Made by a program: the position numbers and the translations under genes
The notes under the pieces: model-generated
What the model was told of the DNA's origin: nothing
Database searches by the model: none
What the model saw: the letters and a program-made list of their open reading frames with translations, nothing else
DNA from: a virus
Length of the DNA: 64,000 bases
Virus record (IMG/VR): IMGVR_UViG_3300047548_001261
Location: 17,896-81,895 of that record
Direction: 5' to 3' (one strand)
Part shown: one piece after another, positions 1 through 64,000 of the stretch
Numbering within the stretch: the first letter of the stretch is position 1
Layout: each line of letters opens with the position of its first letter

Positions 1-1
1 A

Positions 2-184
2 ACTGGTGAAGTGAACCGCTGGCCCGATGAGGGTGGCGAAACAATTAACTCTCAGACATGGAATCCTGAGACTGAATCATTCGATTCTCAAAGCATATTT
101 GTCGCTGATGGGGATATTATTGTGTGCGAGTCGTGGTTGAATATTGAAACGGGAGAGACTTTCTCTACTGTCCGCTTGCCGTAG
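2..184 (+). CDS. 3' end of an unknown protein, cut by the window edge
   Basis: An open frame runs from the first bases to a TAG at 182-184 and gives about 60 residues ending in STVRLP. It is acidic, rich in Glu, Asp, Thr and Trp, with no recognisable motif. It lies on the same strand as the tail genes further right, so it could be the end of a structural protein, but nothing in the sequence proves this. The start lies outside the window. Confidence 0.5.
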   Translation, partial: TGEVNRWPDEGGETINSQTWNPETESFDSQSIFVADGDIIVCESWLNIETGETFSTVRLP

Positions 185-267
185 GCTTTTTTTGTCGCAA
201 CTTAAGTTGTTTTTATCGCAATTTAAGTGTGCGCGTACAAACTAACCAATTATTTAGTGGTGATTTT

Positions 268-695
268 ATGGTAGTGAAGTCGCCACTCAGGTGGATGGGC
301 GGGAAATCAAAGCTTGCTGATTCTATCATTTCTAAGATGCCCCCTCACCGTTGTTATGTTGAGCCGTTTTGCGGCGGCGGTGCTGTTTTTTTAAAAAAAA
401 TCGTTCTAAATCAGAGGTCGTAATATATAACCCTGATGAGTATAACCCTGATGAGTATAACCCTGATGAGTATAACATCCTTGTCAATGGCCCGTTACTT
501 GTAAAGAACGTCAACGTGGCGGCCTTGACTATAACTAACGGGGTGTGGAGAAGATTAGACGGTATTTCTTTGGTTGCACCAACGTCCAACACCATTCATT
601 GGCTACCTGACGGTAGGGTTTATACTGCATCGGATATTAAAGGTGACATTACTAAAATAAAAAGTAATACGGACATAATCCCAACCCTTTTATAA
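268..695 (+). pseudogene. Fragment of a Dam-type N6-adenine DNA methylase, frameshifted and fused to a repeat-bearing ORF
   Basis: From ATG 268 the first 45 codons read like the N terminus of a D12-class adenine methylase: SPLRWMGGKSKL is the S-adenosylmethionine-binding region and VEPFCGGGAVF the following conserved block. The frame is lost at a T7A8 run (386-400). With one more A the protein would continue as KKNRSKSEVV, then three copies of YNPDE, then about 70 unrelated residues to a stop at 693-695. The catalytic DPPY region of such enzymes is absent, so this cannot be an active methylase even with the frame repaired. The tail of the ORF is unrecognised and may be the end of another gene joined by recombination. 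The homopolymer shift may be a sequencing error, but the fusion would remain. Confidence 0.6.
426..470 (+). repeat. Three tandem copies of a 15-bp unit
   Basis: The unit TATAACCCTGATGAG occurs three times without mismatch, followed by a partial copy (TATAAC). The length is a multiple of three, so in the frame downstream of the A8 run it encodes three repeats of YNPDE. It sits exactly where similarity to the adenine methylase stops. Confidence 0.9.
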
Positions 696-957
696 AATGC
701 GCCTCATGTGCATTCCGACAACCCTCTTGTGCACTCTGTTTGGGTGGATTAAGTCTGTCTGAGACGCCAAATCTTCTATAATTTCAATTTTTTTTTTTTT
801 TTTGCAGTTTGCTTGCGGTTTATTTTCAGTTGAAGCGCACGGCAACATGTAATACCGTCAAACCCTAATAGCGCGGGCCAAGAAATTGCGCGCGGGGTTG
901 GCACTAACGTATTGAGGCATTAAACCAAAAATAACCCATTTTTAACCCATCAAAATA
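696..957. other. Non-coding stretch with a T16 run
   Basis: No convincing ORF or RNA gene is seen. The stretch holds a run of 16 T at 788-803 and a GC-richer patch near 870-900. It separates the broken methylase ORF from the terminator of the - strand gene that follows. No promoter is clear. Confidence 0.5.
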
Positions 958-989
958 ATCGTAAGCCAGAAAAGTTCCTGGCTTACGAT
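958..989 (-). terminator. Rho-independent terminator of the 996-1571 gene
   Basis: Perfect 12-bp arms ATCGTAAGCCAG and CTGGCTTACGAT flank an 8-nt loop. The hairpin lies 6 bp beyond the stop of the - strand gene. Read on the - strand it is followed by a short T-rich stretch (TATTTTG). Confidence 0.75.
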
Positions 990-995
990 CAGCAC

Positions 996-1571
996 TCAAA
1001 AGCCTAGGCGTCTAAGGGCAGCAACTCCTTCCGGTGTCCGAAGGTCGTGCGCGTTGGCACTATCGAAAGCTTTGCCCCTACCTTTGTCTTCAGAATAAGA
1101 ATTACCGAACCCGTACATCGTAGACTCCAGCAGCATCAACCCCTCTTGCATCAGGCCAGAAGTGTAGTCGCGAACCAGCTTCATTGTGTCAGACCGGTCC
1201 AGGTCGCAGTATAACTTTTTGGCTGCGTCGAAATCATACCCGACCATACGGAGGATCACACTGTCCAGGGACATTTTTTGCAGGAATTCCACATAGCTTG
1301 ACCCCCACCCTTTTTTGGCGCCTTTCCTCGCACTGTCCGGCCCCGACGTTATCTCTTCCTGAATTTCCTGTAGTCGCCCCACGAAGTAATGAATATCCTC
1401 TGTAGTCGGGTTGGTTACCCCACAAATTTCGGTGACGATGCTAACGAATAGGTCGAACAGCTCGTCGTCGGTCACAGCACCCCCGACATGGATAGCATAG
1501 GTTTCTACGGCTAACAAAGAGATAGGAAAGCGTCTACCTGACCCCATTAAGTAAAAAATTGAGTGAGACAT
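996..1571 (-). CDS. Hypothetical phage protein, 191 aa
   Basis: This is the only - strand gene in the tail module, transcribed divergently from the tail tube gene and closed by its own terminator. The protein is mixed alpha and acidic, without signal peptide or membrane segment. The middle has a Gly/Lys-rich stretch (RKGAKKGWGSS). I do not recognise a family. Its isolated, oppositely oriented position with a private terminator is typical of a moron or a regulatory accessory gene in phages, but no DNA-binding motif is visible. Confidence 0.65.
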   Translation of the reverse strand: MSHSIFYLMGSGRRFPISLLAVETYAIHVGGAVTDDELFDLFVSIVTEICGVTNPTTEDIHYFVGRLQEIQEEITSGPDSARKGAKKGWGSSYVEFLQKMSLDSVILRMVGYDFDAAKKLYCDLDRSDTMKLVRDYTSGLMQEGLMLLESTMYGFGNSYSEDKGRGKAFDSANAHDLRTPEGVAALRRLGF

Positions 1572-1590
1572 TAGGGCCTCTCGGAATCTA

Positions 1591-1619
1591 TTGTAATTTA
1601 TATGAATTGTTATTATACT
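1591..1619 (+). promoter_or_regulatory. Sigma70-type promoter of the tail tube gene
   Basis: TTGTAA at 1591-1596 and TATACT at 1614-1619 are separated by 17 bp. They lie about 50 bp upstream of the tail tube start codon, in the intergenic gap between the two divergent genes. Confidence 0.6.
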
Positions 1620-1666
1620 CTCTCAAGATATATCAACTCATCAATCTTTGCAAAGAGGAAAGTACC

Positions 1667-2467
1667 ATGGCCCAATTAGGTGCACCAGTCACTTCAGCAT
1701 TCCAGATCGGAACAGCAGAACTTCGCATTGGGCCAATGTCCAGTGCTGGAAAATTATCTCAAGCCCACTCCATTGGTTTGGTGGACAGCGTAGGGGTTAC
1801 GATCTCGCAAGAGACCAAAGAACTCGAAGGGGGGTTTCCAAAGAACCTCATAGCCTCCGCAGTTACCAAACAGTTGGGGTCTATCAGCGCAACTTTCAGG
1901 GAATATTCCAGAAGAAACTTATCTGTGCTGCTCGGCGCGGGCATCGTTGCCGCAGCCACACCCGTCGCCACCACAATCGCCGCCGACTTGGCTTTGAACG
2001 CTGCCGGTGCGACGCTGGCATCCGGGGTAGGCTTCACTGCCGGCGATATTTGCGTCATTTACCAGACAGGTAAACCCGAGACTGTCTCTATTGTTAAGCT
2101 GCTAACAGTCAGCAGCAACGCAGTTACCTGGACAGCAAACAGTTTGGCTAACGCTTTTACTGCCGCGCAGGGTGCCATTAATTTTTACAAAGCCAATGAA
2201 GTGCCACTGGGCGCTGTAACATCGGTGAACTATTTCTCAGCGACTGCGGTCTGGACTTCGGCTTCAGGTAAACCAGATTTCTTCAACTTTTGGAAAGTTT
2301 CCGTCGGGGGAAACATGAATTTCAAAACTAGTGCAGACGACTTCGCGTCTTCTGACATGGAGTTGAAGGTCCTGTTACCGTCAGCCGCAGACATTGCCGG
2401 CGACTTGGCCCCTGTTGCGTCGATCATCGCTACCAACCCAATGGGGTTGTTGATCCAGTCATCATAA
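1667..2467 (+). CDS. Major tail tube protein (probable)
   Basis: The start is taken at ATG 1667, preceded by AAAGAGGAA, rather than the upstream in-frame ATG at 1559, which would run through the promoter. The 266-residue product begins MAQLGAPVTSAFQIGTAE and contains a GKLSQAHSIGLVDSVGV-type opening followed by alternating beta-strand patterns and Ala/Thr-rich loops, as in siphovirus tube subunits. It has its own promoter and lies just upstream of the tape measure gene, the usual order in a siphovirus tail module. It would form stacked rings around the tape measure. The assignment rests on size, composition and position; a major capsid or decoration protein is less likely here. Confidence 0.6.
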   Translation: MAQLGAPVTSAFQIGTAELRIGPMSSAGKLSQAHSIGLVDSVGVTISQETKELEGGFPKNLIASAVTKQLGSISATFREYSRRNLSVLLGAGIVAAATPVATTIAADLALNAAGATLASGVGFTAGDICVIYQTGKPETVSIVKLLTVSSNAVTWTANSLANAFTAAQGAINFYKANEVPLGAVTSVNYFSATAVWTSASGKPDFFNFWKVSVGGNMNFKTSADDFASSDMELKVLLPSAADIAGDLAPVASIIATNPMGLLIQSS

Positions 2468-2541
2468 ACGTTCAAATAATGGTGTATAACGCCAAAATTA
2501 AACAGCCCGCCAGAAACTGAACTTAAATTAGGTACAATGAG

Positions 2542-2694
2542 ATGAAAAAGCTACGAATTATCTGGTGGAACATCAAGTCAACCGCCGCATTAAAACTATA
2601 CGACTTTCTGTCATTTATCGGCTTGTGTGAGGGCGACTTTGGCAAGTATGCGGTTGGTGTGTTGGCGAAGCTTGAGGTCGAAGACCCCAGATGA
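2542..2694 (+). CDS. Small protein between tail tube and tape measure genes, 50 aa
   Basis: ATG 2542 opens a 50-codon frame ending in TGA 2692-2694. The product begins MKKLRIIWWNIKST and has a short hydrophobic, aromatic centre. It occupies the place where siphoviruses encode tail assembly chaperones, usually as two products joined by a frameshift. Only one short frame is visible here, so the chaperone role is a guess from position. Confidence 0.5.
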   Translation: MKKLRIIWWNIKSTAALKLYDFLSFIGLCEGDFGKYAVGVLAKLEVEDPR

Positions 2695-2750
2695 TAGCCA
2701 CATGATCCAAGCGACGTAAAAAATTTAAAACTCCTCCTGTTGGACCTCTT

Positions 2751-2783
2751 GGCCCGGTTGTTCCCCTCAACCGGGCCTTTTTT
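2751..2783 (+). terminator. Strong rho-independent terminator
   Basis: GGCCCGGTTG and CAACCGGGCC form a 10-bp GC-rich stem around a TTCCCCT loop and are followed directly by TTTTTT. It ends the tail tube transcript, allowing the tube subunit to be made in excess over the tape measure protein downstream. Confidence 0.93.
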
Positions 2784-2856
2784 ATGCCTGTTGAAAAATA
2801 CGCTGAAAGGTTTAAACTGCATCAGACACCCCTCCCCAAATTAATTGAGCAAATCA

Positions 2857-5800
2857 ATGGCCAACGAAGCACAAATAGATTTAGCCGTCGACGTAAATGT
2901 CCAGATAAAAGAACTGAAACTGGACACAGAGAAGCTAACCAGCAAAATCAAAGCCGCAGTCGGTAGTTTAAAAGATATCCCGATAAGCCCTAAGCTGGCT
3001 ACAGATTTCAAAGAGTTGGATAAAGACGCCGCGAACCTTAGTAAAAAAGTCCAGGATGCGTTTGCGAAAATATCTAAACAAACCCCAGTCGCCCTTAACC
3101 TTGCGGAAAAACTTCGGAAAGAATTTCTATCCGGCGCAAATGCGGTGGACAAAGACGGTAATATTATCGGTAAGCAGCTACGAAGATTCATGTTGCAACA
3201 GCTGGAGTCGGTGCACGCATACGCGAATCTAGATAAGAAAAAGACATTGTGGGGGCAATTTGTCGATATAGAGGGGCAAAACATAGCTACTGCTAAGAAG
3301 ATGCTGACGGACATGTCTACCAAGATGTCTGCGGAGGCGTCTAAGGTTACTGTCGCCCAGACACAAATGGCGCGGAGCCTGAATCAAGCTAGCGAATCAC
3401 TAAAGCTGGGTATCGGTGCCGCAACAAACGGCATTTCTTCACAAGTATCCAAAACCATTTCCGATGTTAACTCGTTGGCGGAGGCTTTCAAATTCCTTGG
3501 GTTAAAGAATAAAGACAGGCAACTCCTCCTCGACCCTACGCCAACAGCGGAAAACTATGGTCGGTTGGTAAAAGTCCTGGAAGCGGCCAGAGAAAGGTAC
3601 TTCATTCTTGCTGCACAAGTCCATAACAATAAGAAGGCAGAAGAAGAGTTGGGGGTGTCCTCCGAGCAGGTTGCTGTTCACTTGGCAAAGGTTCGGGACG
3701 AGATCGACCGACAGCTCCCCAAGTACCGTGCCTTGGCGGAGGAGCAGGCACGGAAGGTAAAGTTGGACAAGGAGTTAGCGAACCAACAAGCAAGGCTACA
3801 GAAAGCCTTGTCAACAGTTACCGACTCCGGCACCAAGCCTTTGCGAGACCAGATCGAAGCCTATAACGAACTTCTCAGGATTCAAAGGGCGATCCGGGCA
3901 AACTCCGGCACCGACCTGGGGGTTAAATCTACCAGGGACACTCTTGCCCAGCTGAAACTTCAACTCAAGGCTACCGAGCAGATCGCCACCGCACAATCCT
4001 TAGTGGATAGAAGTGCCGACCTTGGGACTAGGGAACAAGCCGCTGCCAGAAGTAAACTCAACAACTTGTTGATCCAGTACAAGGACTTGTTGGCTGGGGA
4101 CACTTCTGCGGAAGTCTCCGCGAGTAAGCAGGCTTTAGCAAGACTTGAAGAAAGATTGGCCAAGGAAAAGCAAATCGCGGCTGCGGAAGAACGTTTGGTT
4201 CAACTCACCGCCGCTAGAGCGAAAAGCAGCCTGTCAGACACCCAAACCCTCTTGCGGCTGAAGAAGGAAGAGTTCGACGTCACCCTTGCCTTGGAGAAAG
4301 CAAAAGGGCTTGGTAGGGACGGCTCCGCACAGGTTCTTAGAGAAGTCGAAGCGCTCAAGCAAAGACTGGCTACTGAGGAAAAAGAACTATCCACCCTGAC
4401 CAAGCTGAAAGAAGCCAACAAAGAGCTTTACTTTAGGAGGAGCGCTACCGCCCCTTCAGCCTTAAATACCCAAAGGCTTGGGTCGGGTGCTCCAGCGCAG
4501 GCAATGGGCGCACAGGAGTTTGCCAAGCTGAAATCATCTGTAGAAGCGTATTCTAAGGCAATTCAGCAAGCCCAGGACGGCGTGGCTCAGATGTCAGCGC
4601 GCGGACTTCATTACGCCCTCGCGCTGACGGCTGCGTGGGAAAAGGACCGGGAGACTTTACTCGGAGTTATTGCCGTTCAAGAGCAACTTCAAAAAGCACA
4701 GGCCGCCACTCAACGAGTAGGCACTGCAAAAGGCAACGATGCCGCTAAGCTTATCGCCATGCGGGAAGAGGTTACTGCCCACCAAAGAATCGTTGATATT
4801 TTAGGTGTACAAGGTAGGGCACAGTCTGCCGTTGACCAAGCGACACTTGCCCACTCTCGTGCTAGGGTGTCTGCCTTACAAGGCGACATCGCAATGATTC
4901 GGCAACAAGTCAATGAGACAAACAGGCTGGGGGAGTCATACACCTCCCTGTCGTCTGCTTTCAGGTCGTTCTTGCGGTATGCCGTGGAGATGGCAGCCTT
5001 CTATCAAGGGTTGTCTGCCTTCCAGGCTGCGGCTAAATCAGTTGTGGACCTTGAAGACGCCCTAAAAGGTGTCCAAGCCGTCGCCCGCGCAACTGACACG
5101 GAAATGGAGAAGGTTGCTGCATCGGTAAAACGTGTCGCCATTGATACCGAGTTCTCGACCAACGACATAGCCGGTGCGGCCCAAACCTTATCCCAGGCGG
5201 GTGTTGGTATCGGCGAGATCGGGGAAGCCTTAGATGCAACCAGCTTGGCTGCATCTGCTACTGCGACATCGCTAGCAGTCACAGCGGACGTCTTGACAAC
5301 GATGCACAACGTCTTTAAAGACATGAGCTTCACAGAGATCGCTGATCAGATGACGTCAACGATCAACTTGTCAAAACTGACGGGGGCAGAGCTAAGCACG
5401 ATCCTGAGCAGGGCTGTGGAGGTCTCAGATTCATTCCACATCATTCCGGCACAGATGAACGCAGCCTTTGCTGTGCTGAGAAACGCAGGTATCAAGGCAA
5501 GTACGATCTCCACAGGGTATAGGGAATCCTTGCTGGAACTGTTCGCGCCTGACGCCAAGACACTTAGCTTCCTTGAGAAGAGGTATGCAGAGCTTGGGCA
5601 AACCTTATCGCAAGGAGCAATCGCGGAGTTGTTCCAAGGGTTTGCAAACTCCGCTGACCCTATTAGCGCAGTTACAGCAGAGTTGGATAAGCTTGGGTTC
5701 GCCACATCCGCCTCATCAGACTTTGCTCGTGTCTACAGTGTTCGGGCAAAGAACGTCCTGGACGTTTTAGTTAAGCAACGTGGTGAGTACGTAAATTTAA

Positions 5801-8800
5801 CTACTCAAGTCGGGGCGCACGGCGCGGCAGCCAAAGGCTCTGCCACACAAATGGAAGCGTTAGGGAAGACCTGGGACAACCTTGGGTCTGTCATAACCGC
5901 AGTCGCTGCTAATGCTTTTGGCCCCGCTTTAGACCACCTACAAAAGTTAACGAAAGGGTTGTCGGATTTCATTGAACGTGGCGGTGAAGCTGCGGACACA
6001 ATGAAGAAGGTCTCAGGGTCGTCAGGCACAGCTGTTGCCGGTTTGTCTGGACTTGCCTCACTAATGGCTACCATTCGAGGGGGAGGGGGTGCTCTTCGTG
6101 GGACCACAGTCGGGCTAGGTGTCGCAGCCCTTGCACAAGGTGTGCAGGTGTTCGCTTCCGAATATATGGAAAAAATTCACACAGGCCTAGGAGAAGTGAC
6201 AGCGAAAGCTGCTGAAGCTGCTGGACTTTTCTTTGCAGTACGGTCGGTCATACTGCGAAGAGACTTGTTGACGAGCTTAACAGGTATCTACACACAGTTA
6301 AGCACAAGAATTCTTGCCGCAGGAGCTGTGGCGCAGTCGGCAAGAATTCTAGCCGGCGTGGACCCTGCTGCATCCGCAAGAGCAGGGGTAGCGAAAGGAT
6401 CCGCAGCTGCGGCTTCCGCACAGGTGTTTATACAGTCCACATTCCTGGGGAGATTGGTAACTTTTTTCGACAAGGTAAAGGTAGCAATATTAAGCAACGG
6501 AGTGGTTCGGGCTTTAACCTTTACACCTTATGGCCGAATCATATCCGCTTCTGTCGCGGCTGTAGGCGCTTCCCTACTGTTCTTTAGAAAGGACGTTAAC
6601 GAGCAGCTTAACGCGATCAATAATCAAATCGCAACCGCCGAAAACGCCCTCAAAAAGGCGACGACCATCCAGACAGACTTGGCTGCGGAAAAGGCTCAGA
6701 ACCAAGACTTAAAGGCGGGTCTGGATGCTGTCCAAAAATCTGCTAAGGAGTATTTTGACCGCACCATTGATAACGCCAAAGGCAGGGCTCTAAATATCTC
6801 CGGCATGCTGTCCAAGCTGCAAGGCGTGTCTACCGACCTCCAAGGCAGCCAGTTAGCCGGAGCCATTGACGAACTCCAAACAGAGTTTGGCGTACTATTC
6901 AACAGCACCTACAACATTGACCAGTTAATCGGAGAGATGAATGGTGCCAACGCAATCATGGCGAAAGCCGAAGGCGGTCGGCAAGCTTATTACCAAAAAC
7001 TGATCGAGGCTTTCGAGGCGTATAACCCAGCCGACAAAACCAAAATCAACGAGAATGCACTTGTCGACGCTTTCCAAAAGTTAAGCGAGGCTCAGAAGGC
7101 GGTAATCCTGAACGAGGTTAACACCCTTGACGAGGCTATCTTATTTCAACAAGCGTCAGAAACATTTGGGGAGCGGTTAAAGAAGGAAGTATTCGATAAG
7201 ATTGAAGATGCCAAGGCTGACCTTGCCGCGAGAGAGGGCGAGGCTGTTAAGGTTATTTTGGACAAAGCTATTCAGGATAAATCTTTTGCCGGCGTCTATG
7301 CCAAACTTCTCCAGGCGGTAAAGGAAGGAAACCGAGACTTGATTGACGTTTATATCGAGCAATTGCAACGGGTTAATGAGGAAAGTAAGAATAAGCTTGG
7401 GGACAATGCGGAAGGGTGGTTGGCCGAGGTTTCAAGTTTCGGTTCACTGATAAAAGAAGACTTGGGTCTTGGGCTGTCTGCAATTGCGGAAGGATTTAAA
7501 AACGCCTTCAACAACCCTTTGGACGAGTTTTTTGCGGAATTAAAAAAACTCACAACAAACGAGTTAGGGAATATTATTCAGAGACAAGCGGACAAGATTT
7601 TGAACGACCCTGTTGCGTTTTTTGCTGACCCCGCCAAGGCTATTGCCAAAAGCACCCTCTACAAAAAACCTGACACCAAAGGAGAAGTCCCTCAAGAAGC
7701 TTTCGACGCTGCAAATCTGTACAAAGAACAGGCACTTGCCAATGCCATAAGTAAAGCGAAATCCACGACTACTTCCCAGGCCGCAATTGCAGGGGATCAA
7801 GCCGGCAGGTTAGCGCGATCTCTAACCCCGGAAAGAAGAAAAGAGCTGGAGATTCTTGACGAAACCATTGCTGTACAAGCCAAATCAATCGAGGAACAGC
7901 TTAAGAACGTCGATAAGGAGTGGACGACATTCTATGAGGAAACTTTCAAGACCAATAAGTCTGCAAAGGATATCCAAGACATACTGAAAAGAACCGTTGC
8001 AGCTAAAAAAGATACCCCAGAACTATTCATCAAGGAACTGGCGTCTATCGAGGAGCGAGTCAAGATTGAGGCTGCAGCGCAAGTTGCGGCAAAGGAGTCC
8101 GCGCAACTGGCCGATGACCACTTACAAGCGTCCAGAGCGCTGGTAGATTCCACGCAAAGGATGTACGAAGAAAAGAAAACCGCTGACCCTGCCAGAGCCG
8201 CAATCCTGCAGGAGAGGATAGACGCCCAGCTTGCTAAACAAGGTTTGGAGCAGGAAGAAGTAGCGAAGGCTATCGAGACCAACAAGGTTGACCTAACAAA
8301 GTTAAACATCCATGTAGCCAGCACTGCGGTCTCAGCGGAGGAGATGGAGAAAGAGTACAAAGAGCTTAAACAAAAGAGTTCGGCGACAACCTCCGCTATG
8401 GACAAACTGACCAGAGCTCGGGAAGCAGCCTTTGCGTCGGGCAATGCCCAGTATATTTTGGATAACGACGTTGACCAAAATATTTACAACTTAAAAGTTA
8501 AGTCTTTGGAGCCTTTACGGGCAGCTTCCAAGACTGCTCTGTTTCGTATGGAGCGTATCCCTGAATCCCTTCGTGCGGTTGAAGAGTCTTATGAAGGTAT
8601 CTCCCAATTTTTTGAAACAGGAGAAGGGGCAAAGTTTCTACAAGACCATGCTGACGCCGGCAAACGCCTAGAGGTTTTAAACGAGGTTAACAAAACTTTA
8701 GCCGACGCTGGGTTGGATTTGGCGGAGAAACAATCAACCCTGGCGAACGTTCTCGCTGAACAATCGCTTAAAAATTCTACGGAAAAGGCTTTAGCGAACA

Positions 8801-10671
8801 AGGCGGTTTTAGATCGGGAACAGGCACTGGCTAATATAAACGACCCTGTTAAGGCGGAGATCGCTAAAGACACGACTGAGATCGAGACTGCCAAAGAACT
8901 GGTGGCTTTGCAGGATATAGCCAACAAAGCTCGCGTTGCCGGGTATGAGGCTGCGATCGCTAAAGCTGAGAAGTTAAAAGGAGTGGAAGCATCCACAGTT
9001 AAACTCTCTGTAACCAAGCAGCAAATCACGGATTTAGAAACCCTACGGACTGCCCACCGGCAGACGTACGAGCAAATGCGCGACGTTGAGCTGAAGCATG
9101 CCCAGGCTGCGGAAGCGATCGAGACACAACTTTTCTCTCAGAAGCGTGGGCAGTTGGAGTTCTTGAGGGGGATTGAGTCCCAAGGTCTCAGCGAGTATCA
9201 GCAGCTACAGAAGGCAAAATCCAATGCAGCTAAAGACGCTTCAGAGGCAAGAACTCTACTTGCAAAAGGAGAGTATGTTCAAGGTAAACAGCTTCTCGAA
9301 TCGGCGATCAAGGAACAAGAAACTATTGTACAAACTACTGCCCAAGCCAAGGGCGAGGGTTTATCTGGGCAAAAGTCCCGGCTTAAAGGTTTGTACCAGG
9401 AGAACAACAAACTTCTCGAAGGCGAGATCGCTCTCCACAAACAGGCCGAAGCCGCTGCCAAGCAAGCAGCTGATCAACAGTTGTCGGCCATTCAAGGGTT
9501 AACGACAGCTATCGAAACGCTCAACACAACTCTTGCCGGGATTAAGGTTGGCGCCCAAAATGCCGCCAAAGAGGTTACTGGGCTGGATCAGGCAGCCCAA
9601 GGTTTGGCTGAGAACGCAGACATCAAGCTAAACTTCAATGTCGAGTCTGCCAGACAAGGTTTAGCTGCGATTCTGGAAGGTGTCCGCCAAGTTGCCAAAG
9701 AATCCCAGACCCCTGAAGAATTACAGTTGTCTGTAGGGAGAGCCAGAGAAAGCATTGCGGCTTTGCGCGAGCAGTTCCTGGCTTATGCAAGAGACGCCAA
9801 TACACCTATTGCCGCACAGGAAACTGTCGGGAAGGCCCTGGGCCAGCTTACTGACCTTGATACATCGGTGGCGGCTGCCGGGGAAGGGCAACCTTCTAAA
9901 CAAGCCCTTGCTGGTTTTGGCTCTCAACTGGCGGCGATCAAAGGGTACATCGAAGAAATCGAGACCTCCCTTCAAAGCTTGCCACAAGACGTGGCCCCGG
10001 CTGTTCAGGTAGACCCAACCCAGGCGGTCCAAGCCACCGACGAAATTCAGGCAGCCATCGACGGCATAACCGGTAAAGAAGTTGAAGTTATTGTCAACAA
10101 AGTTGTTAAAGGGGGTAACGCTTACAGCAACGTGCCCGAAGAGCCTTTGCCAGAATTTGCCCAAGGCGGCCTAGTCTCCGCAAAGGTCTCCAACAACGAG
10201 TACCAAATGCCTCCTGAGACCGTCAAAGCGGTCGGCACCGGCTACTTATCCAGCTTAGGGGAAATCTCGCAGCCAGGGTTGATTAAGGGGCCAGGATCGG
10301 GCACTTCCGACTCAATCCACAGGAGCATCCCAGAGAACTCTTTCATCATCCCTGCGAAGGTTGTAGATAAGTTGGGGGTGCCTTTCCTGGACAAAATAAG
10401 GCAAGGGCATAGACCAATCTTGCGGGCAGCAGGGGGGCTGATTTCTGACATGCGCGGAATAAATTTTGACCCGTCTATCGTAGCGCAAGTGCCCCCCATA
10501 GACCTGAAGATGCCACCCTTGCCGCAAGCAAAGTCAACGGCTCCGCTACAACATGTGACGTTTAATGTGGGGGGCGCAACCATCGCCGCCCAAGCCCCTG
10601 CAGATGCGGTTGCAGATTTCCAATCGGCACTCAGATTACAAGCTTTGAAGGCTGGGCGTAAAGTAGTATGA
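2857..10671 (+). CDS. Tape measure protein
   Basis: About 2604 residues from ATG 2857; an in-frame TTG at 2845 would add four. It is rich in Ala, Lys, Glu and Gln with long coiled-coil stretches over most of its length, as expected of the protein that sets siphovirus tail length. Around residues 700-1000 is a TP901-type tape measure core (FRSFLRYAVEMAAFYQ, then a conserved helical region with many Ala/Ser). A hydrophobic Ala/Gly-rich part follows near 1080-1250 and could be the segment that inserts in the membrane during DNA delivery. The C-terminal 250 residues are Gly/Pro-rich and less helical. It is the largest gene in the window and lies just before the tail-tip genes. Confidence 0.93.
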   Translation: MANEAQIDLAVDVNVQIKELKLDTEKLTSKIKAAVGSLKDIPISPKLATDFKELDKDAANLSKKVQDAFAKISKQTPVALNLAEKLRKEFLSGANAVDKDGNIIGKQLRRFMLQQLESVHAYANLDKKKTLWGQFVDIEGQNIATAKKMLTDMSTKMSAEASKVTVAQTQMARSLNQASESLKLGIGAATNGISSQVSKTISDVNSLAEAFKFLGLKNKDRQLLLDPTPTAENYGRLVKVLEAARERYFILAAQVHNNKKAEEELGVSSEQVAVHLAKVRDEIDRQLPKYRALAEEQARKVKLDKELANQQARLQKALSTVTDSGTKPLRDQIEAYNELLRIQRAIRANSGTDLGVKSTRDTLAQLKLQLKATEQIATAQSLVDRSADLGTREQAAARSKLNNLLIQYKDLLAGDTSAEVSASKQALARLEERLAKEKQIAAAEERLVQLTAARAKSSLSDTQTLLRLKKEEFDVTLALEKAKGLGRDGSAQVLREVEALKQRLATEEKELSTLTKLKEANKELYFRRSATAPSALNTQRLGSGAPAQAMGAQEFAKLKSSVEAYSKAIQQAQDGVAQMSARGLHYALALTAAWEKDRETLLGVIAVQEQLQKAQAATQRVGTAKGNDAAKLIAMREEVTAHQRIVDILGVQGRAQSAVDQATLAHSRARVSALQGDIAMIRQQVNETNRLGESYTSLSSAFRSFLRYAVEMAAFYQGLSAFQAAAKSVVDLEDALKGVQAVARATDTEMEKVAASVKRVAIDTEFSTNDIAGAAQTLSQAGVGIGEIGEALDATSLAASATATSLAVTADVLTTMHNVFKDMSFTEIADQMTSTINLSKLTGAELSTILSRAVEVSDSFHIIPAQMNAAFAVLRNAGIKASTISTGYRESLLELFAPDAKTLSFLEKRYAELGQTLSQGAIAELFQGFANSADPISAVTAELDKLGFATSASSDFARVYSVRAKNVLDVLVKQRGEYVNLTTQVGAHGAAAKGSATQMEALGKTWDNLGSVITAVAANAFGPALDHLQKLTKGLSDFIERGGEAADTMKKVSGSSGTAVAGLSGLASLMATIRGGGGALRGTTVGLGVAALAQGVQVFASEYMEKIHTGLGEVTAKAAEAAGLFFAVRSVILRRDLLTSLTGIYTQLSTRILAAGAVAQSARILAGVDPAASARAGVAKGSAAAASAQVFIQSTFLGRLVTFFDKVKVAILSNGVVRALTFTPYGRIISASVAAVGASLLFFRKDVNEQLNAINNQIATAENALKKATTIQTDLAAEKAQNQDLKAGLDAVQKSAKEYFDRTIDNAKGRALNISGMLSKLQGVSTDLQGSQLAGAIDELQTEFGVLFNSTYNIDQLIGEMNGANAIMAKAEGGRQAYYQKLIEAFEAYNPADKTKINENALVDAFQKLSEAQKAVILNEVNTLDEAILFQQASETFGERLKKEVFDKIEDAKADLAAREGEAVKVILDKAIQDKSFAGVYAKLLQAVKEGNRDLIDVYIEQLQRVNEESKNKLGDNAEGWLAEVSSFGSLIKEDLGLGLSAIAEGFKNAFNNPLDEFFAELKKLTTNELGNIIQRQADKILNDPVAFFADPAKAIAKSTLYKKPDTKGEVPQEAFDAANLYKEQALANAISKAKSTTTSQAAIAGDQAGRLARSLTPERRKELEILDETIAVQAKSIEEQLKNVDKEWTTFYEETFKTNKSAKDIQDILKRTVAAKKDTPELFIKELASIEERVKIEAAAQVAAKESAQLADDHLQASRALVDSTQRMYEEKKTADPARAAILQERIDAQLAKQGLEQEEVAKAIETNKVDLTKLNIHVASTAVSAEEMEKEYKELKQKSSATTSAMDKLTRAREAAFASGNAQYILDNDVDQNIYNLKVKSLEPLRAASKTALFRMERIPESLRAVEESYEGISQFFETGEGAKFLQDHADAGKRLEVLNEVNKTLADAGLDLAEKQSTLANVLAEQSLKNSTEKALANKAVLDREQALANINDPVKAEIAKDTTEIETAKELVALQDIANKARVAGYEAAIAKAEKLKGVEASTVKLSVTKQQITDLETLRTAHRQTYEQMRDVELKHAQAAEAIETQLFSQKRGQLEFLRGIESQGLSEYQQLQKAKSNAAKDASEARTLLAKGEYVQGKQLLESAIKEQETIVQTTAQAKGEGLSGQKSRLKGLYQENNKLLEGEIALHKQAEAAAKQAADQQLSAIQGLTTAIETLNTTLAGIKVGAQNAAKEVTGLDQAAQGLAENADIKLNFNVESARQGLAAILEGVRQVAKESQTPEELQLSVGRARESIAALREQFLAYARDANTPIAAQETVGKALGQLTDLDTSVAAAGEGQPSKQALAGFGSQLAAIKGYIEEIETSLQSLPQDVAPAVQVDPTQAVQATDEIQAAIDGITGKEVEVIVNKVVKGGNAYSNVPEEPLPEFAQGGLVSAKVSNNEYQMPPETVKAVGTGYLSSLGEISQPGLIKGPGSGTSDSIHRSIPENSFIIPAKVVDKLGVPFLDKIRQGHRPILRAAGGLISDMRGINFDPSIVAQVPPIDLKMPPLPQAKSTAPLQHVTFNVGGATIAAQAPADAVADFQSALRLQALKAGRKVV

Positions 10672-10696
10672 TGACAACAACTTATCTGAGAACCCT

Positions 10697-11239
10697 ATGA
10701 GCGATATTGAATACCTAACAAGGTGGATGGAACTATCGGACGGGACTTTGTCTTGTCGAACGACTCTTTACGAAGCCATGAGGTTTAACCAATCCTACGA
10801 ACCCTTCGGCGGGTCATCTGTGCATCGGATGATGAATGGCGCGGCGGCAAAGCAAACAAACTGGCAACGGCTGCGTACCACAATGTCCGGCAGCGGAGGC
10901 ATACCTTTGGGGCTTGTGGACTTGGACTATTCAAAACCCCTTCTGCTTAAGTGCGGAGTGCCCAGGATGATTACAAGGCCTGCGGCAGGGTTCAATATTA
11001 ACGTAGGCATCCCGCTACCCGCCGCCCGCAGAACCGACGGGCTTTATGCTCCGGAGTATATGCAACTGATAGGTGGGTTGTGGAGCAAAATCGTGGGCGG
11101 GGTTGTGAGCGGAAGTGCGACAAGAATCGGGGCGGTGTATTACCCTCAGTTCAATTGTTTTGCGGAGGCCCCAAAAGAAACTTATTCGTGGGATGAGGGG
11201 TTGCCTTCGTCCTGGACACTTGAAGCAGAGGAAATATAA
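10697..11239 (+). CDS. Tail-tip associated protein, unknown family, 180 aa
   Basis: The gene starts 25 bp after the tape measure stop, and its own stop abuts the next ATG, so it belongs to the tail operon. The product has no coiled coil or membrane segment and is rich in Gly and aromatic residues, consistent with a beta-rich structural subunit. Position directly downstream of the tape measure suggests a distal tail or tip component; the sequence alone does not show which. Confidence 0.6.
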   Translation: MSDIEYLTRWMELSDGTLSCRTTLYEAMRFNQSYEPFGGSSVHRMMNGAAAKQTNWQRLRTTMSGSGGIPLGLVDLDYSKPLLLKCGVPRMITRPAAGFNINVGIPLPAARRTDGLYAPEYMQLIGGLWSKIVGGVVSGSATRIGAVYYPQFNCFAEAPKETYSWDEGLPSSWTLEAEEI

Positions 11240-11641
11240 ATGGCTGGAATATTGCCGAACGAGGGCGAAGCCCTTATCGCACAATGGTTGTGCGGGAATG
11301 TTGTAACTGATAAAGGTACAGATTTAGAGTTGGGGTTATTTACTAATTCCTCGATCTCGGAAACGACCACTCACGCTACGCTGACGGAGCCTACAGGAGG
11401 TGGGTATGCACGAATCAATCTAACCGACGCTTCCTGGACGGGCGCTGCAGATACCCGAAGTTACGCAGAACAAACTTTCACAGCTACCGGGTCGGCTATG
11501 ACTGGGGCTGTGTACGGCGCATTTGTCTGTACTAAGGGTGCAACTAAGCGCATCATTTCCATCGAACTCAACCCTGCAGGGTCGGTAACCCTTGCAATGG
11601 GCGACTCATATAAAGTAACGCCCACTATCGTCGTCGCGTAA
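11240..11641 (+). CDS. Minor structural protein, 133 aa
   Basis: The ATG follows the previous stop immediately. The protein pattern (MAGILPNEGEALIAQWL, then LELGLFTNSS, then an all-beta C-terminal half ending KVTPTIVVA) resembles small phage virion proteins found beside tail-fibre genes. Translational coupling with its neighbours suggests similar stoichiometry. The exact role is unknown. Confidence 0.6.
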   Translation: MAGILPNEGEALIAQWLCGNVVTDKGTDLELGLFTNSSISETTTHATLTEPTGGGYARINLTDASWTGAADTRSYAEQTFTATGSAMTGAVYGAFVCTKGATKRIISIELNPAGSVTLAMGDSYKVTPTIVVA

Positions 11642-11650
11642 GAGGTTTCG

Positions 11651-14600
11651 GTGGCAAACCAATTCCTCAACCCTGGGTTTGAGACAACAGGCTTAACGAA
11701 CTGGACGTTAGCTGGGACGAATAGCGCGACGAAGATAACCAACGTCACTACGGCTACTTTCTCCCCGGTTACCTACACTGCAAAAGTCGGATCAAGGTTT
11801 TGCAGGATGTCTGACGACGTTCAATCTAACTTGACGGGTCAGACACTGAGCCAAAGCAGGGCGCTCCTTGCAGGGGAGATTGTTACTGCTTGGTACGCTT
11901 TCATCTGGCTTTCAGCGAAGTCTAACAGCGTCTTCAGGCATGAGTACGTCACCATAACGATAAAACAAGGCAGCACAGTAATTGCAACGCCTGTTGACAT
12001 CGATAGCTACCGGGACAATATTCCTGATAACGACCGAGGGCCTTGGAAAAGGTTCATGTGGGTTGTCCCTTCTTCCGGCACTTACACAGTTGAGTTCAAG
12101 ATTTGGCACACTTCGTCTAACGCGGGTGGCGGACACCTACTTGTCGATGACCTCACAGTGCTCGATGCCGGCCAATGGTTTTTGGACTCGTCTACAAGCA
12201 TACCTGTATCTAGTAACCTTTACCCTACAAGAGAGCAGTTTTACAACAAAAGTTTTGAACTCGGTTCCGGGAGTGGGTGGGTTTTAGAATCTCCACCGTG
12301 GGCTTCAGAATCTCCATTTCGCTCGGGGGGGCCTTCCTATGGGACCCCACAGACTTCGGCAAGCATCACTGTCTACCGGTATAACACAAGCACCCCTATT
12401 GCGACCTACACACCTAAATCCGGGGCGTATTTGGGATACTTCAGCAGCGGGTGGGGCATAGACGTAGCGACGAGACGGCTTTGGCATACAGGTTATTTAA
12501 GCGCTGGACAGGTAATCTCTTGGTGGCAGGCCTTTGTCTGGCAAGGTGCCGGGGCCGCCTACGTCGAATACCTTTCAGTTAAGATTAAGCAATTAGGTGT
12601 CGTGGTCGACACAGTTCTCACTTGGGACACCCTAACTGCAGGAGTCGCGGATTATTACGCAAGCCCTTGGGAATTGTTGAGTTGGTCCGCGCCCTCCAGC
12701 GGGATGTATACAATAGAGTTTGAACTCTCCCACCCGTCGGCAGACGCAACAGGAAGTACACTCCTTGTAGACGGGTTATACATCACGGACGCTAACACGT
12801 TCCCATTACAGCCGTTTGAAGGTACAACGCTCAATGTGACGTCTTCTTTGCCTGTCGTTTACTCAAATTTTTATAACCCAGGCTTCGAGAATTCGACACC
12901 GTTCGGGTGGGAAAAGGTTTTCAGCAATACGAGCTGGTTGGGTGCATTTTCCAATGTCCAGGGGTTGCTACCAAAGTCTGGAGATTGGTTTCTCCAGCTA
13001 GGTGACCCAAATGGATCGGTGCCCGACGGTACTGTTTTTGTTAGGCAGACTGTCACAGTTCCAGTAGGGAAAGCTATCTCAGGGTGGTTTACTTGTGGAG
13101 GGTGGGTATACGCTGCTGGTACGGCGGAGATTGTGATAAAGCAAGGCTCCACAGTTGTTGCCACACTCTTCTCTTACCATTGCACCACTATTTATACAGG
13201 TGACTTCCAGTGGTTTATCGGGCAGGTCTGGTTGCCCTTCTATTGGGTATCCCCTGCCACTGATACTTACACCCTTGAATTCAGAATAATTCGGGATGTA
13301 CCTGATAACTCTACCGGCACATATATCAGTCTTTTCGCTGACGACGTTAAGATTTCTGACCCGTTTTTTCCGGAATCCATTACAGTTGTAAAGGTCAATA
13401 GTGCGCACTCGTTTGCTGTTGTCCGGACCATACAGTTTTTAAATGGGGGTTTTGAGACCGGAACCAGCTCTGGGTGGGCTAAGTCCGGTAGCGGAACTGC
13501 AACCTATAATAATACGTCCTACGTTGGGTCACAACAAACATACTTTCCGGTTGCAGGGACATATTTTGCAAGGATAGCAGACGCTAACAACACAGGTACG
13601 ACAGGCACAACTTTAGTAACGCAAAGCAAAAGTTTGCTTGCCGGGCAGATCGTTACAGGTTGGTACGCCTTTAGGTGGGAGAATGCCTCCGTAAAAGGCG
13701 CTGTCTTAATCACGATAAAGCAAGGTTCGACGGTAATCGCAACGGTCGTCTCAGTCAACACGTCCGCAGAATTAACCTTCCCCGTAGAGTACCCTTGGAC
13801 ACAATTCTCTTGGACGGTGCCCGCCGACGGAACATACACGGTTAATTATAAACTCTCTCAGTTTTCCCCAACCACTGCAACAGGCGGCCAACTCCTAGTT
13901 GATGAGCTTGTGGTATCCCCTCCTGTGGGAACCGTTAATCTAGTAGGGACTACAATAACAGTAGGGTCAGAACTAACCCAACTCCATGTGCCTTATGTAC
14001 CTACCCTCGATATGAGTACAGTGGTGACTATCCTATCGAGTCTCACGCCGAGAGTTACAAGTCGCACAGTTTCGACGCAGATTACGGTAGTACCATCGAA
14101 CACCTTTGCTGTGGTTCCGCATCTTGCTTACACGCCAGCTATCCCCGTACAGGTTTCTGTCTTGCCGATTAACCTTCGGCCAAGCATAGACATCGTCTTT
14201 CGAGTATTTGAAACTTACTCGCTCGAAATAGGCGTGGTTTTTGACGTCACCGTCACAACTTATTCGCCAACCATCCCGGTTTCGTTCGTTGTTTATGAAA
14301 CGTACCAACCCACCATAACGACGCGTATAACAGTTTTCCCAACATTCACGGATGGCATTGGCGCACAAGGTGTCGGTGGACAAGTTGCCCTGACCACAGC
14401 CTCGGGGGGTACGGACGTTGTTCCTTACGCCCCACCGTCAGCACCGCCGATGGCCGAGCCGGAAGTCCCTTTAAGTATCGAAGGGTTGGCAATTTCCTGG
14501 AGACTTTCAGTATCCCTAAACGGCATAGACATTTCCGCAAGGTTAACCGGTGGCGTATCCATTGACCAGGAAGAGAGTGCGGCAGCTGTGGCTGTGTTCT

Positions 14601-16450
14601 CGATTCGCCCAGCTGCCGGTAGCGTTGACCCCTACACATGGATCAAGGCACCTGTTACGATCGATTACGTTGAAACGGATTCGACAGGCACACCGATCTA
14701 CACGATCCGAATGTTCTCTGGCATCGTGGACACTCCAGCATATAACGTCATGACTCGTGTTTGCCAATTCACCTGCACAGACAACCTGCAGAACGTAATC
14801 AGCAACATGAGTAGGGATACACTTGCAGCATTGACACCTTTAGCGCAGTGGTCCAAATACGTTTACACCGAGGAGTCGTCCGGGTGGGATTACTTACAGC
14901 AAAGGCTGGAAACTTACCCTTACACGGTTCATCTTGACACGAACTCCCAGGTTACGGTTAAAGATTGGCGGGCAGGGGTTATTTCACTGGAGTTCACAGA
15001 AGGTGCAATAGTCGACCAAAGCCTCTCAGTGTCCCTTGCTAATGCAAGAGATTTGACCAACCAAGTCACTGCCAGTTTAGGTTTTCAACAGGATATTTAC
15101 CGTGAGAACGTACTACGCCTTTCTTGGTTTGAAGAGATGTGGCTGAGCGCGGGTGACGGGTTTAATGAGTCGCCTAAAGCCACCCCACAAATGATCTCAG
15201 ACGCAGTGTCTGCTGCGGGCGCGGTTTTTGTAGAGGACCCTTGGTGGCAGATTCAACCAGAGAGCGGGTGGCTAACCCAAGGAAGTAAATATGTTGGGTT
15301 CCTGAATTGGGGGGATGAACTTTTAGCGCAAGGGTTCAAAGCACTGGTTGCGAAGCGACATAAACAAAGTGTCAAGAACGTGGCCCGCGTCACCGTACAA
15401 TCCTCTGCGAGCATAGAGGCGATCGGGTTCGCCAGAGACGAGAAGTCTGGAACGATTGCTGTAGAGTATACCGGATCACTTGATGAGGCTTTTTTCGCTT
15501 CAAACGAGGTGACTAGATTTGTCTGTACAGCTGGCCCTAGCATGACCCAGGGTAAAGTCACAGACATTACTTACGGCAATACCCGGAACGGGTCTTTTGG
15601 AAATGCGTACCCTAACTTGCCAGTAAAATTTCAGAAAGCTGGGGATGGGCAACAATACTTCGGAAGTCCTTTTGACCTTGCAGACTTCGGCCACCTGTTA
15701 GATAGCAACAACTCATACAACACCTTGACCGGACTTGCTTCAGGGCATTTACAACCTGGGCAGCACGTCTACGATTTTGACAGCTTCGTTGTTCGTGGCA
15801 GTAAGGTCGAACGGGCCGCTGCTTTAGCAGTTGTGATGGCCCAATCATCCAGAACGATTCTTGCGTCCCACAGGCAGAACAGGGTTGGGTTTACGACCCT
15901 TCTAAGGCCTACGTTAAACCGAGGGGACACCGTTCGTGTGGACACAGACCCAATTAAAGCCACCGGTGTGGTCTACCAAATCGTCCACAACTTCAACATA
16001 GACAACGGGTCCGCACTAACGTCGGTGACACTTGCTTTGAGTTCCGCGAAATCGGTCGGAATTCGCCCAGTGGCGTCGGTAACTTTCCGTCCGGAGATTC
16101 GGGTAACGATAAACGTTCTACCGGTTACTGCGAAGATCACAGAGGTAATTGGCCAGGTTAAGTTAGTTGGCCCGCACGGGGCGTTGGTAAACGGCGTAGT
16201 CAAGACTCCTGCAACGGAGTTCTTATCGAGCATTAACCTGGACTCTCATATTCACACTGGAACCGTCGACCCGTCGTGGACAGGTCACATAACCCCTTCC
16301 GCTTCGGGTACGTTTGAAAACAAAGAACACACCTTTGTGATAGACTTCCCAAACATCCCGATAGCGACGACGGAGAACGCAGATATCGTCGTTTACGGGG
16401 ATACAATAGAGGTCAACGTACCTCAAGACGAACTATTTCTTTTGGCATAG
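11651..16450 (+). CDS. Tail-tip/adhesin protein with four repeated N-terminal modules and a hub-like C-terminal part
   Basis: Starts at GTG 11651, 9 bp after the previous stop. Residues 1-790 hold four diverged copies of a module of roughly 190 residues, each opening with an N-x-x-FE-x-G...W signature (near residues 5, 196, 407 and 596) and closing with a (L/S)LLVDDL-like strand. This is the layout of carbohydrate-binding beta-sandwich domains. A second repeat region of short beta segments (VxVxPS/TF patterns) covers about 790-930. From about 938 onward the sequence (LSVSLNGIDISARLTGGVSI and following) resembles baseplate-hub or tail-associated proteins. Combining host-surface binding and hub functions in one chain is plausible but inferred. 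Confidence 0.7.
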   Translation: MANQFLNPGFETTGLTNWTLAGTNSATKITNVTTATFSPVTYTAKVGSRFCRMSDDVQSNLTGQTLSQSRALLAGEIVTAWYAFIWLSAKSNSVFRHEYVTITIKQGSTVIATPVDIDSYRDNIPDNDRGPWKRFMWVVPSSGTYTVEFKIWHTSSNAGGGHLLVDDLTVLDAGQWFLDSSTSIPVSSNLYPTREQFYNKSFELGSGSGWVLESPPWASESPFRSGGPSYGTPQTSASITVYRYNTSTPIATYTPKSGAYLGYFSSGWGIDVATRRLWHTGYLSAGQVISWWQAFVWQGAGAAYVEYLSVKIKQLGVVVDTVLTWDTLTAGVADYYASPWELLSWSAPSSGMYTIEFELSHPSADATGSTLLVDGLYITDANTFPLQPFEGTTLNVTSSLPVVYSNFYNPGFENSTPFGWEKVFSNTSWLGAFSNVQGLLPKSGDWFLQLGDPNGSVPDGTVFVRQTVTVPVGKAISGWFTCGGWVYAAGTAEIVIKQGSTVVATLFSYHCTTIYTGDFQWFIGQVWLPFYWVSPATDTYTLEFRIIRDVPDNSTGTYISLFADDVKISDPFFPESITVVKVNSAHSFAVVRTIQFLNGGFETGTSSGWAKSGSGTATYNNTSYVGSQQTYFPVAGTYFARIADANNTGTTGTTLVTQSKSLLAGQIVTGWYAFRWENASVKGAVLITIKQGSTVIATVVSVNTSAELTFPVEYPWTQFSWTVPADGTYTVNYKLSQFSPTTATGGQLLVDELVVSPPVGTVNLVGTTITVGSELTQLHVPYVPTLDMSTVVTILSSLTPRVTSRTVSTQITVVPSNTFAVVPHLAYTPAIPVQVSVLPINLRPSIDIVFRVFETYSLEIGVVFDVTVTTYSPTIPVSFVVYETYQPTITTRITVFPTFTDGIGAQGVGGQVALTTASGGTDVVPYAPPSAPPMAEPEVPLSIEGLAISWRLSVSLNGIDISARLTGGVSIDQEESAAAVAVFSIRPAAGSVDPYTWIKAPVTIDYVETDSTGTPIYTIRMFSGIVDTPAYNVMTRVCQFTCTDNLQNVISNMSRDTLAALTPLAQWSKYVYTEESSGWDYLQQRLETYPYTVHLDTNSQVTVKDWRAGVISLEFTEGAIVDQSLSVSLANARDLTNQVTASLGFQQDIYRENVLRLSWFEEMWLSAGDGFNESPKATPQMISDAVSAAGAVFVEDPWWQIQPESGWLTQGSKYVGFLNWGDELLAQGFKALVAKRHKQSVKNVARVTVQSSASIEAIGFARDEKSGTIAVEYTGSLDEAFFASNEVTRFVCTAGPSMTQGKVTDITYGNTRNGSFGNAYPNLPVKFQKAGDGQQYFGSPFDLADFGHLLDSNNSYNTLTGLASGHLQPGQHVYDFDSFVVRGSKVERAAALAVVMAQSSRTILASHRQNRVGFTTLLRPTLNRGDTVRVDTDPIKATGVVYQIVHNFNIDNGSALTSVTLALSSAKSVGIRPVASVTFRPEIRVTINVLPVTAKITEVIGQVKLVGPHGALVNGVVKTPATEFLSSINLDSHIHTGTVDPSWTGHITPSASGTFENKEHTFVIDFPNIPIATTENADIVVYGDTIEVNVPQDELFLLA

Positions 16451-16458
16451 GATCAAAC

Positions 16459-16878
16459 ATGGCCGCAACCTTTAACTTTTACTTGGACGCAGGTTTGACA
16501 GTACCTTTAACCAGCGACCTCTTAACAACTCAAAATGCTGACGGGTCTACCGGCCCCCAGGATTTTCAAATTTGGTTTGGGTCGAACGCCGTTGGAAGAA
16601 CCCTACGAGCAGACTCTAGCCCCGGAGTAGACCAACTCACACTATCCATTGTGGACTCGGCTTCAGGGACGGGACAGCCAGCAGCAGCCGTAAAATTGGC
16701 AAGTACACAAGGCGGGCTAGCCTCTGCCACAGGTGGTGCACCACTGAACTTAGGGACCACGATCTTATCAACAGTCGGTCTGGCTGTCTCTTTCTGGGTG
16801 AGGGTTACTGATGCCACATTTACCGTAGGAACCTACACCGATTTATCCCTGACAATGAATTTGGCCCGCGAGGATTAA
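16459..16878 (+). CDS. Small tail-tip/fibre-associated protein, 139 aa
   Basis: ATG 16459, 8 bp after the large adhesin gene and 3 bp before the next start. All-beta, Thr/Ser/Gly-rich composition without Cys, typical of a virion surface protein. No named family is recognised. Confidence 0.55.
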   Translation: MAATFNFYLDAGLTVPLTSDLLTTQNADGSTGPQDFQIWFGSNAVGRTLRADSSPGVDQLTLSIVDSASGTGQPAAAVKLASTQGGLASATGGAPLNLGTTILSTVGLAVSFWVRVTDATFTVGTYTDLSLTMNLARED

Positions 16879-16881
16879 TAA

Positions 16882-17394
16882 GTGGCCGACCAATCCATAA
16901 AGAAGGACCTGCACAGGCTAACTTTAAGCCCAGCCTTGGCAACGCCAGGGCTGCCAGAAAGGGTTGCAGCCCTGGAGATCGGTTTAAAGCGGGGCATCGG
17001 TTTACCAAATTACGTGTCTCGGGCGCCAAGCTCCTCGACTCATGTTGAGGTTATTTCCGTTTACTCACATATTCTGGTGACAGAAGCAGGGGCGTGGGAG
17101 GTGCCGCAAGGGTTCCCTGACTCTGGGGATTACATCAACGGATCGACATTCGATTTGCTAGAGCCACATTATATGCAAAGGCGGGTGCACGCTGTTTGGT
17201 ACGACACTGGCGGTGCAAACTTGTTGGAGACTCGGTTTATGGTTAGGTTGGAACAGCCTTACAGCGCACTGATAAACACGTTGGAAGAGGGGGGTATTCT
17301 CGGGGAAGTTCTGTACGGTATTGATTTCATTGATTCAGGGAAACCGCTGATCTTGAATAAAGTTGAGCAGCTGAGGAGTTTGTTGGGGATATGA
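16882..17394 (+). CDS. Tail module protein, 170 aa
   Basis: GTG start at 16882; the end overlaps the next ATG by 4 bp (ATGA), so translation is coupled. An N-terminal helical stretch (PGLPERVAALEIGLKRG) looks like a short oligomerisation or docking helix, followed by a beta-rich body. It probably connects to the large Ser-rich protein encoded next. The family is unknown. Confidence 0.55.
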   Translation: MADQSIKKDLHRLTLSPALATPGLPERVAALEIGLKRGIGLPNYVSRAPSSSTHVEVISVYSHILVTEAGAWEVPQGFPDSGDYINGSTFDLLEPHYMQRRVHAVWYDTGGANLLETRFMVRLEQPYSALINTLEEGGILGEVLYGIDFIDSGKPLILNKVEQLRSLLGI

Positions 17395-19268
17395 ATCGGT
17401 CTTGGACGCATAAGAATATTGCGAGGAGTATTCAGTTTAGTTCGAAAGGGGTCCTTCTTTGGCCCACAAGTGACGACGCACCGAACGGGTGGGGAGAACC
17501 TTTTGATACGATTACTGGTACGATAGGGGGGCCGAACCCAAACGTCTTACTGACATACACAGGGCCTACGGTAGGTATTAAACGAGGAGTCAAAAGGTCG
17601 CAGGCTGGTAACTGTTACTGGCGCGGCCCGCAAGGCAGAGTTATCTCTTGGCAAGGCCCTTGGGGCTTTCAAGTCGAATCCCCTGCACACTACTTCGGTA
17701 CACCGTCGTACTCGTCCTCGTACGAAATAGCTCTGGCTGCAAGGGCTGGCGCTGCTCTATCCTCCATCGGGTACACTCAGACTACATCTTATATCCCGAT
17801 AAACCCTTCTAACCCAACAGGCCCAGGTACATGGCTTATCCACGGGTCTCGGTTTTCCACAAAAATTTTCAAAACTGGTAAATTATTTGCCACCGCGCCA
17901 AATAAAATTCTAGGGGCTGCGGAATTAAATGGGGGGATTATAGCCATCTTAGTCGACCAGACGATCCGGTATAAAAAAGGTCCGGCGGATTGGGTAACTA
18001 TAGGGACTTTAACAGACCCAACTGTCACCGATCCGGCTAAAACACTTTTGCCCTACTTAGGTATATTCTCCTTTGATGCCGACGGGTTGCACGCTATCGC
18101 TATCCGATCTGTCCTTTGCCGGGACAACCTTAACCCGAATTACGCAACGAACCACATAGAGAAAGTCCTGACTAGGGTGTCGGTGTCCCTTGATGCAAAT
18201 GGAAACCTAAGCACTTCCGTTTCACACACTGCCACAGGGGCTTTAGCGCTTATATCGACATTTCACTCGGTCAGTACTTATACCCCACCACCGCCCCCGT
18301 ATACAGACGGTGGATCAGGGAGTTATTCAGACACAACAACGTACTCGTCAGAGGGCGAAACTGTTGTTGCAGCAGGATTTTACGGCAATACAGAGGTCGT
18401 CTTGTCGGCTAAGGCTCACGAAACTTCCCAAATATGGTCCACCTCATCTTCTGGGTACCGTTATGGGGATGGAGGGGAGAACGGGGAAGGGTTATTATCG
18501 CACTCATACACTGAATCGGGGAGTAATAAAGTCGGATTGTATAACGGCGAGGACTTATTGGTTGATTTGTTTGTCAGCACTAAAACTACGTCTTCTTCTA
18601 GCAGTGAGCAATCACATTGGGGTGAGCGTAGGGGCAGCGATTCTGCGTCTGGTGGTTCAACGTCTTCAACTACTTCTTCTACAGAGTCATCTTCTTTACT
18701 ATTCGCAGATGTTTCTGTAAGTCTTCCGGAACTCTGTCTTGTTAAGGAAGTTTCGTACTCCTCGTCAGAAAATTCAGGCTCCTTCGAGGTCTCCGTCGTG
18801 GTTAATACCACCGAAAGTACCTCTTCCTCCACAGCGTCTCATACAAATTCCGTCATTAACCCTAATGTATCCTTCCCTGTAGATCAGAGAGGGCCTATCA
18901 CAACAACAAGTACTGGGCATCTCGAAACCCTTGCAAACATCGGGTTCAATTCAGCAGGTAACTATGAAACCACTAACACGAATAGAGAATACAATGTCGT
19001 AGGGGCCAATCACTTTAGGAGTTACCACCCAACGGCGGGGTATGTAGATATATTTCCCGTCTGTTACGGGGTTGTTGACCCCGTTTCCGGGTTTTGGGCT
19101 ACTGTTCACTACCTGTATACAGTGAATTCCGGAACTGCAGACCTTAGTGTTGTAGAGACGACGACTGCGCAACTACCGAATGGGTTAACCCCAGAAAGTT
19201 TTCTGGGGTTAACTGGAGACAACCAAGCACTTGGCAATCTTCCTAGCAAGGGGGTTTACTTACTTTAA
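17391..19268 (+). CDS. Distal tail/receptor-binding candidate with Ser-rich region, 625 aa
   Basis: Last gene of the tail operon, coupled by ATGA to the previous one. The protein is beta-rich and hydrophilic. Residues of about 390-450 form a Ser/Thr-rich low-complexity linker, and an Asn/Ser-rich C-terminal part follows. Terminal position in a tail operon and this composition suit a receptor-binding or fibre protein. No enzymatic motif is seen. The cassette array begins within a few bases of its TAA stop. Confidence 0.6.
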   Translation: MNRSWTHKNIARSIQFSSKGVLLWPTSDDAPNGWGEPFDTITGTIGGPNPNVLLTYTGPTVGIKRGVKRSQAGNCYWRGPQGRVISWQGPWGFQVESPAHYFGTPSYSSSYEIALAARAGAALSSIGYTQTTSYIPINPSNPTGPGTWLIHGSRFSTKIFKTGKLFATAPNKILGAAELNGGIIAILVDQTIRYKKGPADWVTIGTLTDPTVTDPAKTLLPYLGIFSFDADGLHAIAIRSVLCRDNLNPNYATNHIEKVLTRVSVSLDANGNLSTSVSHTATGALALISTFHSVSTYTPPPPPYTDGGSGSYSDTTTYSSEGETVVAAGFYGNTEVVLSAKAHETSQIWSTSSSGYRYGDGGENGEGLLSHSYTESGSNKVGLYNGEDLLVDLFVSTKTTSSSSSEQSHWGERRGSDSASGGSTSSTTSSTESSSLLFADVSVSLPELCLVKEVSYSSSENSGSFEVSVVVNTTESTSSSTASHTNSVINPNVSFPVDQRGPITTTSTGHLETLANIGFNSAGNYETTNTNREYNVVGANHFRSYHPTAGYVDIFPVCYGVVDPVSGFWATVHYLYTVNSGTADLSVVETTTAQLPNGLTPESFLGLTGDNQALGNLPSKGVYLL

Positions 19269-19353
19269 GTTCCAGCGGAGCCGCGTCCGCTGGGTTGGTC
19301 GTGTTTCTGGAAGTCCAGTTCAGAGCGCACCGACCCTTAACGTGGCGTTATAC
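19266..19353 (-). repeat. attC-like site at the left edge of array 1
   Basis: A palindrome at 19272-19293 (arms CCAGCGGA and TCCGCTGG) follows the tail-gene stop codon. The region ends in CTTAACGTGGCGTTATAC with GTTATAC at 19347-19353. The left outer box is weak (CTTTAAG overlapping the TAA stop). The palindrome could instead be a terminator for the tail operon, but no T-run follows it. Confidence 0.55.
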
Positions 19354-19573
19354 AGCAATTTCCAGCGTCGCATTCCAAAAGTCCCGCCCCAAAGGCGCAA
19401 TCATGGCAATGCGGCTCTCCATCGTCATTAAAAATTCCGTCTTCCTCGCAATTTCCAGTTGGCTCGTCACACTTACAACAAAGTTGCCGCGTTCCAGGAT
19501 AATGCGTGGCATTCCATCGCTCATGGCTGCCCTGATCCATAGCGTGTCTTTTTCCACCAGGCCATTCGTTCAT
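19337..19573 (-). CDS. Cassette gene: zinc-ribbon-like protein, probably frameshifted
   Basis: This frame carries CCKC...C...CHDC, a four-cysteine arrangement with the EPTGNCEEDGIF segment I associate with small phage and cassette proteins. A second frame (19348-19557) gives MSDGMPRIILERGNF and stops inside the attC box, the usual place for a cassette stop. The natural protein probably uses the second frame first and the cysteine frame afterwards, so one or two indels are likely. Only the cysteine-rich part is well supported. Confidence 0.5.
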   Translation of the reverse strand: MNEWPGGKRHAMDQGSHERWNATHYPGTRQLCCKCDEPTGNCEEDGIFNDDGEPHCHDCAFGAGLLECDAGNCCITPR

Positions 19574-19586
19574 TTTTTGTTCCAGT

Positions 19587-19683
19587 GCATAACTCTTAGT
19601 TCAAGCGGACAATCCGCCATTTAACGCATTTGCGTGGTTAAATTTCAGTGTGTGGCGGCTTGCCACTTAACACGGCGTTATGC
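19587..19683 (-). repeat. attC site, 97 bp (copy A)
   Basis: GCATAAC at 19587-19593 and GTTATGC at 19677-19683 are reverse complements. Inside, TTCAAGCGGACAATCCGCC pairs with GGCGGCTTGCC...TTAAC. The TAA stop of the cassette to its right lies within the outer box. It is nearly identical to the site at 22225-22321. Confidence 0.85.
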
Positions 19684-19860
19684 ACCATATCCGCGTTCAA
19701 ATACTTCATATCCAAAATTCTTGCCAAATGGATTATCTTCAGCGCATTCTTTAGCCAATTCAGCCGTCTCGAATTTAGCTATTTCATCGCCGTCTTTATC
19801 CATTAGCGGTGTGTACCCGCCACTTTGTGTTGTTAGCATTACGAAAAAATCGCCTTCCAT
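19678..19860 (-). CDS. Cassette gene: hypothetical 60-aa protein
   Basis: The product (MEGDFFVMLTTQSGGYTPL...) is a small protein of a kind I recall from phages and integron arrays. It has an acidic helix in the middle (ETAELAKECAEDNP) and a hydrophobic, aromatic end. The stop codon TAA is contributed by the attC outer box. No function is known. Confidence 0.65.
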   Translation of the reverse strand: MEGDFFVMLTTQSGGYTPLMDKDGDEIAKFETAELAKECAEDNPFGKNFGYEVFERGYGA

Positions 19861-19878
19861 TTTTTATCTCCAGTTGAC

Positions 19879-19962
19879 GTATATCCCATCATTCAAGCCG
19901 ACGCTCTAAGCATCAGCTCATTGTTTAGAATCTATCCCGCGAGGCTTAATCTTGCGTTATAC
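19879..19962 (-). repeat. attC-like site with a degenerate outer box
   Basis: GTTATAC at 19956-19962 and the inner TTCAAGCCGACGC / GAGGCTTAAT pair are clear. The left RYYYAAC box is degraded (ATATCCCATC region), so the left boundary is approximate. Confidence 0.55.
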
Positions 19963-20241
19963 GCACTGGGTTTCGTCGATAGCGTAAACACTCACAGGTT
20001 TTTCTCCAAAATGCGGATGTGTGATCCGCTTTTGTGGCGGATACCCTGCCCACTTTCTGCGTATCGTTTTTGACTCATCACCACGCTTCGGGTACCCTAA
20101 TTTTATGTGGATTTCGTCGTATTCAGGCCCACGCAAGCGGCGTTCCCAATAGTCGTTTGTCGCGCGATATTCCTCTGTCTTTTCGCCTTTGGCTATCGCG
20201 TGCCAATATTCAGCCTTTAGATGCAACGTTAAAATACGCAT
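19957..20241 (-). CDS. Cassette gene: ASCH-domain protein
   Basis: The 94-residue product fits the ASCH (PUA-like) fold: an N-terminal LTLHLKAEYWHAIAKGEKT, then EEYRATNDYWERRL, then a beta segment with GYPKRGDESKTI. ASCH proteins are thought to bind RNA or modified nucleotides. The start ATG lies inside one attC box (GTTATGC on the coding strand) and the stop TAA inside the other, so the gene fills the cassette exactly. No binding partner can be inferred. Confidence 0.72.
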   Translation of the reverse strand: MRILTLHLKAEYWHAIAKGEKTEEYRATNDYWERRLRGPEYDEIHIKLGYPKRGDESKTIRRKWAGYPPQKRITHPHFGEKPVSVYAIDETQCV

Positions 20242-20337
20242 AACTCATAGCTCCAAGCGACGCAGTGCCGCGCCACGGTATTTTATTAAATTTAAGATAA
20301 GTGGCGCGGCACTGCGCTCCTGAGCATGGTGTTACGC
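20238..20337 (-). repeat. attC site, 100 bp with a long perfect stem
   Basis: GCATAAC at 20238-20244 and GTTACGC at 20331-20337 flank a 15-bp perfect inverted repeat (GCAGTGCCGCGCCAC and its complement) around an AT-rich loop. The right box has one deviation from GTTRRRY. Confidence 0.78.
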
Positions 20338-20627
20338 CCTTTTAAAATATGACTCAAATTCCGCTCGCCATGTATCCATGTATCCCTGTATTGCTCATAT
20401 AGCCCTAGCATCCAGTAAATTACATAAGCTTGCTCTTCTTCCGCTTTCTTTGGTATGTCGTGACCTAATTCACGCAAATTGCGCGATAGCTGTCCGCACC
20501 AAAAATTAGGGCGGCCTAGGATAAATCTTGTTTCGTTATTTAGTTCAATTGTTACTTTTTGGCACAACAATCCGGTCAACTCATGCCCACCGACCTGTGG
20601 CGGTTGTGTAGTTTTGGTTTGGTTCAT
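20292..20627 (-). CDS. Cassette gene: hypothetical 111-aa protein
   Basis: The core (FILGRPNFWCGQL, then a helical AEEEQAYVIYWMLGLYEQY segment) matches a small-protein type I recall from phage genomes and integron arrays, function unknown. The last 15 or so residues are encoded by the attC stem, so the natural C terminus is set by the recombination site. There is no membrane segment. Confidence 0.62.
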   Translation of the reverse strand: MNQTKTTQPPQVGGHELTGLLCQKVTIELNNETRFILGRPNFWCGQLSRNLRELGHDIPKKAEEEQAYVIYWMLGLYEQYRDTWIHGERNLSHILKGRNTMLRSAVPRHLS

Positions 20628-20684
20628 AGTTCATCGCTCCGTTAAGGTTTCGTGTCCGGCTGGCTGGTTAGCTTTGCGTTAGGT
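20622..20684 (-). repeat. Short attC-like site
   Basis: GTTAGGT at 20678-20684 is a good right box. The left part (TTCATAGTTCATCGCTCC) has only a weak RYYYAAC match. The length of about 60 bp matches the short class of attC sites. Confidence 0.5.
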
Positions 20685-21586
20685 ATACTCCGCAAAATAT
20701 GCGCTATTACATCCACAGTCCAGCCATTTCCTAGCATTCGTTTAGCCTGATTATCAGAGACAGAATCAGTGTACCCCTCTGGCACGGTTTGGAGTCTTTC
20801 GCACTCTCTGCGGGTATAGTGCCTGTACGGCAACCTTCTACCAAATGCGTCAGGATGTCTGCCTATCGGCATTGAAGTAAGTACATTATCTTTTGCCACT
20901 GTCGTTAAACAATTCGATTTATTCCTGTTACTTTCGCGCACCTCTAGGCATTGTGTTATCGGGATAGATTTATTGCAATCATCCCTAACTCCTCTTTCGT
21001 TTAATCGTCGCCCCAGAATAGTCGCTTTGTTTAGATACCTTCCCCGTATCGCGGCCGGTGAAATAACCTCAATATCATCCAAAATATCAACTAGGTTTAT
21101 GTTTTTATTCTCCGGCCGCTCGATATTTGGTATGTTTGTCCAATATAGCCTTACTCTGTTCTGTGCGGAAAGCAGCGAAGAATTTATCTCAATGGGCAAA
21201 ACCCCAAGTTTGTCACTTATTACATCTTGCCACTCCTTTTTCATTCCGACGTTTTCAAGTAGGAAATATTTTGGCTTGCATTCTTTCATCAGCCTAACAA
21301 ATTCAAAGAATAACTTACTACGCGGGTCTTCAAAATTAAGTTGCAGCCCGCTAGATGAGAACCCTTGGCACGGTGACCCTCCTATCAGCAAATCAATCTG
21401 TGGTAAGTCTGCCGCTACGACATTGACCACATTTCCAATCCTGATAATTTCTGGATAATTTGACTCTGATACCTTGATAGCGTGTTTATCTATTTCGCTG
21501 GAATAATAGGCTTTAACTGGTATTCCTGCGCGCTCCAAAGCTATACGGCCACAGGACATTCCGTCAAAAAGCGATAGTACGTTCAT
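20642..21586 (-). CDS. Cassette gene: orphan C5 cytosine DNA methyltransferase
   Basis: The 314-residue product has the C5-methylase motifs in order: SAM-binding LSLFDGMSCGRIAL (residues 4-17), catalytic GGSPCQGFSSSG (69-80, Cys73), LLENVG near 112, the target-recognition region in the middle, and a C-terminal MLGNGWTVDVIAHIL motif. It transfers a methyl group to cytosine in a sequence context that cannot be read here. No restriction endonuclease lies beside it, so it is an orphan methylase, likely protective for phage or host DNA. Its C terminus reads into the attC site. A second C5 methylase is encoded at 39288-40487. Confidence 0.88.
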   Translation of the reverse strand: MNVLSLFDGMSCGRIALERAGIPVKAYYSSEIDKHAIKVSESNYPEIIRIGNVVNVVAADLPQIDLLIGGSPCQGFSSSGLQLNFEDPRSKLFFEFVRLMKECKPKYFLLENVGMKKEWQDVISDKLGVLPIEINSSLLSAQNRVRLYWTNIPNIERPENKNINLVDILDDIEVISPAAIRGRYLNKATILGRRLNERGVRDDCNKSIPITQCLEVRESNRNKSNCLTTVAKDNVLTSMPIGRHPDAFGRRLPYRHYTRRECERLQTVPEGYTDSVSDNQAKRMLGNGWTVDVIAHILRSIPNAKLTSQPDTKP

Positions 21587-21618
21587 CCAATTTACCTATT
21601 CGTTGTAAGTAAAAACCA

Positions 21619-21682
21619 GCCAGACCCTGCGCTCCAGAGCGACGGCGGAAAAGCACCGCCGCGCCTGAACTATGCGTTGGGC
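21619..21682 (-). repeat. attC-like site
   Basis: GTTGGGC at 21676-21682 is a good right box; inside, TGCGCTCCAGAGCGACGGCGG pairs with CCGCCGCGCC. The left outer box is not clear, so the left boundary is approximate. Confidence 0.55.
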
Positions 21683-21683
21683 T

Positions 21684-21908
21684 TCAGCCTATATCGTCTA
21701 AGTAATCCTTGAGTGCAACATAAGCTCGCGCAAATGCCTCTTTTCTTGATGGTGAATTGTTAATTTTTATCTCTGCATCGCCCCATTTGCCAGGTTCTTT
21801 GCCTCTTCGGTCATAGACAAAAATATTCCAGTCTGTAATCCCGTTGTGACCAATTTCCAGTGCCAGCATTGATTGCTGGGCATATAAATCTAAAAAATCT
21901 TCTTCCAT
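21684..21908 (-). CDS. Cassette gene: hypothetical 74-aa protein
   Basis: A mixed alpha/beta acidic protein with an ITDWNIFVYDRRG strand-turn and a C-terminal helix (KEAFARAYVALKDYLDDIG). It is bounded by attC boxes on both sides. No family is recognised. Confidence 0.6.
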   Translation of the reverse strand: MEEDFLDLYAQQSMLALEIGHNGITDWNIFVYDRRGKEPGKWGDAEIKINNSPSRKEAFARAYVALKDYLDDIG

Positions 21909-21930
21909 ACAAGCCTCTTAATTATCTATA

Positions 21931-22052
21931 GCCCAACAAGTCAGTCAAGCTGGACGGTGCGCCTGTGGCGCGGGTTAAAGTCAGTGTTTCGGTAAGGGCC
22001 AGTGCGCTAATCAGGTTATTCCAGCGCACCGCCCCTTACCTCTGCGTTATGC
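21931..22052 (-). repeat. attC site, 122 bp
   Basis: GCCCAAC at 21931-21937 and GTTATGC at 22046-22052. Inner arms TCAAGCTGGACGGTGCGC and GCGCACCGCCCC can pair. This is the longest and one of the clearest sites in the array. Confidence 0.8.
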
Positions 22053-22054
22053 AC

Positions 22055-22222
22055 TTACATGTCCAGCAAGCTGCGCACAACATCAAGCAACGTATCAGCA
22101 ATCTTACCGTCTTTGCCGTAGTCGGCGGCAAGGCGGCGAAGGCGCTTATAGCAAGCTTCGTCAACTGCGTTGTTATCGTCTCTATCTTTCAGCAATTCTT
22201 CAATCAATTCTTCGTCTGTCAT
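22055..22222 (-). CDS. Cassette gene: small acidic helical protein, 55 aa
   Basis: Start taken at ATG 22222 (MTDEELIEELLKDRDD) because the longer frame would run into the attC site. The product is almost entirely helical and acidic at the N terminus, a type frequent in phage accessory regions. Function unknown. Confidence 0.58.
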   Translation of the reverse strand: MTDEELIEELLKDRDDNNAVDEACYKRLRRLAADYGKDGKIADTLLDVVRSLLDM

Positions 22223-22224
22223 GT

Positions 22225-22321
22225 GCATAACTCTTAGTTCAATCGGACAAGCCGCCATTTAACGCATTTGCGTGGTTAAATTTCAGTGTGTGGCGGCTTG
22301 CCGCTTAACACGGCGTTGGGC
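22225..22321 (-). repeat. attC site, 97 bp (copy B)
   Basis: GCATAAC at 22225-22231 and GTTGGGC at 22315-22321. Apart from a few substitutions it matches the 97-bp site at 19587-19683, including the TTTAACGCATTTGCGTGG centre. Confidence 0.85.
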
Positions 22322-22322
22322 C

Positions 22323-22622
22323 CTACCAGCGGCGGATATTCGCAAAATCCCAAAATTGTCGGCGACCCTCAGCATCGGTTGCGTCGCTCCATAGCAAAGC
22401 TATCCGCTGGCCCGTCATTGCCTCGACAACACCGTTAATTAGCCCGAGAGCTCCAACGGCGTATCCGCCGGTTACGCCTAGCTCATCAACCTGCACCGTC
22501 GGGTGATCTGCCAGCGCATGATTACACGGCACGCGGTTGCACATCAGCGCATGAATTGCGTTTCTGTCGTCGTTGTACGCGCCATTTAGTGTGTCGATGG
22601 CTTTTTGTATTTGCGTTGCCAT
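22323..22622 (-). CDS. Cassette gene: hypothetical 99-aa protein
   Basis: Helical N-terminal half with Cys (MCNRVPCNHALADHP), a Gly/Ala-rich centre (GVTGGYAVGALGLING) that could be weakly membrane-seeking, and an aromatic C terminus. Bounded by attC boxes. No family is recognised. Confidence 0.6.
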   Translation of the reverse strand: MATQIQKAIDTLNGAYNDDRNAIHALMCNRVPCNHALADHPTVQVDELGVTGGYAVGALGLINGVVEAMTGQRIALLWSDATDAEGRRQFWDFANIRRW

Positions 22623-22637
22623 ATTGGCCTCAATTTT

Positions 22638-22679
22638 GCCTAACGTTACATTCGAGCGGACGCGTGGTAAGCGCCGCTC
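22638..22679 (-). repeat. Truncated attC at the right edge of array 1
   Basis: GCCTAAC (22638-22644) is followed by TTCGAGCGGACGC and a pairing GCGCCGCTC, but no GTTRRRY box follows before the HNH remnant. The site is therefore incomplete, as if the array had been joined to phage DNA by an event that lost one half-site. Confidence 0.55.
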
Positions 22680-22681
22680 AT

Positions 22682-22819
22682 TTACCCAGCCCCGTTCGCC
22701 TGCACCTGTGAATTCAGGTTAAGGGTGCCTGCTAATCTTCCAGTGAGCTTATTCGTGCCCTGGTTAGCCTTCCAAGTGAACTCGCCGGTTTCCTGCTCGT
22801 AATTTACTAAATCTTTCAT
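22682..22819 (-). pseudogene. N-terminal remnant of an HNH endonuclease gene
   Basis: ATG 22819 overlaps the sbcC-like stop (ATGA) and opens 45 codons. They begin MKDLVNYEQETGEFTWKAN and contain a GRLAGTLN segment, the pattern that starts many phage HNH homing endonucleases. The frame then ends at TAA 22682-22684 where cassette DNA begins, before any HNH residues. The rest of the gene was apparently lost when the array arrived. Confidence 0.6.
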
Positions 22820-24849
22820 AGTTGTATAACATTCTCAGCCACATCATCTTCCCGGTGAGTTACCGTAAGCGACTGGCCACAAAAAGAGTTTAACGCAAGC
22901 ATACATTGCAGACTCACATCCTTATCCATATCGGCGGAAACTTCGTCCAGGATCAGGCAGTCCAGGTTCGTCGTCGATAACCTAACAAGCCCAAGCTTCA
23001 TTCCAAGACCCATCAAAGTTTTCTGCGCACCCGATGCCGACGACTTACTAAACACATGGTCATTCTCTTTATAAGAGATGGCGCCATTGTGGAGCAGCAC
23101 ACTTTGAATATCTCCCTGCGTCGCTGTCTTGGCAAACTCCGAAGCTACAGAGAAGATTACGTCGTTCGCCTCGGAGACAATACTTGCCCTGTGAGTAGAA
23201 AGAACCTGTACAATTTCGGCATAAAGCTGAGCTTTGTCGGAGTTTTCCTTTTCCAGTTCTAGCGCTTTCACATGTTTGGCAAAGGCGTCTTGTGCAGTCC
23301 GTAAAGCTTCCTGGAAAGTTCTTAGCTCAGAGGATGCAGCCTCGAATGCCTTGCGGTTATCGGTAGAGTCCTGACAAACCTTATTGAGTTGCGCCGTTAA
23401 CTCGCTGAGGTTTATCAACCCGCCGGCAGGTGGAGTCAATGCTGCAAACTCCGTCGTTAGCTGGGTAAAGTCGTCGTTCTCTCTCTGGGTCTGCTTATTT
23501 TGCTGGGTTTCCTCAGCGATTTTCTTTGATAATGCACGGGCTTTCGTCGTTAAATCATCAAGATTATGCCCAGGGTTTTTACCTAATGCGTCATTCGCTG
23601 ATGCTAAATCTTTCTTCGCCCTTTCGACCTTTTCCACATAGGATTCGTAAGCGTTGACAAGTTTAGTGTTGGCACGAACCGCTTCGCTTGCTTCAGAAAG
23701 CCTTGCTTTCGCTTCCGCAACCTTGGACTCTAGCCCAGGAATGCTATTTGAAGCCTCTGCCAAAATCTTTTCAAGCGTAGGTAATTCGTGGTAGCCGTCA
23801 TAAGGTCTCTTGCACTCAGGGCAAACAGCATCGTGTACCGCAGACCGAAGCCGCTTAACCTCGTCTTGCTTATCGCGCAAAACACCGTTTGCCGCAGTCA
23901 ACAAACCCCCAAGGTGTGCGGTTTCGTCCACGATTTCTTCAACCTTTTCGACAGGCTCTCTTTCCAACCTCGCGAGGATGTCCTTATAAGTTGAAACCTT
24001 TTCAAACTCCTTATCGTACTTCCGTTGATCTTTCTCTTGTTGATACAGACTAGCAACCTCAGCCTCGTCCTCGACAGTATCGAACAAAGGCTGCAAAGCT
24101 AACCCGTCCAAAGCTTTACGTTTGGTATCGTAAGCGTCCACAGCTTTGTTATGGTTCACTGCTTCCGTCAGCTGTTTCGTCAAGGATGCTGTTTGTGTGT
24201 CACATGCCTCGCTTGCAGCCTTAAGCCCGCTTAGCGCCTTTTCTGTGTCGGATATATCGCTGGCAAAGATGGTCCTGGCGGTAACATTTTCAGCCACATC
24301 GTCGTCGCTAAGAATGTCTGAAGCATAAGCCGTCGCCAAGGTTGTAAAGTTTGCCTCCCCCTTCCTGGCCGCCTTCACAACCTTGTCCAGCACATCCACA
24401 CCAATACAAGACTCGATAAACCGCTGAAGTTCAGACCCCTCCATGTCCAGCAAATGCTGAGGGGACCCTTGCGGGCTCATATAAATTTGATTAAATTTCG
24501 CTTTGGTAATGCCCAACTCTTCAACTATTGCCGCATTGACTGCTGTGTGACCTCTGACGAACGGCTCTGCCGAACCCCTTGCGATGTTACTCTCCTTGGA
24601 CGATCTCGTCACAGTGAGCCCTGAGCTCAGCGTAAGCACGATCTTGAAGTCCTTTGTGCCCCGACGAATTAAGTCTTTGGTGTCGCAAGGGGCGACGCTG
24701 TTACCGAACAGCGCAACATGAATCGCTTGTAACACCGTGGATTTGCCTTGGTAATTCTTGCCTTTGATGAGGTTTGACCCGTCGGCGAAGTCCAAGGACA
24801 ACTCACTGAAGCGTTTAAAATTGGTCAGGTGTAAAGATTTAAGCTTCAT
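22816..24849 (-). CDS. sbcC: SbcC/Rad50-like ATPase (phage gp46 type)
   Basis: The start is at ATG 24849 (MKLKSLHLTNFKRF), inside the end of the nuclease gene; the 15 upstream codons look non-coding. Of 677 residues, the N terminus carries Walker A GKNYQGKST (30-38), the middle is a long coiled coil broken near 344 by the zinc-hook CPEC, and the C terminus has the ABC signature SSASGAQ near 603 and Walker B LDCLILDEVSADMD near 631. It should pair with the SbcD-like nuclease encoded just upstream and process DNA ends for recombination-dependent replication. Length is close to phage gp46 and shorter than bacterial SbcC. Confidence 0.92.
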   Translation of the reverse strand: MKLKSLHLTNFKRFSELSLDFADGSNLIKGKNYQGKSTVLQAIHVALFGNSVAPCDTKDLIRRGTKDFKIVLTLSSGLTVTRSSKESNIARGSAEPFVRGHTAVNAAIVEELGITKAKFNQIYMSPQGSPQHLLDMEGSELQRFIESCIGVDVLDKVVKAARKGEANFTTLATAYASDILSDDDVAENVTARTIFASDISDTEKALSGLKAASEACDTQTASLTKQLTEAVNHNKAVDAYDTKRKALDGLALQPLFDTVEDEAEVASLYQQEKDQRKYDKEFEKVSTYKDILARLEREPVEKVEEIVDETAHLGGLLTAANGVLRDKQDEVKRLRSAVHDAVCPECKRPYDGYHELPTLEKILAEASNSIPGLESKVAEAKARLSEASEAVRANTKLVNAYESYVEKVERAKKDLASANDALGKNPGHNLDDLTTKARALSKKIAEETQQNKQTQRENDDFTQLTTEFAALTPPAGGLINLSELTAQLNKVCQDSTDNRKAFEAASSELRTFQEALRTAQDAFAKHVKALELEKENSDKAQLYAEIVQVLSTHRASIVSEANDVIFSVASEFAKTATQGDIQSVLLHNGAISYKENDHVFSKSSASGAQKTLMGLGMKLGLVRLSTTNLDCLILDEVSADMDKDVSLQCMLALNSFCGQSLTVTHREDDVAENVIQL

Positions 24850-25867
24850 TTGATTCTTCCAGTAATTGTTTGAATACCTCTTGGGCGTCGGCACTCAAGC
24901 TATCGGCAATCTTTTCGACCCAGTGAAGTTTGGGGCCATCTTCATCCATAATCACGTCTGTCTCAGCTTTCAGGGACCGAGTATTGGGCTTGATTGCGAT
25001 CAAGGTTTCGGACGTTTTATACCACTCGGCAATCCTGGAGTTGATGGCAATGGTCTCACCGATGTCCACGGTGCCGGTTATTTCGATGAACTGTAAAGGG
25101 GCGTCCAGCGGATAGGCAAGGAAATCTTTGTAGTCGAGGGACCTGAACCGACCATCTACCGGCCACACACACTCCTTTGTCCCATCTACGGAAATAAACT
25201 TATCCGTCATCTCCCCAAACGACATCGGTAAGACGGACCCCAACATCGTTACACCTATCATTGGCTCCCGATAATTGTGCTCATGGCCGGAGATGATCGC
25301 GTCGAAATGCTTCATTGCGTGACCGCCGTGCTCGTCAGACATCAGGTGTGCTGCTACATTAGGCCTTAAATAATTTTCCGTCTCTGTCCCAGGTTGGTCG
25401 CCAAAGTTGCAGTGAAGTACCAGGATGTTGTACTTTTCAGTGTTCGGAAAGTTTTTGGCGCTTGCCAGCATCGTATCAAACTTTTCTTGGGTCAACTGGT
25501 GAGGTAGCAGGGTGTACTTTGTGGACTCAGTTTCAAAGAAGTAAGGTTGTTCCCAAGCAATTGTGCAACCGGTTTTGCGAAGTAGATTTACTGCCGATTC
25601 TTTTTCCGTGTTGTTGGATACATCGTGATTCCCTGAAAGGACGACTTCGCATGACGCGGCAAACATGTAACCTTCGACAAAGGTCTCTGAGTTGCAAGAG
25701 AAGCTGTCGAATAAATCCCCAGCCTGGATAATGCTTCCCTTGTACTCTTCGGTAAACCATATTAAAAGGTCTTTCTTGTACTGCGCCCACCGTGCCGCAG
25801 TTTTGGTTGATGTGAAAGGGAAAGGTTTTCCCAAGTGGATGTCGCCGACTATTGTTATGTTATTCAT
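24839..25867 (-). CDS. sbcD: SbcD/Mre11-like nuclease (phage gp47 type)
   Basis: The calcineurin-type phosphoesterase motifs are present in order: GDIHLG (8-13), GDLFD (about 50), GNHD (about 79) and GHEH (about 193), which bind two metal ions. The gene overlaps the SbcC-like gene by 11 bp, so the two subunits are coupled. A palindromic operator lies about 30-46 bp upstream of the ATG. Expected role: exonuclease/endonuclease half of the SbcCD complex acting on DNA ends and hairpins. Confidence 0.92.
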   Translation of the reverse strand: MNNITIVGDIHLGKPFPFTSTKTAARWAQYKKDLLIWFTEEYKGSIIQAGDLFDSFSCNSETFVEGYMFAASCEVVLSGNHDVSNNTEKESAVNLLRKTGCTIAWEQPYFFETESTKYTLLPHQLTQEKFDTMLASAKNFPNTEKYNILVLHCNFGDQPGTETENYLRPNVAAHLMSDEHGGHAMKHFDAIISGHEHNYREPMIGVTMLGSVLPMSFGEMTDKFISVDGTKECVWPVDGRFRSLDYKDFLAYPLDAPLQFIEITGTVDIGETIAINSRIAEWYKTSETLIAIKPNTRSLKAETDVIMDEDGPKLHWVEKIADSLSADAQEVFKQLLEESNEA

Positions 25868-25896
25868 GATATTTGTCCCCTGTTTTATTTGTAATG

Positions 25897-25913
25897 TGAT
25901 GTATTATACATCA
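25897..25913. promoter_or_regulatory. Palindromic operator, copy 1 (TGATGTA-N3-TACATCA)
   Basis: TGATGTA TTA TACATCA is a perfect palindrome here, extended by one further pair on each side. On the - strand it contains TATAAT, and TTGACA lies 13 bp further upstream, too close for a standard promoter pair. It lies ahead of the sbcD start. The same box occurs at 37397 and 45990. Confidence 0.6.
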
Positions 25914-26399
25914 CTTTAAAATGTCAAGTAAAGCCGAGATCACCGACGATTCTGCGTTGCCGCTACCGAACGAATCAGCAGCAAGTTTCCGGCACCTGGG
26001 GGGCGCAAGGTACGCCGCAACAATATCCCGCATGTCCCACCACTCGAAGGCCTTAGACTTGTGACTGTAAAATGCCGCTGTTGCAAGGTTGCCTGCACGC
26101 ATCCAGAGCCTTGCCCCTTTTATCTGATCTTCAGAAAATACATTCCTAAGTACAGTTTCCCTCAAGCTTTTGTGAATAATGCTTGATTTAACCTCCAACA
26201 AAGACACTTTGCCCTGATAAGTGACAATGAAATCGGCGGGCTGGGAAGGTAGAAAATTACCTCCCGTAGCTACCCCTGCCGAAGTAGAATCATAGAGCCG
26301 CACAAATGTGGCTCTATGCGTTCTCTCGAAGAGAATTAACGCGTCTTGGATTAATCCCTCCGCGCCCTTACCGTCGTTGCGCTTACCTTTTACTTCCAC
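25911..26399 (-). CDS. PD-(D/E)XK nuclease, Holliday-junction-resolvase-like
   Basis: Starts with GTG 26399, overlapping the upstream gene by 17 bp. The 162-residue product shows an N-terminal GKGAEGLIQDAL helix, PADFIV (catalytic Asp), and LLEVKSS with the ExK pair, the core of PD-(D/E)XK nucleases. The basic opening and the size resemble archaeal Hjc/RecU-type resolvases. In a phage replication block such an enzyme would cut branched DNA before packaging. The exact substrate is inferred. Confidence 0.7.
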   Translation of the reverse strand: MEVKGKRNDGKGAEGLIQDALILFERTHRATFVRLYDSTSAGVATGGNFLPSQPADFIVTYQGKVSLLEVKSSIIHKSLRETVLRNVFSEDQIKGARLWMRAGNLATAAFYSHKSKAFEWWDMRDIVAAYLAPPRCRKLAADSFGSGNAESSVISALLDILK

Positions 26400-27147
26400 A
26401 GCTCCCCCTAAAAATCTTCTCCAGTGAAGGTAGATGTTCTAATAAACCCGCACGGGAGCAACGAGATGTAAACTCATCAATAGAGTCCTCCAAGACGTGT
26501 CCACTTTGGGTCATCGTCTGGAAAACCGATAAGAGTTTATCTTTCGTACCCCCGCCGAAGCCCTCCCCCTCGTCTAAAATGTCAAGGAATCGCTGGATAA
26601 AACGCTGGTTGTATGTGTGCGAGCTCCTCCCCAGCAGAATATGCTCGACCTTTGCCAGGACTCTCCGGAGAACAACTTCGTTTTCATACTGATCCTTACC
26701 TAACGACATGATGTGCTTAATGAACTCTACTGCATACCCGCTATCGTCAAAGTCAATTAGGGTAGAGTTCGCAAGTCGGCCAGCCTTCTCTCCAGAAACC
26801 CTGTACTGCGCCCCGTGGCAACCCCTCGCCACCGCACAAGGAAACGTGGACCCGTCCTGCAGCGCAACGTAGGGGGAAAGGTCATGCGCCTCGCACATCG
26901 TCCGGTAAGCTTCCGTAAGGACCTCTGTATAGTGGGCATTGGCCATGAAAGCCTCAACCTCGTCCCCCTCTTTGGCAAGGTTATTGGGGATGTATACATA
27001 CTCATCGGATTCGCCAGAAACAGACCACGCTTTAATATCTGTCACGGCAGGTGGCTTCTTGAACACAGAGTCCCAGATAAGCTTACCGATGGGTGCCATT
27101 GCATCAAAGTCTTCTCCGTCTGTTTTCAGTGTCACTTGCAAACTCAT
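26383..27147 (-). CDS. Hypothetical replication-block protein, 254 aa
   Basis: Acidic protein with mixed secondary structure, no membrane segment, and no motif I can name. Cys residues (CHGAQ, CAVARGC) are scattered rather than arranged as a zinc site. It is coupled by ATGA to the 75-aa gene upstream and overlaps the resolvase-like gene downstream. This suggests a role in DNA metabolism, but that is position only. Confidence 0.6.
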   Translation of the reverse strand: MSLQVTLKTDGEDFDAMAPIGKLIWDSVFKKPPAVTDIKAWSVSGESDEYVYIPNNLAKEGDEVEAFMANAHYTEVLTEAYRTMCEAHDLSPYVALQDGSTFPCAVARGCHGAQYRVSGEKAGRLANSTLIDFDDSGYAVEFIKHIMSLGKDQYENEVVLRRVLAKVEHILLGRSSHTYNQRFIQRFLDILDEGEGFGGGTKDKLLSVFQTMTQSGHVLEDSIDEFTSRCSRAGLLEHLPSLEKIFRGSCGSKR

Positions 27148-27371
27148 GGGGTGCTAGCCTCGTGTTGGTTGGTGTCTAAGCTGTTGTAAAGCCGTCGATC
27201 AACCGAGTAAGAAGCTGGCTTTAACCTACCCTCTTTTTCCTTGGAGTCTCGGACAGTCTCGGCACCGGCGTTACGGGCCTCGGTGTAACAGGCTTGCTCT
27301 ATGGACAGGCCTTTGAGTTTTGTACCATAACGGTTGTAGAAAGTTACTTGGTAGTTGCCCGTGGTAATCAT
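27144..27371 (-). CDS. Hypothetical 75-aa protein
   Basis: Small basic protein (MITTGNYQVTFYNRYGTKL...) joined by 4-bp overlaps to both neighbours, so it is part of one translationally coupled run. No family is recognised. Confidence 0.55.
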   Translation of the reverse strand: MITTGNYQVTFYNRYGTKLKGLSIEQACYTEARNAGAETVRDSKEKEGRLKPASYSVDRRLYNSLDTNQHEASTP

Positions 27372-28393
27372 TGTACAAAGTCCCCTGTAGAACCGAACCC
27401 ATTATCACCCCTTTCGGAGTCCTCCAGACTCGCCACCCGTTCATAAAAATCTAAATTAACAGGGATAGTTAGAAGTTGTGCTATTTTTTGACCGATATTT
27501 ACCTCGTAAGCCTTATCTCCTAAGTTATATAGATGAACAAGAACCTCTCCCGTATATCCGCTATCAATACACCCGGCTCCGACCTCTATTTTATGCTTTA
27601 CAGATAACCCGCTTCTTGACCAAATTAGGCCGACGAAGCCATCTGGTACATTGATTTTTATCCCTGTCGAGATTATTTGACTACCTCCAGCCAGTATTGT
27701 TGTCTTGACGCAGGATAATATATCGAGACCCGCATCTAATCTGACATTTTTTGTTAACTGGGAACCAGTAGATTGCCCAGAATCCGCTAGCTTACCTTTT
27801 GCTGACCTAGCAGCATTATGTAAAGCTGTGTGTTCTCCCCTCGTCATAACTTCCAAATTACTTAAGGAATTGTTTAACCTGTTTTCATCGACATGGTGGA
27901 CGTCAAACTCTGGATTTAAATACCAACCCCCTTCTATTTCTTGCAGAAACCTGTATTGGTGTGTAGCCCTTAAGTAATGCTCCATAATCAACCTGTGTAG
28001 GCGTATATCATCGTCGCAAGTCCTATAGGGGTGTGTGTAGTTTTTCACTAAAACGTACCCGTTAGGCCCTACACGAATACCAGACACCCAAGAAGAGTTT
28101 TCAGGGCCTTTTACTCCGAACTGGTGGTTAAGCTCTCCCACCATTCTTTTGCTACGAGCGACCTTACCACAATCATACGAGCAAGTTATGTCACCCGGAT
28201 TTACACGCTTAGCTAAGTGGCTTGGCTTTAAGTGGAAAGGTTTTGCACAAACCGAGCACTGTACGTTGTTAGTCGCCCTGAATCTCACGCCCATACACTC
28301 CTTAGAGCAGCAATGGTGTTTATTATTCTCCATACGCTGTCTGGACAACTCAAAAGGTTTTCCGCAGACTTCGCAGTCAACTATTACTTGCAT
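27368..28393 (-). CDS. dut: HNH endonuclease fused to dUTPase
   Basis: The 341 residues fall into two parts. Residues 1-200: Cys pairs (CEVC...CCSKEC and CSVC...CSYDC) forming zinc knuckles, then an HNH core FDVHHVDENRLNNSLSNLEV at 163-182 typical of phage homing endonucleases. Residues 216-341: a trimeric dUTPase with all five motifs, DAGLDI (220-225), RSGLS (260-264), GCIDSGYTGEV (274-284), GQKIAQL (301-307) and RGDNGFGSTG (328-337). The first beta strand of a normal dUTPase before motif 1 is missing. The enzyme hydrolyses dUTP to dUMP, feeding ThyX and keeping uracil out of DNA. No stop or internal start separates the parts, so it is a true in-frame fusion. Confidence 0.9.
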   Translation of the reverse strand: MQVIVDCEVCGKPFELSRQRMENNKHHCCSKECMGVRFRATNNVQCSVCAKPFHLKPSHLAKRVNPGDITCSYDCGKVARSKRMVGELNHQFGVKGPENSSWVSGIRVGPNGYVLVKNYTHPYRTCDDDIRLHRLIMEHYLRATHQYRFLQEIEGGWYLNPEFDVHHVDENRLNNSLSNLEVMTRGEHTALHNAARSAKGKLADSGQSTGSQLTKNVRLDAGLDILSCVKTTILAGGSQIISTGIKINVPDGFVGLIWSRSGLSVKHKIEVGAGCIDSGYTGEVLVHLYNLGDKAYEVNIGQKIAQLLTIPVNLDFYERVASLEDSERGDNGFGSTGDFVQ

Positions 28394-28895
28394 CTTTCCT
28401 CTCCAAAATTGTGTGATATTTTCTTTCAGCTTCTGCCCGAGCAGCTATTGCCGAGGCAGCATCCAAATATGACCCCAGGTAGGTCGGTTCTCCGCACGAA
28501 ACTATTGTGGCGATATACCTGCCCCTAACCTTTTTTACCCCTTTAGGTAACCCTCCCTTGCCTCCTTTCCTGTTCTGCATAACTACAGAAGAAGTTGTGT
28601 CGACCAGATTGTCAGGCAGGTTATTGTCCATATCTTTGTCTCTGTGTGTCACAAGATTTTTCGGCCACTCTCCAGTGTCCCAAAGCACTGCCAATCGGTG
28701 TGCGGCGAAAGGTACGCATCTGATACCGATAATCCGATACCCCGTCTTAGCACATTTAAACCCTGCCGGTAGCCCCGTTTTGGCTCTTCCCTTGGGGTTT
28801 ATCCAGTAAAACTTCCCGTCTTCCCTAAGTTCCAGCAACTCTTTAAGCGTGCGTTGAGTGACTAAACTCTGCTTCTTACACGAGGATGTAGACAT
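28377..28895 (-). CDS. HNH endonuclease with AP2-type DNA-binding domain
   Basis: The 172-residue product has an N-terminal module (LLELREDGKFYWINPKGRAK...AGFKC), an HNH core (LVTHRDKDMDNNLPDNLVD) in the middle, and a C-terminal AP2-like segment (KVRGRYIATI...YLGSYLDAASAIAARAEAE). Free-standing homing endonucleases of this design insert between phage replication genes. It overlaps both the helicase gene and the dUTPase fusion gene by about 20 bp. Confidence 0.87.
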   Translation of the reverse strand: MSTSSCKKQSLVTQRTLKELLELREDGKFYWINPKGRAKTGLPAGFKCAKTGYRIIGIRCVPFAAHRLAVLWDTGEWPKNLVTHRDKDMDNNLPDNLVDTTSSVVMQNRKGGKGGLPKGVKKVRGRYIATIVSCGEPTYLGSYLDAASAIAARAEAERKYHTILERKDASNS

Positions 28896-30138
28896 TGTAT
28901 CTAGCCCTCGTCAATGCAACATAAAAAGCTCTGTCAGCTTCTGCCAGAATCCGGTTTTTGTAAATATCCTGGAAATCCAAGAAGATGTTATCGAAGGTGC
29001 TGCCCTGGGTCTTATGAGTTGTTAAAGCCCCTAGGGGACGAAGATCGCAAAAAGACTCTTTCAGCCGGTAATAAGGCCTCCAGTCATTACTCGTCTTGGC
29101 GTTTTCTGCCAATCTCAAAACCCGTTTCTTGTAGTCTTCCCCACAGGTTTGGTAATCAAGCACATCCACAGGGGTGGGTAACTCGACGCCGTCCAATGAC
29201 AAGATAACTTTCCACCCTGTTAATTCCGAATAGTTCGAGTGAACCATCGGCTCCATTTGTTTAACAGTGAACTCCTCACCGGCATTGAAAATCACTGTGT
29301 CGTCCAGGGTGTAAGCCTCATTGACGACAACAAACTCGCCCTCACTGAACGGGACAGATATGTCCTTGCCCTGTAAATTGCGGATAATCTGGTTGTATTC
29401 CCTGACGGTTTCGTTTCTCCAGGCTGTGATCCGGAAAGAGTCCGGATCGTGCTTTTCAATGTATCTTCCAAGGCGATCCAAGGCTGGGGCCCGTCTCATC
29501 TTATAAACTCCCATTCCCTCGAACTCGCCCGTGACAATAGGCGGGGCTTCTCCGAGTTTGATGGCGCCCCGGATTGCGGTCGCAGCCTTAATTATTGGAC
29601 TGTCGGCAGCTTGCCTGACGATTTGGTTCAGCTCAAACTGGTATCTGCCATAGTCAGCCGCAAACAGAGGCGGGTGAATTTCGCCGACAGGGTTTAACTG
29701 GTAAGGGTCTCCTGCGTAAATGTACTTTCTTCCCCAGTCTTCAATGTCCTTTAGGATGAAACTGCGGAGGATTGAATCTACCATACTAGCTTCGTCGAGT
29801 TCCACGGTTCTTACGTCAATGAATGCCGAAGGGTCGTAATTGTTCTTCCGGACAAGCATTTGTTTATCCTTGGACATCTTTGGCCTAAGCCCAAGGAAAC
29901 TATGGATGGTTGAGCACTCTGTTCGTGTCAGCCTTGTTTTCAAGACATCCACACTTTTGTGAGTAGGGCCAGTACCGATCAGGGAACCATCAGGAACAAG
30001 GTTTTGCGTACTGTCCAGCAAGAACGTCTTCCCGGTCCCGGCGCTGCCTTTTATAAGCAGCTCATGCGCCCGGTCATCATCAAGGAATCGCTCTACCAGG
30101 TCGAGTGCGCCTTGCTGGTCTTTGGTTAGTTCAATCAT
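28876..30138 (-). CDS. Dda/RecD2-like SF1B DNA helicase
   Basis: 420 residues, close to T4 Dda. Visible motifs: Walker A IKGSAGTGKTFL (29-40), VELDEASMV (Walker B), AGDPYQLNPVG (motif III), a QIVR motif, LGALTTHKTQGSTF (motif V) and FYVALTRARYNVYIL (motif VI). Such helicases unwind 5' to 3' and help start replication and displace proteins ahead of the fork. It is coupled by ATGA to the ligase gene upstream. Confidence 0.9.
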   Translation of the reverse strand: MIELTKDQQGALDLVERFLDDDRAHELLIKGSAGTGKTFLLDSTQNLVPDGSLIGTGPTHKSVDVLKTRLTRTECSTIHSFLGLRPKMSKDKQMLVRKNNYDPSAFIDVRTVELDEASMVDSILRSFILKDIEDWGRKYIYAGDPYQLNPVGEIHPPLFAADYGRYQFELNQIVRQAADSPIIKAATAIRGAIKLGEAPPIVTGEFEGMGVYKMRRAPALDRLGRYIEKHDPDSFRITAWRNETVREYNQIIRNLQGKDISVPFSEGEFVVVNEAYTLDDTVIFNAGEEFTVKQMEPMVHSNYSELTGWKVILSLDGVELPTPVDVLDYQTCGEDYKKRVLRLAENAKTSNDWRPYYRLKESFCDLRPLGALTTHKTQGSTFDNIFLDFQDIYKNRILAEADRAFYVALTRARYNVYILV

Positions 30139-31196
30139 TTCGGGTCTCCTATCGCCACAGCCACAGGAAATTGTGGCACGGAATTTGCAGTCTGTGTCAT
30201 TGCAAAATACCGGATAGTTGCTTGATTACCCACGCAAGCCCCGTCCATCAACGACTGCCGGTAATCCAAGGTGCCGCGTGGTCGGGCCCGGAATTCATTG
30301 CCTTGGTCTGTCAGAAGCACCAAGACCGCCCCACCTTCTTTATCTTCTTCAACCCCCACAATAATAAATTCAGCCTCTTTGAAGTTTTTGTATTTAAAAA
30401 TGCCTGTAGTCCGCTCACCGAAGGCGTACTGACTATCTAAATTGCGGATAATCAAGCCCTCGAATCCTGCCTGAACGTATTTGTTGTGCAGATCGACCAT
30501 CGAGTCTTTGGTTATTGGCTCATAATTAACGATCTGTAAGTGAGGTTGTTCGACCAGCCCGCCATCATAGAACATATTGGACATGACCCCATGTCTTGTT
30601 AGAAAGCTGCCGGAGTCGTCGGCTATATCGAAAGCATGAAATTCCAATTGATCCGTCAGAGGCCTCCACTTCCTTGCTGCACCCAGGATGTCATTTAAAG
30701 GGGCCCCCCTTAAATAGAGTTCCCCGTCTAAAGGCCGGTTAACACCTTTCATTTGCTCAAGGATGTGTTCAGGGGCGTCATAAAACGTCCCCTCACGGGA
30801 CTGGAGCTTGTGAATTTCTGGGCGATACAAGCAACGGAGGCCGTCAAGCTTCGGCTCCCCTACTACTTGCCCCCAAGGGATTCTGTGTCCGACCTTGGTT
30901 GCGTCCAACGCCAGTTCAGGTTGCAAATAAAGCGGGGGCTTGTCCAAATCCCCGGATATCGTGTAAAGCTCCCGCTCGACTTGTTTAACCCAACGGGCTT
31001 TTGCTTCAGCTACAGCTTGCTCGTGGGCGTTTGTTTCATTAGCCTTGCCAATGTTCTTGCCTTTGACTTTCGTGGTTTTGGAAATAGATTTGCCGCCCTC
31101 CTCGCCGTAAGTTACAGTGAAGGTATCGCCCTGGACAGAGACGGACCATGTGCGGAGTTTGCCGGTTGATGTCTTTTTATATAGTGTTTCAAGCAT
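30135..31196 (-). CDS. ATP-dependent DNA ligase
   Basis: 353 residues starting after GAGAGGG. The adenylation domain shows the EPKLDGLR motif (114-121) with the active-site Lys at 116, followed by LDGELY, the GFEGLIIRN motif (motif IV) and IFKYKNFKEAEF (motif V). The last 90 residues form an OB fold. Residues 1-80 are a WGR-like beta domain not always present in phage ligases. It seals nicks left by Okazaki-fragment processing by the polymerase encoded upstream. Confidence 0.9.
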   Translation of the reverse strand: MLETLYKKTSTGKLRTWSVSVQGDTFTVTYGEEGGKSISKTTKVKGKNIGKANETNAHEQAVAEAKARWVKQVERELYTISGDLDKPPLYLQPELALDATKVGHRIPWGQVVGEPKLDGLRCLYRPEIHKLQSREGTFYDAPEHILEQMKGVNRPLDGELYLRGAPLNDILGAARKWRPLTDQLEFHAFDIADDSGSFLTRHGVMSNMFYDGGLVEQPHLQIVNYEPITKDSMVDLHNKYVQAGFEGLIIRNLDSQYAFGERTTGIFKYKNFKEAEFIIVGVEEDKEGGAVLVLLTDQGNEFRARPRGTLDYRQSLMDGACVGNQATIRYFAMTQTANSVPQFPVAVAIGDPK

Positions 31197-31223
31197 TTGT
31201 TACCCTCTCGTTAGTTGCGAATT

Positions 31224-31243
31224 TATCTATCTATCTATCTATC
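31224..31243. repeat. TATC microsatellite, five copies
   Basis: Five perfect copies of TATC lie in the 60-bp gap between the polymerase stop and the ligase start, upstream of the ligase Shine-Dalgarno site. No function is apparent. Confidence 0.85.
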
Positions 31244-31256
31244 TCTTCGATGTTCA

Positions 31257-34200
31257 TCAAAACTTCTCCAGGGCTGCATTAACGGTTTCCAAAGACGGGC
31301 GATTACCTACTTCGTACTGTTTTCCCCACGACGGCCCAAATGAACAGTCGGCCACCATCGGTATCGCCGCCCCAGGAATATCTTGCTCCATGTCGTCACA
31401 AATATCCTGCAGGAAAGCGTGCAAAGATTTCTTTGGCACATGGAACAACAACTCGTCATAGATCGCTGCGATTAACCGGGCACCATGTTTCTTCAAAGTA
31501 CCCCTCTTGTGCATGGTTGCGAACACAACCTTTAAAAGGTCGGCGGCAGTGCCTTGCATCATGAAGTTTGAGAGCTGGCGCTCCATCCGGCTAATCTCGC
31601 TACGAGAACCTTGTGACAACTTACGACCACAATGTCTGCGGCTTCCAAAGGCTGTCTTGACGTAGCCATCGATCCGAGCTTGCTTGTAAAGAGCGTTCTT
31701 CCATTTTTGAATGCCTGGATAGGTTTCATCCATTGCCTTCAAAATCAGTTCAGCGTCTTCCAAATTAATCATCAATTGCATGGAAGTTTTCTGCGCACCG
31801 ATGGTGTTAGCCACACCGAAGTTCGCAGTCTTGCCATAAGCCCTACAAGTCTTGATGAACTTTCCTAAAGGTGTGTCATCATCTTGATGCGCCTTGAACC
31901 AGTTGTACTCAGCACGTTTCGGCCCATCCAAAGTAAGCTCTGCAATTTCCATACCCAATCGTTGACAGAATAAAACAGTCAAGCCAGTACCAGTAAGGGC
32001 GTGCAAGTCCAGCGGATCGCCGTCCGCAGGGTATGCAGACATCAGCACGGGGTCTTTACACTCATTGGCCAAGATTCGTAACTCTTGTGAGGCAAAGTCC
32101 ACTGAACAGATGACATGGTCCTCATCATCAGGGATGTATACCTTTCGGACATCTCCCTTGCTTACCTGCAGCGTGTTAGGGTTAGACCCCGTCGGTCTCC
32201 TTGTGATAGTCCCACAAGAGTTAAACCCTGGATGGATTTTGTCGTTATCATCCATCCACAAGGGATACGGTTTCCAATAGTTAGACAACCTTGTATTCGC
32301 GTCCCGGTAATCAAGCAAGTCCTTCAATACTTGCGCTTTCCAAGGGTGTTCTTCACAATCGTTGGCGATGGCAAACTGCATTGCCGACTCGTCAGTAGAC
32401 GGGGAGCCCTCGAAACCGTTCTTATACCGTAAAGATTTTTTATCGGGTTCGGTGCGCACACGGATCGGCAACTCCAGCAATAAATAAAGAAGCGCTTGCA
32501 TCTGTTGTGGTGACCCGAAGTTTAACTCTGTGCCTTCCATAACCGAGGGGGTATTGGCTTCGATTACCCCGTTACAAAAGTCTTCCAGAGCTTGGTAAGT
32601 GTCACCGGCCCTTGCTTTCATTTCTGCAGCTGGCACAGGTGCCAAAATCTTTGCCAACTCAGACGGGTTGTCCTCCACCCAATTGGAGATATTTACCTTT
32701 GACAGAGTCGCTATCGGTCCCAAACCCAAAAGCGCTGCCACATCGTTAAACATTTTCGGTGTAGGTATGAACGGCTTGAAGTGTTTTACATCCTTTGGCT
32801 CCTGGTAAAAACTGAGCTGCAAGAAGTTAGACTTGAACTTGCTTAAGGCAGACTTCACGGCAGATTGGACAGCTTCGCTACTCGTGTCCGACATCTTTTT
32901 AACGTGCTCATTCTTGGCCTTAAACGCAATGTAATCCCGTTGATCGTCCAAGAGAGCTTCTACGGCGTCAAGCCTGGGCTCGGTGCAGTGTTCGTTAAGC
33001 GTGGCACGGACAGCTGCCATCTTTGCCTTGGTTGTCTCTTCGTCCTTTGCCTTTTGCTTTTCCATTTCGACACGGTCGATTTTGACTCCGTCGATGTGGG
33101 CATACATTAGCGGTGCGGTAGCCGCACACTCGTATTGGCTGACAAAATCGTAAGTCTCTTCAAGTTGGGAGAGAATCGCAAAGTACTGGAACAAATGCCC
33201 GGTTACAAGAGAGTCGTCACAACCGTAGTTGAGGACCTGCTCGCCGGTTATGTCAGCCATTACTGACACGGATGCGTCGGCAATGGCGGCTTCCTGGCTA
33301 GGGTTAAGTCGAGCGTAAAGGGTTTTCAGTACCGAGTTAACCGCAGAGTAGCTTTCCTGTTTAGACAGGGTTTTTAAGGGCTTGCTAACATCGCCGCCTG
33401 CAAATAGGGGTGGGAGAATGCTTTCTAACTGTCTTGGCAAAGTTCCTTTTAGTTTTAGTGGTCGGAGAAAATCGTTAACCCACAGTTGTATAGGGGTAAA
33501 CTCTCCCATAGGGAAAGACAACTTGGTTCCGAACTTTCCATACTCTTCATTAATGAACGCAATCCAATCTTCACCGCCTATGATACCGTCATAGTAATTA
33601 TGAAACTTCTCCTCTAAGTCTTCCCTAAACTCCTCAACCCAGGCGAGCTTCTTTTCATCCTCAGAAACAAGGATAGTGAACTCTATGCTTTTACCCGCCC
33701 TTAACAACCCCAGCAAATTTTCCTGCTCTGCGCCGGCCAAAGTATCCGTATAAGAGGCCTGAGAGTAATTCAAATAGCTTTTTGACAAAGCCTTCAGGCC
33801 ATTTTCGGTGTTCTCGTCGATGTGGTGGGCAAACAACTTAGTGTCGAACCAGGATTTCAACTCGTGCCCGAAAACATTTCTTGTAATGGTAGCCTCAAAA
33901 TTTACGTTTTGAGCGCACATGGGTTTATCCCTACGCTCAATATCCAAAATCATGGATAACACTTCGTCCTGAGAAACGTTATCAGTACCCTTGTGGTCAA
34001 CAGAGAAATAGAACACATGGTTCAAGTTGGCCCCGAAAGCAAAAGAGCACCCCGTAACCGAGGAGTCCAACATCGACACAAAATCCCTGCCATTGCACGC
34101 GGCAACGTAATTAGGGTTCTTGACCTTATCCGTCGACTCATAATCCCAGGGAACAATCGGTGTCTCAGGCAATAACTTGGCGATCTCAGCTAAACTCGTT

Positions 34201-35162
34201 TCCAGATTCCCTTGTGTAACCAAAGTCGCCCGGTAGCAAAAACCCTCGTACTTGCCAACTAAATCCAGGCATCCCGCCTCAGACAAAACCGATGTAAGCC
34301 TCTCTATTGTCGGCGCCCGCTTTACCCACTCCAAGGGGTTTTTCGGTGTCACACAGATTTCCGGCGCCAGTTTGGCGACCTTGTACATCAGGTTCCAGGT
34401 TGAGTACTCGTCGACACATTTGATGAATGGCTTGATTGCGTTATGTTTTACGGCTTCTTTCAGCGCTTTCAGATCGCTGTTGGCGATCATGCCGTCGATC
34501 TGTTCCATTCCGTCAAGGCCAAACGCATCGACCATCTTGGTCCAAGCAGATTCTCCGAGGCCTTTAACACCAATATAACCATCAGACGTGTCGCCGACAA
34601 TGGACTTGAACAGCGTAATCAGATTTGGCGGCACACCCTTCATGCTTGTCGTCAGGGCATTTTGATACATAACAAACGTATCAGGTAGCCCAGCCAACGC
34701 GAGGATGTCCTGGTCTTTCGTGTAAATAACTTTGTTGCCCTTAAGCCCTTTGGCAAGATAAGCGATGATGTCGTCGGCTTCCTGGTTTGGTAACCGAACC
34801 AGAAACGCACCTTGTGCAACCAAGAATTTTTTAACAAGCTCAAGACACTTGGCAAGTTGTTCACGCTCAATAGGGTCCTCGGTAGCTTTCTTTTTCTCAC
34901 GCCCGGACTTGTACTCGGGCAATAACGATTTGCGGTACACATTGCCGTCGTCTAGGCAGGCAATGATGTTCATTGGGGCATCAACCACCTTCAAGACTTC
35001 GTCGTAGTACATCTTCAAGAAAGTAGTGAAGCCGAAAGTGGCGGTATTAATTTTGGGTTTAACATCGCCCTGGATGGGTTCTGGGGTCATGCTTGCATGA
35101 AATGTGTGGGAGACCACGCCTTTCAGGTCGAGGATCGCCCATTTAAAATCTGGGTCTTTCAT
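31257..35162 (-). CDS. polA: DNA polymerase I with 5'-3' and 3'-5' exonuclease domains
   Basis: 1301 residues, against about 930 in E. coli Pol I. Residues 1-260: FEN-type 5' exonuclease (AILDLKGVV, PEYKSGREK, QEADDIIAYLAK, YTKDQDILALAG, VGDTSDGYIGVKGLG). Residues about 335-470: DnaQ-like 3'-5' exonuclease (PWDYES with Asp and Glu, AQNVNFE, FDTKLFAHHIDE). The extra length lies between about 480 and 960. The polymerase domain has motif A DFASQELR near 1021, motif B KTANFGVANTIGA near 1115 and motif C IYDELLFHV near 1235. Motif B lacks the usual Tyr at the YG position, and motif C has Tyr-Asp-Glu instead of His-Asp-Glu. It is the replicative polymerase of this phage. Confidence 0.93.
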   Translation of the reverse strand: MKDPDFKWAILDLKGVVSHTFHASMTPEPIQGDVKPKINTATFGFTTFLKMYYDEVLKVVDAPMNIIACLDDGNVYRKSLLPEYKSGREKKKATEDPIEREQLAKCLELVKKFLVAQGAFLVRLPNQEADDIIAYLAKGLKGNKVIYTKDQDILALAGLPDTFVMYQNALTTSMKGVPPNLITLFKSIVGDTSDGYIGVKGLGESAWTKMVDAFGLDGMEQIDGMIANSDLKALKEAVKHNAIKPFIKCVDEYSTWNLMYKVAKLAPEICVTPKNPLEWVKRAPTIERLTSVLSEAGCLDLVGKYEGFCYRATLVTQGNLETSLAEIAKLLPETPIVPWDYESTDKVKNPNYVAACNGRDFVSMLDSSVTGCSFAFGANLNHVFYFSVDHKGTDNVSQDEVLSMILDIERRDKPMCAQNVNFEATITRNVFGHELKSWFDTKLFAHHIDENTENGLKALSKSYLNYSQASYTDTLAGAEQENLLGLLRAGKSIEFTILVSEDEKKLAWVEEFREDLEEKFHNYYDGIIGGEDWIAFINEEYGKFGTKLSFPMGEFTPIQLWVNDFLRPLKLKGTLPRQLESILPPLFAGGDVSKPLKTLSKQESYSAVNSVLKTLYARLNPSQEAAIADASVSVMADITGEQVLNYGCDDSLVTGHLFQYFAILSQLEETYDFVSQYECAATAPLMYAHIDGVKIDRVEMEKQKAKDEETTKAKMAAVRATLNEHCTEPRLDAVEALLDDQRDYIAFKAKNEHVKKMSDTSSEAVQSAVKSALSKFKSNFLQLSFYQEPKDVKHFKPFIPTPKMFNDVAALLGLGPIATLSKVNISNWVEDNPSELAKILAPVPAAEMKARAGDTYQALEDFCNGVIEANTPSVMEGTELNFGSPQQMQALLYLLLELPIRVRTEPDKKSLRYKNGFEGSPSTDESAMQFAIANDCEEHPWKAQVLKDLLDYRDANTRLSNYWKPYPLWMDDNDKIHPGFNSCGTITRRPTGSNPNTLQVSKGDVRKVYIPDDEDHVICSVDFASQELRILANECKDPVLMSAYPADGDPLDLHALTGTGLTVLFCQRLGMEIAELTLDGPKRAEYNWFKAHQDDDTPLGKFIKTCRAYGKTANFGVANTIGAQKTSMQLMINLEDAELILKAMDETYPGIQKWKNALYKQARIDGYVKTAFGSRRHCGRKLSQGSRSEISRMERQLSNFMMQGTAADLLKVVFATMHKRGTLKKHGARLIAAIYDELLFHVPKKSLHAFLQDICDDMEQDIPGAAIPMVADCSFGPSWGKQYEVGNRPSLETVNAALEKF

Positions 35163-35195
35163 AATTTTCCTTTTATACCTACTTAGTTAGATTAA

Positions 35196-35226
35196 AAATT
35201 TGGGGCGAGAGTGTCGCCCCAAATTT
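35196..35226 (-). terminator. Rho-independent terminator after thyX
   Basis: 13-bp perfect arms (AAATTTGGGGCGA and complement) with a 5-nt loop, followed on the - strand by TTTAATC after the stem. It lies directly after the ThyX stop and ahead of the polymerase gene, so it would separate the two transcripts or attenuate read-through. Confidence 0.85.
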
Positions 35227-35228
35227 AT

Positions 35229-36086
35229 TTATGGGAGGAGGAAAAGCTTTTTGAAAAAGTCGGTGAATTTGTCGACAATATTTTCCAAGTGACAAAGAGG
35301 TTCTTTGTAAACCGCAGTACCTGTTGTCAACGCGGCAAAGGAGTATGGGAATAATCCCTCAACAATGTCTGCTAACTCACTGGCAAAGTATTGAGCCTCT
35401 TTTTGTGCATGACCATTAGACCGAAGGCTCAGAACCCTTGTCCAAGCAGACAACGAACCCGTCCAAACCCAAGAAACCATCATACCTTGTGAAAGCCCGA
35501 ATCTGGCCAACTCCGGAGCGGTACCTGCTGATATCAGGGCTTTGTACCGGCTTGAGCTAATTTCGTAAGTCTCCTCCAAATACCGGAGCAACGCTTGGTT
35601 CTGGTCGAAAGACTCGTCAGATGACCCTTGTTTAGCGTGGGCCGGTCGACCTCTTAAGCTATCTGGCAGGAAGCAGATAGGGTCGTCGTCAACGTACCGA
35701 CGACTTTCTTCAGACCAACCAGGATACCCGCAATCCCCGCCGCTTAGCCCAACGTGAGACCGCCAAAGCTGTCTGGCAATGCTCAAGGGGGCTTCTACCC
35801 GTATAGACAACTGTGGATGAGTGAAAGGGGCAAAGTGAGTTGGTGTGGTTTTGATTTTCCACAAGAGTTCTTGCACTTCTTCAATGGATTCGGCCCACCA
35901 AACCTCGATTGCTAACTCGTACCACTCTTTCTGGGTAAAGCCCCTGGCCAGAAAATTTAACAAGCTGACGTCAGCTTCTGTAATCGGGCCTTTACTTTCT
36001 TTGCCAAATGACGCTCTGGCTGCGTTTACTACTTGCAGGTCTGACCCCATGTGATCGAGGTAGGTGACTTTTATTTGGTTGTTCAT
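35229..36086 (-). CDS. thyX: Flavin-dependent thymidylate synthase ThyX
   Basis: The 285-residue protein has the ThyX layout: FTHPQLSIRVEAPLSIARQLWRSHVG, then SEESRRYVDD, and C-terminal LRSNGHAQKEAQYFASEL. The enzyme makes dTMP from dUMP with FAD and methylenetetrahydrofolate, using the dUMP produced by the dUTPase in this block. The signature RHR(X7)S appears as RSH followed by a longer loop (GLSGGDCGYPGW), so the canonical His-Arg pair is altered. Length is slightly above the 220-260 common in the family. Start at ATG 36086 after AGGGGA. Confidence 0.88.
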   Translation of the reverse strand: MNNQIKVTYLDHMGSDLQVVNAARASFGKESKGPITEADVSLLNFLARGFTQKEWYELAIEVWWAESIEEVQELLWKIKTTPTHFAPFTHPQLSIRVEAPLSIARQLWRSHVGLSGGDCGYPGWSEESRRYVDDDPICFLPDSLRGRPAHAKQGSSDESFDQNQALLRYLEETYEISSSRYKALISAGTAPELARFGLSQGMMVSWVWTGSLSAWTRVLSLRSNGHAQKEAQYFASELADIVEGLFPYSFAALTTGTAVYKEPLCHLENIVDKFTDFFKKLFLLP

Positions 36087-36090
36087 TTGA

Positions 36091-36103
36091 TCCCCTAGTG
36101 GAC
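36091..36103 (-). promoter_or_regulatory. Repeated leader element TCCACTAGGGGA containing the Shine-Dalgarno site of thyX
   Basis: On the coding strand this reads GTCCACTAGGGGA, with AGGGGA 4 nt before ATG 36086. The same 12-mer, nearly palindromic, precedes several other genes (46511, 50778, 51727, 54384, 56808, 58004, 60335). Confidence 0.6.
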
Positions 36104-36106
36104 ATT

Positions 36107-36126
36107 GGCCTGGGTTTCCCCAGGCC
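36107..36126. other. GC-rich hairpin between ThyX and the 228-aa gene
   Basis: GGCCTGGG and CCCAGGCC pair around a 4-nt loop, 8 bp past the stop of the 228-aa gene. No T-run follows on either strand, so it may stabilise the mRNA end rather than terminate. Confidence 0.5.
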
Positions 36127-36134
36127 GGTTGAAC

Positions 36135-36821
36135 TTACTTAACGGATGCCATATCCAGCGCGAACTCGAATGGGCAGAAAGCTTTTCTGCCTGCTCCGCG
36201 CTCAGCGCCGACAGAGACATCGGTGACAACTGTACGGGGGTCGATCCGCTTCATTGCCAGCTTGATTAAGTAACCAGAGAAAGCCCCACGAGAAGATGGG
36301 GAAACCTGGATTTGGCAGACGTCACCTTTGTGTGGTCCGTCCAATACTTCAGCGACAACGATATAATACTCACTGCGATCCCAGGGAATGTCGCGGGCCT
36401 TCCAGTCTTCGATATACTCGGAAATAAGCTTGCCCTCTTCGTCGTGAAGGGCGTCGCGGGAATAAACCAGTTCTGGCTCTTTATCCCGCCCCAGGTCGCC
36501 TTTAAACAGCCATTGAGAGTAGTGGGACAGGTAAACCATTTTAAACTTGTCACCGAAGCCTTTATTGGCCGCCGTAGAGAAGATTTCGTTGTTGAGCGTG
36601 ATCATCGGGAAGCTAGTCCAATCGATCTGGACATCATTGATGCCTAGCTCTTTCAGGAAGGCCGTAGGGTCGCCGGGTTTGACGGTTGCTTGTGCAGACA
36701 TAGCGACTTCGGTTTTGTCTTGTGCAGACATAGCGACTTCGGTTTTGGCTTGCGTCTCTTCCTCTGCCACCAAATCCATAACGCCAGTTTCTACTTGTGA
36801 ACCATTTGTATTTAAAGCCAT
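36135..36821 (-). CDS. Phage protein of unknown family, possible single-stranded DNA-binding protein, 228 aa
   Basis: Starts at ATG 36821 after GAGGTAA. Residues 20-45 hold a duplicated KTEVAMSAQ segment from a 30-bp DNA repeat. The rest is a beta-rich body (FKMVYLSHYSQWLFKGD, YIVVAEVLDGPHKGDVCQIQV) that looks like an OB-fold core. Its place between ThyX and HU-like genes, with separate leaders and hairpins on both sides, suits an abundant DNA-binding protein. No family match can be claimed; the acidic C-terminal tail typical of SSB is not present. Confidence 0.5.
   Translation of the reverse strand: MALNTNGSQVETGVMDLVAEEETQAKTEVAMSAQDKTEVAMSAQATVKPGDPTAFLKELGINDVQIDWTSFPMITLNNEIFSTAANKGFGDKFKMVYLSHYSQWLFKGDLGRDKEPELVYSRDALHDEEGKLISEYIEDWKARDIPWDRSEYYIVVAEVLDGPHKGDVCQIQVSPSSRGAFSGYLIKLAMKRIDPRTVVTDVSVGAERGAGRKAFCPFEFALDMASVK
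36691..36750. repeat. Two 30-bp tandem repeats in frame
   Basis: TGTGCAGACATAGCGACTTC plus the next ten bases occurs twice in succession with one or two differences, adding ten residues to the 228-aa protein without shifting its frame. Confidence 0.85.
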
Positions 36822-36833
36822 GATATTTACCTC

Positions 36834-36855
36834 GATTGTGATTGTGATTGTGATT
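36834..36855. repeat. GATTGT microsatellite in the leader of the 228-aa gene
   Basis: Three perfect GATTGT copies and a partial fourth lie just upstream of the Shine-Dalgarno site at the start of the 228-aa gene. Confidence 0.7.
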
Positions 36856-36870
36856 TTTGGAACTTACGTT

Positions 36871-36908
36871 TCAATCCGCTCCCGGCGGTTGGGACGGGAG
36901 CGGATTGA
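36871..36908 (-). terminator. Terminator-like hairpin after the HU gene
   Basis: Perfect 14-bp arms (TCAATCCGCTCCCG and complement) around a 10-nt loop, one base past the HU stop codon. There is no T-run after the stem, so it could be an attenuator or an mRNA-stabilising structure. Confidence 0.6.
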
Positions 36909-36909
36909 A

Positions 36910-37188
36910 CTACAGCAAGGCACCCTTAAACGCCTTGCCCGCTGTAATCTTTGGCACCCGTTTGGCCGGGCTGTGGTAGGGCTTCCCGTTTAGCGGGTTG
37001 TTCCCACTTCTTTCTGGTTTTGTTACCGAGTCGAACTTGGCGAAACCTGGGATGAGGACTTCGCCGCCATTTTTAACTTCCTCCTGGATTGCATCGATAA
37101 ACAACCCCAGCGCGTTACCAAGGGCCCTACTTGTCAGTGGCGATTTCTCAGCCACCTTTGCTATCAACTCTGTTCTATTCATTTTCAC
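36910..37188 (-). CDS. HU/IHF-type DNA-bending protein
   Basis: 92 residues with the full family pattern: MNRTELIAKVAEKSPLTSRA, an alpha segment, then VLIPGFAKFDS, followed by the arm region GNNPLNGKPYHSPAKRVPKITAGKAFKGAL with the conserved NP. It would bind and bend DNA as a dimer, packaging or organising phage DNA or helping initiation. It overlaps the upstream ribbon-helix-helix gene by 14 bp, so both are made from one promoter. Confidence 0.92.
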   Translation of the reverse strand: MKMNRTELIAKVAEKSPLTSRALGNALGLFIDAIQEEVKNGGEVLIPGFAKFDSVTKPERSGNNPLNGKPYHSPAKRVPKITAGKAFKGALL

Positions 37189-37369
37189 CTACCTTAGTTA
37201 CGGCGGACCACCCGCCTTGTTTATACCGTTGCACTTGTGTAACGACCATTGCTGCAAAGATTTCGCTGATCGAGCGTTGTTCTGCCCCAGCGATCTCTTT
37301 AACTTCTTCATATACAAGCGGGTCACATCGAAACCCCGCCTGAATCTTGCTTACTTTATCCTCGGCCAT
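37175..37369 (-). CDS. Ribbon-helix-helix (CopG/Arc-like) regulator
   Basis: 64 residues: a short beta strand (KIQAGFRCD) followed by two helices (PLVYEEVKEIAGAEQRSIS and EIFAAMVVTQVQRYKQ) match the RHH fold, which binds DNA as a dimer through the paired strands. It is the first gene after promoter 37403-37432, which carries a 17-bp palindrome. The same palindrome stands before two other operons, so this protein is the best candidate for the factor that binds it. That link is inference. Confidence 0.7.
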   Translation of the reverse strand: MAEDKVSKIQAGFRCDPLVYEEVKEIAGAEQRSISEIFAAMVVTQVQRYKQGGWSAVTKVGENE

Positions 37370-37396
37370 GACGCCCTCTTAATTGTTAATTTATTA

Positions 37397-37432
37397 TGAT
37401 GTATTATACATCGCTTTATGGTGCTGGGTCAA
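37397..37432 (-). promoter_or_regulatory. Promoter with palindromic operator, copy 2
   Basis: On the - strand TTGACC (37427-37432) and TATAAT (37403-37408) are 18 bp apart. The -10 box lies in the centre of TGATGTA TTA TACATCG (37397-37413), which matches the operator at 25897 with one change. A protein bound there would block RNA polymerase. It drives the RHH and HU genes. Confidence 0.75.
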
Positions 37433-37650
37433 CTCGTTGGCACAAACTCCTTAGTAGTTAAAGTTTTCAAATACGCCACATCTTTTCGAGGCAAAGTTGA
37501 CGAGGAAAGATCAAGCATTTCCTGCGGGGACAGGCACTGCCCACTGTAGTAAGGGATTTTGGTTTCCAGTTTGGCGCACCAACATTTACGGTCAACGGTG
37601 CATCGTACCGTAGGCTTCAGTTTGTTTAAAAGGATTTGCCGGTCTTCCAT
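37429..37650 (-). CDS. Small cysteine-rich (CWC-type) protein, 73 aa
   Basis: Start taken at ATG 37650, overlapping the previous TGA. The product contains CTVDRKCWCAKLE...QCL, the spacing of the cysteine-rich CWC family, which may bind a metal. It is the last gene before the RHH promoter. Function is unknown. Confidence 0.6.
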   Translation of the reverse strand: MEDRQILLNKLKPTVRCTVDRKCWCAKLETKIPYYSGQCLSPQEMLDLSSSTLPRKDVAYLKTLTTKEFVPTS

Positions 37651-37883
37651 CAAACCTCCCAAGGCAAACCTTTATTTGCCCGGACAGCTTGCACAGTATC
37701 TTGCAAAATGGTTTCAATACTCAAAGGCCATTTACCTGCCATTTTCTGCGCAGCCTTTATCACGTCGTCAGGCTTCAAGTCGTCTCTGGCTTCGCAAACC
37801 TGCACAGCCAGTTCTTGAAATCTCTTTGCCAAATCATTAACCCTATGGTCAATCGTCTTGCGTTGAAACAATTTCAGGTACAT
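37650..37883 (-). CDS. Hypothetical helical protein, 77 aa
   Basis: Almost entirely helical and charged (RVNDLAKRFQELAVQVCEARDD). It overlaps the SF2 helicase gene by 35 bp and the CWC gene by one base, so it is part of the same coupled run. No family is recognised. Confidence 0.55.
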   Translation of the reverse strand: MYLKLFQRKTIDHRVNDLAKRFQELAVQVCEARDDLKPDDVIKAAQKMAGKWPLSIETILQDTVQAVRANKGLPWEV

Positions 37884-39291
37884 TGGAAAATATCTCCGTA
37901 GTTAAGTTATCCACAAAGGACGAGTTGTCCTTCATTATTTGTTTCAATTCTTTTGCTCTTGCCATAGCTTTCCCAAATAGGCGGGTACTTGATGTAAACG
38001 CAAAGCGGAATACCCATGCCACTACAGGGTGCTTCTGCCCTTGCCTTTGTACACGCCCTAAAGCTTGCTCAAAATCCCCTGGTGAGCCTGTGGGCTCGTA
38101 GAAAATCATGTGGTGACAATTTTCCTGTAGATTAAAGCCCGCCCCGCCCGACCTGTAGTTCATGATCGCCATTGTGCAAGTATCGTCGTTCAAGAACTTG
38201 TCTACGTTAGCCGGCACGTTGCTGCCTCCGTAAACTAAGGCAGGATTTCTGCCTTTGAATATTTGTGCAAGACTCTCTACGGTCTTCCGGTAATGGCAGA
38301 AAATAACCACCTTACCTTCAATAGACCCGACGATCTGCTTCAGGTTATCTAAGGGTTCATTATCGATTTTTTCAAGAGTAAATGCCCCGATGTTGGTCAC
38401 CAATTGCAGAGCCATCTGTCGCAAGGATTGCTGATTCCTTGCGACAATCAATTCCTCCCCGTATTCCAACATCCTTTCTAACAAAAGTTGCTGATACAGG
38501 TTCTGGTGGGCGTCATCCAGCAAGACATGGTGATCGATTATCGTGGGCGCTTCCAAGGATAATACATCTTCTTGCCGTCGGCGTACCGCTCTGTAATTCA
38601 GATTCTCACTTAGCAAATCAAGTTGTTTATACCCGGCAATCTGATCCTTCATGAACGGAATGTAGTCAACATGAATCCGGTCGAATTGCGCAAGGTCAAC
38701 GTAGGCTTCTCGCTTTTTCAATCGGATGTGCCCATAAGCCGACCTCAGCTCTGTGGGGCAAGGCGTGGCTGTCATAGATAGTAAGTCCATGTCCTGCATG
38801 TAGACCGCCCTATACATCTCTTGGAAAGCTTGGGAGCTAGCATTTGCCATCATGTGGGACTCGTCGGCGACGATCGATTTGTAGCGCCCGTGTTTCCTTA
38901 TTTCCGCGCCGTGCTTCACAAATAGTTGGTAGGACATCATTAACACGTCTGCCCAAACTCCCCCTAACATCAACGCCTTACGCTTGGCAGGGTCTTTATC
39001 AAGTCTTGCACAAGTAAACTCGTGCCCAACAATTTGCTGCTCAAAATTCATCATATACTGAGTCAGCAAAGGAGGGGGCATGACGACTATAACCTTCTTG
39101 CCGGAGTAGAGTTTATCCATGATCCAAAGATAAGAGATTAGGGATTTACCTGTTCCAACATCCGAGAAATTATTCGACCGGCGCCAGTCCAGGTGCTTCT
39201 GTAAATCCTCCCGTTGATAGGGTTTGGGTGTTAGGGTAACTTCCACCTCGTCGGGAATTTTAGGGTTAGATAGGATTTGATTAAGTCTCAT
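37849..39291 (-). CDS. SNF2-like SF2 helicase/translocase
   Basis: 480 residues with ordered SF2 motifs: FSDVGTGKSLISYLW (Walker A, 42-56), VVMPPPLL (Ia), YKSIVADESHMM (motif II, Asp143-Glu144), LLSMTATPCP (motif III), and C-terminal KVVIFCHYRKTVESL (IV), MNYRSGGAGFNLQ (V) and EQALGRVQRQGQKHPV (VI with Arg finger). This is the compact form common in phage genomes, without extra domains. It probably moves along duplex DNA, as UvsW-like enzymes do in fork reversal and recombination. Coupled by ATGA to the methylase gene upstream. Confidence 0.9.
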   Translation of the reverse strand: MRLNQILSNPKIPDEVEVTLTPKPYQREDLQKHLDWRRSNNFSDVGTGKSLISYLWIMDKLYSGKKVIVVMPPPLLTQYMMNFEQQIVGHEFTCARLDKDPAKRKALMLGGVWADVLMMSYQLFVKHGAEIRKHGRYKSIVADESHMMANASSQAFQEMYRAVYMQDMDLLSMTATPCPTELRSAYGHIRLKKREAYVDLAQFDRIHVDYIPFMKDQIAGYKQLDLLSENLNYRAVRRRQEDVLSLEAPTIIDHHVLLDDAHQNLYQQLLLERMLEYGEELIVARNQQSLRQMALQLVTNIGAFTLEKIDNEPLDNLKQIVGSIEGKVVIFCHYRKTVESLAQIFKGRNPALVYGGSNVPANVDKFLNDDTCTMAIMNYRSGGAGFNLQENCHHMIFYEPTGSPGDFEQALGRVQRQGQKHPVVAWVFRFAFTSSTRLFGKAMARAKELKQIMKDNSSFVDNLTTEIFSNVPEIVSTQDD

Positions 39292-40487
39292 ACATTCATA
39301 AATGCTTTAATAAATTGCGCGGCCACTTGTGGGACTATGGCGTTGCCGTAACCCTTCAATCTCATAACCCGCGCTTCTTGCGTGTTTTCACAGTCAATTT
39401 CAAGTGCTTCTGTGTTTCTATCGTTGCTTGGCACCACTCGACGGGGAACCCCATCAACCAGCGGCTTAACGCCGGGTTTAATTGGCCTCCATTTGTCATC
39501 CCTGCAATAGAGCCATTCTGGATTAGTCCATTCTGTATTAATCCATTCGGATACAAGTGCGGGTGTACCTGCTCCCTTAAGTTCGCTGGAGATGTTCGCC
39601 CTGGCCTCTCTGCTGTAAATTGCCGACGCATCGCTTCCTGACCCCTCGCTGGGAGGTCGTCCATTGTGTTCGGTGTTGCCCATCCTGCTAATGTCGCCTG
39701 TTGGCTCAATGGAATCCCGGTATCCTGTGACCTCGGTAAACTCCCGCCCCTGCTGTGATCCTGCGCCATTGGGGTACACCGCCCCACTACATGAGCCACC
39801 CCCTCTAAATTGATCCCGTGATTCCCTGCCATTACTTGTGGCGAGTTGTGATTCGCCCCTCCCGTACCCGTTTTCGGTGTTGGATACCCTGCCAACTGTG
39901 CCGCTACATCCAACGTATCCCTTGACAGCTTCCCGTTCCGTATCCTGCCACCCTGATAGCCGCCCCTGTGATCCCTTGTTGTTGCTGTCGGCCACCCAGT
40001 AAAGCCTTTGTCTGATATGGGGTGCGCCCGCGCCTGCTGCTGTAAGTACAATCGACCCGACGGCGTAGTTTTCCCGCTCCATTTCAAAGCATAAATCATC
40101 GAGCCAGCCGTGTTTGATGGCGGCAGGAACTTGTTCTCCAAAAATTGTTCTGAAATTGCATTGCTTAACAAGTTCGATAAAGTGCGGCAAGAGGTGTCGT
40201 TCATCGTCTTTTCCTTTCCCTGCTCCGGCAACACTAAAAGGTTGGCAGGGGAGGCTTGCGGTGCAGACTGGCTTATCGTCTGCCCAGCCCGCAAGTCTAA
40301 GGGCATAAGACCATCCGCCAATGCCGGCAAAGAAGTGGTGCTGGGTGTACCTTCTGATGTCACTTGCCTCAACTTCTGTAATACTTCGCTCATCTACATC
40401 CCCGTCGGCAATCAAGCCGTTTTTAATTAATTGCCTAAGCCACGCTGCGGCTTTAGGGTCGTATTCATTGTAATAAGCGCTCATCAA
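39288..40487 (-). CDS. C5 cytosine DNA methyltransferase
   Basis: 399 residues. Motif I is FFAGIGGWSYALRLAGW (52-68); the catalytic loop is SLPCQPFSVAG (78-88, Cys81); FGEQV replaces the usual ENV motif; GAPHIRQRLYWVADS is motif VIII; GYGNAIVPQVAAQFI is the C-terminal motif X. The region between is unusually rich in Gly, Asn, Ser and Arg and poor in hydrophobics because the same DNA also encodes a second long frame (39362-40393). The enzyme would methylate cytosines in phage DNA; no partner nuclease is present. Confidence 0.9.
   Translation of the reverse strand: MMSAYYNEYDPKAAAWLRQLIKNGLIADGDVDERSITEVEASDIRRYTQHHFFAGIGGWSYALRLAGWADDKPVCTASLPCQPFSVAGAGKGKDDERHLLPHFIELVKQCNFRTIFGEQVPAAIKHGWLDDLCFEMERENYAVGSIVLTAAGAGAPHIRQRLYWVADSNNKGSQGRLSGWQDTEREAVKGYVGCSGTVGRVSNTENGYGRGESQLATSNGRESRDQFRGGGSCSGAVYPNGAGSQQGREFTEVTGYRDSIEPTGDISRMGNTEHNGRPPSEGSGSDASAIYSREARANISSELKGAGTPALVSEWINTEWTNPEWLYCRDDKWRPIKPGVKPLVDGVPRRVVPSNDRNTEALEIDCENTQEARVMRLKGYGNAIVPQVAAQFIKAFMNV
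39362..40393 (-). CDS. Second long reading frame inside the cytosine methylase gene, 343 aa
   Basis: This frame is open for 343 codons on the same strand, shifted relative to the methylase. It begins MSEVLQKLRQVTSEGTPS and contains repeated GWPTATTRDHRGGY / GYPTPKTGTGG / GWATPNTMDDL segments and a C-terminal NPALSRWLMGFPVEWC. I recall proteins of this type at phage methylase loci, usually labelled hypothetical, so conservation of both frames is plausible. A GGGG lies about 6 nt before its ATG. Its function is unknown. The alternative is a long chance ORF favoured by the composition of the methylase frame. Confidence 0.55.
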   Translation of the reverse strand: MSEVLQKLRQVTSEGTPSTTSLPALADGLMPLDLRAGQTISQSAPQASPANLLVLPEQGKEKTMNDTSCRTLSNLLSNAISEQFLENKFLPPSNTAGSMIYALKWSGKTTPSGRLYLQQQARAHPISDKGFTGWPTATTRDHRGGYQGGRIRNGKLSRDTLDVAAQLAGYPTPKTGTGGANHNSPQVMAGNHGINLEGVAHVVGRCTPMAQDHSRGGSLPRSQDTGIPLSQQATLAGWATPNTMDDLPARGQEAMRRQFTAERPGRTSPANLREQVHPHLYPNGLIQNGLIQNGSIAGMTNGGQLNPALSRWLMGFPVEWCQATIETQKHLKLTVKTRKKRGL

Positions 40488-40807
40488 TGCAAAACCCCTT
40501 TCTCCGGCCCTTCCATAACTGCCAACCTCGTCTGCACATACTTTAAAAATGCCTTCAATATAGGCTCACTCGGCTGGTCGTCAGCTTGTAAGGTTACCGC
40601 AGAACATTTCGGGCACGGGCAAGTTGGTACTAATCTGAACAATTGTGGCTTACCTTCTTCTAGCATACTGAAGGAAAACGCCGGCTGACCGCCAGCTAAA
40701 CTATCGGCGATCTGTAACAGAAGGGTGATGTCGGCGACGTCTACCGGCTCTTGAAGCACGCTGGAGAAATGACCTGCTAAAAATTGTTTTTCTATTTTTG
40801 GGTTCAT
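40484..40807 (-). CDS. Hypothetical protein with a CPCPKC site, 107 aa
   Basis: Linked by 4-bp overlaps to both neighbours. The middle has LVPTCPCPKCSAVTLQ, a possible metal-binding knuckle, preceded by a helical region. It may be a zinc-binding accessory factor of the methylase or primase; that is position only. Confidence 0.55.
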   Translation of the reverse strand: MNPKIEKQFLAGHFSSVLQEPVDVADITLLLQIADSLAGGQPAFSFSMLEEGKPQLFRLVPTCPCPKCSAVTLQADDQPSEPILKAFLKYVQTRLAVMEGPEKGVLH

Positions 40808-41037
40808 AGTGTGGCCTTTAGGTATTTTTCAAGTTCTTCCAGAGCTTGCTCCGGGGATTCGAACCCGTTTTTATGTTTGGTAAACGTGGCAACATGGAAG
40901 TTAAAAATTCCCTTCTCCCCGGGCACGGCTATGTACCACACCCAACACTCTTTGTTATTCATCGCACGCTCGATGTAAAAATAAGCGCCAGGTTTTATGT
41001 CTTGATCAACTCTGTATTTTATAGGTATTAATTTCAT
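40804..41037 (-). CDS. Hypothetical 77-aa protein
   Basis: Beta-rich N-terminal half (YFYIERAMNNKECWVWYIAVPG) and a C-terminal helix (PEQALEELEKYLKATL). ATGA overlaps on both sides place it in the primase operon. No family is recognised. Confidence 0.55.
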   Translation of the reverse strand: MKLIPIKYRVDQDIKPGAYFYIERAMNNKECWVWYIAVPGEKGIFNFHVATFTKHKNGFESPEQALEELEKYLKATL

Positions 41038-43868
41038 AAAAACGCCTGCACAGGAATACTCTTCTCCTGCAAAATGTTGATATCTAGTGCCAGTATAGTC
41101 CGCCCAGCTGTTGGGAGCAGCCTTGACAAAGCCGTGTCGGATATGAAGTAACTCATCCCCTTAACTGCGTTTAGGAATGCCTGCTCTGTCTTTATCTTCA
41201 ACGGATCGGAGCTTCCGGATTTATATCTGCTTAACATGGGCCACGTCATCATTGTGTCGATGTACAACACACCATCCTCGGCCACGAAGTGAATACCCTT
41301 ATCAATCCCCCACTGGACGTTGTCCTTGCCAGAGTAAAGCGCCATGACCGCAAAATCTCTAACGACCTTATCGACTTCTGTGACGCTAGAGGATTTAGCA
41401 ATCTGTGCCGAGGAGCTCTCCATATAGTCATAAAACTTCTCGCGCATCTGGCACAAAGCGTTGTAATTCTCTGCGGAGAACCCGGACTCCTGCGAGCCTA
41501 AAACACTGATCGCCCAATCGTAAGCAACAAGAATGCACTTGTATCCAAACCTAAGCCGCTCATTAATGTCCCGTACATCCATAGATACCGGCATCTTCGC
41601 CCGCTGAAGCATTTCCCCGATAGCCTTGACGGGTGTTTGAAGAGCGCCGTGAACTAGCTTTGGTGCGAACTCCGCGAGTGCATCGGCTTTGGGTTCCAGT
41701 TCTGTGAAAACGTCAAACCCGTAATCGTGCCCGGCTGCTGTCATGTTTACCATGATTGCCCTGTGGTGAATCGCTGGAACATCAACCATTTCTTCAGAGA
41801 GTGTACAAATGGGGGCAGAAATTCTCCAGGATACAGTTGAGACATTTGCCCCGTTACGGTCGCCGCCACCCAACCGACCCTTAGATATAACTTGGGAATC
41901 AAATGCACCTTTCAAGATTTCTATAATATCCGTATAGTGCTTTTGGGTTGTACACGACTTCGGATTAAGCTCGTTTATAATTCGGGGGATCGTCGTAGAC
42001 TCAGAGACCCCTTGTTGAAATGGCAGCTTTGTAGAGTTAGGTGCCTCCAGTGTCGATAATGCCGCCTCCCCCTCTAACCCGGATAGGCGCATTAAAACCC
42101 CTGTCAAAGCATTTTTGCCCGTGCCGGCAACCCCAGATATACAAAGCAAGGGAAACCGCTTGGATACTTGGTAGATATGGGTCTTCAAATGCGCAGCTAA
42201 AAACCAGCCTAGCACAGGTGATATTGCCTCAACAGTGTTGCACTTGAGTAACAAGCTAAACGCATGGTTAGCCTCCGCCGAGATTGGGTTATACCAGTCT
42301 TTTTGGCTAAGCCTTGGCGCAACTACAGATTCATTGCCCTTGAATAAAAGGGTGTCGTAAACGCCAACATTGTTGACGCTAAATCCTGGCTCGATATAGG
42401 TGAGCCTGCCTGAGTGCCCTGGAGACATGACGTCTTCAGGTCCAGTTCTTTTCCTGTAGTGTATTCCTACTGATGATGCCGCTATCACGATGTTTATCTC
42501 CGATGATGCTTGTAGTTCCCCTAAAGAAATTGTGTGCCTAATCCTGGTGACATCGTCATCGGTGCCCACAAAGGCTGCCCCGTCAATTCCAGATATTTCC
42601 TTCTTGAATTGACTCTTAGACGTCCAGGCACTTTCATCAAAATCTTTTATGGTGTGTGTGCTTGCTCTGCTTGGTATCGCCAAGCTGACGGTCGATGCCA
42701 AGCATTTCCCGTCTAATTCGTCCATGATTATAGACTCTCTCTCCATGGTAAAAGTGGACACGACATGGGTGTGATCCTGGTCTGTATACCATTGCCCGCT
42801 ATGCTCAAAAAGCAACAGAGTTTCTAAGGACTGGGTCGTAGCTACCATAGCTTTTACTGGGCATCCCTCACACGGCTTAACCGAAATTGTGTTAAGAATT
42901 GACCCACAGATAAACTTATTTTTATCTAAGTTTCCTGCCGCATACCCGTGGAAGGCAAGTAATAGCGTCTTTCTTTTTTGGCTCGATACGCCCTTCCTGG
43001 AAGGGCAGGCATCTACAATGCGGGCATGTACCGACTCCAATTGGTCTTTAGGGACGTCAGCCCTGGCCGACCAACAGCCGACATTGTACGCAATCTGATT
43101 AAAAGACGCTGCCGAACCTCTCTTACCCTCCATTAGCGCAGTCACACATGCCGGCACAATCCCGCCAAAGATGCCTGTGTCAGTGACTGCTTTGGCTGTC
43201 TTGAATTTACTTTCAAGCTTGGCATGTTCCTTGTACTCTTTCTTGACTTGGTCAAAAAGGTTCGCAAGGACTTGGCTTTTGGTGTTAGGTCCAGAGAAAG
43301 TTTCCTGTCCCCTAGGGGATTTAACCATTTCCCGGTAACCGTCAACAGTCAATGCCTGGAGCTCCTCGAAGGTAACGATAACTTTGTACTTTTTGTCCGG
43401 ACGTAAGCTATCAGGTGGCCTGACCATCCGCCCCCTGCCGTTCGAGTAAACCTGCTGGTCGAGACCCGTAACATACAGCTTCAAAGCCAGCATACGGTAC
43501 AGGTCGGGCAGGTTCTTTTCAGGCTTCCCTGTTGAGAAAATATTCATGTTGATGAAAACGTGAATACCTTTTGCCCCGGATAAATGGATTTCTAAATCGT
43601 CTTCCTCAACACCAATACTTGTCAATTTCTTACAGAGCTGCACGCCGGACTCCAGTGCTACTGATAAGTCCGTGTGGTCGATATCGAAGAACAGTGGACC
43701 TTGATACGTCATCGACTCGGGCCCAGCAATCTCTGGATCGGAGTTCAGAGCCAGGATTGTTATCCTTGAAGCTTCGTGCTGTCTTGCAAAATTCCATAGG
43801 TTGTGAGGGTCTTTATCGGTAGATGTTACCCATTCCCCGAAATCGCCTCTTTGATAGCAGCGAAACAT
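41034..43868 (-). CDS. Primase-helicase (AEP-type primase fused to an AAA+/SF3-like helicase)
   Basis: 944 residues. The N-terminal part is an archaeo-eukaryotic primase: FFDIDHTD (60-67) supplies the metal-binding Asp pair, LSGAKGIHVFI (96-106) matches the sxH block, and SNGRGRMVRPPDSLRP (142-157) is the basic region after it. A Cys cluster (CGSILNTISVKPCEGC) near 330 may bind zinc. Near 575 a P-loop (ISGVAGTGKNAL) opens the helicase part, with NELNPKS near 625 as a possible Walker B. It should open duplex DNA and lay primers for the Pol I enzyme, replacing separate DnaG- and DnaB-type proteins, none of which is seen here. Confidence 0.82.
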   Translation of the reverse strand: MFRCYQRGDFGEWVTSTDKDPHNLWNFARQHEASRITILALNSDPEIAGPESMTYQGPLFFDIDHTDLSVALESGVQLCKKLTSIGVEEDDLEIHLSGAKGIHVFINMNIFSTGKPEKNLPDLYRMLALKLYVTGLDQQVYSNGRGRMVRPPDSLRPDKKYKVIVTFEELQALTVDGYREMVKSPRGQETFSGPNTKSQVLANLFDQVKKEYKEHAKLESKFKTAKAVTDTGIFGGIVPACVTALMEGKRGSAASFNQIAYNVGCWSARADVPKDQLESVHARIVDACPSRKGVSSQKRKTLLLAFHGYAAGNLDKNKFICGSILNTISVKPCEGCPVKAMVATTQSLETLLLFEHSGQWYTDQDHTHVVSTFTMERESIIMDELDGKCLASTVSLAIPSRASTHTIKDFDESAWTSKSQFKKEISGIDGAAFVGTDDDVTRIRHTISLGELQASSEINIVIAASSVGIHYRKRTGPEDVMSPGHSGRLTYIEPGFSVNNVGVYDTLLFKGNESVVAPRLSQKDWYNPISAEANHAFSLLLKCNTVEAISPVLGWFLAAHLKTHIYQVSKRFPLLCISGVAGTGKNALTGVLMRLSGLEGEAALSTLEAPNSTKLPFQQGVSESTTIPRIINELNPKSCTTQKHYTDIIEILKGAFDSQVISKGRLGGGDRNGANVSTVSWRISAPICTLSEEMVDVPAIHHRAIMVNMTAAGHDYGFDVFTELEPKADALAEFAPKLVHGALQTPVKAIGEMLQRAKMPVSMDVRDINERLRFGYKCILVAYDWAISVLGSQESGFSAENYNALCQMREKFYDYMESSSAQIAKSSSVTEVDKVVRDFAVMALYSGKDNVQWGIDKGIHFVAEDGVLYIDTMMTWPMLSRYKSGSSDPLKIKTEQAFLNAVKGMSYFISDTALSRLLPTAGRTILALDINILQEKSIPVQAFL

Positions 43869-43883
43869 ACTGATTTCCTTATA

Positions 43884-44081
43884 TTATATTTTAATTGCAG
43901 TTGCTAGCTTTACCGTAGCCTTGCCCTGTCTCGCTATTCGGATGGCGGCCTCTAAGTCTGAAATAACTTCAGGGTCAGTGGCAGACTTCAGCGCCTTTTT
44001 AGCCTCGGTAACCGTTAGGCTGGCGCGCAATTTGCCGTTAAGTCTTGCTCCGCCCAGAGGGAAGGCTATAATTTCTGGCAT
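43884..44081 (-). CDS. Hypothetical basic 65-aa protein
   Basis: A small Ala/Lys-rich protein whose C-terminal half is helical. It lies just upstream of the primase-helicase gene. No motif is recognised. Confidence 0.5.
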   Translation of the reverse strand: MPEIIAFPLGGARLNGKLRASLTVTEAKKALKSATDPEVISDLEAAIRIARQGKATVKLATAIKI

Positions 44082-44109
44082 GTTTGTGGCCTGTGAGTGT
44101 ACAAGTCCT

Positions 44110-44448
44110 TCATAAACCCGCCTTTAATTCCTCGATAGCCGCCTTGGCCGCTTCCGTCCGCCCCAAAATCACCTCTGCAATCGCCAATGCTTTAGTGTCA
44201 GAAAGTTTATTGGCTTCGACAAAATCTTCAATATCAATCGGCGGGTACTGAATCTCCAATAAATCCAACTCATGAAGGCACTTCTCCAAATCCTCCAATC
44301 CTTTGCCTGTCGGTTTATCGAACCGGCAAAGACGTTTAACTATGCACCCTTGCAAGAAACCTAACGCCCCGCCCTCGATAAACTCAACAGGTTGAATAGC
44401 AAACCCCTTGTAATGGCTGCCGCCAATTTGTACATTCAAAGCACTCAT
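44110..44448 (-). CDS. DUF3310-type phage protein
   Basis: Contains QIGGSHYKGFAIQPVEFI and GFLQGCIVKRLCRF followed by a helical DLEKCLHELDLL, the pattern of the DUF3310 family often annotated as phage nucleotide kinase-like. The family usually has this motif as its only conserved part, and 112 residues is in its usual range. It overlaps the 60-aa gene upstream by 4 bp. Confidence 0.78.
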   Translation of the reverse strand: MSALNVQIGGSHYKGFAIQPVEFIEGGALGFLQGCIVKRLCRFDKPTGKGLEDLEKCLHELDLLEIQYPPIDIEDFVEANKLSDTKALAIAEVILGRTEAAKAAIEELKAGL

Positions 44449-44627
44449 AAAACCACCCTCAGATTATTATCTTTCAACACATTACCGGAAATAATTCCGG
44501 ACTTAATTTTTTCTTCTAACTCAGATTGTTTAACCACAACCCCCAATCCATAAGGGTGAACCTCATAAATCAGCGTCGCTGCGTCTAAGATGTAGCCCTC
44601 CGCTATAAATAAGCTTGCGTCGTTCAT
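44445..44627 (-). CDS. Hypothetical 60-aa protein
   Basis: ATG 44627 has GAGAAG 7 nt upstream. The gene overlaps the end of the 101-aa gene by 65 bp in another frame and the next gene by ATGA. The product is a small beta-rich protein without known motifs. Confidence 0.45.
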   Translation of the reverse strand: MNDASLFIAEGYILDAATLIYEVHPYGLGVVVKQSELEEKIKSGIISGNVLKDNNLRVVL

Positions 44628-44868
44628 ATTCTTCTCTCACTTGTTTTGATGGGACCCACAGGGTGTGCCCACGCCGGTATTTCCGGGCATATGTCGGATT
44701 ATGGGCAATAGCAAACCCTACCCCTGGAGGGGTGTCCACCTCGTTAATAAACACTTTGAAAACAAGCCAATCAATATTGGCGTTTTTCATAAAATCTTTG
44801 GAATTTATAAGAATTTCCCAAGCAATTTTGGCGCTCAGGACGACGTCGTTAGGGCTGTTCTCCACCAT
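44563..44868 (-). CDS. Hypothetical 101-aa protein
   Basis: N-terminal half of hydrophobic strands (IDWLVFKVFINEV), C-terminal half basic and helical (ARKYRRGHTLWVPSKQVREEYERRK). It overlaps both neighbouring genes, so its last 20 residues are less certain. Unknown family. Confidence 0.5.
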   Translation of the reverse strand: MVENSPNDVVLSAKIAWEILINSKDFMKNANIDWLVFKVFINEVDTPPGVGFAIAHNPTYARKYRRGHTLWVPSKQVREEYERRKLIYSGGLHLRRSDADL

Positions 44869-45373
44869 CGATTACTCCCACGACTTCGACATAATACCCT
44901 TGGACAACTTCCCTTGTCGCCGTGTTGATAAGGGAAATTTGCTGGCGAGCGCACCGTAGATTATTCTTGGCAGTTATGTTACAAAGTACGCCTTTTATAA
45001 CACTGTGTATTTCTCCGTCGTTGGCCCCGCAAGAAAATATCCAACCTTGGCCAACTCCAAGTTGCCTGAAAATATTTGCGGACCGGTGTTGCCAACCACT
45101 TGGGTTACGCCTTCCACCTTTTTGTATACCGCCTGGGGTAGAAGGCAAAAAGGGTGCTGGTAAGTCAGGGTTTCTTTTCTCCAATGTGACTTTACAAATG
45201 TCCCAATTAACCCGCGAACCCTTGGGTTCACAAGAGACTGCGATAAAGTTTTGTACTGATAAGCGCTCGTAGGTGTTGACAAATTTCTGAGCCATGTCGC
45301 CAGGGCAGAAAAAGCTGTCCCCTTCTTTAAAAACCTCGCTGGGGTCGATCACCCCTAAATTTTTTAAATCCAC
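44849..45373 (-). CDS. Hypothetical 174-aa protein
   Basis: GTG start immediately after the previous stop, with AAGGTGG before it. The product has a beta-rich body with Cys residues that do not form a clear site and a basic Gly-rich loop (GGIQKGGRRNPSG). No family is recognised; it belongs to the run of small genes ahead of the primase. Confidence 0.5.
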   Translation of the reverse strand: MDLKNLGVIDPSEVFKEGDSFFCPGDMAQKFVNTYERLSVQNFIAVSCEPKGSRVNWDICKVTLEKRNPDLPAPFLPSTPGGIQKGGRRNPSGWQHRSANIFRQLGVGQGWIFSCGANDGEIHSVIKGVLCNITAKNNLRCARQQISLINTATREVVQGYYVEVVGVIDGGEQP

Positions 45374-45955
45374 TCACACCACCTTAAATACTTCAAAATT
45401 ATAGATTCGGTCGGGGACTCTTACGAGGTCCCCGACCGCTGGAAAAAGCTTTTTAAATAGCTCGTCTTCGTTATTAATGTCTTCGCAGGCAGTAATGTCA
45501 GCTTTGACTGCCGCAACCTTCATTGCCTCTATTGCAGATAAGAACGGGGGAGATTTAATCTCTACTGTACCAGACCCTTGGCTGCCTCCACCTACATCCC
45601 AAAACCTAACGGTAGTAATTAACTTCCTTGTGGTTACCCGCTTCCGATAGTAAATATTCTTTGGGGGTCGCTCCTGAATCTTCAGGTCGAAAACCTTTAC
45701 CAAGTTACCATCAAAGTTGGCGATGCCGACGTAATGGTCGAGGGTTATCAGCCCTGGGGTATCCTTTCCGTTCTCAACAGCCTTTTTACTGCTGAATTTA
45801 AGGTGAACCCTCTGGGACTGCTCTGCATCTGTAAATCCGTCGAACCACTGCAAAGCTTGCTTTGCCCCCTCCGGGTAGGGGTTGTCCCAAGAGTGTGCCC
45901 TGCCTTCCTTACATGCCAATTGGCCTTGTAGGTAGTATTGCCCACGGTTTCGCAT
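45374..45955 (-). CDS. Protein with a ribosome-modulation-factor-like N-terminal domain
   Basis: Start taken at ATG 45955 after AGGGGGTG. The first 45 residues (RGQYYLQGQLACKEG...SWDNPYPEGAKQALQWFDGF) follow the RMF pattern of a short basic helix pair with the conserved NPYP turn and an aromatic end. In bacteria RMF dimerises and silences ribosomes. The remaining 150 residues are unrelated and beta-rich. Whether the domain acts on the host ribosome or only on DNA/RNA is inference. Operator copy 3 lies upstream. Confidence 0.6.
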   Translation of the reverse strand: MRNRGQYYLQGQLACKEGRAHSWDNPYPEGAKQALQWFDGFTDAEQSQRVHLKFSSKKAVENGKDTPGLITLDHYVGIANFDGNLVKVFDLKIQERPPKNIYYRKRVTTRKLITTVRFWDVGGGSQGSGTVEIKSPPFLSAIEAMKVAAVKADITACEDINNEDELFKKLFPAVGDLVRVPDRIYNFEVFKVV

Positions 45956-45989
45956 TACACCCCCTAAAATGTGCATGTTACATATATTT

Positions 45990-46006
45990 TGATGTAATGT
46001 ACATCA
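45990..46006 (-). promoter_or_regulatory. Palindromic operator, copy 3
   Basis: TGATGTA ATG TACATCA: both arms identical to the other two copies, with a different 3-bp centre. It lies between the RMF-like gene start and the end of the next gene upstream. No -10 match as good as in copy 2 is seen. Confidence 0.6.
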
Positions 46007-46504
46007 TTTCTCACTGTCCGGCCAGCCCGCCTCAATCAAGTGCTGGATCACGTTGACAGCCGGAGGGTTTTCAGCAGCTTCCCAAGGGTCTTTGGGTAGG
46101 TATTTAACCAGTTCCGGAAATTGCTTGCTTATTTGCTGTGTAGAGCGGCATTTTGAAATGGCGCCAAGCAATTCTGCTTTTAGTGCTCTTGTTTTATCAA
46201 TTTGTGCGTTTAGAAGTTTCTGGATTTCGATCAGTTCTTTCTCGCATTCATCGGAAGGCTTTATATTGTAGGCGCCTTTTACTTGGATACCACAGAACAT
46301 ACCAACAGCCGTGCTCCGGACATAGAAGTTTCCGATGTACGGTTCGGTAAGGGGGTCGGAAATAAGTTCTTTGATGGTTTTCGGTATCTGCGCTTCAGCG
46401 TCTTTGCGTAGGAGGTCATCCGAGATGCTGTAATAGTTCACCTGCGCTGTATCTGCAAGGACTTTGTTTACAAAGTCCTCCTTCATTTGTTCTGTTAGTC
46501 TCAT
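46004..46504 (-). CDS. Nmad5-like (nucleotide-modification-associated) protein
   Basis: The 166-residue product begins MRLTEQMKEDFVNKVLADTAQVNY, the opening I associate with the Nmad5 family found near phage DNA-modification genes, followed by helical segments and a basic end. No catalytic residues are known for the family. If correct it hints at modified bases in this phage. The start has TCTCCTAGTGGA just upstream, the leader element seen at several genes. Confidence 0.5.
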   Translation of the reverse strand: MRLTEQMKEDFVNKVLADTAQVNYYSISDDLLRKDAEAQIPKTIKELISDPLTEPYIGNFYVRSTAVGMFCGIQVKGAYNIKPSDECEKELIEIQKLLNAQIDKTRALKAELLGAISKCRSTQQISKQFPELVKYLPKDPWEAAENPPAVNVIQHLIEAGWPDSEK

Positions 46505-46510
46505 TGTTGT

Positions 46511-46522
46511 TCTCCTAGTGGA
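46511..46522 (-). promoter_or_regulatory. Leader element with Shine-Dalgarno of the Nmad5-like gene
   Basis: TCCACTAGGAGA on the coding strand, 6 nt before the start codon; a one-base variant of the repeated TCCACTAGGGGA element. Confidence 0.5.
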
Positions 46523-47243
46523 TGTTATTTATCAATACTGCTGCCATATCGCCTCCTAGTGGCAGAGTACTCCGCCACTTCTGATATTTGTCTATCTTAT
46601 GCTTAAACCCATGCACCTCTATTGAAACATTCTTTTGTCTCCCGTTGCAAAGGCCGCATTGATCACACGTTATCCCTTTATGTGACGGGCAGTCGATCTC
46701 TCCTGGCAATAGTGCTTCACCTTTATTACGAACACGGTAGGTTTTCCACCCTTGGCCTTGGTAAGCAATCGCTTCTTCCGGGGTGTCCGCTGACGCTTGG
46801 ACTAACCCTTTCAAGTCTGGGCGGGTTGCCGCTAAATGGGTATAACCGACCCACATCCTGGCTCTACTAACCAAATCATGAATGACCCCGGAATCAAATG
46901 TCATGTCCCCGTAAGCGCCAAGACGGATGCTTCGGTTATATCCCACTTTCTTTGGGTTCTCTGGAAGGTATTTACCTTCTTTGTAAGCTTTATACACGGC
47001 AGTCGGGCCTTGGGCGACATTGACGTAGCATGTGGAGCCTCTGTGGATACATGTGCCACAAATACTTTGATCCTCGCCTGATTTAACCGCTTCTATGGGT
47101 GGCGTATCTCTAAGTAAAGTGTAAACCTGTGCCATAGGGCCGGTCTTGCTGTTTCTGGACGGGTTCGTAAGCCCTGTGACGATTACGACCACGGGTTTAC
47201 CGTCGAATGTCGAGGGGCCTTCGTAGATTATTGAATTTAACAT
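46515..47243 (-). CDS. DUF7227-like phage protein with two cysteine clusters
   Basis: Start at ATG 47243 (MLNSIIYEG...), since the upstream ATG would overlap the previous gene. The 242-residue product has NPSRNSKTGPMAQVY, an ICGTCIHRGSTCYVN cluster, an IRLGAYGDMTF block and a C-terminal CPSHKGITCDQCGLCNG cluster. The two cysteine groups probably bind metal. The same layout occurs in uncharacterised phage and actinobacterial proteins. Function unknown. Confidence 0.65.
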   Translation of the reverse strand: MLNSIIYEGPSTFDGKPVVVIVTGLTNPSRNSKTGPMAQVYTLLRDTPPIEAVKSGEDQSICGTCIHRGSTCYVNVAQGPTAVYKAYKEGKYLPENPKKVGYNRSIRLGAYGDMTFDSGVIHDLVSRARMWVGYTHLAATRPDLKGLVQASADTPEEAIAYQGQGWKTYRVRNKGEALLPGEIDCPSHKGITCDQCGLCNGRQKNVSIEVHGFKHKIDKYQKWRSTLPLGGDMAAVLINNIH

Positions 47244-47244
47244 A

Positions 47245-47445
47245 TTATCTTCCTGTATTAACCACAAATTCGCCTAAACAAGCGTGGTCGTCGTTCTCCT
47301 CCCCAACTGCGTAAGCCGATACCACAAATTCCCTGTCGTGCCTTCTGATATAAATGGCTTCCCCATCGACTTCGATCCAAACACTTGTCTCGCCCTCTGC
47401 AAGCACATATTCGTTGCCGCCTTTATGTATTAAGGGTTGTTCCAT
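47245..47445 (-). CDS. Hypothetical 66-aa protein
   Basis: Acidic and beta-rich (YVLAEGETSVWIEVDGEAIYIRR). It ends one base before the next ATG. No known family. Confidence 0.6.
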   Translation of the reverse strand: MEQPLIHKGGNEYVLAEGETSVWIEVDGEAIYIRRHDREFVVSAYAVGEENDDHACLGEFVVNTGR

Positions 47446-47453
47446 AATCTTCC

Positions 47454-47996
47454 CTATTGGTGGTCTAAATCGAAATGGTTGATAATCACTTCCGAAGGCG
47501 CCTGTTTAAGCACACCTAAATTCGTAAAAGACCCCCAGTTTGCCGGCCCTGCGTCTTCAAAAGCCCCTTCTACAGCCTTCGCTATGGCATCGCCATTCAT
47601 CCATACTGGTAAGTTTTTGGTATCGATCTCATAGTAAAGGTCGACATTGACCTTCACCGTTACGGGTTTGCGGAGGGGTGTTTCAGGGTAGGTGTTCTCA
47701 ATACGCTTTCTCTGGGTCTCAGGGGCTTCTTTGGCAAGGTCTTCGTGGCTTGTGGCACATCCAAAACGTAAGGCATTAAACAACACCCCAACTTGCGAAG
47801 TAGCTTGCGATTTCTCGTATTGTTGAATTAAGCTGTCGAATGTTAATCCCAAATCTGCCTTGTAACACATCAAGTTCCAGACGTCATCCTCCCGATACGC
47901 ACCATCTAAAATGAAATGCTTGCGAAGGTTGTCTTGGAAAGTTCTGTAAACCCGCTCAGTGGCAAGAAATGTGTCCTTTGTTTCAAAATATTCCAT
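47454..47996 (-). CDS. Hypothetical 180-aa protein
   Basis: Start placed at ATG 47996, one base after the stop of the small membrane protein gene, rather than at the upstream in-frame ATG that would overlap it. Helical N-terminal half and a beta-rich C-terminal part with VTVKVNVDLYYEID. No family is recognised. Confidence 0.6.
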   Translation of the reverse strand: MEYFETKDTFLATERVYRTFQDNLRKHFILDGAYREDDVWNLMCYKADLGLTFDSLIQQYEKSQATSQVGVLFNALRFGCATSHEDLAKEAPETQRKRIENTYPETPLRKPVTVKVNVDLYYEIDTKNLPVWMNGDAIAKAVEGAFEDAGPANWGSFTNLGVLKQAPSEVIINHFDLDHQ

Positions 47997-47997
47997 C

Positions 47998-48108
47998 TCA
48001 ACCCCCTGTCGGCATGAGCCAAGCCACGCCGCCAATAAAAACCATAATGAAAAGTATCATGGTCCCAAGAACCAGCATGAAGTCGTTGAATTTGCCGAAT
48101 TTACTCAT
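47998..48108 (-). CDS. Small membrane protein, 36 aa
   Basis: MSKFGKFNDF is followed by a 22-residue hydrophobic stretch (MLVLGTMILFIMVFIGG and on) and a short polar end. It is coupled to the gene before it by ATGA and followed after one base by the next start. Such single-pass peptides are common in phage early regions; no function is known. Confidence 0.6.
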   Translation of the reverse strand: MSKFGKFNDFMLVLGTMILFIMVFIGGVAWLMPTGG

Positions 48109-48209
48109 GGTTGTCCTCCTAAATCAATATACTCGCCGTCCCAACTTCTGTCAGGAGACTTCGCCTCAACATCAACATCAATCTCCCACCTTACTCTGTA
48201 CTCTGTCAT
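48105..48209 (-). CDS. Small protein, 34 aa
   Basis: MTEYRVRWEIDVDVEAKSPD and 14 more residues: a pattern of alternating strands I recall from short phage proteins. It is the first gene after promoter 48234-48263, with AGGGGAAAT before the ATG, and overlaps the membrane peptide gene by ATGA. Confidence 0.6.
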   Translation of the reverse strand: MTEYRVRWEIDVDVEAKSPDRSWDGEYIDLGGQP

Positions 48210-48233
48210 AAATTTCCCCTTGAATGAACCTAT

Positions 48234-48263
48234 ATTATACTGGTTTACTGGCTAGTATGTCAA
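48234..48263 (-). promoter_or_regulatory. Strong sigma70 promoter, family TTGACATAC/TATAATATA
   Basis: On the - strand TTGACA (48258-48263) and TATAAT (48234-48239) are 18 bp apart; the -10 is followed by ATAGG. One of six near-identical promoters in the accessory region. Confidence 0.85.
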
Positions 48264-48448
48264 GCCTGCTTAACTTTATTGGCCTTCTTGAAAAGCGGCT
48301 CCAACCCGCGCCCCCCTCTGCCCCTTGTGTCAAGGAAGGCAGGCTCACCTCGTAGCCAAGCCCCTTCGACGCAGTCCGCAGTTGTAAAGGCTGATCTGCG
48401 CCGAAGCTCGGCTAAGAGTTTTTGTTGTTTAGCTGTCAATGTCGCCAT
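48260..48448 (-). CDS. Hypothetical 62-aa protein
   Basis: Start set at ATG 48448 (MATLTAKQQKLLAELRRRSAF), which falls just after the upstream stop; the longer frame would run back through that gene. Helical N terminus and a basic, Gly/Arg-rich end. Its last codons overlap the -35 box of the promoter. Confidence 0.6.
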   Translation of the reverse strand: MATLTAKQQKLLAELRRRSAFTTADCVEGAWLRGEPAFLDTRGRGGRGLEPLFKKANKVKQA

Positions 48449-48450
48449 AG

Positions 48451-49026
48451 TTACCCTTCCCTCACAATCCGCATATACTTCGCCAACACCCACGATCCCC
48501 CCTGGTTCCCTGGCCTCTCGTGAACAGTAAAATCCCGATACTCGACCCTCGCCCATACCCTGGGTGCAACCTGTTTCAAGTGCGGGGCGTAGGGGCGCAA
48601 AAGGATATGCCAGCCTGGGCGGTGTGCGTACCCCTTGGTGGGGTGATCTTCGAATCGGTACTCTTCATCGAACTGAAGCCGCTGCTTTCGATTGATGAAG
48701 AGTGGACCTAGTGATCCGTCTTTACGCTGGTTGAAAAGCTTCCACCCGCACCCGAAAACCATAATGCGGGCTAAAGGGGTGTAGGATTTTTTAGTGCTTT
48801 CGTGCCAAACTCTTGGAGGCTCAAACGCCGTAATGCAATTAAGCATGTGGCAATACAATAGGACTTCATCATCGTGCCGGTTAAAAAAGTGTGTAGAGTA
48901 CAGTTCTGTGCCCCGGTTAACCAGAAGCGCCCTCGTCGCCACGGCTCCCAACTCTAAAGCGAAAGCCTCCGCTTCCTTGTAGGTTGTAGGGTTAAGAATC
49001 CCTTGGGGGACGTCATTAATTTGCAT
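48451..49026 (-). CDS. Hypothetical 191-aa protein
   Basis: Start at ATG 49026 after TGGAGG. The product is alpha/beta with a basic, aromatic-rich C-terminal half (VWARVEYRDFTVHERPG). No motif is recognised. It overlaps the 33-aa gene by 11 bp. Confidence 0.6.
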   Translation of the reverse strand: MQINDVPQGILNPTTYKEAEAFALELGAVATRALLVNRGTELYSTHFFNRHDDEVLLYCHMLNCITAFEPPRVWHESTKKSYTPLARIMVFGCGWKLFNQRKDGSLGPLFINRKQRLQFDEEYRFEDHPTKGYAHRPGWHILLRPYAPHLKQVAPRVWARVEYRDFTVHERPGNQGGSWVLAKYMRIVREG

Positions 49027-49117
49027 AATACCTCCAGCATCTACCGTCGTGTTTGCGGTAAAGGCGCGGGTTGCTGAACGCGCCACCCCTGTAAAACTGT
49101 GTCTTTGTAATTCTCAT
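49016..49117 (-). CDS. Small basic protein, 33 aa
   Basis: MRITKTQFYRGGAFSNPRLY followed by 13 residues rich in Arg, Tyr and Trp. The pattern (TxxQFYxxGGFxNPxLYR) recurs in small phage proteins as I remember them. ATG overlaps the stop of the preceding 16-codon frame and its end overlaps the next start. Confidence 0.55.
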   Translation of the reverse strand: MRITKTQFYRGGAFSNPRLYRKHDGRCWRYYAN

Positions 49118-49164
49118 TTCTTCGGTTCCGTAAAAACATATTCAATAGCCGAGTGTTGTTTCAT
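49114..49164 (-). CDS. Very short coupled frame, 16 codons
   Basis: ATG 49164 overlaps the stop of the 85-aa gene, and its own stop overlaps ATG 49117 (ATGA both times). The peptide MKQHSAIEYVFTEPKK may be a true micro-protein or only a translational bridge between the flanking genes. Confidence 0.3.
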   Translation of the reverse strand: MKQHSAIEYVFTEPKK

Positions 49165-49418
49165 TTGAAGCCTCCAGGACCCCACACCTTATCGATACGG
49201 TACGCGCCGATGTAAGAGCCTTCGCAACCTATCTTGGAAGACTCGTAAATATGGCAACCAAACTGATTGGATATGCCTCTTGCGGTTGCCGTCGATGTAG
49301 GCTCGTATTTGTTTATACGTACAATCGGCACATGTTCTTTGACCAACTCAAGGAACTCCTCCGGTAACTCGTCCCCGTGCTGTAAACCGTCAAGTATTTC
49401 TATCATTCGCTCTTTCAT
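49161..49418 (-). CDS. Hypothetical 85-aa protein
   Basis: Start at ATG 49418 after GAGGAGG, since upstream codons overlap the DUF6927-like gene. Acidic helix at the N terminus (MKERMIEILDGLQHGDELPEE), then a beta/turn region with Gly and Cys. Family unknown. Confidence 0.55.
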   Translation of the reverse strand: MKERMIEILDGLQHGDELPEEFLELVKEHVPIVRINKYEPTSTATARGISNQFGCHIYESSKIGCEGSYIGAYRIDKVWGPGGFK

Positions 49419-49473
49419 GGATGTATCCTCCTCGAACTCACAACAACCTCGATTAAATTTTACGCATTTCACG

Positions 49474-49989
49474 TTAAGCTCCCTCAGGCCATGTTTCAAA
49501 AGTCGCCCCGGACAAATAACTGCGCCGAGCGTTAAAAGGGTTTCCGTTCCGGTCTTCACCGAGAAACCTGTCTTTTTCGTACAACCTGACAACCTTCAGG
49601 CACTTACAAACGTACCCGTCGTTAAGCCCGTAAATAACTCCTGGCTTAATCTCCAGCTTCTTTACGTTGGCGCGGTGGATGACCTCGTCGCGCCAGGGTT
49701 GGTTAACGAAATCTGTGACCATGTCGAAATACTTGAGAGGGCACGAGTAATAATACGGGCCGCAAGATTCATCCATTGACTTGTATCCCCAACCTTCCTC
49801 AAACTTTTGCAGTAGATCGCACCCGATGTACTTGAAAGGTTGCCTACCATCTTTTGGAGTCACTTGCCAAACAGCCCAGAGCACATTTCCGCGTAAACAG
49901 TGTGTAAGGCACTCTCTGTGCTCCTCGTTCTTTGTTAAACCCTTGATTAAATCTTTCCTGGTATTTCCAGGATAAACTGACCAGCCCAT
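49474..49989 (-). CDS. DUF6927-like phage protein
   Basis: Begins MGWSVYPGNTRKDLIKGL, the signature opening I recall for this family, then a beta-rich body with CLRGNVLWAVWQV and a C-terminal YVCKCLKVVRLYEKDRFLG. 171 residues, usual for the family. Function unknown; found in phages and mobile elements. Confidence 0.62.
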   Translation of the reverse strand: MGWSVYPGNTRKDLIKGLTKNEEHRECLTHCLRGNVLWAVWQVTPKDGRQPFKYIGCDLLQKFEEGWGYKSMDESCGPYYYSCPLKYFDMVTDFVNQPWRDEVIHRANVKKLEIKPGVIYGLNDGYVCKCLKVVRLYEKDRFLGEDRNGNPFNARRSYLSGATFETWPEGA

Positions 49990-50000
49990 TTTTAGTTCCC

Positions 50001-50266
50001 CTAAGAATATTGGTTATGGAGTTTTTCGAGCGCTTCTATCAGCTCTCGGTACGGCTTTGCCCTTTTCTTTAAGGGTTCACTGGCGTTCTCGAGAAGTTCA
50101 TCGATTTCCTCCAGCAACCCTTCCAGGTCCCCCCCTCTTCCTGCTCATCTTCTTCTGGTTCATCCACGCGTTCCATAAGAATCTTGCAAAGCAGCTCGGA
50201 TGGCTGCTCTCGTAGCAATTCTTCATTGGTCATGCCGCGTAAAACAGATTCGCTAAATGTGTTCAT
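50001..50266 (-). pseudogene. Acidic helical protein gene interrupted at a G7 run
   Basis: The first frame reads MNTFSESVLRGMTNEELLRE and on to a stretch of Glu/Asp, then loses meaning after a run of seven G (50129-50135). In the -1 frame the protein continues as DLEGLLEEIDELLENASEPL and ends in HNQYS at TAG 50001-50003, helical and charged to the end. One more G would restore a single frame of about 88 residues; ribosomal -1 slipping on the G run is the alternative. The family is not recognised. Confidence 0.6.
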
Positions 50267-50267
50267 C

Positions 50268-50771
50268 TCAGATCAACCCGTGTTCGCTAAAAGAGTAAGT
50301 CTCCATCCCGCCGACAATAATGTGGTCGAGCACGGTCATGTCGAACATATTGCAGCACTCTTTGAGTTTGGCCGTAATTGTTTTGTCGGCTTGGCTCGGC
50401 TCCGCTGTACCAGACGGGTGGTTGTGGGCAAAGATTAAAGCCTTTGCGTTGTGTTTCAATGCTTGCTTAACCACTTCCCGTGGGTAAACGCTGGCGCCGT
50501 CTATCGTCCCGCTGAACAGGGTTTCTACTTCGATAAGCTGGTGCTTCGTGTTGAGGTACAGGGCGATGAAGTGCTCCCTATCTTCTTGGGCCAGCTTTAA
50601 AGTGAGGTAGTTTTTAACAATATCTGGTGACGTGAACGCCTCGAGATCGGTGTGAATTCGTTTTTCTTTGAGTTCGGCTTCAAGGTATTTAAGTGCGCGT
50701 TCCACTATAGTGGAAGGTTTTTTCGTTGCGGCGTAAGCTGCCTCGTCCGAGGATTTGATTGCATTTTTCAT
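50268..50771 (-). CDS. radC: RadC-like JAB/MPN+ domain protein
   Basis: 167 residues covering only the C-terminal JAB domain of bacterial RadC. The metal motif is ALIFAHNHPSGTAEPSQAD (His-x-His, Ser, Asp), preceded by LSG-type strand residues (FSGTIDGASVYPREVVKQAL). The family's biochemical role is unsettled; phage copies are often this short. It is translated with the 102-aa gene (4-bp overlap) from promoter 51090-51119, with a Shine-Dalgarno of the TCCACTAGGGGA type. Confidence 0.85.
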   Translation of the reverse strand: MKNAIKSSDEAAYAATKKPSTIVERALKYLEAELKEKRIHTDLEAFTSPDIVKNYLTLKLAQEDREHFIALYLNTKHQLIEVETLFSGTIDGASVYPREVVKQALKHNAKALIFAHNHPSGTAEPSQADKTITAKLKECCNMFDMTVLDHIIVGGMETYSFSEHGLI

Positions 50772-51076
50772 GGTTGTTCCCCTAGTGGACGGAAGTTGCG
50801 TAAATAGGCTTCGTAAAGCTTTGACTTGTAAGTCTCCGAATCCGTATCGTAGTAAGCACCCGATTGCATGAACTGCTCATAGATAAGCTCCTTTTCTTCC
50901 CAAACTTCTTGGTTGTCTGGGAGCTTATCTATCCACCTGGAGAATTGCGACCACAACATCGGGTGGCGCTTTATGTTCTTTATTAAAGCTTGCTTGGTCA
51001 CACCTTTCTTAACTAGGTCGAGGAAGGTTTCATTTATTTCGGCTATTTGTGTTGGCTTTTCCATAGTTTTCTCCAA
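50768..51076 (-). CDS. Hypothetical 102-aa protein
   Basis: Helical and charged, rich in Trp and Tyr (LWSQFSRWIDKLPDNQEVWEE). First gene behind promoter 51090-51119. A second Met at residue 5 is an equally good start. Family unknown. Confidence 0.58.
   Translation of the reverse strand: MEKTMEKPTQIAEINETFLDLVKKGVTKQALIKNIKRHPMLWSQFSRWIDKLPDNQEVWEEKELIYEQFMQSGAYYDTDSETYKSKLYEAYLRNFRPLGEQP
50778..50790 (-). promoter_or_regulatory. TCCACTAGGGGA leader element before radC
   Basis: GTCCACTAGGGGA on the coding strand, supplying the Shine-Dalgarno site 6 nt ahead of the RadC-like start. Confidence 0.55.
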
Positions 51077-51089
51077 TTTGTTAGATTAC

Positions 51090-51119
51090 ATTATACTGAT
51101 TATTAAGGTTGTATGTCAA
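51090..51119 (-). promoter_or_regulatory. Strong sigma70 promoter of the repeated family
   Basis: TTGACA (51114-51119) and TATAAT (51090-51095), 18 bp spacer, on the - strand; the -35 lies within the last codons of the upstream 79-aa gene. Confidence 0.82.
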
Positions 51120-51355
51120 GTGAGCCAATTTAATTTGGATTCGTCGCCCTCTGTCTCTAAATCTTTCTGAGGAAATTCCATAGGAATAACCCGGTAATTC
51201 ACTACGTCTTGAACTGGCCACACCACGTCTACTTTGCGCTGACAGTACGAGGATAGCTGCCAGTGTGTTCGCTTATAGTTAAGCCTACCTATGCGGATGT
51301 TGCCGTTCGCATGTTGGATAACACAATCTACGAGGGGATTTGGCAAGGGGTTCAT
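51116..51355 (-). CDS. Hypothetical 79-aa protein
   Basis: Beta-rich basic protein (NGNIRIGRLNYKRTHWQLSSY). It ends inside the -35 box of the following promoter and follows the zinc-ribbon gene by one base. Family unknown. Confidence 0.55.
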   Translation of the reverse strand: MNPLPNPLVDCVIQHANGNIRIGRLNYKRTHWQLSSYCQRKVDVVWPVQDVVNYRVIPMEFPQKDLETEGDESKLNWLT

Positions 51356-51356
51356 T

Positions 51357-51719
51357 TCAGTTTTCCTTTAAATCTGTAAACCCAACCAGTCGGTAAATAT
51401 CCTCCCAGGTTGCGTCACAGACATTACATTTAACTTCCACCCTCCCTTGGGTTTCGCCATCGAAAGCCCCAAAAATTCCAGCTATGTCGTGATCCCCACA
51501 AGCAGGGCAACGCATGTCGGTAAGGTACTTTTCTTGTTTGGGGTCAATAGGTTGCTCCAGGAGTGTGTTGATTACTGCGCAAGCGGTAACCTGTTCGTTA
51601 CGTTGGTTCATGAGTTCTGGGTCTTCCTCGGCGAAATTCTCATCCAGGATATTGTCGTATGCCAGTTCAAGGACAACGTTTAAGGCTTTCAGGATTTCAG
51701 GTGTTAATTCAATAATCAT
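51357..51719 (-). CDS. Zinc-ribbon protein, 120 aa
   Basis: Start at ATG 51719 (MIIELTPEILKAL), after AGGGGATT. N-terminal half is an acidic helix pair, C-terminal half has CPACGDHD...VEVKCNVC, two CxxC pairs that form a zinc ribbon. The ending (WEDIYRLVGFTDLKEN) resembles short phage zinc-ribbon proteins. A nucleic-acid contact is likely but unproven. Confidence 0.68.
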   Translation of the reverse strand: MIIELTPEILKALNVVLELAYDNILDENFAEEDPELMNQRNEQVTACAVINTLLEQPIDPKQEKYLTDMRCPACGDHDIAGIFGAFDGETQGRVEVKCNVCDATWEDIYRLVGFTDLKEN

Positions 51720-51807
51720 TCTGTAATCCCCTAGTGGACGGTGTGTGTGATATTTTCTTGAGCAGCACCACAAGCAGCGCCGCTATCAAACCTAAATTAT
51801 TCTTCAT
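51709..51807 (-). CDS. Small membrane peptide, 32 aa
   Basis: MKNNLGLIAALLVVLLKKIS: a short hydrophobic segment followed by basic residues and a polar tail. ATGA overlap with the upstream membrane-protein gene; the end overlaps the zinc-ribbon start by 11 bp and encodes its leader element. Plausible but short. Confidence 0.45.
   Translation of the reverse strand: MKNNLGLIAALLVVLLKKISHTPSTRGLQNDY
51727..51739 (-). promoter_or_regulatory. TCCACTAGGGGA leader element before the zinc-ribbon gene
   Basis: GTCCACTAGGGGA on the coding strand, 7 nt before ATG 51719; it is also inside the 32-codon membrane-peptide frame. Confidence 0.5.
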
Positions 51808-52028
51808 GATTTATACCTCTTTACAACTCTATGGTTAAAAAATCGCCTGATTATGTAATTTCTCACAATCGAGATTGCCGTAAATATCAGCACGATCTGT
51901 GCGTGTTGCGAGACTGTTGCGTGGAACCCGTACATCGGGAAGACCACGGCTTGGGCGGCCATTGAAATGAGAACCGCCACGAGCGTGTTCAGTAGGGTTT
52001 CTACGAGGGATTCTATTCGGGTTTGCAT
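51804..52028 (-). CDS. Two-helix membrane protein (DUF7220-like), 74 aa
   Basis: Two hydrophobic segments (TLVAVLISMAAQAVVFPMYG and AQIVLIFTAISIVRNYIIRR) separated by a short turn, with a basic C terminus in the cytoplasm. The pattern IESLVETLLN at the start and IVRNYIIRRFF at the end match phage proteins of the DUF7220 type as I recall them. Role unknown. A different frame (51835-52101) also looks open here. Confidence 0.68.
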   Translation of the reverse strand: MQTRIESLVETLLNTLVAVLISMAAQAVVFPMYGFHATVSQHAQIVLIFTAISIVRNYIIRRFFNHRVVKRYKS

Positions 52029-52087
52029 GTTTCTCCGGCTCCAGGATGTTTTCGTTTCGTTCTAAGGTTTTCAGGGTGTTTAATAGT

Positions 52088-52489
52088 TCATGCGCCATTG
52101 AGCACCTCCTCACAAACAGTCACCCACAAATTTTCGTCGCTATGATTTGCGTCCCAAGTGAGGGTGGCGTCGTGCGCCGTAACTGTAAGGTTCGGACCCC
52201 TCCATGTAATTTCGTACTCCATAGGGTCGAAACAGTAGGGTTCCGGCTCTCCGCCTTCCTCTTCGGTGTATCTTGCAACTTCTTCCTCGCCTTCTTCGGC
52301 AGGGCTAATGAATCCCGCGCCTTCAGGCTCCCCGACATAATAAAAGGTGATGGAATGAGCACCTGCCGCAACCAGTGCTGCCCGGCCTTTGGCGATTACT
52401 TCTTTATATGCCCCCACAGCTTGTAAGTAGAGTTCGGGCGTGGGACACCATTCCGCGTTGTCGGATGCGGGTGTTACGATTTTGTTCAT
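52088..52489 (-). CDS. Hypothetical acidic 133-aa protein
   Basis: Strongly acidic centre (PAEEGEEEVARYTEEEGGEPEP) flanked by helical and beta segments. ATGA-coupled to the 68-aa gene upstream. No family is recognised. Confidence 0.58.
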   Translation of the reverse strand: MNKIVTPASDNAEWCPTPELYLQAVGAYKEVIAKGRAALVAAGAHSITFYYVGEPEGAGFISPAEEGEEEVARYTEEEGGEPEPYCFDPMEYEITWRGPNLTVTAHDATLTWDANHSDENLWVTVCEEVLNGA

Positions 52490-52692
52490 GATAGTTCTCC
52501 GTGTTTGTAGGCGTCGGAAAAGACTTCCGCCGCTATACAGTAAAGTTTTTGCGTTTCATATTCTTCACCGCGCGGAGATGTCCAGAAAAACGAGTCGTGG
52601 ACTGATCTCACTACCCAGCCTGCTTGAATAAGCCCCTCCACAAAATCTTGAGGAGTGCGTATTTTCATACCGTCATTTGTTTCCTCTAGCAT
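52486..52692 (-). CDS. Hypothetical 68-aa protein
   Basis: Compact alpha/beta protein (TPQDFVEGLIQAGWVVRSVHDS). Likely start is Met 1, though Met 9 is close. Sits between the DUF932-like gene and the acidic 133-aa gene. Unknown. Confidence 0.58.
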   Translation of the reverse strand: MLEETNDGMKIRTPQDFVEGLIQAGWVVRSVHDSFFWTSPRGEEYETQKLYCIAAEVFSDAYKHGELS

Positions 52693-52715
52693 GTGTAAAT
52701 CCTCTATAAAATTGA

Positions 52716-53571
52716 TTAAGAAATTTGCGCCAACTGTGCAGCCAAAGAGTCAGGGTCTTTAAGCCTTTTCATGGCTTCCGCTAAAGCCCAAAGCGCCTTA
52801 TTGATCCCTACGTTTGCCTGTATCGCGTTGATTGGGCGGGTAGTGGTGCGCTTATTTTTCTCTGTGCGACCAGAAAGCCCGCCTTTGACAAGGTGTTCCT
52901 GGACTTTGTTAAATGTTGACCACAAGGTTCCGTTATTGTCTTCCTTGCGCCGAGGGCGTAGCAGTTGCTCTGCTGTGATCGGCGCAAGGTTAGGGTTTTC
53001 GTATTTCAACGTCATCGCGCTATTGGCGAAGATCAATTGTTCTTGTGGGAGAAGTTCGATGCTGCGCATCTCTTCACGAGACTCTTTAATACGGTCAAAA
53101 TTGTGTAGCAAAGTAAAAGCACCGGCTATGTAGGACTCCACGATGTCGCCAGTGTGCCGAACCTTAATTTCTTCAAGAAGTTCCCCGGTCACAAGGCCAT
53201 TAAAACAAGCGAACTCCACCCAACCGCCAATAAGTGTGGCGGCAGAACTGCCGTCGGAGCTGCCTGTGGCTATCAATTCCGGTGCGCCACCTCTTAATGA
53301 TTGTGTGGATTCGTGGCGAAAGCGGACACAAAACCGGGCGTGCTCAAATTTTCCTTCCATTTTAGGTTGTGCTTGTGCCACCGCAAATGGGTGGAAGCCT
53401 TCTTTCCGCATCCCGTTAAGGATTTTGGTGAAGGGGGATAAATGTGTACTTGTCGGATGTGCCTTCGTAACGGTGTTCGGCAAGAATGGCGGGGCATTTT
53501 GCCCGGATTTCTTCGTCAGTGATTGGTCTGTTTGATTTGATTTGGGCTGAACCCAACTTAAAGCTTCTCAT
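52716..53571 (-). pseudogene. DUF932-family gene interrupted by a frameshift
   Basis: The natural start is ATG 53571 (MRSFKLGSAQIKSNRPITDE). This frame stops at 53416, but the shifted frame from about 53435 on gives the whole conserved body: FTKILNGMRKEGFHPFAVAQ, GARFCVRFRHE-type strands, GSSDGSS, TLIGGWVEFACFNGL and a helical end. One base fewer in the G5 run at 53433-53437 would join the two parts (TFIPFTKIL). The product resembles DUF932 proteins of phages and plasmids, function unknown. The shift is probably a sequence error; the protein otherwise looks intact, about 284 residues. Confidence 0.75.
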
Positions 53572-53608
53572 GTTAATTCCCCTAATGGGTTGTTTTTATT
53601 TAGGTTAT

Positions 53609-53638
53609 ATTATACTGCTTTTACAGCCAGTATGTCAA
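53609..53638 (-). promoter_or_regulatory. Strong sigma70 promoter of the repeated family
   Basis: TTGACA (53633-53638) and TATAAT (53609-53614), 18 bp apart, read on the - strand, directly ahead of the DUF932-like gene (start 53571). Confidence 0.83.
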
Positions 53639-53665
53639 GTCGGCTCAATAGTCAAGCTAACTCAG

Positions 53666-53874
53666 TTAGCATCCATATTTAAGCCCCAAAATTTTGGTGA
53701 CGGTGATACCTATAATCAGCCCGGCGACCGCAGCGGCTGCGACAAGTTTTTTTTTGCCTTTAATTCGCCCTGTACTTTTTGGGCGTAGACAAAATCGAGT
53801 TGACTGCGCAATAGCGCGGCTTGGTTTGTTAGTTTCATAATGAGTTGGTTTGTTGGGGTTAGGTGGTCGATCAT
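53666..53874 (-). pseudogene. Small membrane-anchored protein gene interrupted at an A9 run
   Basis: ATG 53874 opens MIDHLTPTNQLIMKLTNQAA, a helical region ending KVQGELKAKKK at nine A (53747-53755). The frame then shifts by -1 and continues LVAAAAVAGLIIGITVTKIL, a membrane segment, to TAA 53666-53668. The original frame stops at 53716 after a meaningless end. One extra A restores a protein of about 69 residues with a cytoplasmic helix and a C-terminal anchor. Confidence 0.6.
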
Positions 53875-53880
53875 GGCGGC

Positions 53881-54066
53881 TCAGTTGAGTTTTCCTGATT
53901 GGGTTGTTATGGAGCGCAAATAGTCCTCTGTGGCGGGCATGTCGAGATTTTTTGTATCTATCCACACGCGGATTGCGTGCTGGACAAACTCGCCTAAGCG
54001 TTCGGCTTCGGTGTTTGGGTTTGCTGCGGTAATGGTGTCCCCCCAGCAGGGGCAGTATGAGTCCAT
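53881..54066 (-). CDS. Hypothetical 61-aa protein
   Basis: Start at ATG 54066 (MDSYCPCWGDTITAANPNTE) rather than further upstream, where it would overlap the pentapeptide gene. It has a Cys-Pro-Cys turn at the start and an amphipathic helix later. Unknown. Confidence 0.5.
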   Translation of the reverse strand: MDSYCPCWGDTITAANPNTEAERLGEFVQHAIRVWIDTKNLDMPATEDYLRSITTQSGKLN

Positions 54067-54080
54067 TCTCAAATCCTCCC

Positions 54081-54377
54081 TTAGGGGAAGTTTTTGATTA
54101 TCAATTCGATTATTGGTTTGTTGGTTTTCCACCAAGCCAGAACCTTTTCATCCATCTCCGCAATACGCACATCTTCAAAAGACATCCAGTCGGCAATAGG
54201 GTGTTGTTGGTTCCCTATTGCCATTACGTCCTTCGTTAGCACAGTCAACCAAGTGCCCAACTGGACGGTTTTTATTTCTTTGTTGTTACCTATGCTTTGG
54301 CGAAGGTTGGCCCCGGAAAGGTTGGCCCCGGAAAGGTTGGCCTCGGGTTCTATTTTGTAGCCATTTATAACTTTCAT
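54081..54377 (-). CDS. Short pentapeptide-repeat protein, 98 aa
   Basis: Residues 11-27 are NLSGANLSGANLRQSIG, three pentapeptide (A/N-L-S-G-A) repeats, followed by an alpha/beta region (TWLTVLTKDVMAIG) and a C-terminal IIELIIKNFP. The low repeat number argues against a full DNA-mimic coil; it may be a regulatory or decoration protein. The leader element TCCACTAGGAGA precedes it. Confidence 0.6.
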   Translation of the reverse strand: MKVINGYKIEPEANLSGANLSGANLRQSIGNNKEIKTVQLGTWLTVLTKDVMAIGNQQHPIADWMSFEDVRIAEMDEKVLAWWKTNKPIIELIIKNFP

Positions 54378-54383
54378 GATCTA

Positions 54384-54395
54384 TCTCCTAGTGGA
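54384..54395 (-). promoter_or_regulatory. Leader element before the pentapeptide gene
   Basis: TCCACTAGGAGA on the coding strand, 6 nt before ATG 54377; a variant of the TCCACTAGGGGA element. Confidence 0.5.
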
Positions 54396-54400
54396 AGTTT

Positions 54401-54703
54401 TTAATAACAAGCCCGTCTATAAGCCTTTGTTTTAAAATACTTTTTAGGCTTGCGGTTTGGGTTAAGCCTGCTCTTTCTGGCCAGGTTAAATTTAGGCTTG
54501 CGGTTTGGGTTGCGGTTTGGGTTAAGCCAGTTCTTTCTGGACAGGCTAATTTCGTGCATGTAAAAATCTTTGAACGTGCCGGGGTCGATGAATTGCCGGA
54601 GTTCAAAAACCTCGTAGTCATCGTCCACCAACTTCTGGCCTTCGTCGGCAAGAAAGATGCCTACCAGGTTTTCGGGACTTGGTGGGCAGGGTGTCAGATT
54701 CAT
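54401..54703 (-). CDS. Basic-tailed phage protein, 100 aa
   Basis: Begins MNLTPCPPSPENLVGIFLAD with an acidic first half. The second half holds two copies of an NPNRKPK/LARK repeat from a DNA repeat, strongly basic. Another frame of the same DNA gives a pentapeptide-like C terminus similar to the next gene, so the end may derive from an old pentapeptide gene. Starts inside the previous stop (ATGA). Confidence 0.55.
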   Translation of the reverse strand: MNLTPCPPSPENLVGIFLADEGQKLVDDDYEVFELRQFIDPGTFKDFYMHEISLSRKNWLNPNRNPNRKPKFNLARKSRLNPNRKPKKYFKTKAYRRACY

Positions 54704-54792
54704 GTCATACACCACAAGATGATTAAGGCCATTGCCGCGAGGCAAAGGCCGATGATTGCTTGGTGTTCTGGTTCGCGCTCTGGTCTGTTCAT
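54700..54792 (-). CDS. Small membrane peptide, 30 aa
   Basis: MNRPEREPEHQA followed by a 16-residue hydrophobic segment (IIGLCLAAMALIILWC). Coupled by ATGA to the next gene. Typical phage single-pass peptide. Confidence 0.55.
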   Translation of the reverse strand: MNRPEREPEHQAIIGLCLAAMALIILWCMT

Positions 54793-54803
54793 GGCTAAAC
54801 TCC

Positions 54804-55361
54804 TTAAAAGTCGGGGTGAAGGTATTTACGGCAAATGTCAGCCGTTTGTTTCTGGTTTTCTTTTCTTGCAGCAGCAGCAGCATCAGCTGCAGCAGCTGCA
54901 TCAGCAGCAGCGTGAGCAGCAGCATAAGCCACATGAGCAGCAGCAGCATAAGCAGCAGCAGCAGCATAAGCATAAGCATAAGCAGCATCAGTAGCATAAG
55001 CAGCAGCATAAGCATAAGCAGCATCAGTAGCATAAGCATAAGCAGCAGCATAAGCATCAGCAGCATAAGCATAAGCAGCATCTAAATCTTCTCTGGTTGC
55101 TTTACCCTCCCCGAAAGCGATAGCTATATCCACCGCTTTTAGGCTTCTTTCATCCTCCATTAAGTGCCTCACCGTGTTGGCACAGCTCCCTTTTGCCAAT
55201 GTCAGCCCTTTTACGTCGTCAGGGTGCATTTTGGCGTAGAACCAAAGCATCCAATCCCCTCTAGGACATGTTTCCCACGCTTCTTGTGGGGTCTTATCAC
55301 CTAGCCATTCAACTGCTGAACTGCAAGGTCGGTGTTGTTTTATAAGTTCGATTGCTATCAT
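54804..55361 (-). CDS. Ala/Tyr-repeat protein, 185 aa
   Basis: A globular N-terminal part of about 95 residues (MIAIELIKQHRPCSSAVEWL, GDWMLWFYAKM) is followed by a 70-residue repeat of Ala, Tyr and Asp (AYAYAADAYAAA patterns) and a charged end. The repeat would form a long helix with Tyr on one face. The N-terminal part resembles immunity-like modules I associate with Imm-5 type proteins, but this is a weak match. ATGA overlap with the next gene upstream. Confidence 0.6.
   Translation of the reverse strand: MIAIELIKQHRPCSSAVEWLGDKTPQEAWETCPRGDWMLWFYAKMHPDDVKGLTLAKGSCANTVRHLMEDERSLKAVDIAIAFGEGKATREDLDAAYAYAADAYAAAYAYATDAAYAYAAAYATDAAYAYAYAAAAAYAAAAHVAYAAAHAAADAAAAADAAAAARKENQKQTADICRKYLHPDF
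54868..55080. repeat. GCAGCA/GCATAA low-complexity tract
   Basis: A 200-bp tract built from GCAGCA and GCATAA triplets (in the coding frame Ala and Tyr codons), with blocks such as GCATAAGCATAAGCAGCATC repeated several times. Such tracts expand and contract by slippage. Confidence 0.8.
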
Positions 55362-55819
55362 GGCATTAAGCCTTGGGTTTTCTGGGAAATCCAGTTGTTA
55401 GTAGCCATGAAGTCAACTTCCGTCCTGGTTATGAACGAAGCAAACCCGCCGAAAGATTCAGGACACATACGGGAGCAAGTATTGGCCCCTTCGATTGAGA
55501 TGAACTGGGTTCCAGCGCACTCAGGCTTATTGAGCACTTTTTGGAAAATATAATCGGCATCAACGGAATTATTTGGGTCGTCGCCAAAATAATCTGCGTA
55601 TCTAGGGTCTTGTGAGTAATCCTCTTCGGTAGAGTCGAAGAACTCAAATGCGTCCATCCCGCGAACACCGTCCTCAGCATAGAAATAAAGCAAGGATGGG
55701 TCTTCTGTCACTTCTTCTGCCGCGAAGCCACAAGCTATTAACAAGGCTTGCTCAAAATCTGTGAAGGCTGTTTTCGGTAAGAACGGGTGAACGGTGGCTT
55801 GGGTTGTGTAATCGGGCAT
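55358..55819 (-). CDS. Hypothetical acidic 153-aa protein
   Basis: MPDYTTQATVHPFLPKTAFT opening, acidic middle (STEEDYSQDPRYADYFGDDP) and a C-terminal part with Cys residues (ANTCSRMCPESFGG). First gene behind promoter 55851-55879. It resembles uncharacterised phage proteins; no function can be named. Confidence 0.6.
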   Translation of the reverse strand: MPDYTTQATVHPFLPKTAFTDFEQALLIACGFAAEEVTEDPSLLYFYAEDGVRGMDAFEFFDSTEEDYSQDPRYADYFGDDPNNSVDADYIFQKVLNKPECAGTQFISIEGANTCSRMCPESFGGFASFITRTEVDFMATNNWISQKTQGLMP

Positions 55820-55850
55820 GGCGTTTTCCTCTTTAGTTTCAGTAGGTTAT

Positions 55851-55879
55851 ATTATAACCTTTTTCGGGTAGTATGTCAA
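55851..55879 (-). promoter_or_regulatory. Strong sigma70 promoter of the repeated family
   Basis: TTGACA (55874-55879) and TATAAT (55851-55856) with a 17-bp spacer on the - strand. Confidence 0.85.
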
Positions 55880-56742
55880 ATCGCCCTTAATCTTTCCAAT
55901 ATTTCAGGCATCAAGTTATGAACAATGGCAACGAACTCTGCGTTTGCCCTATTCAATGTAACGTTATATGATTTATGTATTTTTTGCTTATAAATACAAT
56001 AATTTATCACATAACTGTCTATAAATTTTGCAATCCAGTTTACTTTGTTTGTCGATGTCGGCAATGACTGATCTGTCATTTTCTGTGAGCCAGTTGTTCA
56101 TTGGTTTTGGTTTTTCGGCTTCAATGTCGCGGGGGAGGTACACAAAAACATATTGGATAATTGAGTTTTTTAACGATTTTATAATTCTCATTTCATCATG
56201 AGTCGTTTGAATTATATTGATAGAGTGCTGTAACTCATCATAATTATCTCGTTCAAAATCATAATTTGCATCAATATAGGCATTACAAATGCTCAGCCAG
56301 CGTTGCAACACGTTGCGGACTATATCAATACCGCCAGCGGCAGAAAAATAGCAAACGCGGGATATTGCAGCACCCGCTGACGGCGATACATAAACCCCCG
56401 CGTCCTCGTCATATTCGGGTGCAAATCCGGCTATAAGTTGGCTATTTACAATTGATTGTGTGTATTTTCCGGCGCGTAACAAAAAATCTAACTCGTAGGC
56501 ACTGAATGTTACCTGGCAATTTTCTATTTTTTCGCCGTTGCGCCACAACTTTCCAGCTTTAATAAATGCGGCATCTAAAACTGGAATGCCACGGAATTCT
56601 TGTTTTTTTTTTTTTTTAAATCCGACTTTCTCCATTCATCAAATTTTTGTGGCAATTCAATATTGTTAGTTGCCGCATAAATAGCCACGATGGCTTCAAT
56701 AGTCTCAATTGTTAAAGCTTGTTCAATTTGGTTTAAATACAT
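55876..56742 (-). pseudogene. AT-rich accessory gene broken at an A15 run and again near its end
   Basis: ATG 56742 (MYLNQIEQALTIETIEAIV) is preceded by GGAG; an upstream ATG at 56805 follows a TCCCCTAGGGGA element. The protein reads to KSDLKKKK at a run of 15 A (56603-56617). The +1-base frame then continues EFRGIPVLDAAFIKAGKLW and on for 200 residues to about 56040. A second shift there would add KFIDSYVINYCIYKQ to a stop at 55876. If both shifts are errors, one protein of about 285 residues results: mixed alpha/beta, Tyr/Ile/Asn-rich, no known family. The base composition is more AT-rich than its neighbours, suggesting recent arrival. Confidence 0.5.
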
Positions 56743-56807
56743 GATTTTCTCCAGCACCTGTAGCCCGATGCGCAGCATAATATGAGTTGTTGCAATCTCG
56801 AACATAT

Positions 56808-56819
56808 TCCCCTAGGGGA
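56808..56819 (-). promoter_or_regulatory. Perfectly palindromic leader element TCCCCTAGGGGA
   Basis: A fully palindromic version of the repeated element, ahead of the AT-rich gene and just after the 78-aa gene. Confidence 0.5.
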
Positions 56820-56829
56820 GTTGTCGTAG

Positions 56830-57066
56830 TCAACTCCCCATCGGCGGTATCCATTGGCTATTGTCGTAATCAACTTCACCATCGGCGGTGATAGGGTCTA
56901 CTAGGACTTGGCGTGTTGTGTACTCGTCAGTCAGTTCTCTTGCGACTTCTGGCAAATTGTCGAAAGGCTCGTCATCCACAACTTTTTGGTGGGCTTCTTC
57001 CGGGGAGTCGGCTTCGACAAGATAAGTAATCCTTAACTCCCTGAAGGTGTGGACGTGAAATTTCAT
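56830..57066 (-). CDS. Small acidic protein, paralogue of the 60649-61257 gene product, 78 aa
   Basis: Start at ATG 57066 after GGAGAAC; earlier codons are promoter DNA. The middle, VEADSPEEAHQKVVDDEPFD followed by LPEVARELTDE and LVDPITADGEVDYDN, is shared with the protein encoded at 60649-61257, which carries an added zinc-binding part. The matching promoters (57100 and 61292) suggest duplication of a whole unit. Confidence 0.62.
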   Translation of the reverse strand: MKFHVHTFRELRITYLVEADSPEEAHQKVVDDEPFDNLPEVARELTDEYTTRQVLVDPITADGEVDYDNSQWIPPMGS

Positions 57067-57099
57067 TTTGTTCTCCTGGTTTACTTTGAATGTAGGTAT

Positions 57100-57128
57100 A
57101 TTATAACCCTTTTGAGGTAGTATGTCAA
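57100..57128 (-). promoter_or_regulatory. Strong sigma70 promoter of the repeated family
   Basis: TTGACA (57123-57128), 17-bp spacer, TATAAT (57100-57105), on the - strand; only a few bases differ from the promoter at 61292-61320. Confidence 0.88.
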
Positions 57129-57604
57129 ATCGGGCGATGAGTGTGCTGCTTTTCTTGTGCCTGTTTATAGGCTTGTGCAGCAAGTTCTGGGGTGTCGAAA
57201 TTGCCAAGGAAGATTTGCTTACCTTGGACTTTGATTCTCGCTACCCATTTCTTCCAACGTTTATGAAATGTGACACCCTTATGCCCAGAAGTGTTATTTC
57301 GGTTTTTCCATCTATTTTGCCCATTCTCAGAATGGGTTACTTGTCGCAAGTTCTTTATCCAATTATGGTGTCGGACTTGATCTTCGTGATCAAGTATTCC
57401 TATCGGCCACACCCCATAAACATAAAGCCAAGCAAGTCTGTGTGCCTTATATTTCTTGCCTTTGATGCTTATGTGAATATACTTTTGCGAGGGACTTCCG
57501 GCAATTTGCCCAACTTTCGAGCGCCCCGTGCTTACCTTCCATGTAAAGATTCCGGTTTCTTCGTCATAGTGGAGCAGTTCTTTTAATTCAGCTTGAGTTA
57601 ACAT
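57125..57604 (-). CDS. HNH endonuclease with AP2-type domain
   Basis: 159 residues: N-terminal LLHYDEETGIFTWKVSTGRS, HNH core ILDHEDQVRHHNWIKNLRQV, and a C-terminal AP2 segment (GHKGVTFHKRWKKWVARIKV, then FLGNFDTPELAAQAYKQA). A free-standing homing endonuclease. Its stop lies inside the -35 box of the following promoter. Confidence 0.88.
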   Translation of the reverse strand: MLTQAELKELLHYDEETGIFTWKVSTGRSKVGQIAGSPSQKYIHISIKGKKYKAHRLAWLYVYGVWPIGILDHEDQVRHHNWIKNLRQVTHSENGQNRWKNRNNTSGHKGVTFHKRWKKWVARIKVQGKQIFLGNFDTPELAAQAYKQAQEKQHTHRPI

Positions 57605-57786
57605 GGCTTAAGTCGTTTTCCTGTTTTCCTTGCATCAAGACATGTAACAATCCGCTGCGACGTAACAATCTCTATATCGGTCTTGCGCGGCCCGATCACA
57701 AAGAACCTGGAGGCGGCGGATGGACGTTTGGTTGGTCTGAGTTGCAAGGAACGTGCTCTTGCGTCTGCGGCGTGGTTTATTGGCAT
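57598..57786 (-). CDS. Hypothetical basic 62-aa protein
   Basis: Arg-rich (ARSLQLRPTKRPSAASRFFV) with a strand-helix C terminus. Overlaps both neighbours by 7-10 bp. No known family. Confidence 0.45.
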   Translation of the reverse strand: MPINHAADARARSLQLRPTKRPSAASRFFVIGPRKTDIEIVTSQRIVTCLDARKTGKRLKPC

Positions 57787-57998
57787 GATTGAAGCTCCTT
57801 AATTCTGGTTGCCCACTCCTCGCGGGTTTTAGTTTCGTAGCCCACAGACTCCATCTCGGCCTGAACCGTATCTATTGCTTGCTGCCACCTTGCCTTGGCT
57901 TCGGGGGTGGCAAGAGGGTTGGATGGTGGTGGAGGGTTGTTGTGGAGTTGTTCAAAGTGTTGGGTTAGGTCGAGCGAGTCTTTCATTGCTTTGTTCAT
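57777..57998 (-). CDS. Hypothetical 73-aa protein
   Basis: Helical, with a Pro-rich loop (NNPPPPSNPLATPEA). It is the last phage-type gene before cassette array 2 and has the TCCACTAGGGGA leader element in front. Confidence 0.52.
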   Translation of the reverse strand: MNKAMKDSLDLTQHFEQLHNNPPPPSNPLATPEAKARWQQAIDTVQAEMESVGYETKTREEWATRIKELQSCQ

Positions 57999-58003
57999 TT
58001 TGT

Positions 58004-58015
58004 TCCCCTAGTGGA
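58004..58015 (-). promoter_or_regulatory. TCCACTAGGGGA leader element
   Basis: TCCACTAGGGGA on the coding strand, 5 nt upstream of the 73-aa gene start; the cassette-like DNA begins right after it. Confidence 0.55.
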
Positions 58016-58062
58016 AGGTTTCGGATTTTTAGAGTCGGAGGCTGCTTACTTTTGCGTTATGC
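58016..58062 (-). repeat. Partial attC-like site at the left edge of array 2
   Basis: GAGGCTGCTTACTTTTGCG followed by GTTATGC at 58056-58062. Only the right half of a site is clear; the left half is replaced by the phage leader. Confidence 0.5.
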
Positions 58063-58260
58063 ACCAATAATCCGCTTAGCTTCTAAAACGGCATCGTATA
58101 ATGCACTTTCATCGCTGTTTAGCTCATGCTTCCTGATTATCGGCCGAGCAGCTTCAATCAGTGTATTTATCGCTTTCTCAAGTTGTAGTTCACGGCAGGT
58201 TCTGGCTTTCGTGATTTGCGACAATTCTAAGTAAAGTTTATCTAGTGTTTCGGTTTCCAT
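58057..58260 (-). CDS. Cassette gene: helical 67-aa protein
   Basis: Start at ATG 58260 (METETLDKLYLELSQITKAR); the upstream in-frame codons read through attC-like DNA. The product is all helical. TAA stop lies in the GTTATGC box. No function known. Confidence 0.58.
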   Translation of the reverse strand: METETLDKLYLELSQITKARTCRELQLEKAINTLIEAARPIIRKHELNSDESALYDAVLEAKRIIGA

Positions 58261-58303
58261 TATGTATCCTATTTTTGACGGATAACCCGTCATCGTTGGT
58301 TGG

Positions 58304-58585
58304 TTAGTTTTTGCAGCTGTCATTAAAAGGGATAGCTGACATATCGCCGCTATATGGATACCATACTGATACACAATTTAATCTGCTTGTGCTGTTGTCG
58401 GCTTTGCAAACATAGGCTTCTTCAGTGCAAACATGAATGCCAATTGTCTTCAGATAGTCTTGCAGCTCTTTGGCAACTTCAAGATAAAAAGATAGCCTTT
58501 GGCTATATGAGTCTGTTTTAAGGCTTATGTAGTTGCCGTTTTGTGTTACGCTGCCATGTGGCAGTTGTATTCTTTGTGCGTTCAT
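58304..58585 (-). CDS. Cassette gene: hypothetical 93-aa protein
   Basis: Start at ATG 58585 (MNAQRIQLPHGSVTQNGNYI). Beta-rich with a helix (SFYLEVAKELQDYLKTIG) and two Cys. TAA within a GTTAGTT box. Family unknown. Confidence 0.55.
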   Translation of the reverse strand: MNAQRIQLPHGSVTQNGNYISLKTDSYSQRLSFYLEVAKELQDYLKTIGIHVCTEEAYVCKADNSTSRLNCVSVWYPYSGDMSAIPFNDSCKN

Positions 58586-58678
58586 TGCTTTCCTCAGGTT
58601 AAGCCGCGTCTGTGCGGCAGGGGATTTTGTTGCCATAAAATAAGCCGTCATCACTTTAAGCTTGTTGGTATAAACTAC

Positions 58679-59413
58679 CTACTTAGGTAGTAAGTAACAC
58701 CAGTCTGTTATTTCACAATAGACTAAATCTTCGGCGTCCGGCACATAATTTTTATCCATGCTATAGCCGTGAGACTCTGGGATTAGATTGCACCCTTTTT
58801 CTGTAATATCCCAAACCATTGCAGTATATACGTCATTACCAAACCTATCTAAGACAGTATATCTGGTAGCAACTACTTCAACTATGTCTTTATGTTTGGG
58901 TTTACATGAATAGATCCAATAAGGAACATCTCGACCAGTCCATTTATGCAAAGCTGCTTTATCTTTTCGATAGTATTCTCTGTAACATTCTACAGGGTCA
59001 GAAGAGATTTTACAGTAGTCAGGCATAGCTAGGGCTAGTGGTGTAAAACCTTTATTAACCAACCCCTTATTAGCGTAGACTCGTAAAGCAGTTTTATAAA
59101 TGTTAAAACTGCCTAGTTCTAGTTTAGATATACTTAAATGGATTTTATCTGAATCCCATCTATGAAATCTTTCTATATCTAATTCCTTCATTAGACGATA
59201 TACATAACAGAAATTGTCAAAGCTTTCTCTTACCCACACACTACATGGATGATTAACATGCGTAGTTTTATAAGGCGCAACCTGCTCTCCAGCAAGCACA
59301 TTAACAGCAGTACATAGAAGTTGGGCGGATTCTAATATCATTTTAACTACATGTTTATCTGTGTGGTATTGTGCAGCAAGCCTAGGGTCTTTGTCTAAAT
59401 AGAATATATTCAT
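58679..59413 (-). CDS. Phage protein of the MNIFYLDKDP type, 244 aa
   Basis: Start at ATG 59413 (MNIFYLDKDPRLAAQYHTDK), where the conserved opening begins. Next come HVVKMILESAQLLCTAVNVL, HVNHPCSVWV and a Tyr/Lys-rich body. Proteins with this opening occur in many phages and are sometimes annotated as pyrimidine-dimer glycosylases; I do not see the T4 DenV active-site sequence, so the activity is uncertain. The gene is AT-rich and lacks clear attC boxes on its own edges, so it may be a passenger in the array. Confidence 0.6.
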   Translation of the reverse strand: MNIFYLDKDPRLAAQYHTDKHVVKMILESAQLLCTAVNVLAGEQVAPYKTTHVNHPCSVWVRESFDNFCYVYRLMKELDIERFHRWDSDKIHLSISKLELGSFNIYKTALRVYANKGLVNKGFTPLALAMPDYCKISSDPVECYREYYRKDKAALHKWTGRDVPYWIYSCKPKHKDIVEVVATRYTVLDRFGNDVYTAMVWDITEKGCNLIPESHGYSMDKNYVPDAEDLVYCEITDWCYLLPK

Positions 59414-59539
59414 TGATGTTTTCCTACTGCGCTTCGAGTAAAAATCGTATATTATTCTATAGCACACGCAGTTGTGTACTATCAAATCGTTCTTTGTAAA
59501 TTCACTTAAGAAATGTCCACGGTTTCTATAGCGCATTGT

Positions 59540-59578
59540 TTAAAATATGTATTGGCGCGGCTTAATTACGCGTTATAC
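59540..59578 (-). repeat. attC-like site in array 2
   Basis: GGCGCGGCTTAATTACGC ends in GTTATAC (59572-59578), which supplies the TAA of the 70-aa gene. The matching left half is not clear. Confidence 0.55.
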
Positions 59579-59785
59579 GGCACTATCTGAACTCAACCAC
59601 TCGTCAATGTATTCATCTACAAGCTTAGCAAACCCTTCTGCTTCTTCTTTTGTTTTGCATTTTGTAGCCAATGCAAGCCCATGTGGGTATTGATTTGTTT
59701 CTATTGGGATTAGCCTGACATAGTGGATAAGTCCACCATCTTCTGATGTGCTATATACAGATGTATGCTTACCTTTAAACGCCAT
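59573..59785 (-). CDS. Cassette gene: hypothetical 70-aa protein
   Basis: Beta-rich N terminus (HTSVYSTSEDGGLIHYVRLI) and a C-terminal helix (EEAEGFAKLVDEYIDEWLSS). The stop is inside the attC-like box. Unknown family. Confidence 0.58.
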   Translation of the reverse strand: MAFKGKHTSVYSTSEDGGLIHYVRLIPIETNQYPHGLALATKCKTKEEAEGFAKLVDEYIDEWLSSDSAV

Positions 59786-59827
59786 ACTTCCTCCGAAGCT
59801 ACGTATAAATCTTCTCTCAATCTGACC

Positions 59828-60070
59828 TCAGCTTTGAGCACGATGCAGTTTAATTGCTCGTACTCTCCACGCCTCATATTGCAGCGGGTCAAGCCGCTGT
59901 GTGCCACCGTCACCGTACATCAACTGACTATTTCTACCTTCTTGCCAACGAAGGTTTGCAGTGGCAATCATCGTTTTTAGTGCGCCGATTTTCGTGTCGT
60001 GCAGCGACTCCAGAGAAAAGCCTGACTCAAAAATGCAGTCGCACCACTCAAATGCAAAAACATTGCTCAT
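59828..60070 (-). CDS. Hypothetical 80-aa protein in array 2
   Basis: MSNVFAFEWCDCIFESGFSL opening and an IKL-type end (EAWRVRAIKLHRAQS), a short protein type I recall from phages and cassettes. ATGA overlap with the following 68-aa gene shows they are translated together, unusual inside a one-gene-per-cassette array. Confidence 0.55.
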   Translation of the reverse strand: MSNVFAFEWCDCIFESGFSLESLHDTKIGALKTMIATANLRWQEGRNSQLMYGDGGTQRLDPLQYEAWRVRAIKLHRAQS

Positions 60071-60273
60071 GCTTTCACCTGTTTAAGGTTAATTTCACTG
60101 ATACCCAAGGTTTTAAGTCCGCCTTGGCTTGTTTCTACAGTGACCCATACTTCTGGAATGGCGTGTGGACTATCGCGCTTGTCAGCCATAACCGCCACGA
60201 TTTCGCATGGGTCGCTTTCAAATTTTGTATGGCTAAAACTACCAGTTTTTTTTTGTAGCATGTGTAAGTGCAT
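60067..60273 (-). CDS. Hypothetical 68-aa protein in array 2
   Basis: Acidic beta-rich protein with FESDPCEIVAVMADKRDS. A different upstream frame (MITIETALLGR, from about 60307 after AGGGGG) may be the true beginning, joined by a one-base shift; the evidence is not strong. Overlaps the 80-aa gene by 4 bp. Confidence 0.5.
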   Translation of the reverse strand: MHLHMLQKKTGSFSHTKFESDPCEIVAVMADKRDSPHAIPEVWVTVETSQGGLKTLGISEINLKQVKA

Positions 60274-60334
60274 GTTCGGCCCAGCAAGGCTGTTTCGATT
60301 GTTATCATTTCTAACCCCCTTCGATAGGTTATTG

Positions 60335-60346
60335 TCCCCTAGGGGA
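60335..60346 (-). promoter_or_regulatory. Perfect palindromic leader element TCCCCTAGGGGA
   Basis: Fully palindromic copy of the repeated leader element, 60 bp ahead of the 68-aa frame and about 30 bp ahead of its alternative start. Confidence 0.45.
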
Positions 60347-60370
60347 CGTAGATTGGGTTGGTTGGGAGCT

Positions 60371-60577
60371 CTAGTATAGTAGACCTGCCTCCACTAATTG
60401 TTCAATAATAATAAGCATGTTCCGTGAATCGTTTGCAGTGTGTTCTCGTTTAGGTTGTGCTTTAATTGCAGTTAGTTTATCAAACAGCCTGCTAGCGGTA
60501 TTGTCTTCACATGAAGCAAACCCGCTCAGATGAATTAGTTCATCCAGTTCTTCTTCTGTTAATTCAACAATTCTCAT
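60371..60577 (-). CDS. Hypothetical acidic 68-aa protein
   Basis: Start at ATG 60577 (MRIVELTEEELDELIHLSG), helical and acidic, a common phage small-protein type. It lies beside the last GTTRRRY box of array 2. Function unknown. Confidence 0.55.
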   Translation of the reverse strand: MRIVELTEEELDELIHLSGFASCEDNTASRLFDKLTAIKAQPKREHTANDSRNMLIIIEQLVEAGLLY

Positions 60578-60597
60578 CACCTTATCTCACTTGTGGG

Positions 60598-60639
60598 TCA
60601 AATCGGTCTGTGGGCGGTCGCCTTACCGTGGCGTTATAT
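60598..60639 (-). repeat. attC-like site at the right edge of array 2
   Basis: GGGCGGTCGCCTTACCGTGG followed by GCGTTATAT (box 60633-60639). It lies just past the stop of the 60649-61257 gene, so that gene marks the phage side of the junction. Confidence 0.55.
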
Positions 60640-60648
60640 TTATTTTCA

Positions 60649-61257
60649 CTAACTGCTATGCCACGACATATGTCCGCCGCAATCCCGGCATTCGTAATTT
60701 ACACAGTAGCTTCCATACTCCTGACTACCGCATGAGGTGCACTGATACAACGTGTTTGACGGGCAATCTGTCCATCTGCAACCACCGCCATATTCGTTTG
60801 GCTCTCGCCCACAATAAGGGCAATTGTCGTTGTCGTAGTCAACGTCGTCGCCATCGTCGATAGGGTCGATCAGGACTTGGATGTCACGCTGATCGCTTAA
60901 CTCTCGTGATACTTCCGACAAGGATTCGGAAACCGAATCGTCAAAGACTTTTTGGTGGGCTTCTTCCGGGGAGTCGGCTTCAGCTTCCGTTCTAAAATTG
61001 TCTTCAGCATCCTGCCAAAGGTTAGGATTAATCGCTTCAGCGATCAAGACCGCCTCCTTGCGTTGTTCGTCCGTGAAAATGTCAAAACCTGACGATATTA
61101 TTTGTCCAGCATTATCTTTAATCCCGAAACAATAATGATCGGCGGAAGCGCCAAGCCAACCGCCATTGGCAACATGTGAGAGCAGCCTTTCGGCGGCAAT
61201 GGCCGCCATTAAAGAAAATTTATTTTCTATTCTGATTTGGTTAATTCGCTTTTTCAC
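60649..61257 (-). CDS. Zinc-binding phage protein, paralogue of the 56830-57066 gene product
   Basis: Start at GTG 61257 after AAGGAAACC, because upstream codons are the promoter. The first half (MAAIAAERLLSHVANGGWLG) is unknown; the middle EADSPEEAHQKVFDDS...ELSDQRDIQVLIDPI matches the 78-aa protein at 56830-57066; the C-terminal 60 residues hold CPYCG...CRW...C and CTSCG...C...CRDCGG, two zinc-ribbon pairs. It probably binds nucleic acid or protein through them. Confidence 0.68.
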   Translation of the reverse strand: MKKRINQIRIENKFSLMAAIAAERLLSHVANGGWLGASADHYCFGIKDNAGQIISSGFDIFTDEQRKEAVLIAEAINPNLWQDAEDNFRTEAEADSPEEAHQKVFDDSVSESLSEVSRELSDQRDIQVLIDPIDDGDDVDYDNDNCPYCGREPNEYGGGCRWTDCPSNTLYQCTSCGSQEYGSYCVNYECRDCGGHMSWHSS

Positions 61258-61291
61258 TGAGGTTTCCTTGGTTTGTTTTGAATGTAGGTAT

Positions 61292-61320
61292 ATTATATCC
61301 CTTTTGAGGTAGTATGTCAA
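61292..61320 (-). promoter_or_regulatory. Strong sigma70 promoter of the repeated family
   Basis: TTGACA (61315-61320), 17-bp spacer, TATAAT (61292-61297) on the - strand, ahead of the zinc-binding gene. Confidence 0.88.
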
Positions 61321-61499
61321 ATCGGGCGAGGCGTCTTCCGCAAAGCGTCATCGTAATTGGCAAGGGCGACTTTAGCAGCTTTCTTAGTGGCTGGACTCTT
61401 TGCCTCTTGGTAGGCGCGAACGGCTTCAATGAACACATCTTTTTCAAGACAATCGATCATGGTTTCTTGCAAGACTTCGGTATCTAATTTGTTAAACAT
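61317..61499 (-). CDS. Hypothetical 60-aa protein
   Basis: Helical, Lys/Ala-rich (AYQEAKSPATKKAAKVALAN). It ends in the -35 box of the promoter and shares one base with the stop of the 396-aa gene, so it is coupled to that gene. Confidence 0.58.
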   Translation of the reverse strand: MFNKLDTEVLQETMIDCLEKDVFIEAVRAYQEAKSPATKKAAKVALANYDDALRKTPRPI

Positions 61500-62689
61500 T
61501 ATTCAATTCCCTTCGATAATATTTTATTGATTACAAGGTCGAATCCGACCTGCATAATTTCGTCCAGGATTCCGTGCTCACGCAGGATTGCAAGTAAGGT
61601 GACATGATTGCCTTCCTTTAACATTATCTCCCGTAAGGCGCGGCCCTCGCCGTGTGTGATGGCATACAGAAGCCCTCGGTGAAACAGTCTCGGGCTGTTC
61701 AGGCTGTTCTTATAAAAGCCTTGGCCGGCAAAGGTAACTTCGTCCTGTCGGGAGTCCGTCGGGAACCACATTCCTGATCGGTAAGATGTCATTATCGGTA
61801 GCCCGTACCGGCGATGGATTCCTTCCATGAATCGCTCCAACGCGCGGAACGCCTTCGGTAAGGCGTGCAAATCCGAATACATAGACTGTACGCCTTCGGT
61901 AAACTCTTTGGCAGTTAATGGCTTACCTATTCCAAGGTGGGCAAGGGTATCAGGGAAGATGGCCTTAGCGGCTTCGTAGCGAGTTGTTCCGACCCCTAGT
62001 GGACGATTGTAGTGCCCAAAACCTAATACGTCGTACAGACTGGTATAAACCGCCATATCGGGCAAGGATGGCTTGCCTTGTACCTCTCGCCTGCTGTTGA
62101 CTATGTCCGACTGGTGTTTCTCAAATTTAGCAAAGAGTTCCGCATCATTTGTAAAGTCCTCGAACTCTAGTAGGTAGTGGGATTCAATCCTTGAAGAAAA
62201 ATTTTCTAAGTGAGAGATGTCAGGGTACAGTTTGGACAAGTCGTATTCGGTTTCACAAAGGTAAACTCTATCTACCGTGTTCTGGGATAGTGCCTCAATT
62301 AAATCTCTGCGGTAAAGGCGTAAATAAACTAAGTACCTGGACGCTTCGCGGGCGTGTTGTCGGGCTTTATTGAAGAGGGCGACTGGTTTGGAAGACTTTA
62401 CAAAGGTTTTGCCATCGTGCCTGCCTCGTACAGTAATCGCATCGAGGCGCAGGGCTAGGGATATTTCCTCGAGAGTGTGCCCTAGGTAGTCCTCAAGGTC
62501 TTTGGGTGGGAGCCTGTACATTGGGTAAGCGTTATTTATTCCTGCACTATTCCTAAGAATATTTAGTTCCTTGGGTGTTGGCCCTGTCCTTTTAGAGGGT
62601 TTCCCTCTGGATGTGGTTTCAGGGATATCGAGGGTGCAGTAAAAATCCTCAGGGGTTGGTTTACGGAATAAGTTGGCTTGTCTGGGCAT
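61499..62689 (-). CDS. Unknown 396-aa protein at the head of the - strand block
   Basis: The largest unknown in the right part of the window. It is basic in the first 40 residues (RKPTPEDFYCTLDIPETTSR), helical in the middle and ends in an amphipathic helix (VGFDLVINKILSKGIE). No nuclease, helicase or DNA-binding motif is evident. Its position next to a non-coding, repeat-bearing region suggests a replication-initiation or control role, but that is inference. Confidence 0.6.
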   Translation of the reverse strand: MPRQANLFRKPTPEDFYCTLDIPETTSRGKPSKRTGPTPKELNILRNSAGINNAYPMYRLPPKDLEDYLGHTLEEISLALRLDAITVRGRHDGKTFVKSSKPVALFNKARQHAREASRYLVYLRLYRRDLIEALSQNTVDRVYLCETEYDLSKLYPDISHLENFSSRIESHYLLEFEDFTNDAELFAKFEKHQSDIVNSRREVQGKPSLPDMAVYTSLYDVLGFGHYNRPLGVGTTRYEAAKAIFPDTLAHLGIGKPLTAKEFTEGVQSMYSDLHALPKAFRALERFMEGIHRRYGLPIMTSYRSGMWFPTDSRQDEVTFAGQGFYKNSLNSPRLFHRGLLYAITHGEGRALREIMLKEGNHVTLLAILREHGILDEIMQVGFDLVINKILSKGIE

Positions 62690-62846
62690 TTTTGTGAGTT
62701 CCTTTCGGCAGTTGTTGCCGATTGTGCTAATTTTATCTAGCGTATTGGTCAGCGGCGCGGGAGGCTAGGCGGGACGCGGGCTAGAGGAGGTTTTTGGGTG
62801 GATTTTAGGATTTTGTCGCCTGAGTGAGAAATGTATGGAGTTGAAA

Positions 62847-62909
62847 CCATGAGTATCTTAATAGAAAAACGACCAAAAAGATAGTGAAATTCTATTAAGA
62901 TACCCATGA
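62847..62909. repeat. Large imperfect inverted repeat
   Basis: CCATGAGTATCTTAATAGAA (62847-62866) and TTCTATTAAGATACCCATGA (62890-62909) pair at 18 of 20 positions around a 23-nt AT-rich loop. Flanking TTGAAAC and GTTTCC extend the similarity loosely. Confidence 0.78.
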
Positions 62910-63255
62910 TTAAGTTTCCACTGATGGGTAGGTAGCCCAAAAGGGCCTAAAAAACGATCCTCTTATTTATAATAAAAATATTTTCAAACATATATATATA
63001 TATGCCCTTATATAAGCCTCAATCGCACAGGATTCCTGACCTGCGGCACTCTAGCTGCAAATTTCGCACTCAGCTGCAAATAGAGAACAAACAGAGAACA
63101 TGCACCATTTTGGTGCAAAATTTTGAAAATCATTCGCAGATTTTTCCGCTTGTCAAATATCAATTTTCGTGCCAAAGAAAATAAAAACTTGGACTGGAAA
63201 TTGCTTTGGTCGCGAATTAACGTCGTGGACGAGGCCCTGCGGGAAGCATCTTTTG

Positions 63256-63267
63256 TCCACTAGGGGA
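63256..63267 (+). promoter_or_regulatory. TCCACTAGGGGA element in + orientation
   Basis: Same 12-mer as the - strand leader elements, here on the + strand with no gene following. It may be a relic or a site for a bound factor rather than a ribosome site. Confidence 0.4.
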
Positions 63268-63305
63268 AGATTTTGGCGGGGGCTTGGGGAATTTTGGGCA
63301 ATAAA

Positions 63306-63327
63306 AAGCCCGGACTGAGCCGGGCTT
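63306..63327 (-). terminator. Rho-independent terminator of the lipoprotein gene
   Basis: AAGCCCGG and CCGGGCTT form an 8-bp GC-rich stem; on the - strand TTTTTAT follows. Confidence 0.9.
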
Positions 63328-63343
63328 GTGGGGTTTTAGTGGG

Positions 63344-63544
63344 TTAGTATTGTACACCGTATTTAGATTCGCAGTCAGAATCCGTTGTACAGTCTGGTTT
63401 TATGAATTTGCATTCCGTAAAATCGTCTATTTGATTATCAATATAATACTGGCAATCTTTTATTGGGGTCGAACAGCCTGTTAAAGCTATCGCTAGAATC
63501 AAAGCAACAAACAGGTAACAAATTATAACGGGTATATTTTTCAT
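63344..63544 (-). CDS. Small lipoprotein, 66 aa
   Basis: A signal peptide (MKNIPVIICYLFVALILAIA) ends in the lipobox LTGC, so Cys24 would be lipidated and the rest (PIKDCQYYIDNQIDDFTECK, four more Cys) exposed in the periplasm. Phage lipoproteins of this size often block superinfection or act in lysis; neither can be shown here. It has its own terminator. Confidence 0.75.
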   Translation of the reverse strand: MKNIPVIICYLFVALILAIALTGCSTPIKDCQYYIDNQIDDFTECKFIKPDCTTDSDCESKYGVQY

Positions 63545-63568
63545 TTTCTTACACCTTGATTGATAGTG

Positions 63569-63590
63569 GGGACGTGTTTAAACACGTCCC
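63569..63590. other. 22-bp perfect palindrome
   Basis: GGGACGTGTTT and AAACACGTCCC form a perfect palindrome without a loop, between the lipoprotein gene and the partial gene's stop. No T-run follows. A dyad binding site or a terminator stem are both possible. Confidence 0.6.
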
Positions 63591-63602
63591 TAAGGGATGG
63601 AG

Positions 63603-64000
63603 TTAAGCGGCTTGAGATAACTCTGCATTAACTAAAACACTGTAAATGGTATCGAGTAAATCCGCATTGACAAAGCCGCGCGCTAATAATGCCGTGACGA
63701 TTGCCGCCTTTTCAGGTGCGCTACATTCCAACTCTATTATTGAGTTTACGACAAGATTAACATCGTGTTTTTGCTTACCGGATAGCGCCTTGTAGGTTGT
63801 ATCGGCGAGAGACTCTAAGGTGTCAATGGCAAGCTGTTTTTTGCTTATAACTTTTTCAGTGCTGGTATCAACGTCAGTGCTGGTATCAACGTCAGTGCTG
63901 GTATCAACGTCAGTGCTGGTATCAACGTCAGTGCTGGTATCAACGTCAGTGCTGGTATCAACGTCAGTGCTGGTATCAACGTCAGTGCTGGTATCAACGT
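63603..64000 (-). CDS. 3' part of a repeat-containing protein, cut by the window edge
   Basis: An open frame runs from the edge to TAA 63603-63605. It starts with eight copies of the six-residue unit STDVDT, encoded by an 18-bp tandem repeat, and continues with a helical region (LAIDTLESLADTTYKALSGK, then a segment ending LVNAELSQAA). The function is unknown; the start lies beyond the window. Confidence 0.6.
   Translation of the reverse strand, partial: VDTSTDVDTSTDVDTSTDVDTSTDVDTSTDVDTSTDVDTSTDVDTSTEKVISKKQLAIDTLESLADTTYKALSGKQKHDVNLVVNSIIELECSAPEKAAIVTALLARGFVNADLLDTIYSVLVNAELSQAA
63857..64000. repeat. Eight tandem copies of an 18-bp unit
   Basis: CAGTGCTGGTATCAACGT repeats eight times to the window edge without visible change; the array may continue outside. 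The unit is six codons long. Confidence 0.93.

Follow-up and report, generated by a model that had tools for sequence, protein, structure and literature searches.

Half attC sites in a phage accessory region and their probable origin from integron cassettes

In the window, a stretch of 64,000 nt comprising bases 17896-81895 of an 81,895-base virus record, three genes of a block at 57.8-61.3 kb are each followed by about the 5′ half of an attC hairpin, the only part of the site that survives. The block (array 2) lies about 36 kb from an intact cassette array (array 1) and has the same strand orientation, as an earlier note had stated. We think it probable that it contains relict integron cassettes which were joined into a phage operon and whose attC sites lost their 3′ halves. 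The earlier note had called the block a second, decayed array. The presence of degraded integron-cassette material is well supported, but the word "array" is generous, with a 5′ half-site on three of about ten genes (Table 1).

Three attC 5′ halves and their missing mates

Array 1, the reference, is a genuine cassette array of eight small genes and about nine attC sites, most of which have both halves. On a Verrucomicrobia contig, a homologue (57% identity) of one of its genes (19957-20241) is flanked by attC-like sites. That contig also carries an integron integrase (425 bits, against a cut-off of 265), and since the homologous cassette gene adjoins this integrase, array 1 is tied to a real integron. 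Eight R″-L″ sequences of array 1 align without gaps as R″ + GC + NNN + L″. Sites c, f, g and h paired with their own mates in a complementary-arm search. The top-scoring partner of site b was not its own 3′ arm, which an anchored-arm search showed. In folding against shuffles, the array-1 sites had hairpin z values of -1.4 to -6.4. A degenerate pattern search of viral contigs found two further arrays, L097 and L101, both from one metagenome. Their attC sites were 86-88% identical to array-1 sites b and h, and 5′ and 3′ halves alternated nearly 1:1.

The earlier note had reported four GTTRRRY boxes with attC-like inner motifs. In the window the literal box occurs 162 times, hardly more than the 137±13 expected by chance, and it was replaced by 22-nt half-site matrices. 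The matrix trained on array 1 alone, with E-values taken against 100 dinucleotide shuffles of this genome, recovered exactly three further sites in the genome, all on the minus strand: 58062 (26.1 bits, E <0.01), 59578 (20.8 bits, E 0.01) and 60639 (18.8 bits, E 0.02). The next-best match had 13.1 bits (E 0.72). An independent matrix trained on L097 and L101 alone gave 26.1 bits for 59578 (E <0.01), 24.0 for 58062 (E <0.01) and 18.3 for 60639 (E 0.03). An HMM of array 1 and L097/L101 gave E-values of 0.0066, 0.034 and 0.0017 for these three sites. In a control scan of 796 kb of other viral and genomic DNA, which checks natural sequence where the E-values refer to shuffles of this genome, neither matrix had a match of at least 15 bits. 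The strict pattern and one HMM were set with all sites in view, and the array-2 sites were already known when the 22-nt frame was chosen. The argument rests on the two matrices because array 2 was left out of their training.

Three of the four boxes are thus real attC halves, with inner motifs supported by both matrices (E <0.01-0.03), and chance is already refuted for them. Reported on the plus strand at about 58054, 59571 and 60632, they are the R″ boxes of minus-strand genes. They read GTTATGC, GTTATAC and GTTATAT (GTTATRY), a variant also present in array 1 and the related viral arrays. Literal GTTRRRY occurs on the plus strand inside the block only at 58598 and 59320. The fourth box (58598..58604, plus strand) was rejected as part of an attC: it was absent from the top 5′ and 3′ matrix matches, had no attC context and looks like a chance occurrence.

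All three R″ boxes lie at or just past the stop codon of a gene, in the orientation of array 1, where a stop codon within R″ also occurs. Each half-site has R″, spacer and L″ in the family consensus. The loop half of 60639 matched attC b/h of array 1 (p 0.002) and that of 59578 matched attC g (p 0.003), while the loop of 58062 had no significant match to array-1 attCs. Half-site 60639 has TAAGGCGACCGCC in common with one intact L097 attC. Judged by their sequences, the three half-sites, array 1 and the two other viral arrays can be assigned to one attC family. Array 2 shares this family and the TAAGGCGACCGCC subtype with L097 and L101. It differs from them in that their sites are nearly all complete, and they have no gene in common with it.

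When the attC search was repeated on the block, it returned the three 5′ halves and no complete attC. No complement of R″-L″ was present within about 200 nt downstream of 58062, 59578 or 60639, and the 3′-half matrix gave only -2.3 to 4.0 bits in the 150 nt after the three sites, the highest value being a weak match 56 nt after 60639 (p 0.094). The parts that follow the loop halves of 60639 and 59578 did not match array-1 attCs. A complementary L′-spacer-R′ and a bottom-strand hairpin are lacking at all three sites, where no hairpin was better than shuffles (z +0.4, -1.1 and +1.2). A search for complete attCs through anchored complementary arms found the array-1 sites and some chance pairs, and none in array 2. 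Since the halves alternate at about 1:1 in L097 and L101, the block, with a single weak 3′ half to three 5′ halves, is abnormal.

The earlier note was therefore right that half-sites had been lost. Its suggestion that the array is older is not supported: the surviving 5′ halves score 18.8-26.1 bits, as against 15.9-26.7 bits for the array-1 sites in leave-one-out scoring. Ranking the two arrays by age from point mutations was rejected, the 5′ halves being equally conserved. The decay is real as a loss of 3′ halves and is not uniform ageing. The loss looks abrupt and not gradual, because the 5′ halves are no more eroded than their counterparts in array 1.

Table 1. Features of the window and of the two related viral contigs.
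Feature	Position or record	Strand	Remarks
Solitary attC 5′ half	2484-2530	+	Between gene 1559-2467 and a small ORF
Array 1, intact cassette array used as reference	19257-22702	-	Pattern, arm pairing, half-site matrices
HNH-AP2 homing-type endonuclease gene, downstream edge of block	57125-57604	-	HNH_3 E 2.7e-11, AP2 E 6.2e-11
Orphan gene	57777-57998	-	Starts ~65 nt after R″ of 58062
attC 5′ half (R″-L″)	58041-58062	-	R″ holds stop of 58057-58260
67-aa orphan gene	58057-58260	-	Ends in half-site 58062
Orphan gene without half-site	58304-58585	-	
Phage gene, phrog_624, pyrimidine-dimer glycosylase/endonuclease V-like annotations	58679-59413	-	E 4e-48
attC 5′ half (R″-L″ 59578-59557 and half loop)	59530-59578	-	R″ holds stop of 59573-59785
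70-aa gene	59573-59785	-	Lies between the 3′-half candidate and half-site 59578
Candidate attC 3′ half (L′-R′)	59803-59824	-	17 nt upstream of start of 59573-59785
Two small orphan genes without half-sites (60067-60273 and 59828-60070)	59828-60273	-	
Orphan gene	60371-60580	-	Starts ~60 nt after R″ of 60639
attC 5′ half (R″-L″ 60639-60618 and half loop)	60597-60639	-	10 nt after stop of 60649-61257
202-aa gene	60649-61257	-	Upstream of half-site 60639
80-nt direct repeat including promoter	61262-61341		Partner 57070-57149, 86% identical; flanks block
Perfect consensus sigma-70 promoter, TTGACA-17-TATAAT	61292-61320	-	12/12 matches; reads into block
L097 and L101	IMG/VR 3300036980_000686 and _000952		Intact arrays of the array-1 attC family

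Genes, promoter and relatives of the block

The 3′-half candidate (59824-59803), the only plausible one in the block, is suggestive only as a sequence match. It scored 16.0 bits with a genome-wide E of 0.30, and p was 0.005 in its own window, one of 11 tested. With the L097/L101 matrix it was the best 3′ match outside array 1 (14.1 bits, E 0.36). With this candidate upstream and half-site 59578 at its end, gene 59573-59785 is bounded like a complete cassette, and it is the best candidate for a nearly complete former one. Its known relatives, about 60% identical, belong to jumbo phages of Caulobacter and are neutral as to an integron origin.

The gene that follows 59578 (58679-59413) is a common phage gene with relatives in 354 phage records, and it is probably not cassette-borne. 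The middle part of 60649-61257 is a paralogue of the resident phage gene 57018-56860 (60% identity over 53 aa). Searches of Pfam, PHROGs, NCBIfam, phages and plasmids gave nothing convincing for the remaining block genes. The promoter at 61.3 kb has copies at 57128-57100 and 55879-55851, three in all where none is expected.

The small genes were correctly described as AT-rich: GC is 0.40 at 58-60 kb, and the array-2 genes have a GC content of 0.413 and a GC3 of 0.362, compared with 0.487 and 0.545 in core genes. The comparison of GC and codon use that the earlier note had proposed showed that array-2 genes deviate from the core as array 1 does. However, neighbouring genes are shifted too, so composition is weak evidence.

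A further solitary 5′ half, on the opposite strand at 2484, lies in the tail-gene region, where the adjacent small ORF precedes a gene of tape-measure size. It fitted the strict pattern and its loop half matched attC b/h (p 0.002), whereas an HMM built without it gave an E of 1.7. No cassette gene is evident beside it. The earlier note had mentioned neither this half-site nor the 3′ half at 59824-59803.

The DNA polymerase of the virus is about 30% identical to polymerases of Vibrio phages of the SHOU24 type. A near relative was found neither by megablast nor in the phage and viral collections, and searches of viral_contigs with the polymerase, the 61499-62689 protein, the 59573-59785 protein and a joined query of three small proteins returned no close relative. 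Exact attC words, used to seek a host integron, had no match in viral_contigs or genome_contigs. An intact L101 attC as query had none in phages and two short, chance-like matches in plasmids, and Rfam gave no match. Array-2 proteins had no match in plasmids, nor in 388 genomes from the phylum of the L085 host, a search run without a positive control. No homologue of an array-2 gene inside an integron was found in the searches run, among them these two protein searches. The 81,895-base record, which may be incomplete, had no match to the integron integrase model (TIGR02249).

Origin of the half-sites

If the block contains relict cassettes, their genes would have originated from an integron of a host common to these phages. 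A deletion or a slippage event at the attC hairpin, or a break during capture, may have removed the 3′ halves abruptly. Integron integrases act on a folded attC in which R″ and L″ are paired with R′ and L′. Since this pairing is needed, the half-sites should be inactive: they would not fold into a bottom-strand attC, and the genes would be immobile as cassettes. Transcription of the former cassettes probably starts at the consensus promoter near 61.3 kb, which would make them part of a phage operon in the manner of "fused cassettes". Against this reading stand the several block genes that have no half-site, one of them a common phage gene, the lack of any integron homologue found, the half-site at 2484 without an evident cassette gene, and the shifted GC and codon use of neighbouring genes.

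It is unlikely, but less so than the other alternatives, that no array ever existed here and that genes were captured singly from host or phage arrays. Illegitimate recombination would then have broken the DNA within attC hairpins, and each gene would have brought only half of its site along. Half-sites scattered among non-cassette genes would agree with this, as would the fourth half-site, solitary and far away on the other strand. The phage also encodes an SbcCD-like pair (AAA_23 and Metallophos proteins), and nucleases of the SbcCD type cut hairpins. On the other hand, three half-sites in 2.6 kb and in one orientation are more simply explained by a single broken array, and such breaks should leave halves of both kinds, yet only one 3′ half was found. 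As between truncation in place and the arrival of genes one by one, the site at 2484 favours the latter a little.

We consider it distinctly improbable that the attCs are complete but diverged, with 3′ arms that lie inside the next ORF and were altered by coding constraint. The arrangement as such exists, in L101 (3′ halves at 2703, 2517 and 1335) and at array-1 site e. The distances from R″ to the ATG at 60639 and 58062 are akin to the 57 nt of site e, and the weak match 56 nt past 60639 could be such an arm. However, the in-ORF arms of L101 score 15.8-31.2 bits, against at most 4.0 bits after the array-2 sites, which show neither complementarity nor a hairpin. The motif separates a stop codon from the start codon that follows, and it recurs at 2484 in the tail region. 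It might also be an intergenic or translation-leader element of the phage which looks like an attC half and is not integron-derived. This is very improbable: the same sequence forms half of complete, pairing attCs in array 1, L097 and L101, and the 796 kb of control DNA contained none. Chance matches to a short degenerate box are hardly credible. The near-chance frequency of GTTRRRY and the fourth box would fit them, but each of the three sites is recovered by two independently trained matrices at an E of <0.01-0.03 per genome, and the sites lie on one strand at gene ends.

Internal duplication of array 1 was rejected as the source of array 2, as the two have no genes in common. For the same reason the repeated acquisition proposed in the earlier note is plausible; the sequences would also allow one acquisition followed by rearrangement.

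Relation to phage attC clusters and fused cassettes

Clusters of attC sites without an integrase (CALINs) have been reported in phage genomes by Qi et al. 2023 (PMC9892861). With attC-derived sites beside small genes and no integron integrase, array 1 is a further example of a phage CALIN. No integrase match lies nearby in the record, which may be incomplete. Array 2 differs, as CALINs have at least two complete attC sites and array 2 has none: all that is left there are 5′ halves and a single, doubtful 3′ half.

In class 1 integrons, partial loss of attC gives fused, co-transcribed cassettes (PMC4670013, PMC8876359). The loss has been put down to replication slippage at the hairpin or to illegitimate recombination, and a truncated GES-1 attC did not serve as an integrase substrate (PMC8876359 section 2.4.4, PMC4670013). 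In array 2, likewise, the 5′ edge of an attC stays with the gene before it, the rest is gone and the next gene is joined on, probably as one operon-like unit. At three junctions the 5′ edge is kept, the remainder lost and the next gene intact. The known cases, in contrast, concern resistance cassettes in integrase-bearing integrons, while array 2 has several truncated sites, in the accessory region of a phage. The gene after 59578 is a common phage gene, and the searches run gave no integron homologue of an array-2 gene. Array 2 appears to be better described as truncated-attC, fused-cassette remnants, which may be co-transcribed from the consensus promoter. We found no description of such remnants in a phage in the open-licence literature searched. 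As phage attC clusters and truncated attCs are each known, the combination is modestly new.

A few phages are known to carry integron cassettes. A tentative and rather doubtful generalization is that domestication of cassettes by phages is polar: the 3′ half of the attC is eliminated, and the gene, still with its 5′ half, becomes part of a phage operon. Solitary 5′ attC halves, such as that at 2484, would then be scars of genes of integron origin after the arrays have vanished. If half-attC scars mark fixed captures, the number of integron-derived accessory genes in phages could be estimated; genes with half an attC are missed by finders that require complete sites. Since one genome has both an intact and a truncated set, and L097 and L101 add two more arrays of this attC family, capture and loss of mobility can be compared.

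Cassette arrays and attC sites outside the window

Two viral contigs, L097 and L101, carried cassette arrays whose attC sites shared 86-88% identity with those of array 1, the intact integron cassette array of the window, and DNA methyltransferase cassettes were present in these arrays. The attC 3′ arms (L′-R′) at L101:2703, 2517 and 1335 on the minus strand fell within the following reading frame, and the cassette gene thus starts within the attC loop. A chromosomal integron with an integrase, on the contig L085 from a Verrucomicrobia metagenome-assembled genome, included a cassette homologous to the array 1 gene at 19957-20241. The attC-like sites of five other viral contigs apparently had both 5′ and 3′ halves. 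The frequency of attC sites carried by phages may be higher than so far reported. The loop half of the solitary 5′ half-site (R″-L″) in the window resembled attC sites b and h of array 1 and the L101 site at 2804.

Features in the window and in other viral contigs
Feature	Location	Strand	Remarks
Solitary attC 5′ half	window 2484-2530	+	structural-gene region; strand opposite to arrays
HNH-type endonuclease gene, truncated relic	window 22682-22819		adjoins array 1
SbcC/SbcD-like gene pair (AAA_23 + Metallophos)	window 22816-25867	-	immediately upstream of array 1
Perfect predicted sigma-70 promoters (3)	window 55851-55879, 57100-57128, 61292-61320	-	accessory region
HNH-AP2 endonuclease gene, intact	window 57125-57604		adjoins array 2
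Tandem repeat, 18-nt unit, encodes VDTSTD	window 63820-64000		extends to end of record
Cassette array without integrase	L097:1-3170		viral contig
Cassette array without integrase	L101:1-3030		viral contig; same metagenome as L097
attC-like site	L094:9371		viral contig, same general type
attC-like site	L098:11221		viral contig, same general type
attC-like site	L103:2152		viral contig, same general type
attC-like site	L104:4381		viral contig, same general type
attC-like sites (4)	L100		viral contig, same general type

Borders of the two arrays

The final attC of array 1 (19257-19353) overlapped the last codons of a converging phage gene (17391-19268), giving the array a sharp edge. Nucleases of the SbcC/SbcD type, which the gene pair upstream of array 1 resembles, cut hairpins. 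Each array, including array 2 (the 57.8-61.3 kb block with three attC 5′ halves), was bordered by an HNH-type endonuclease gene. A role of these endonucleases in acquisition is possible.

Accessory region

The three predicted promoters were near-identical, with even the spacer sequence conserved. The ORF at 55988-56635 had a run of about 17 T (56600-56620) at its start, where another frame (56575-56805) overlapped. The run is possibly a homopolymer frameshift or a sequencing error.
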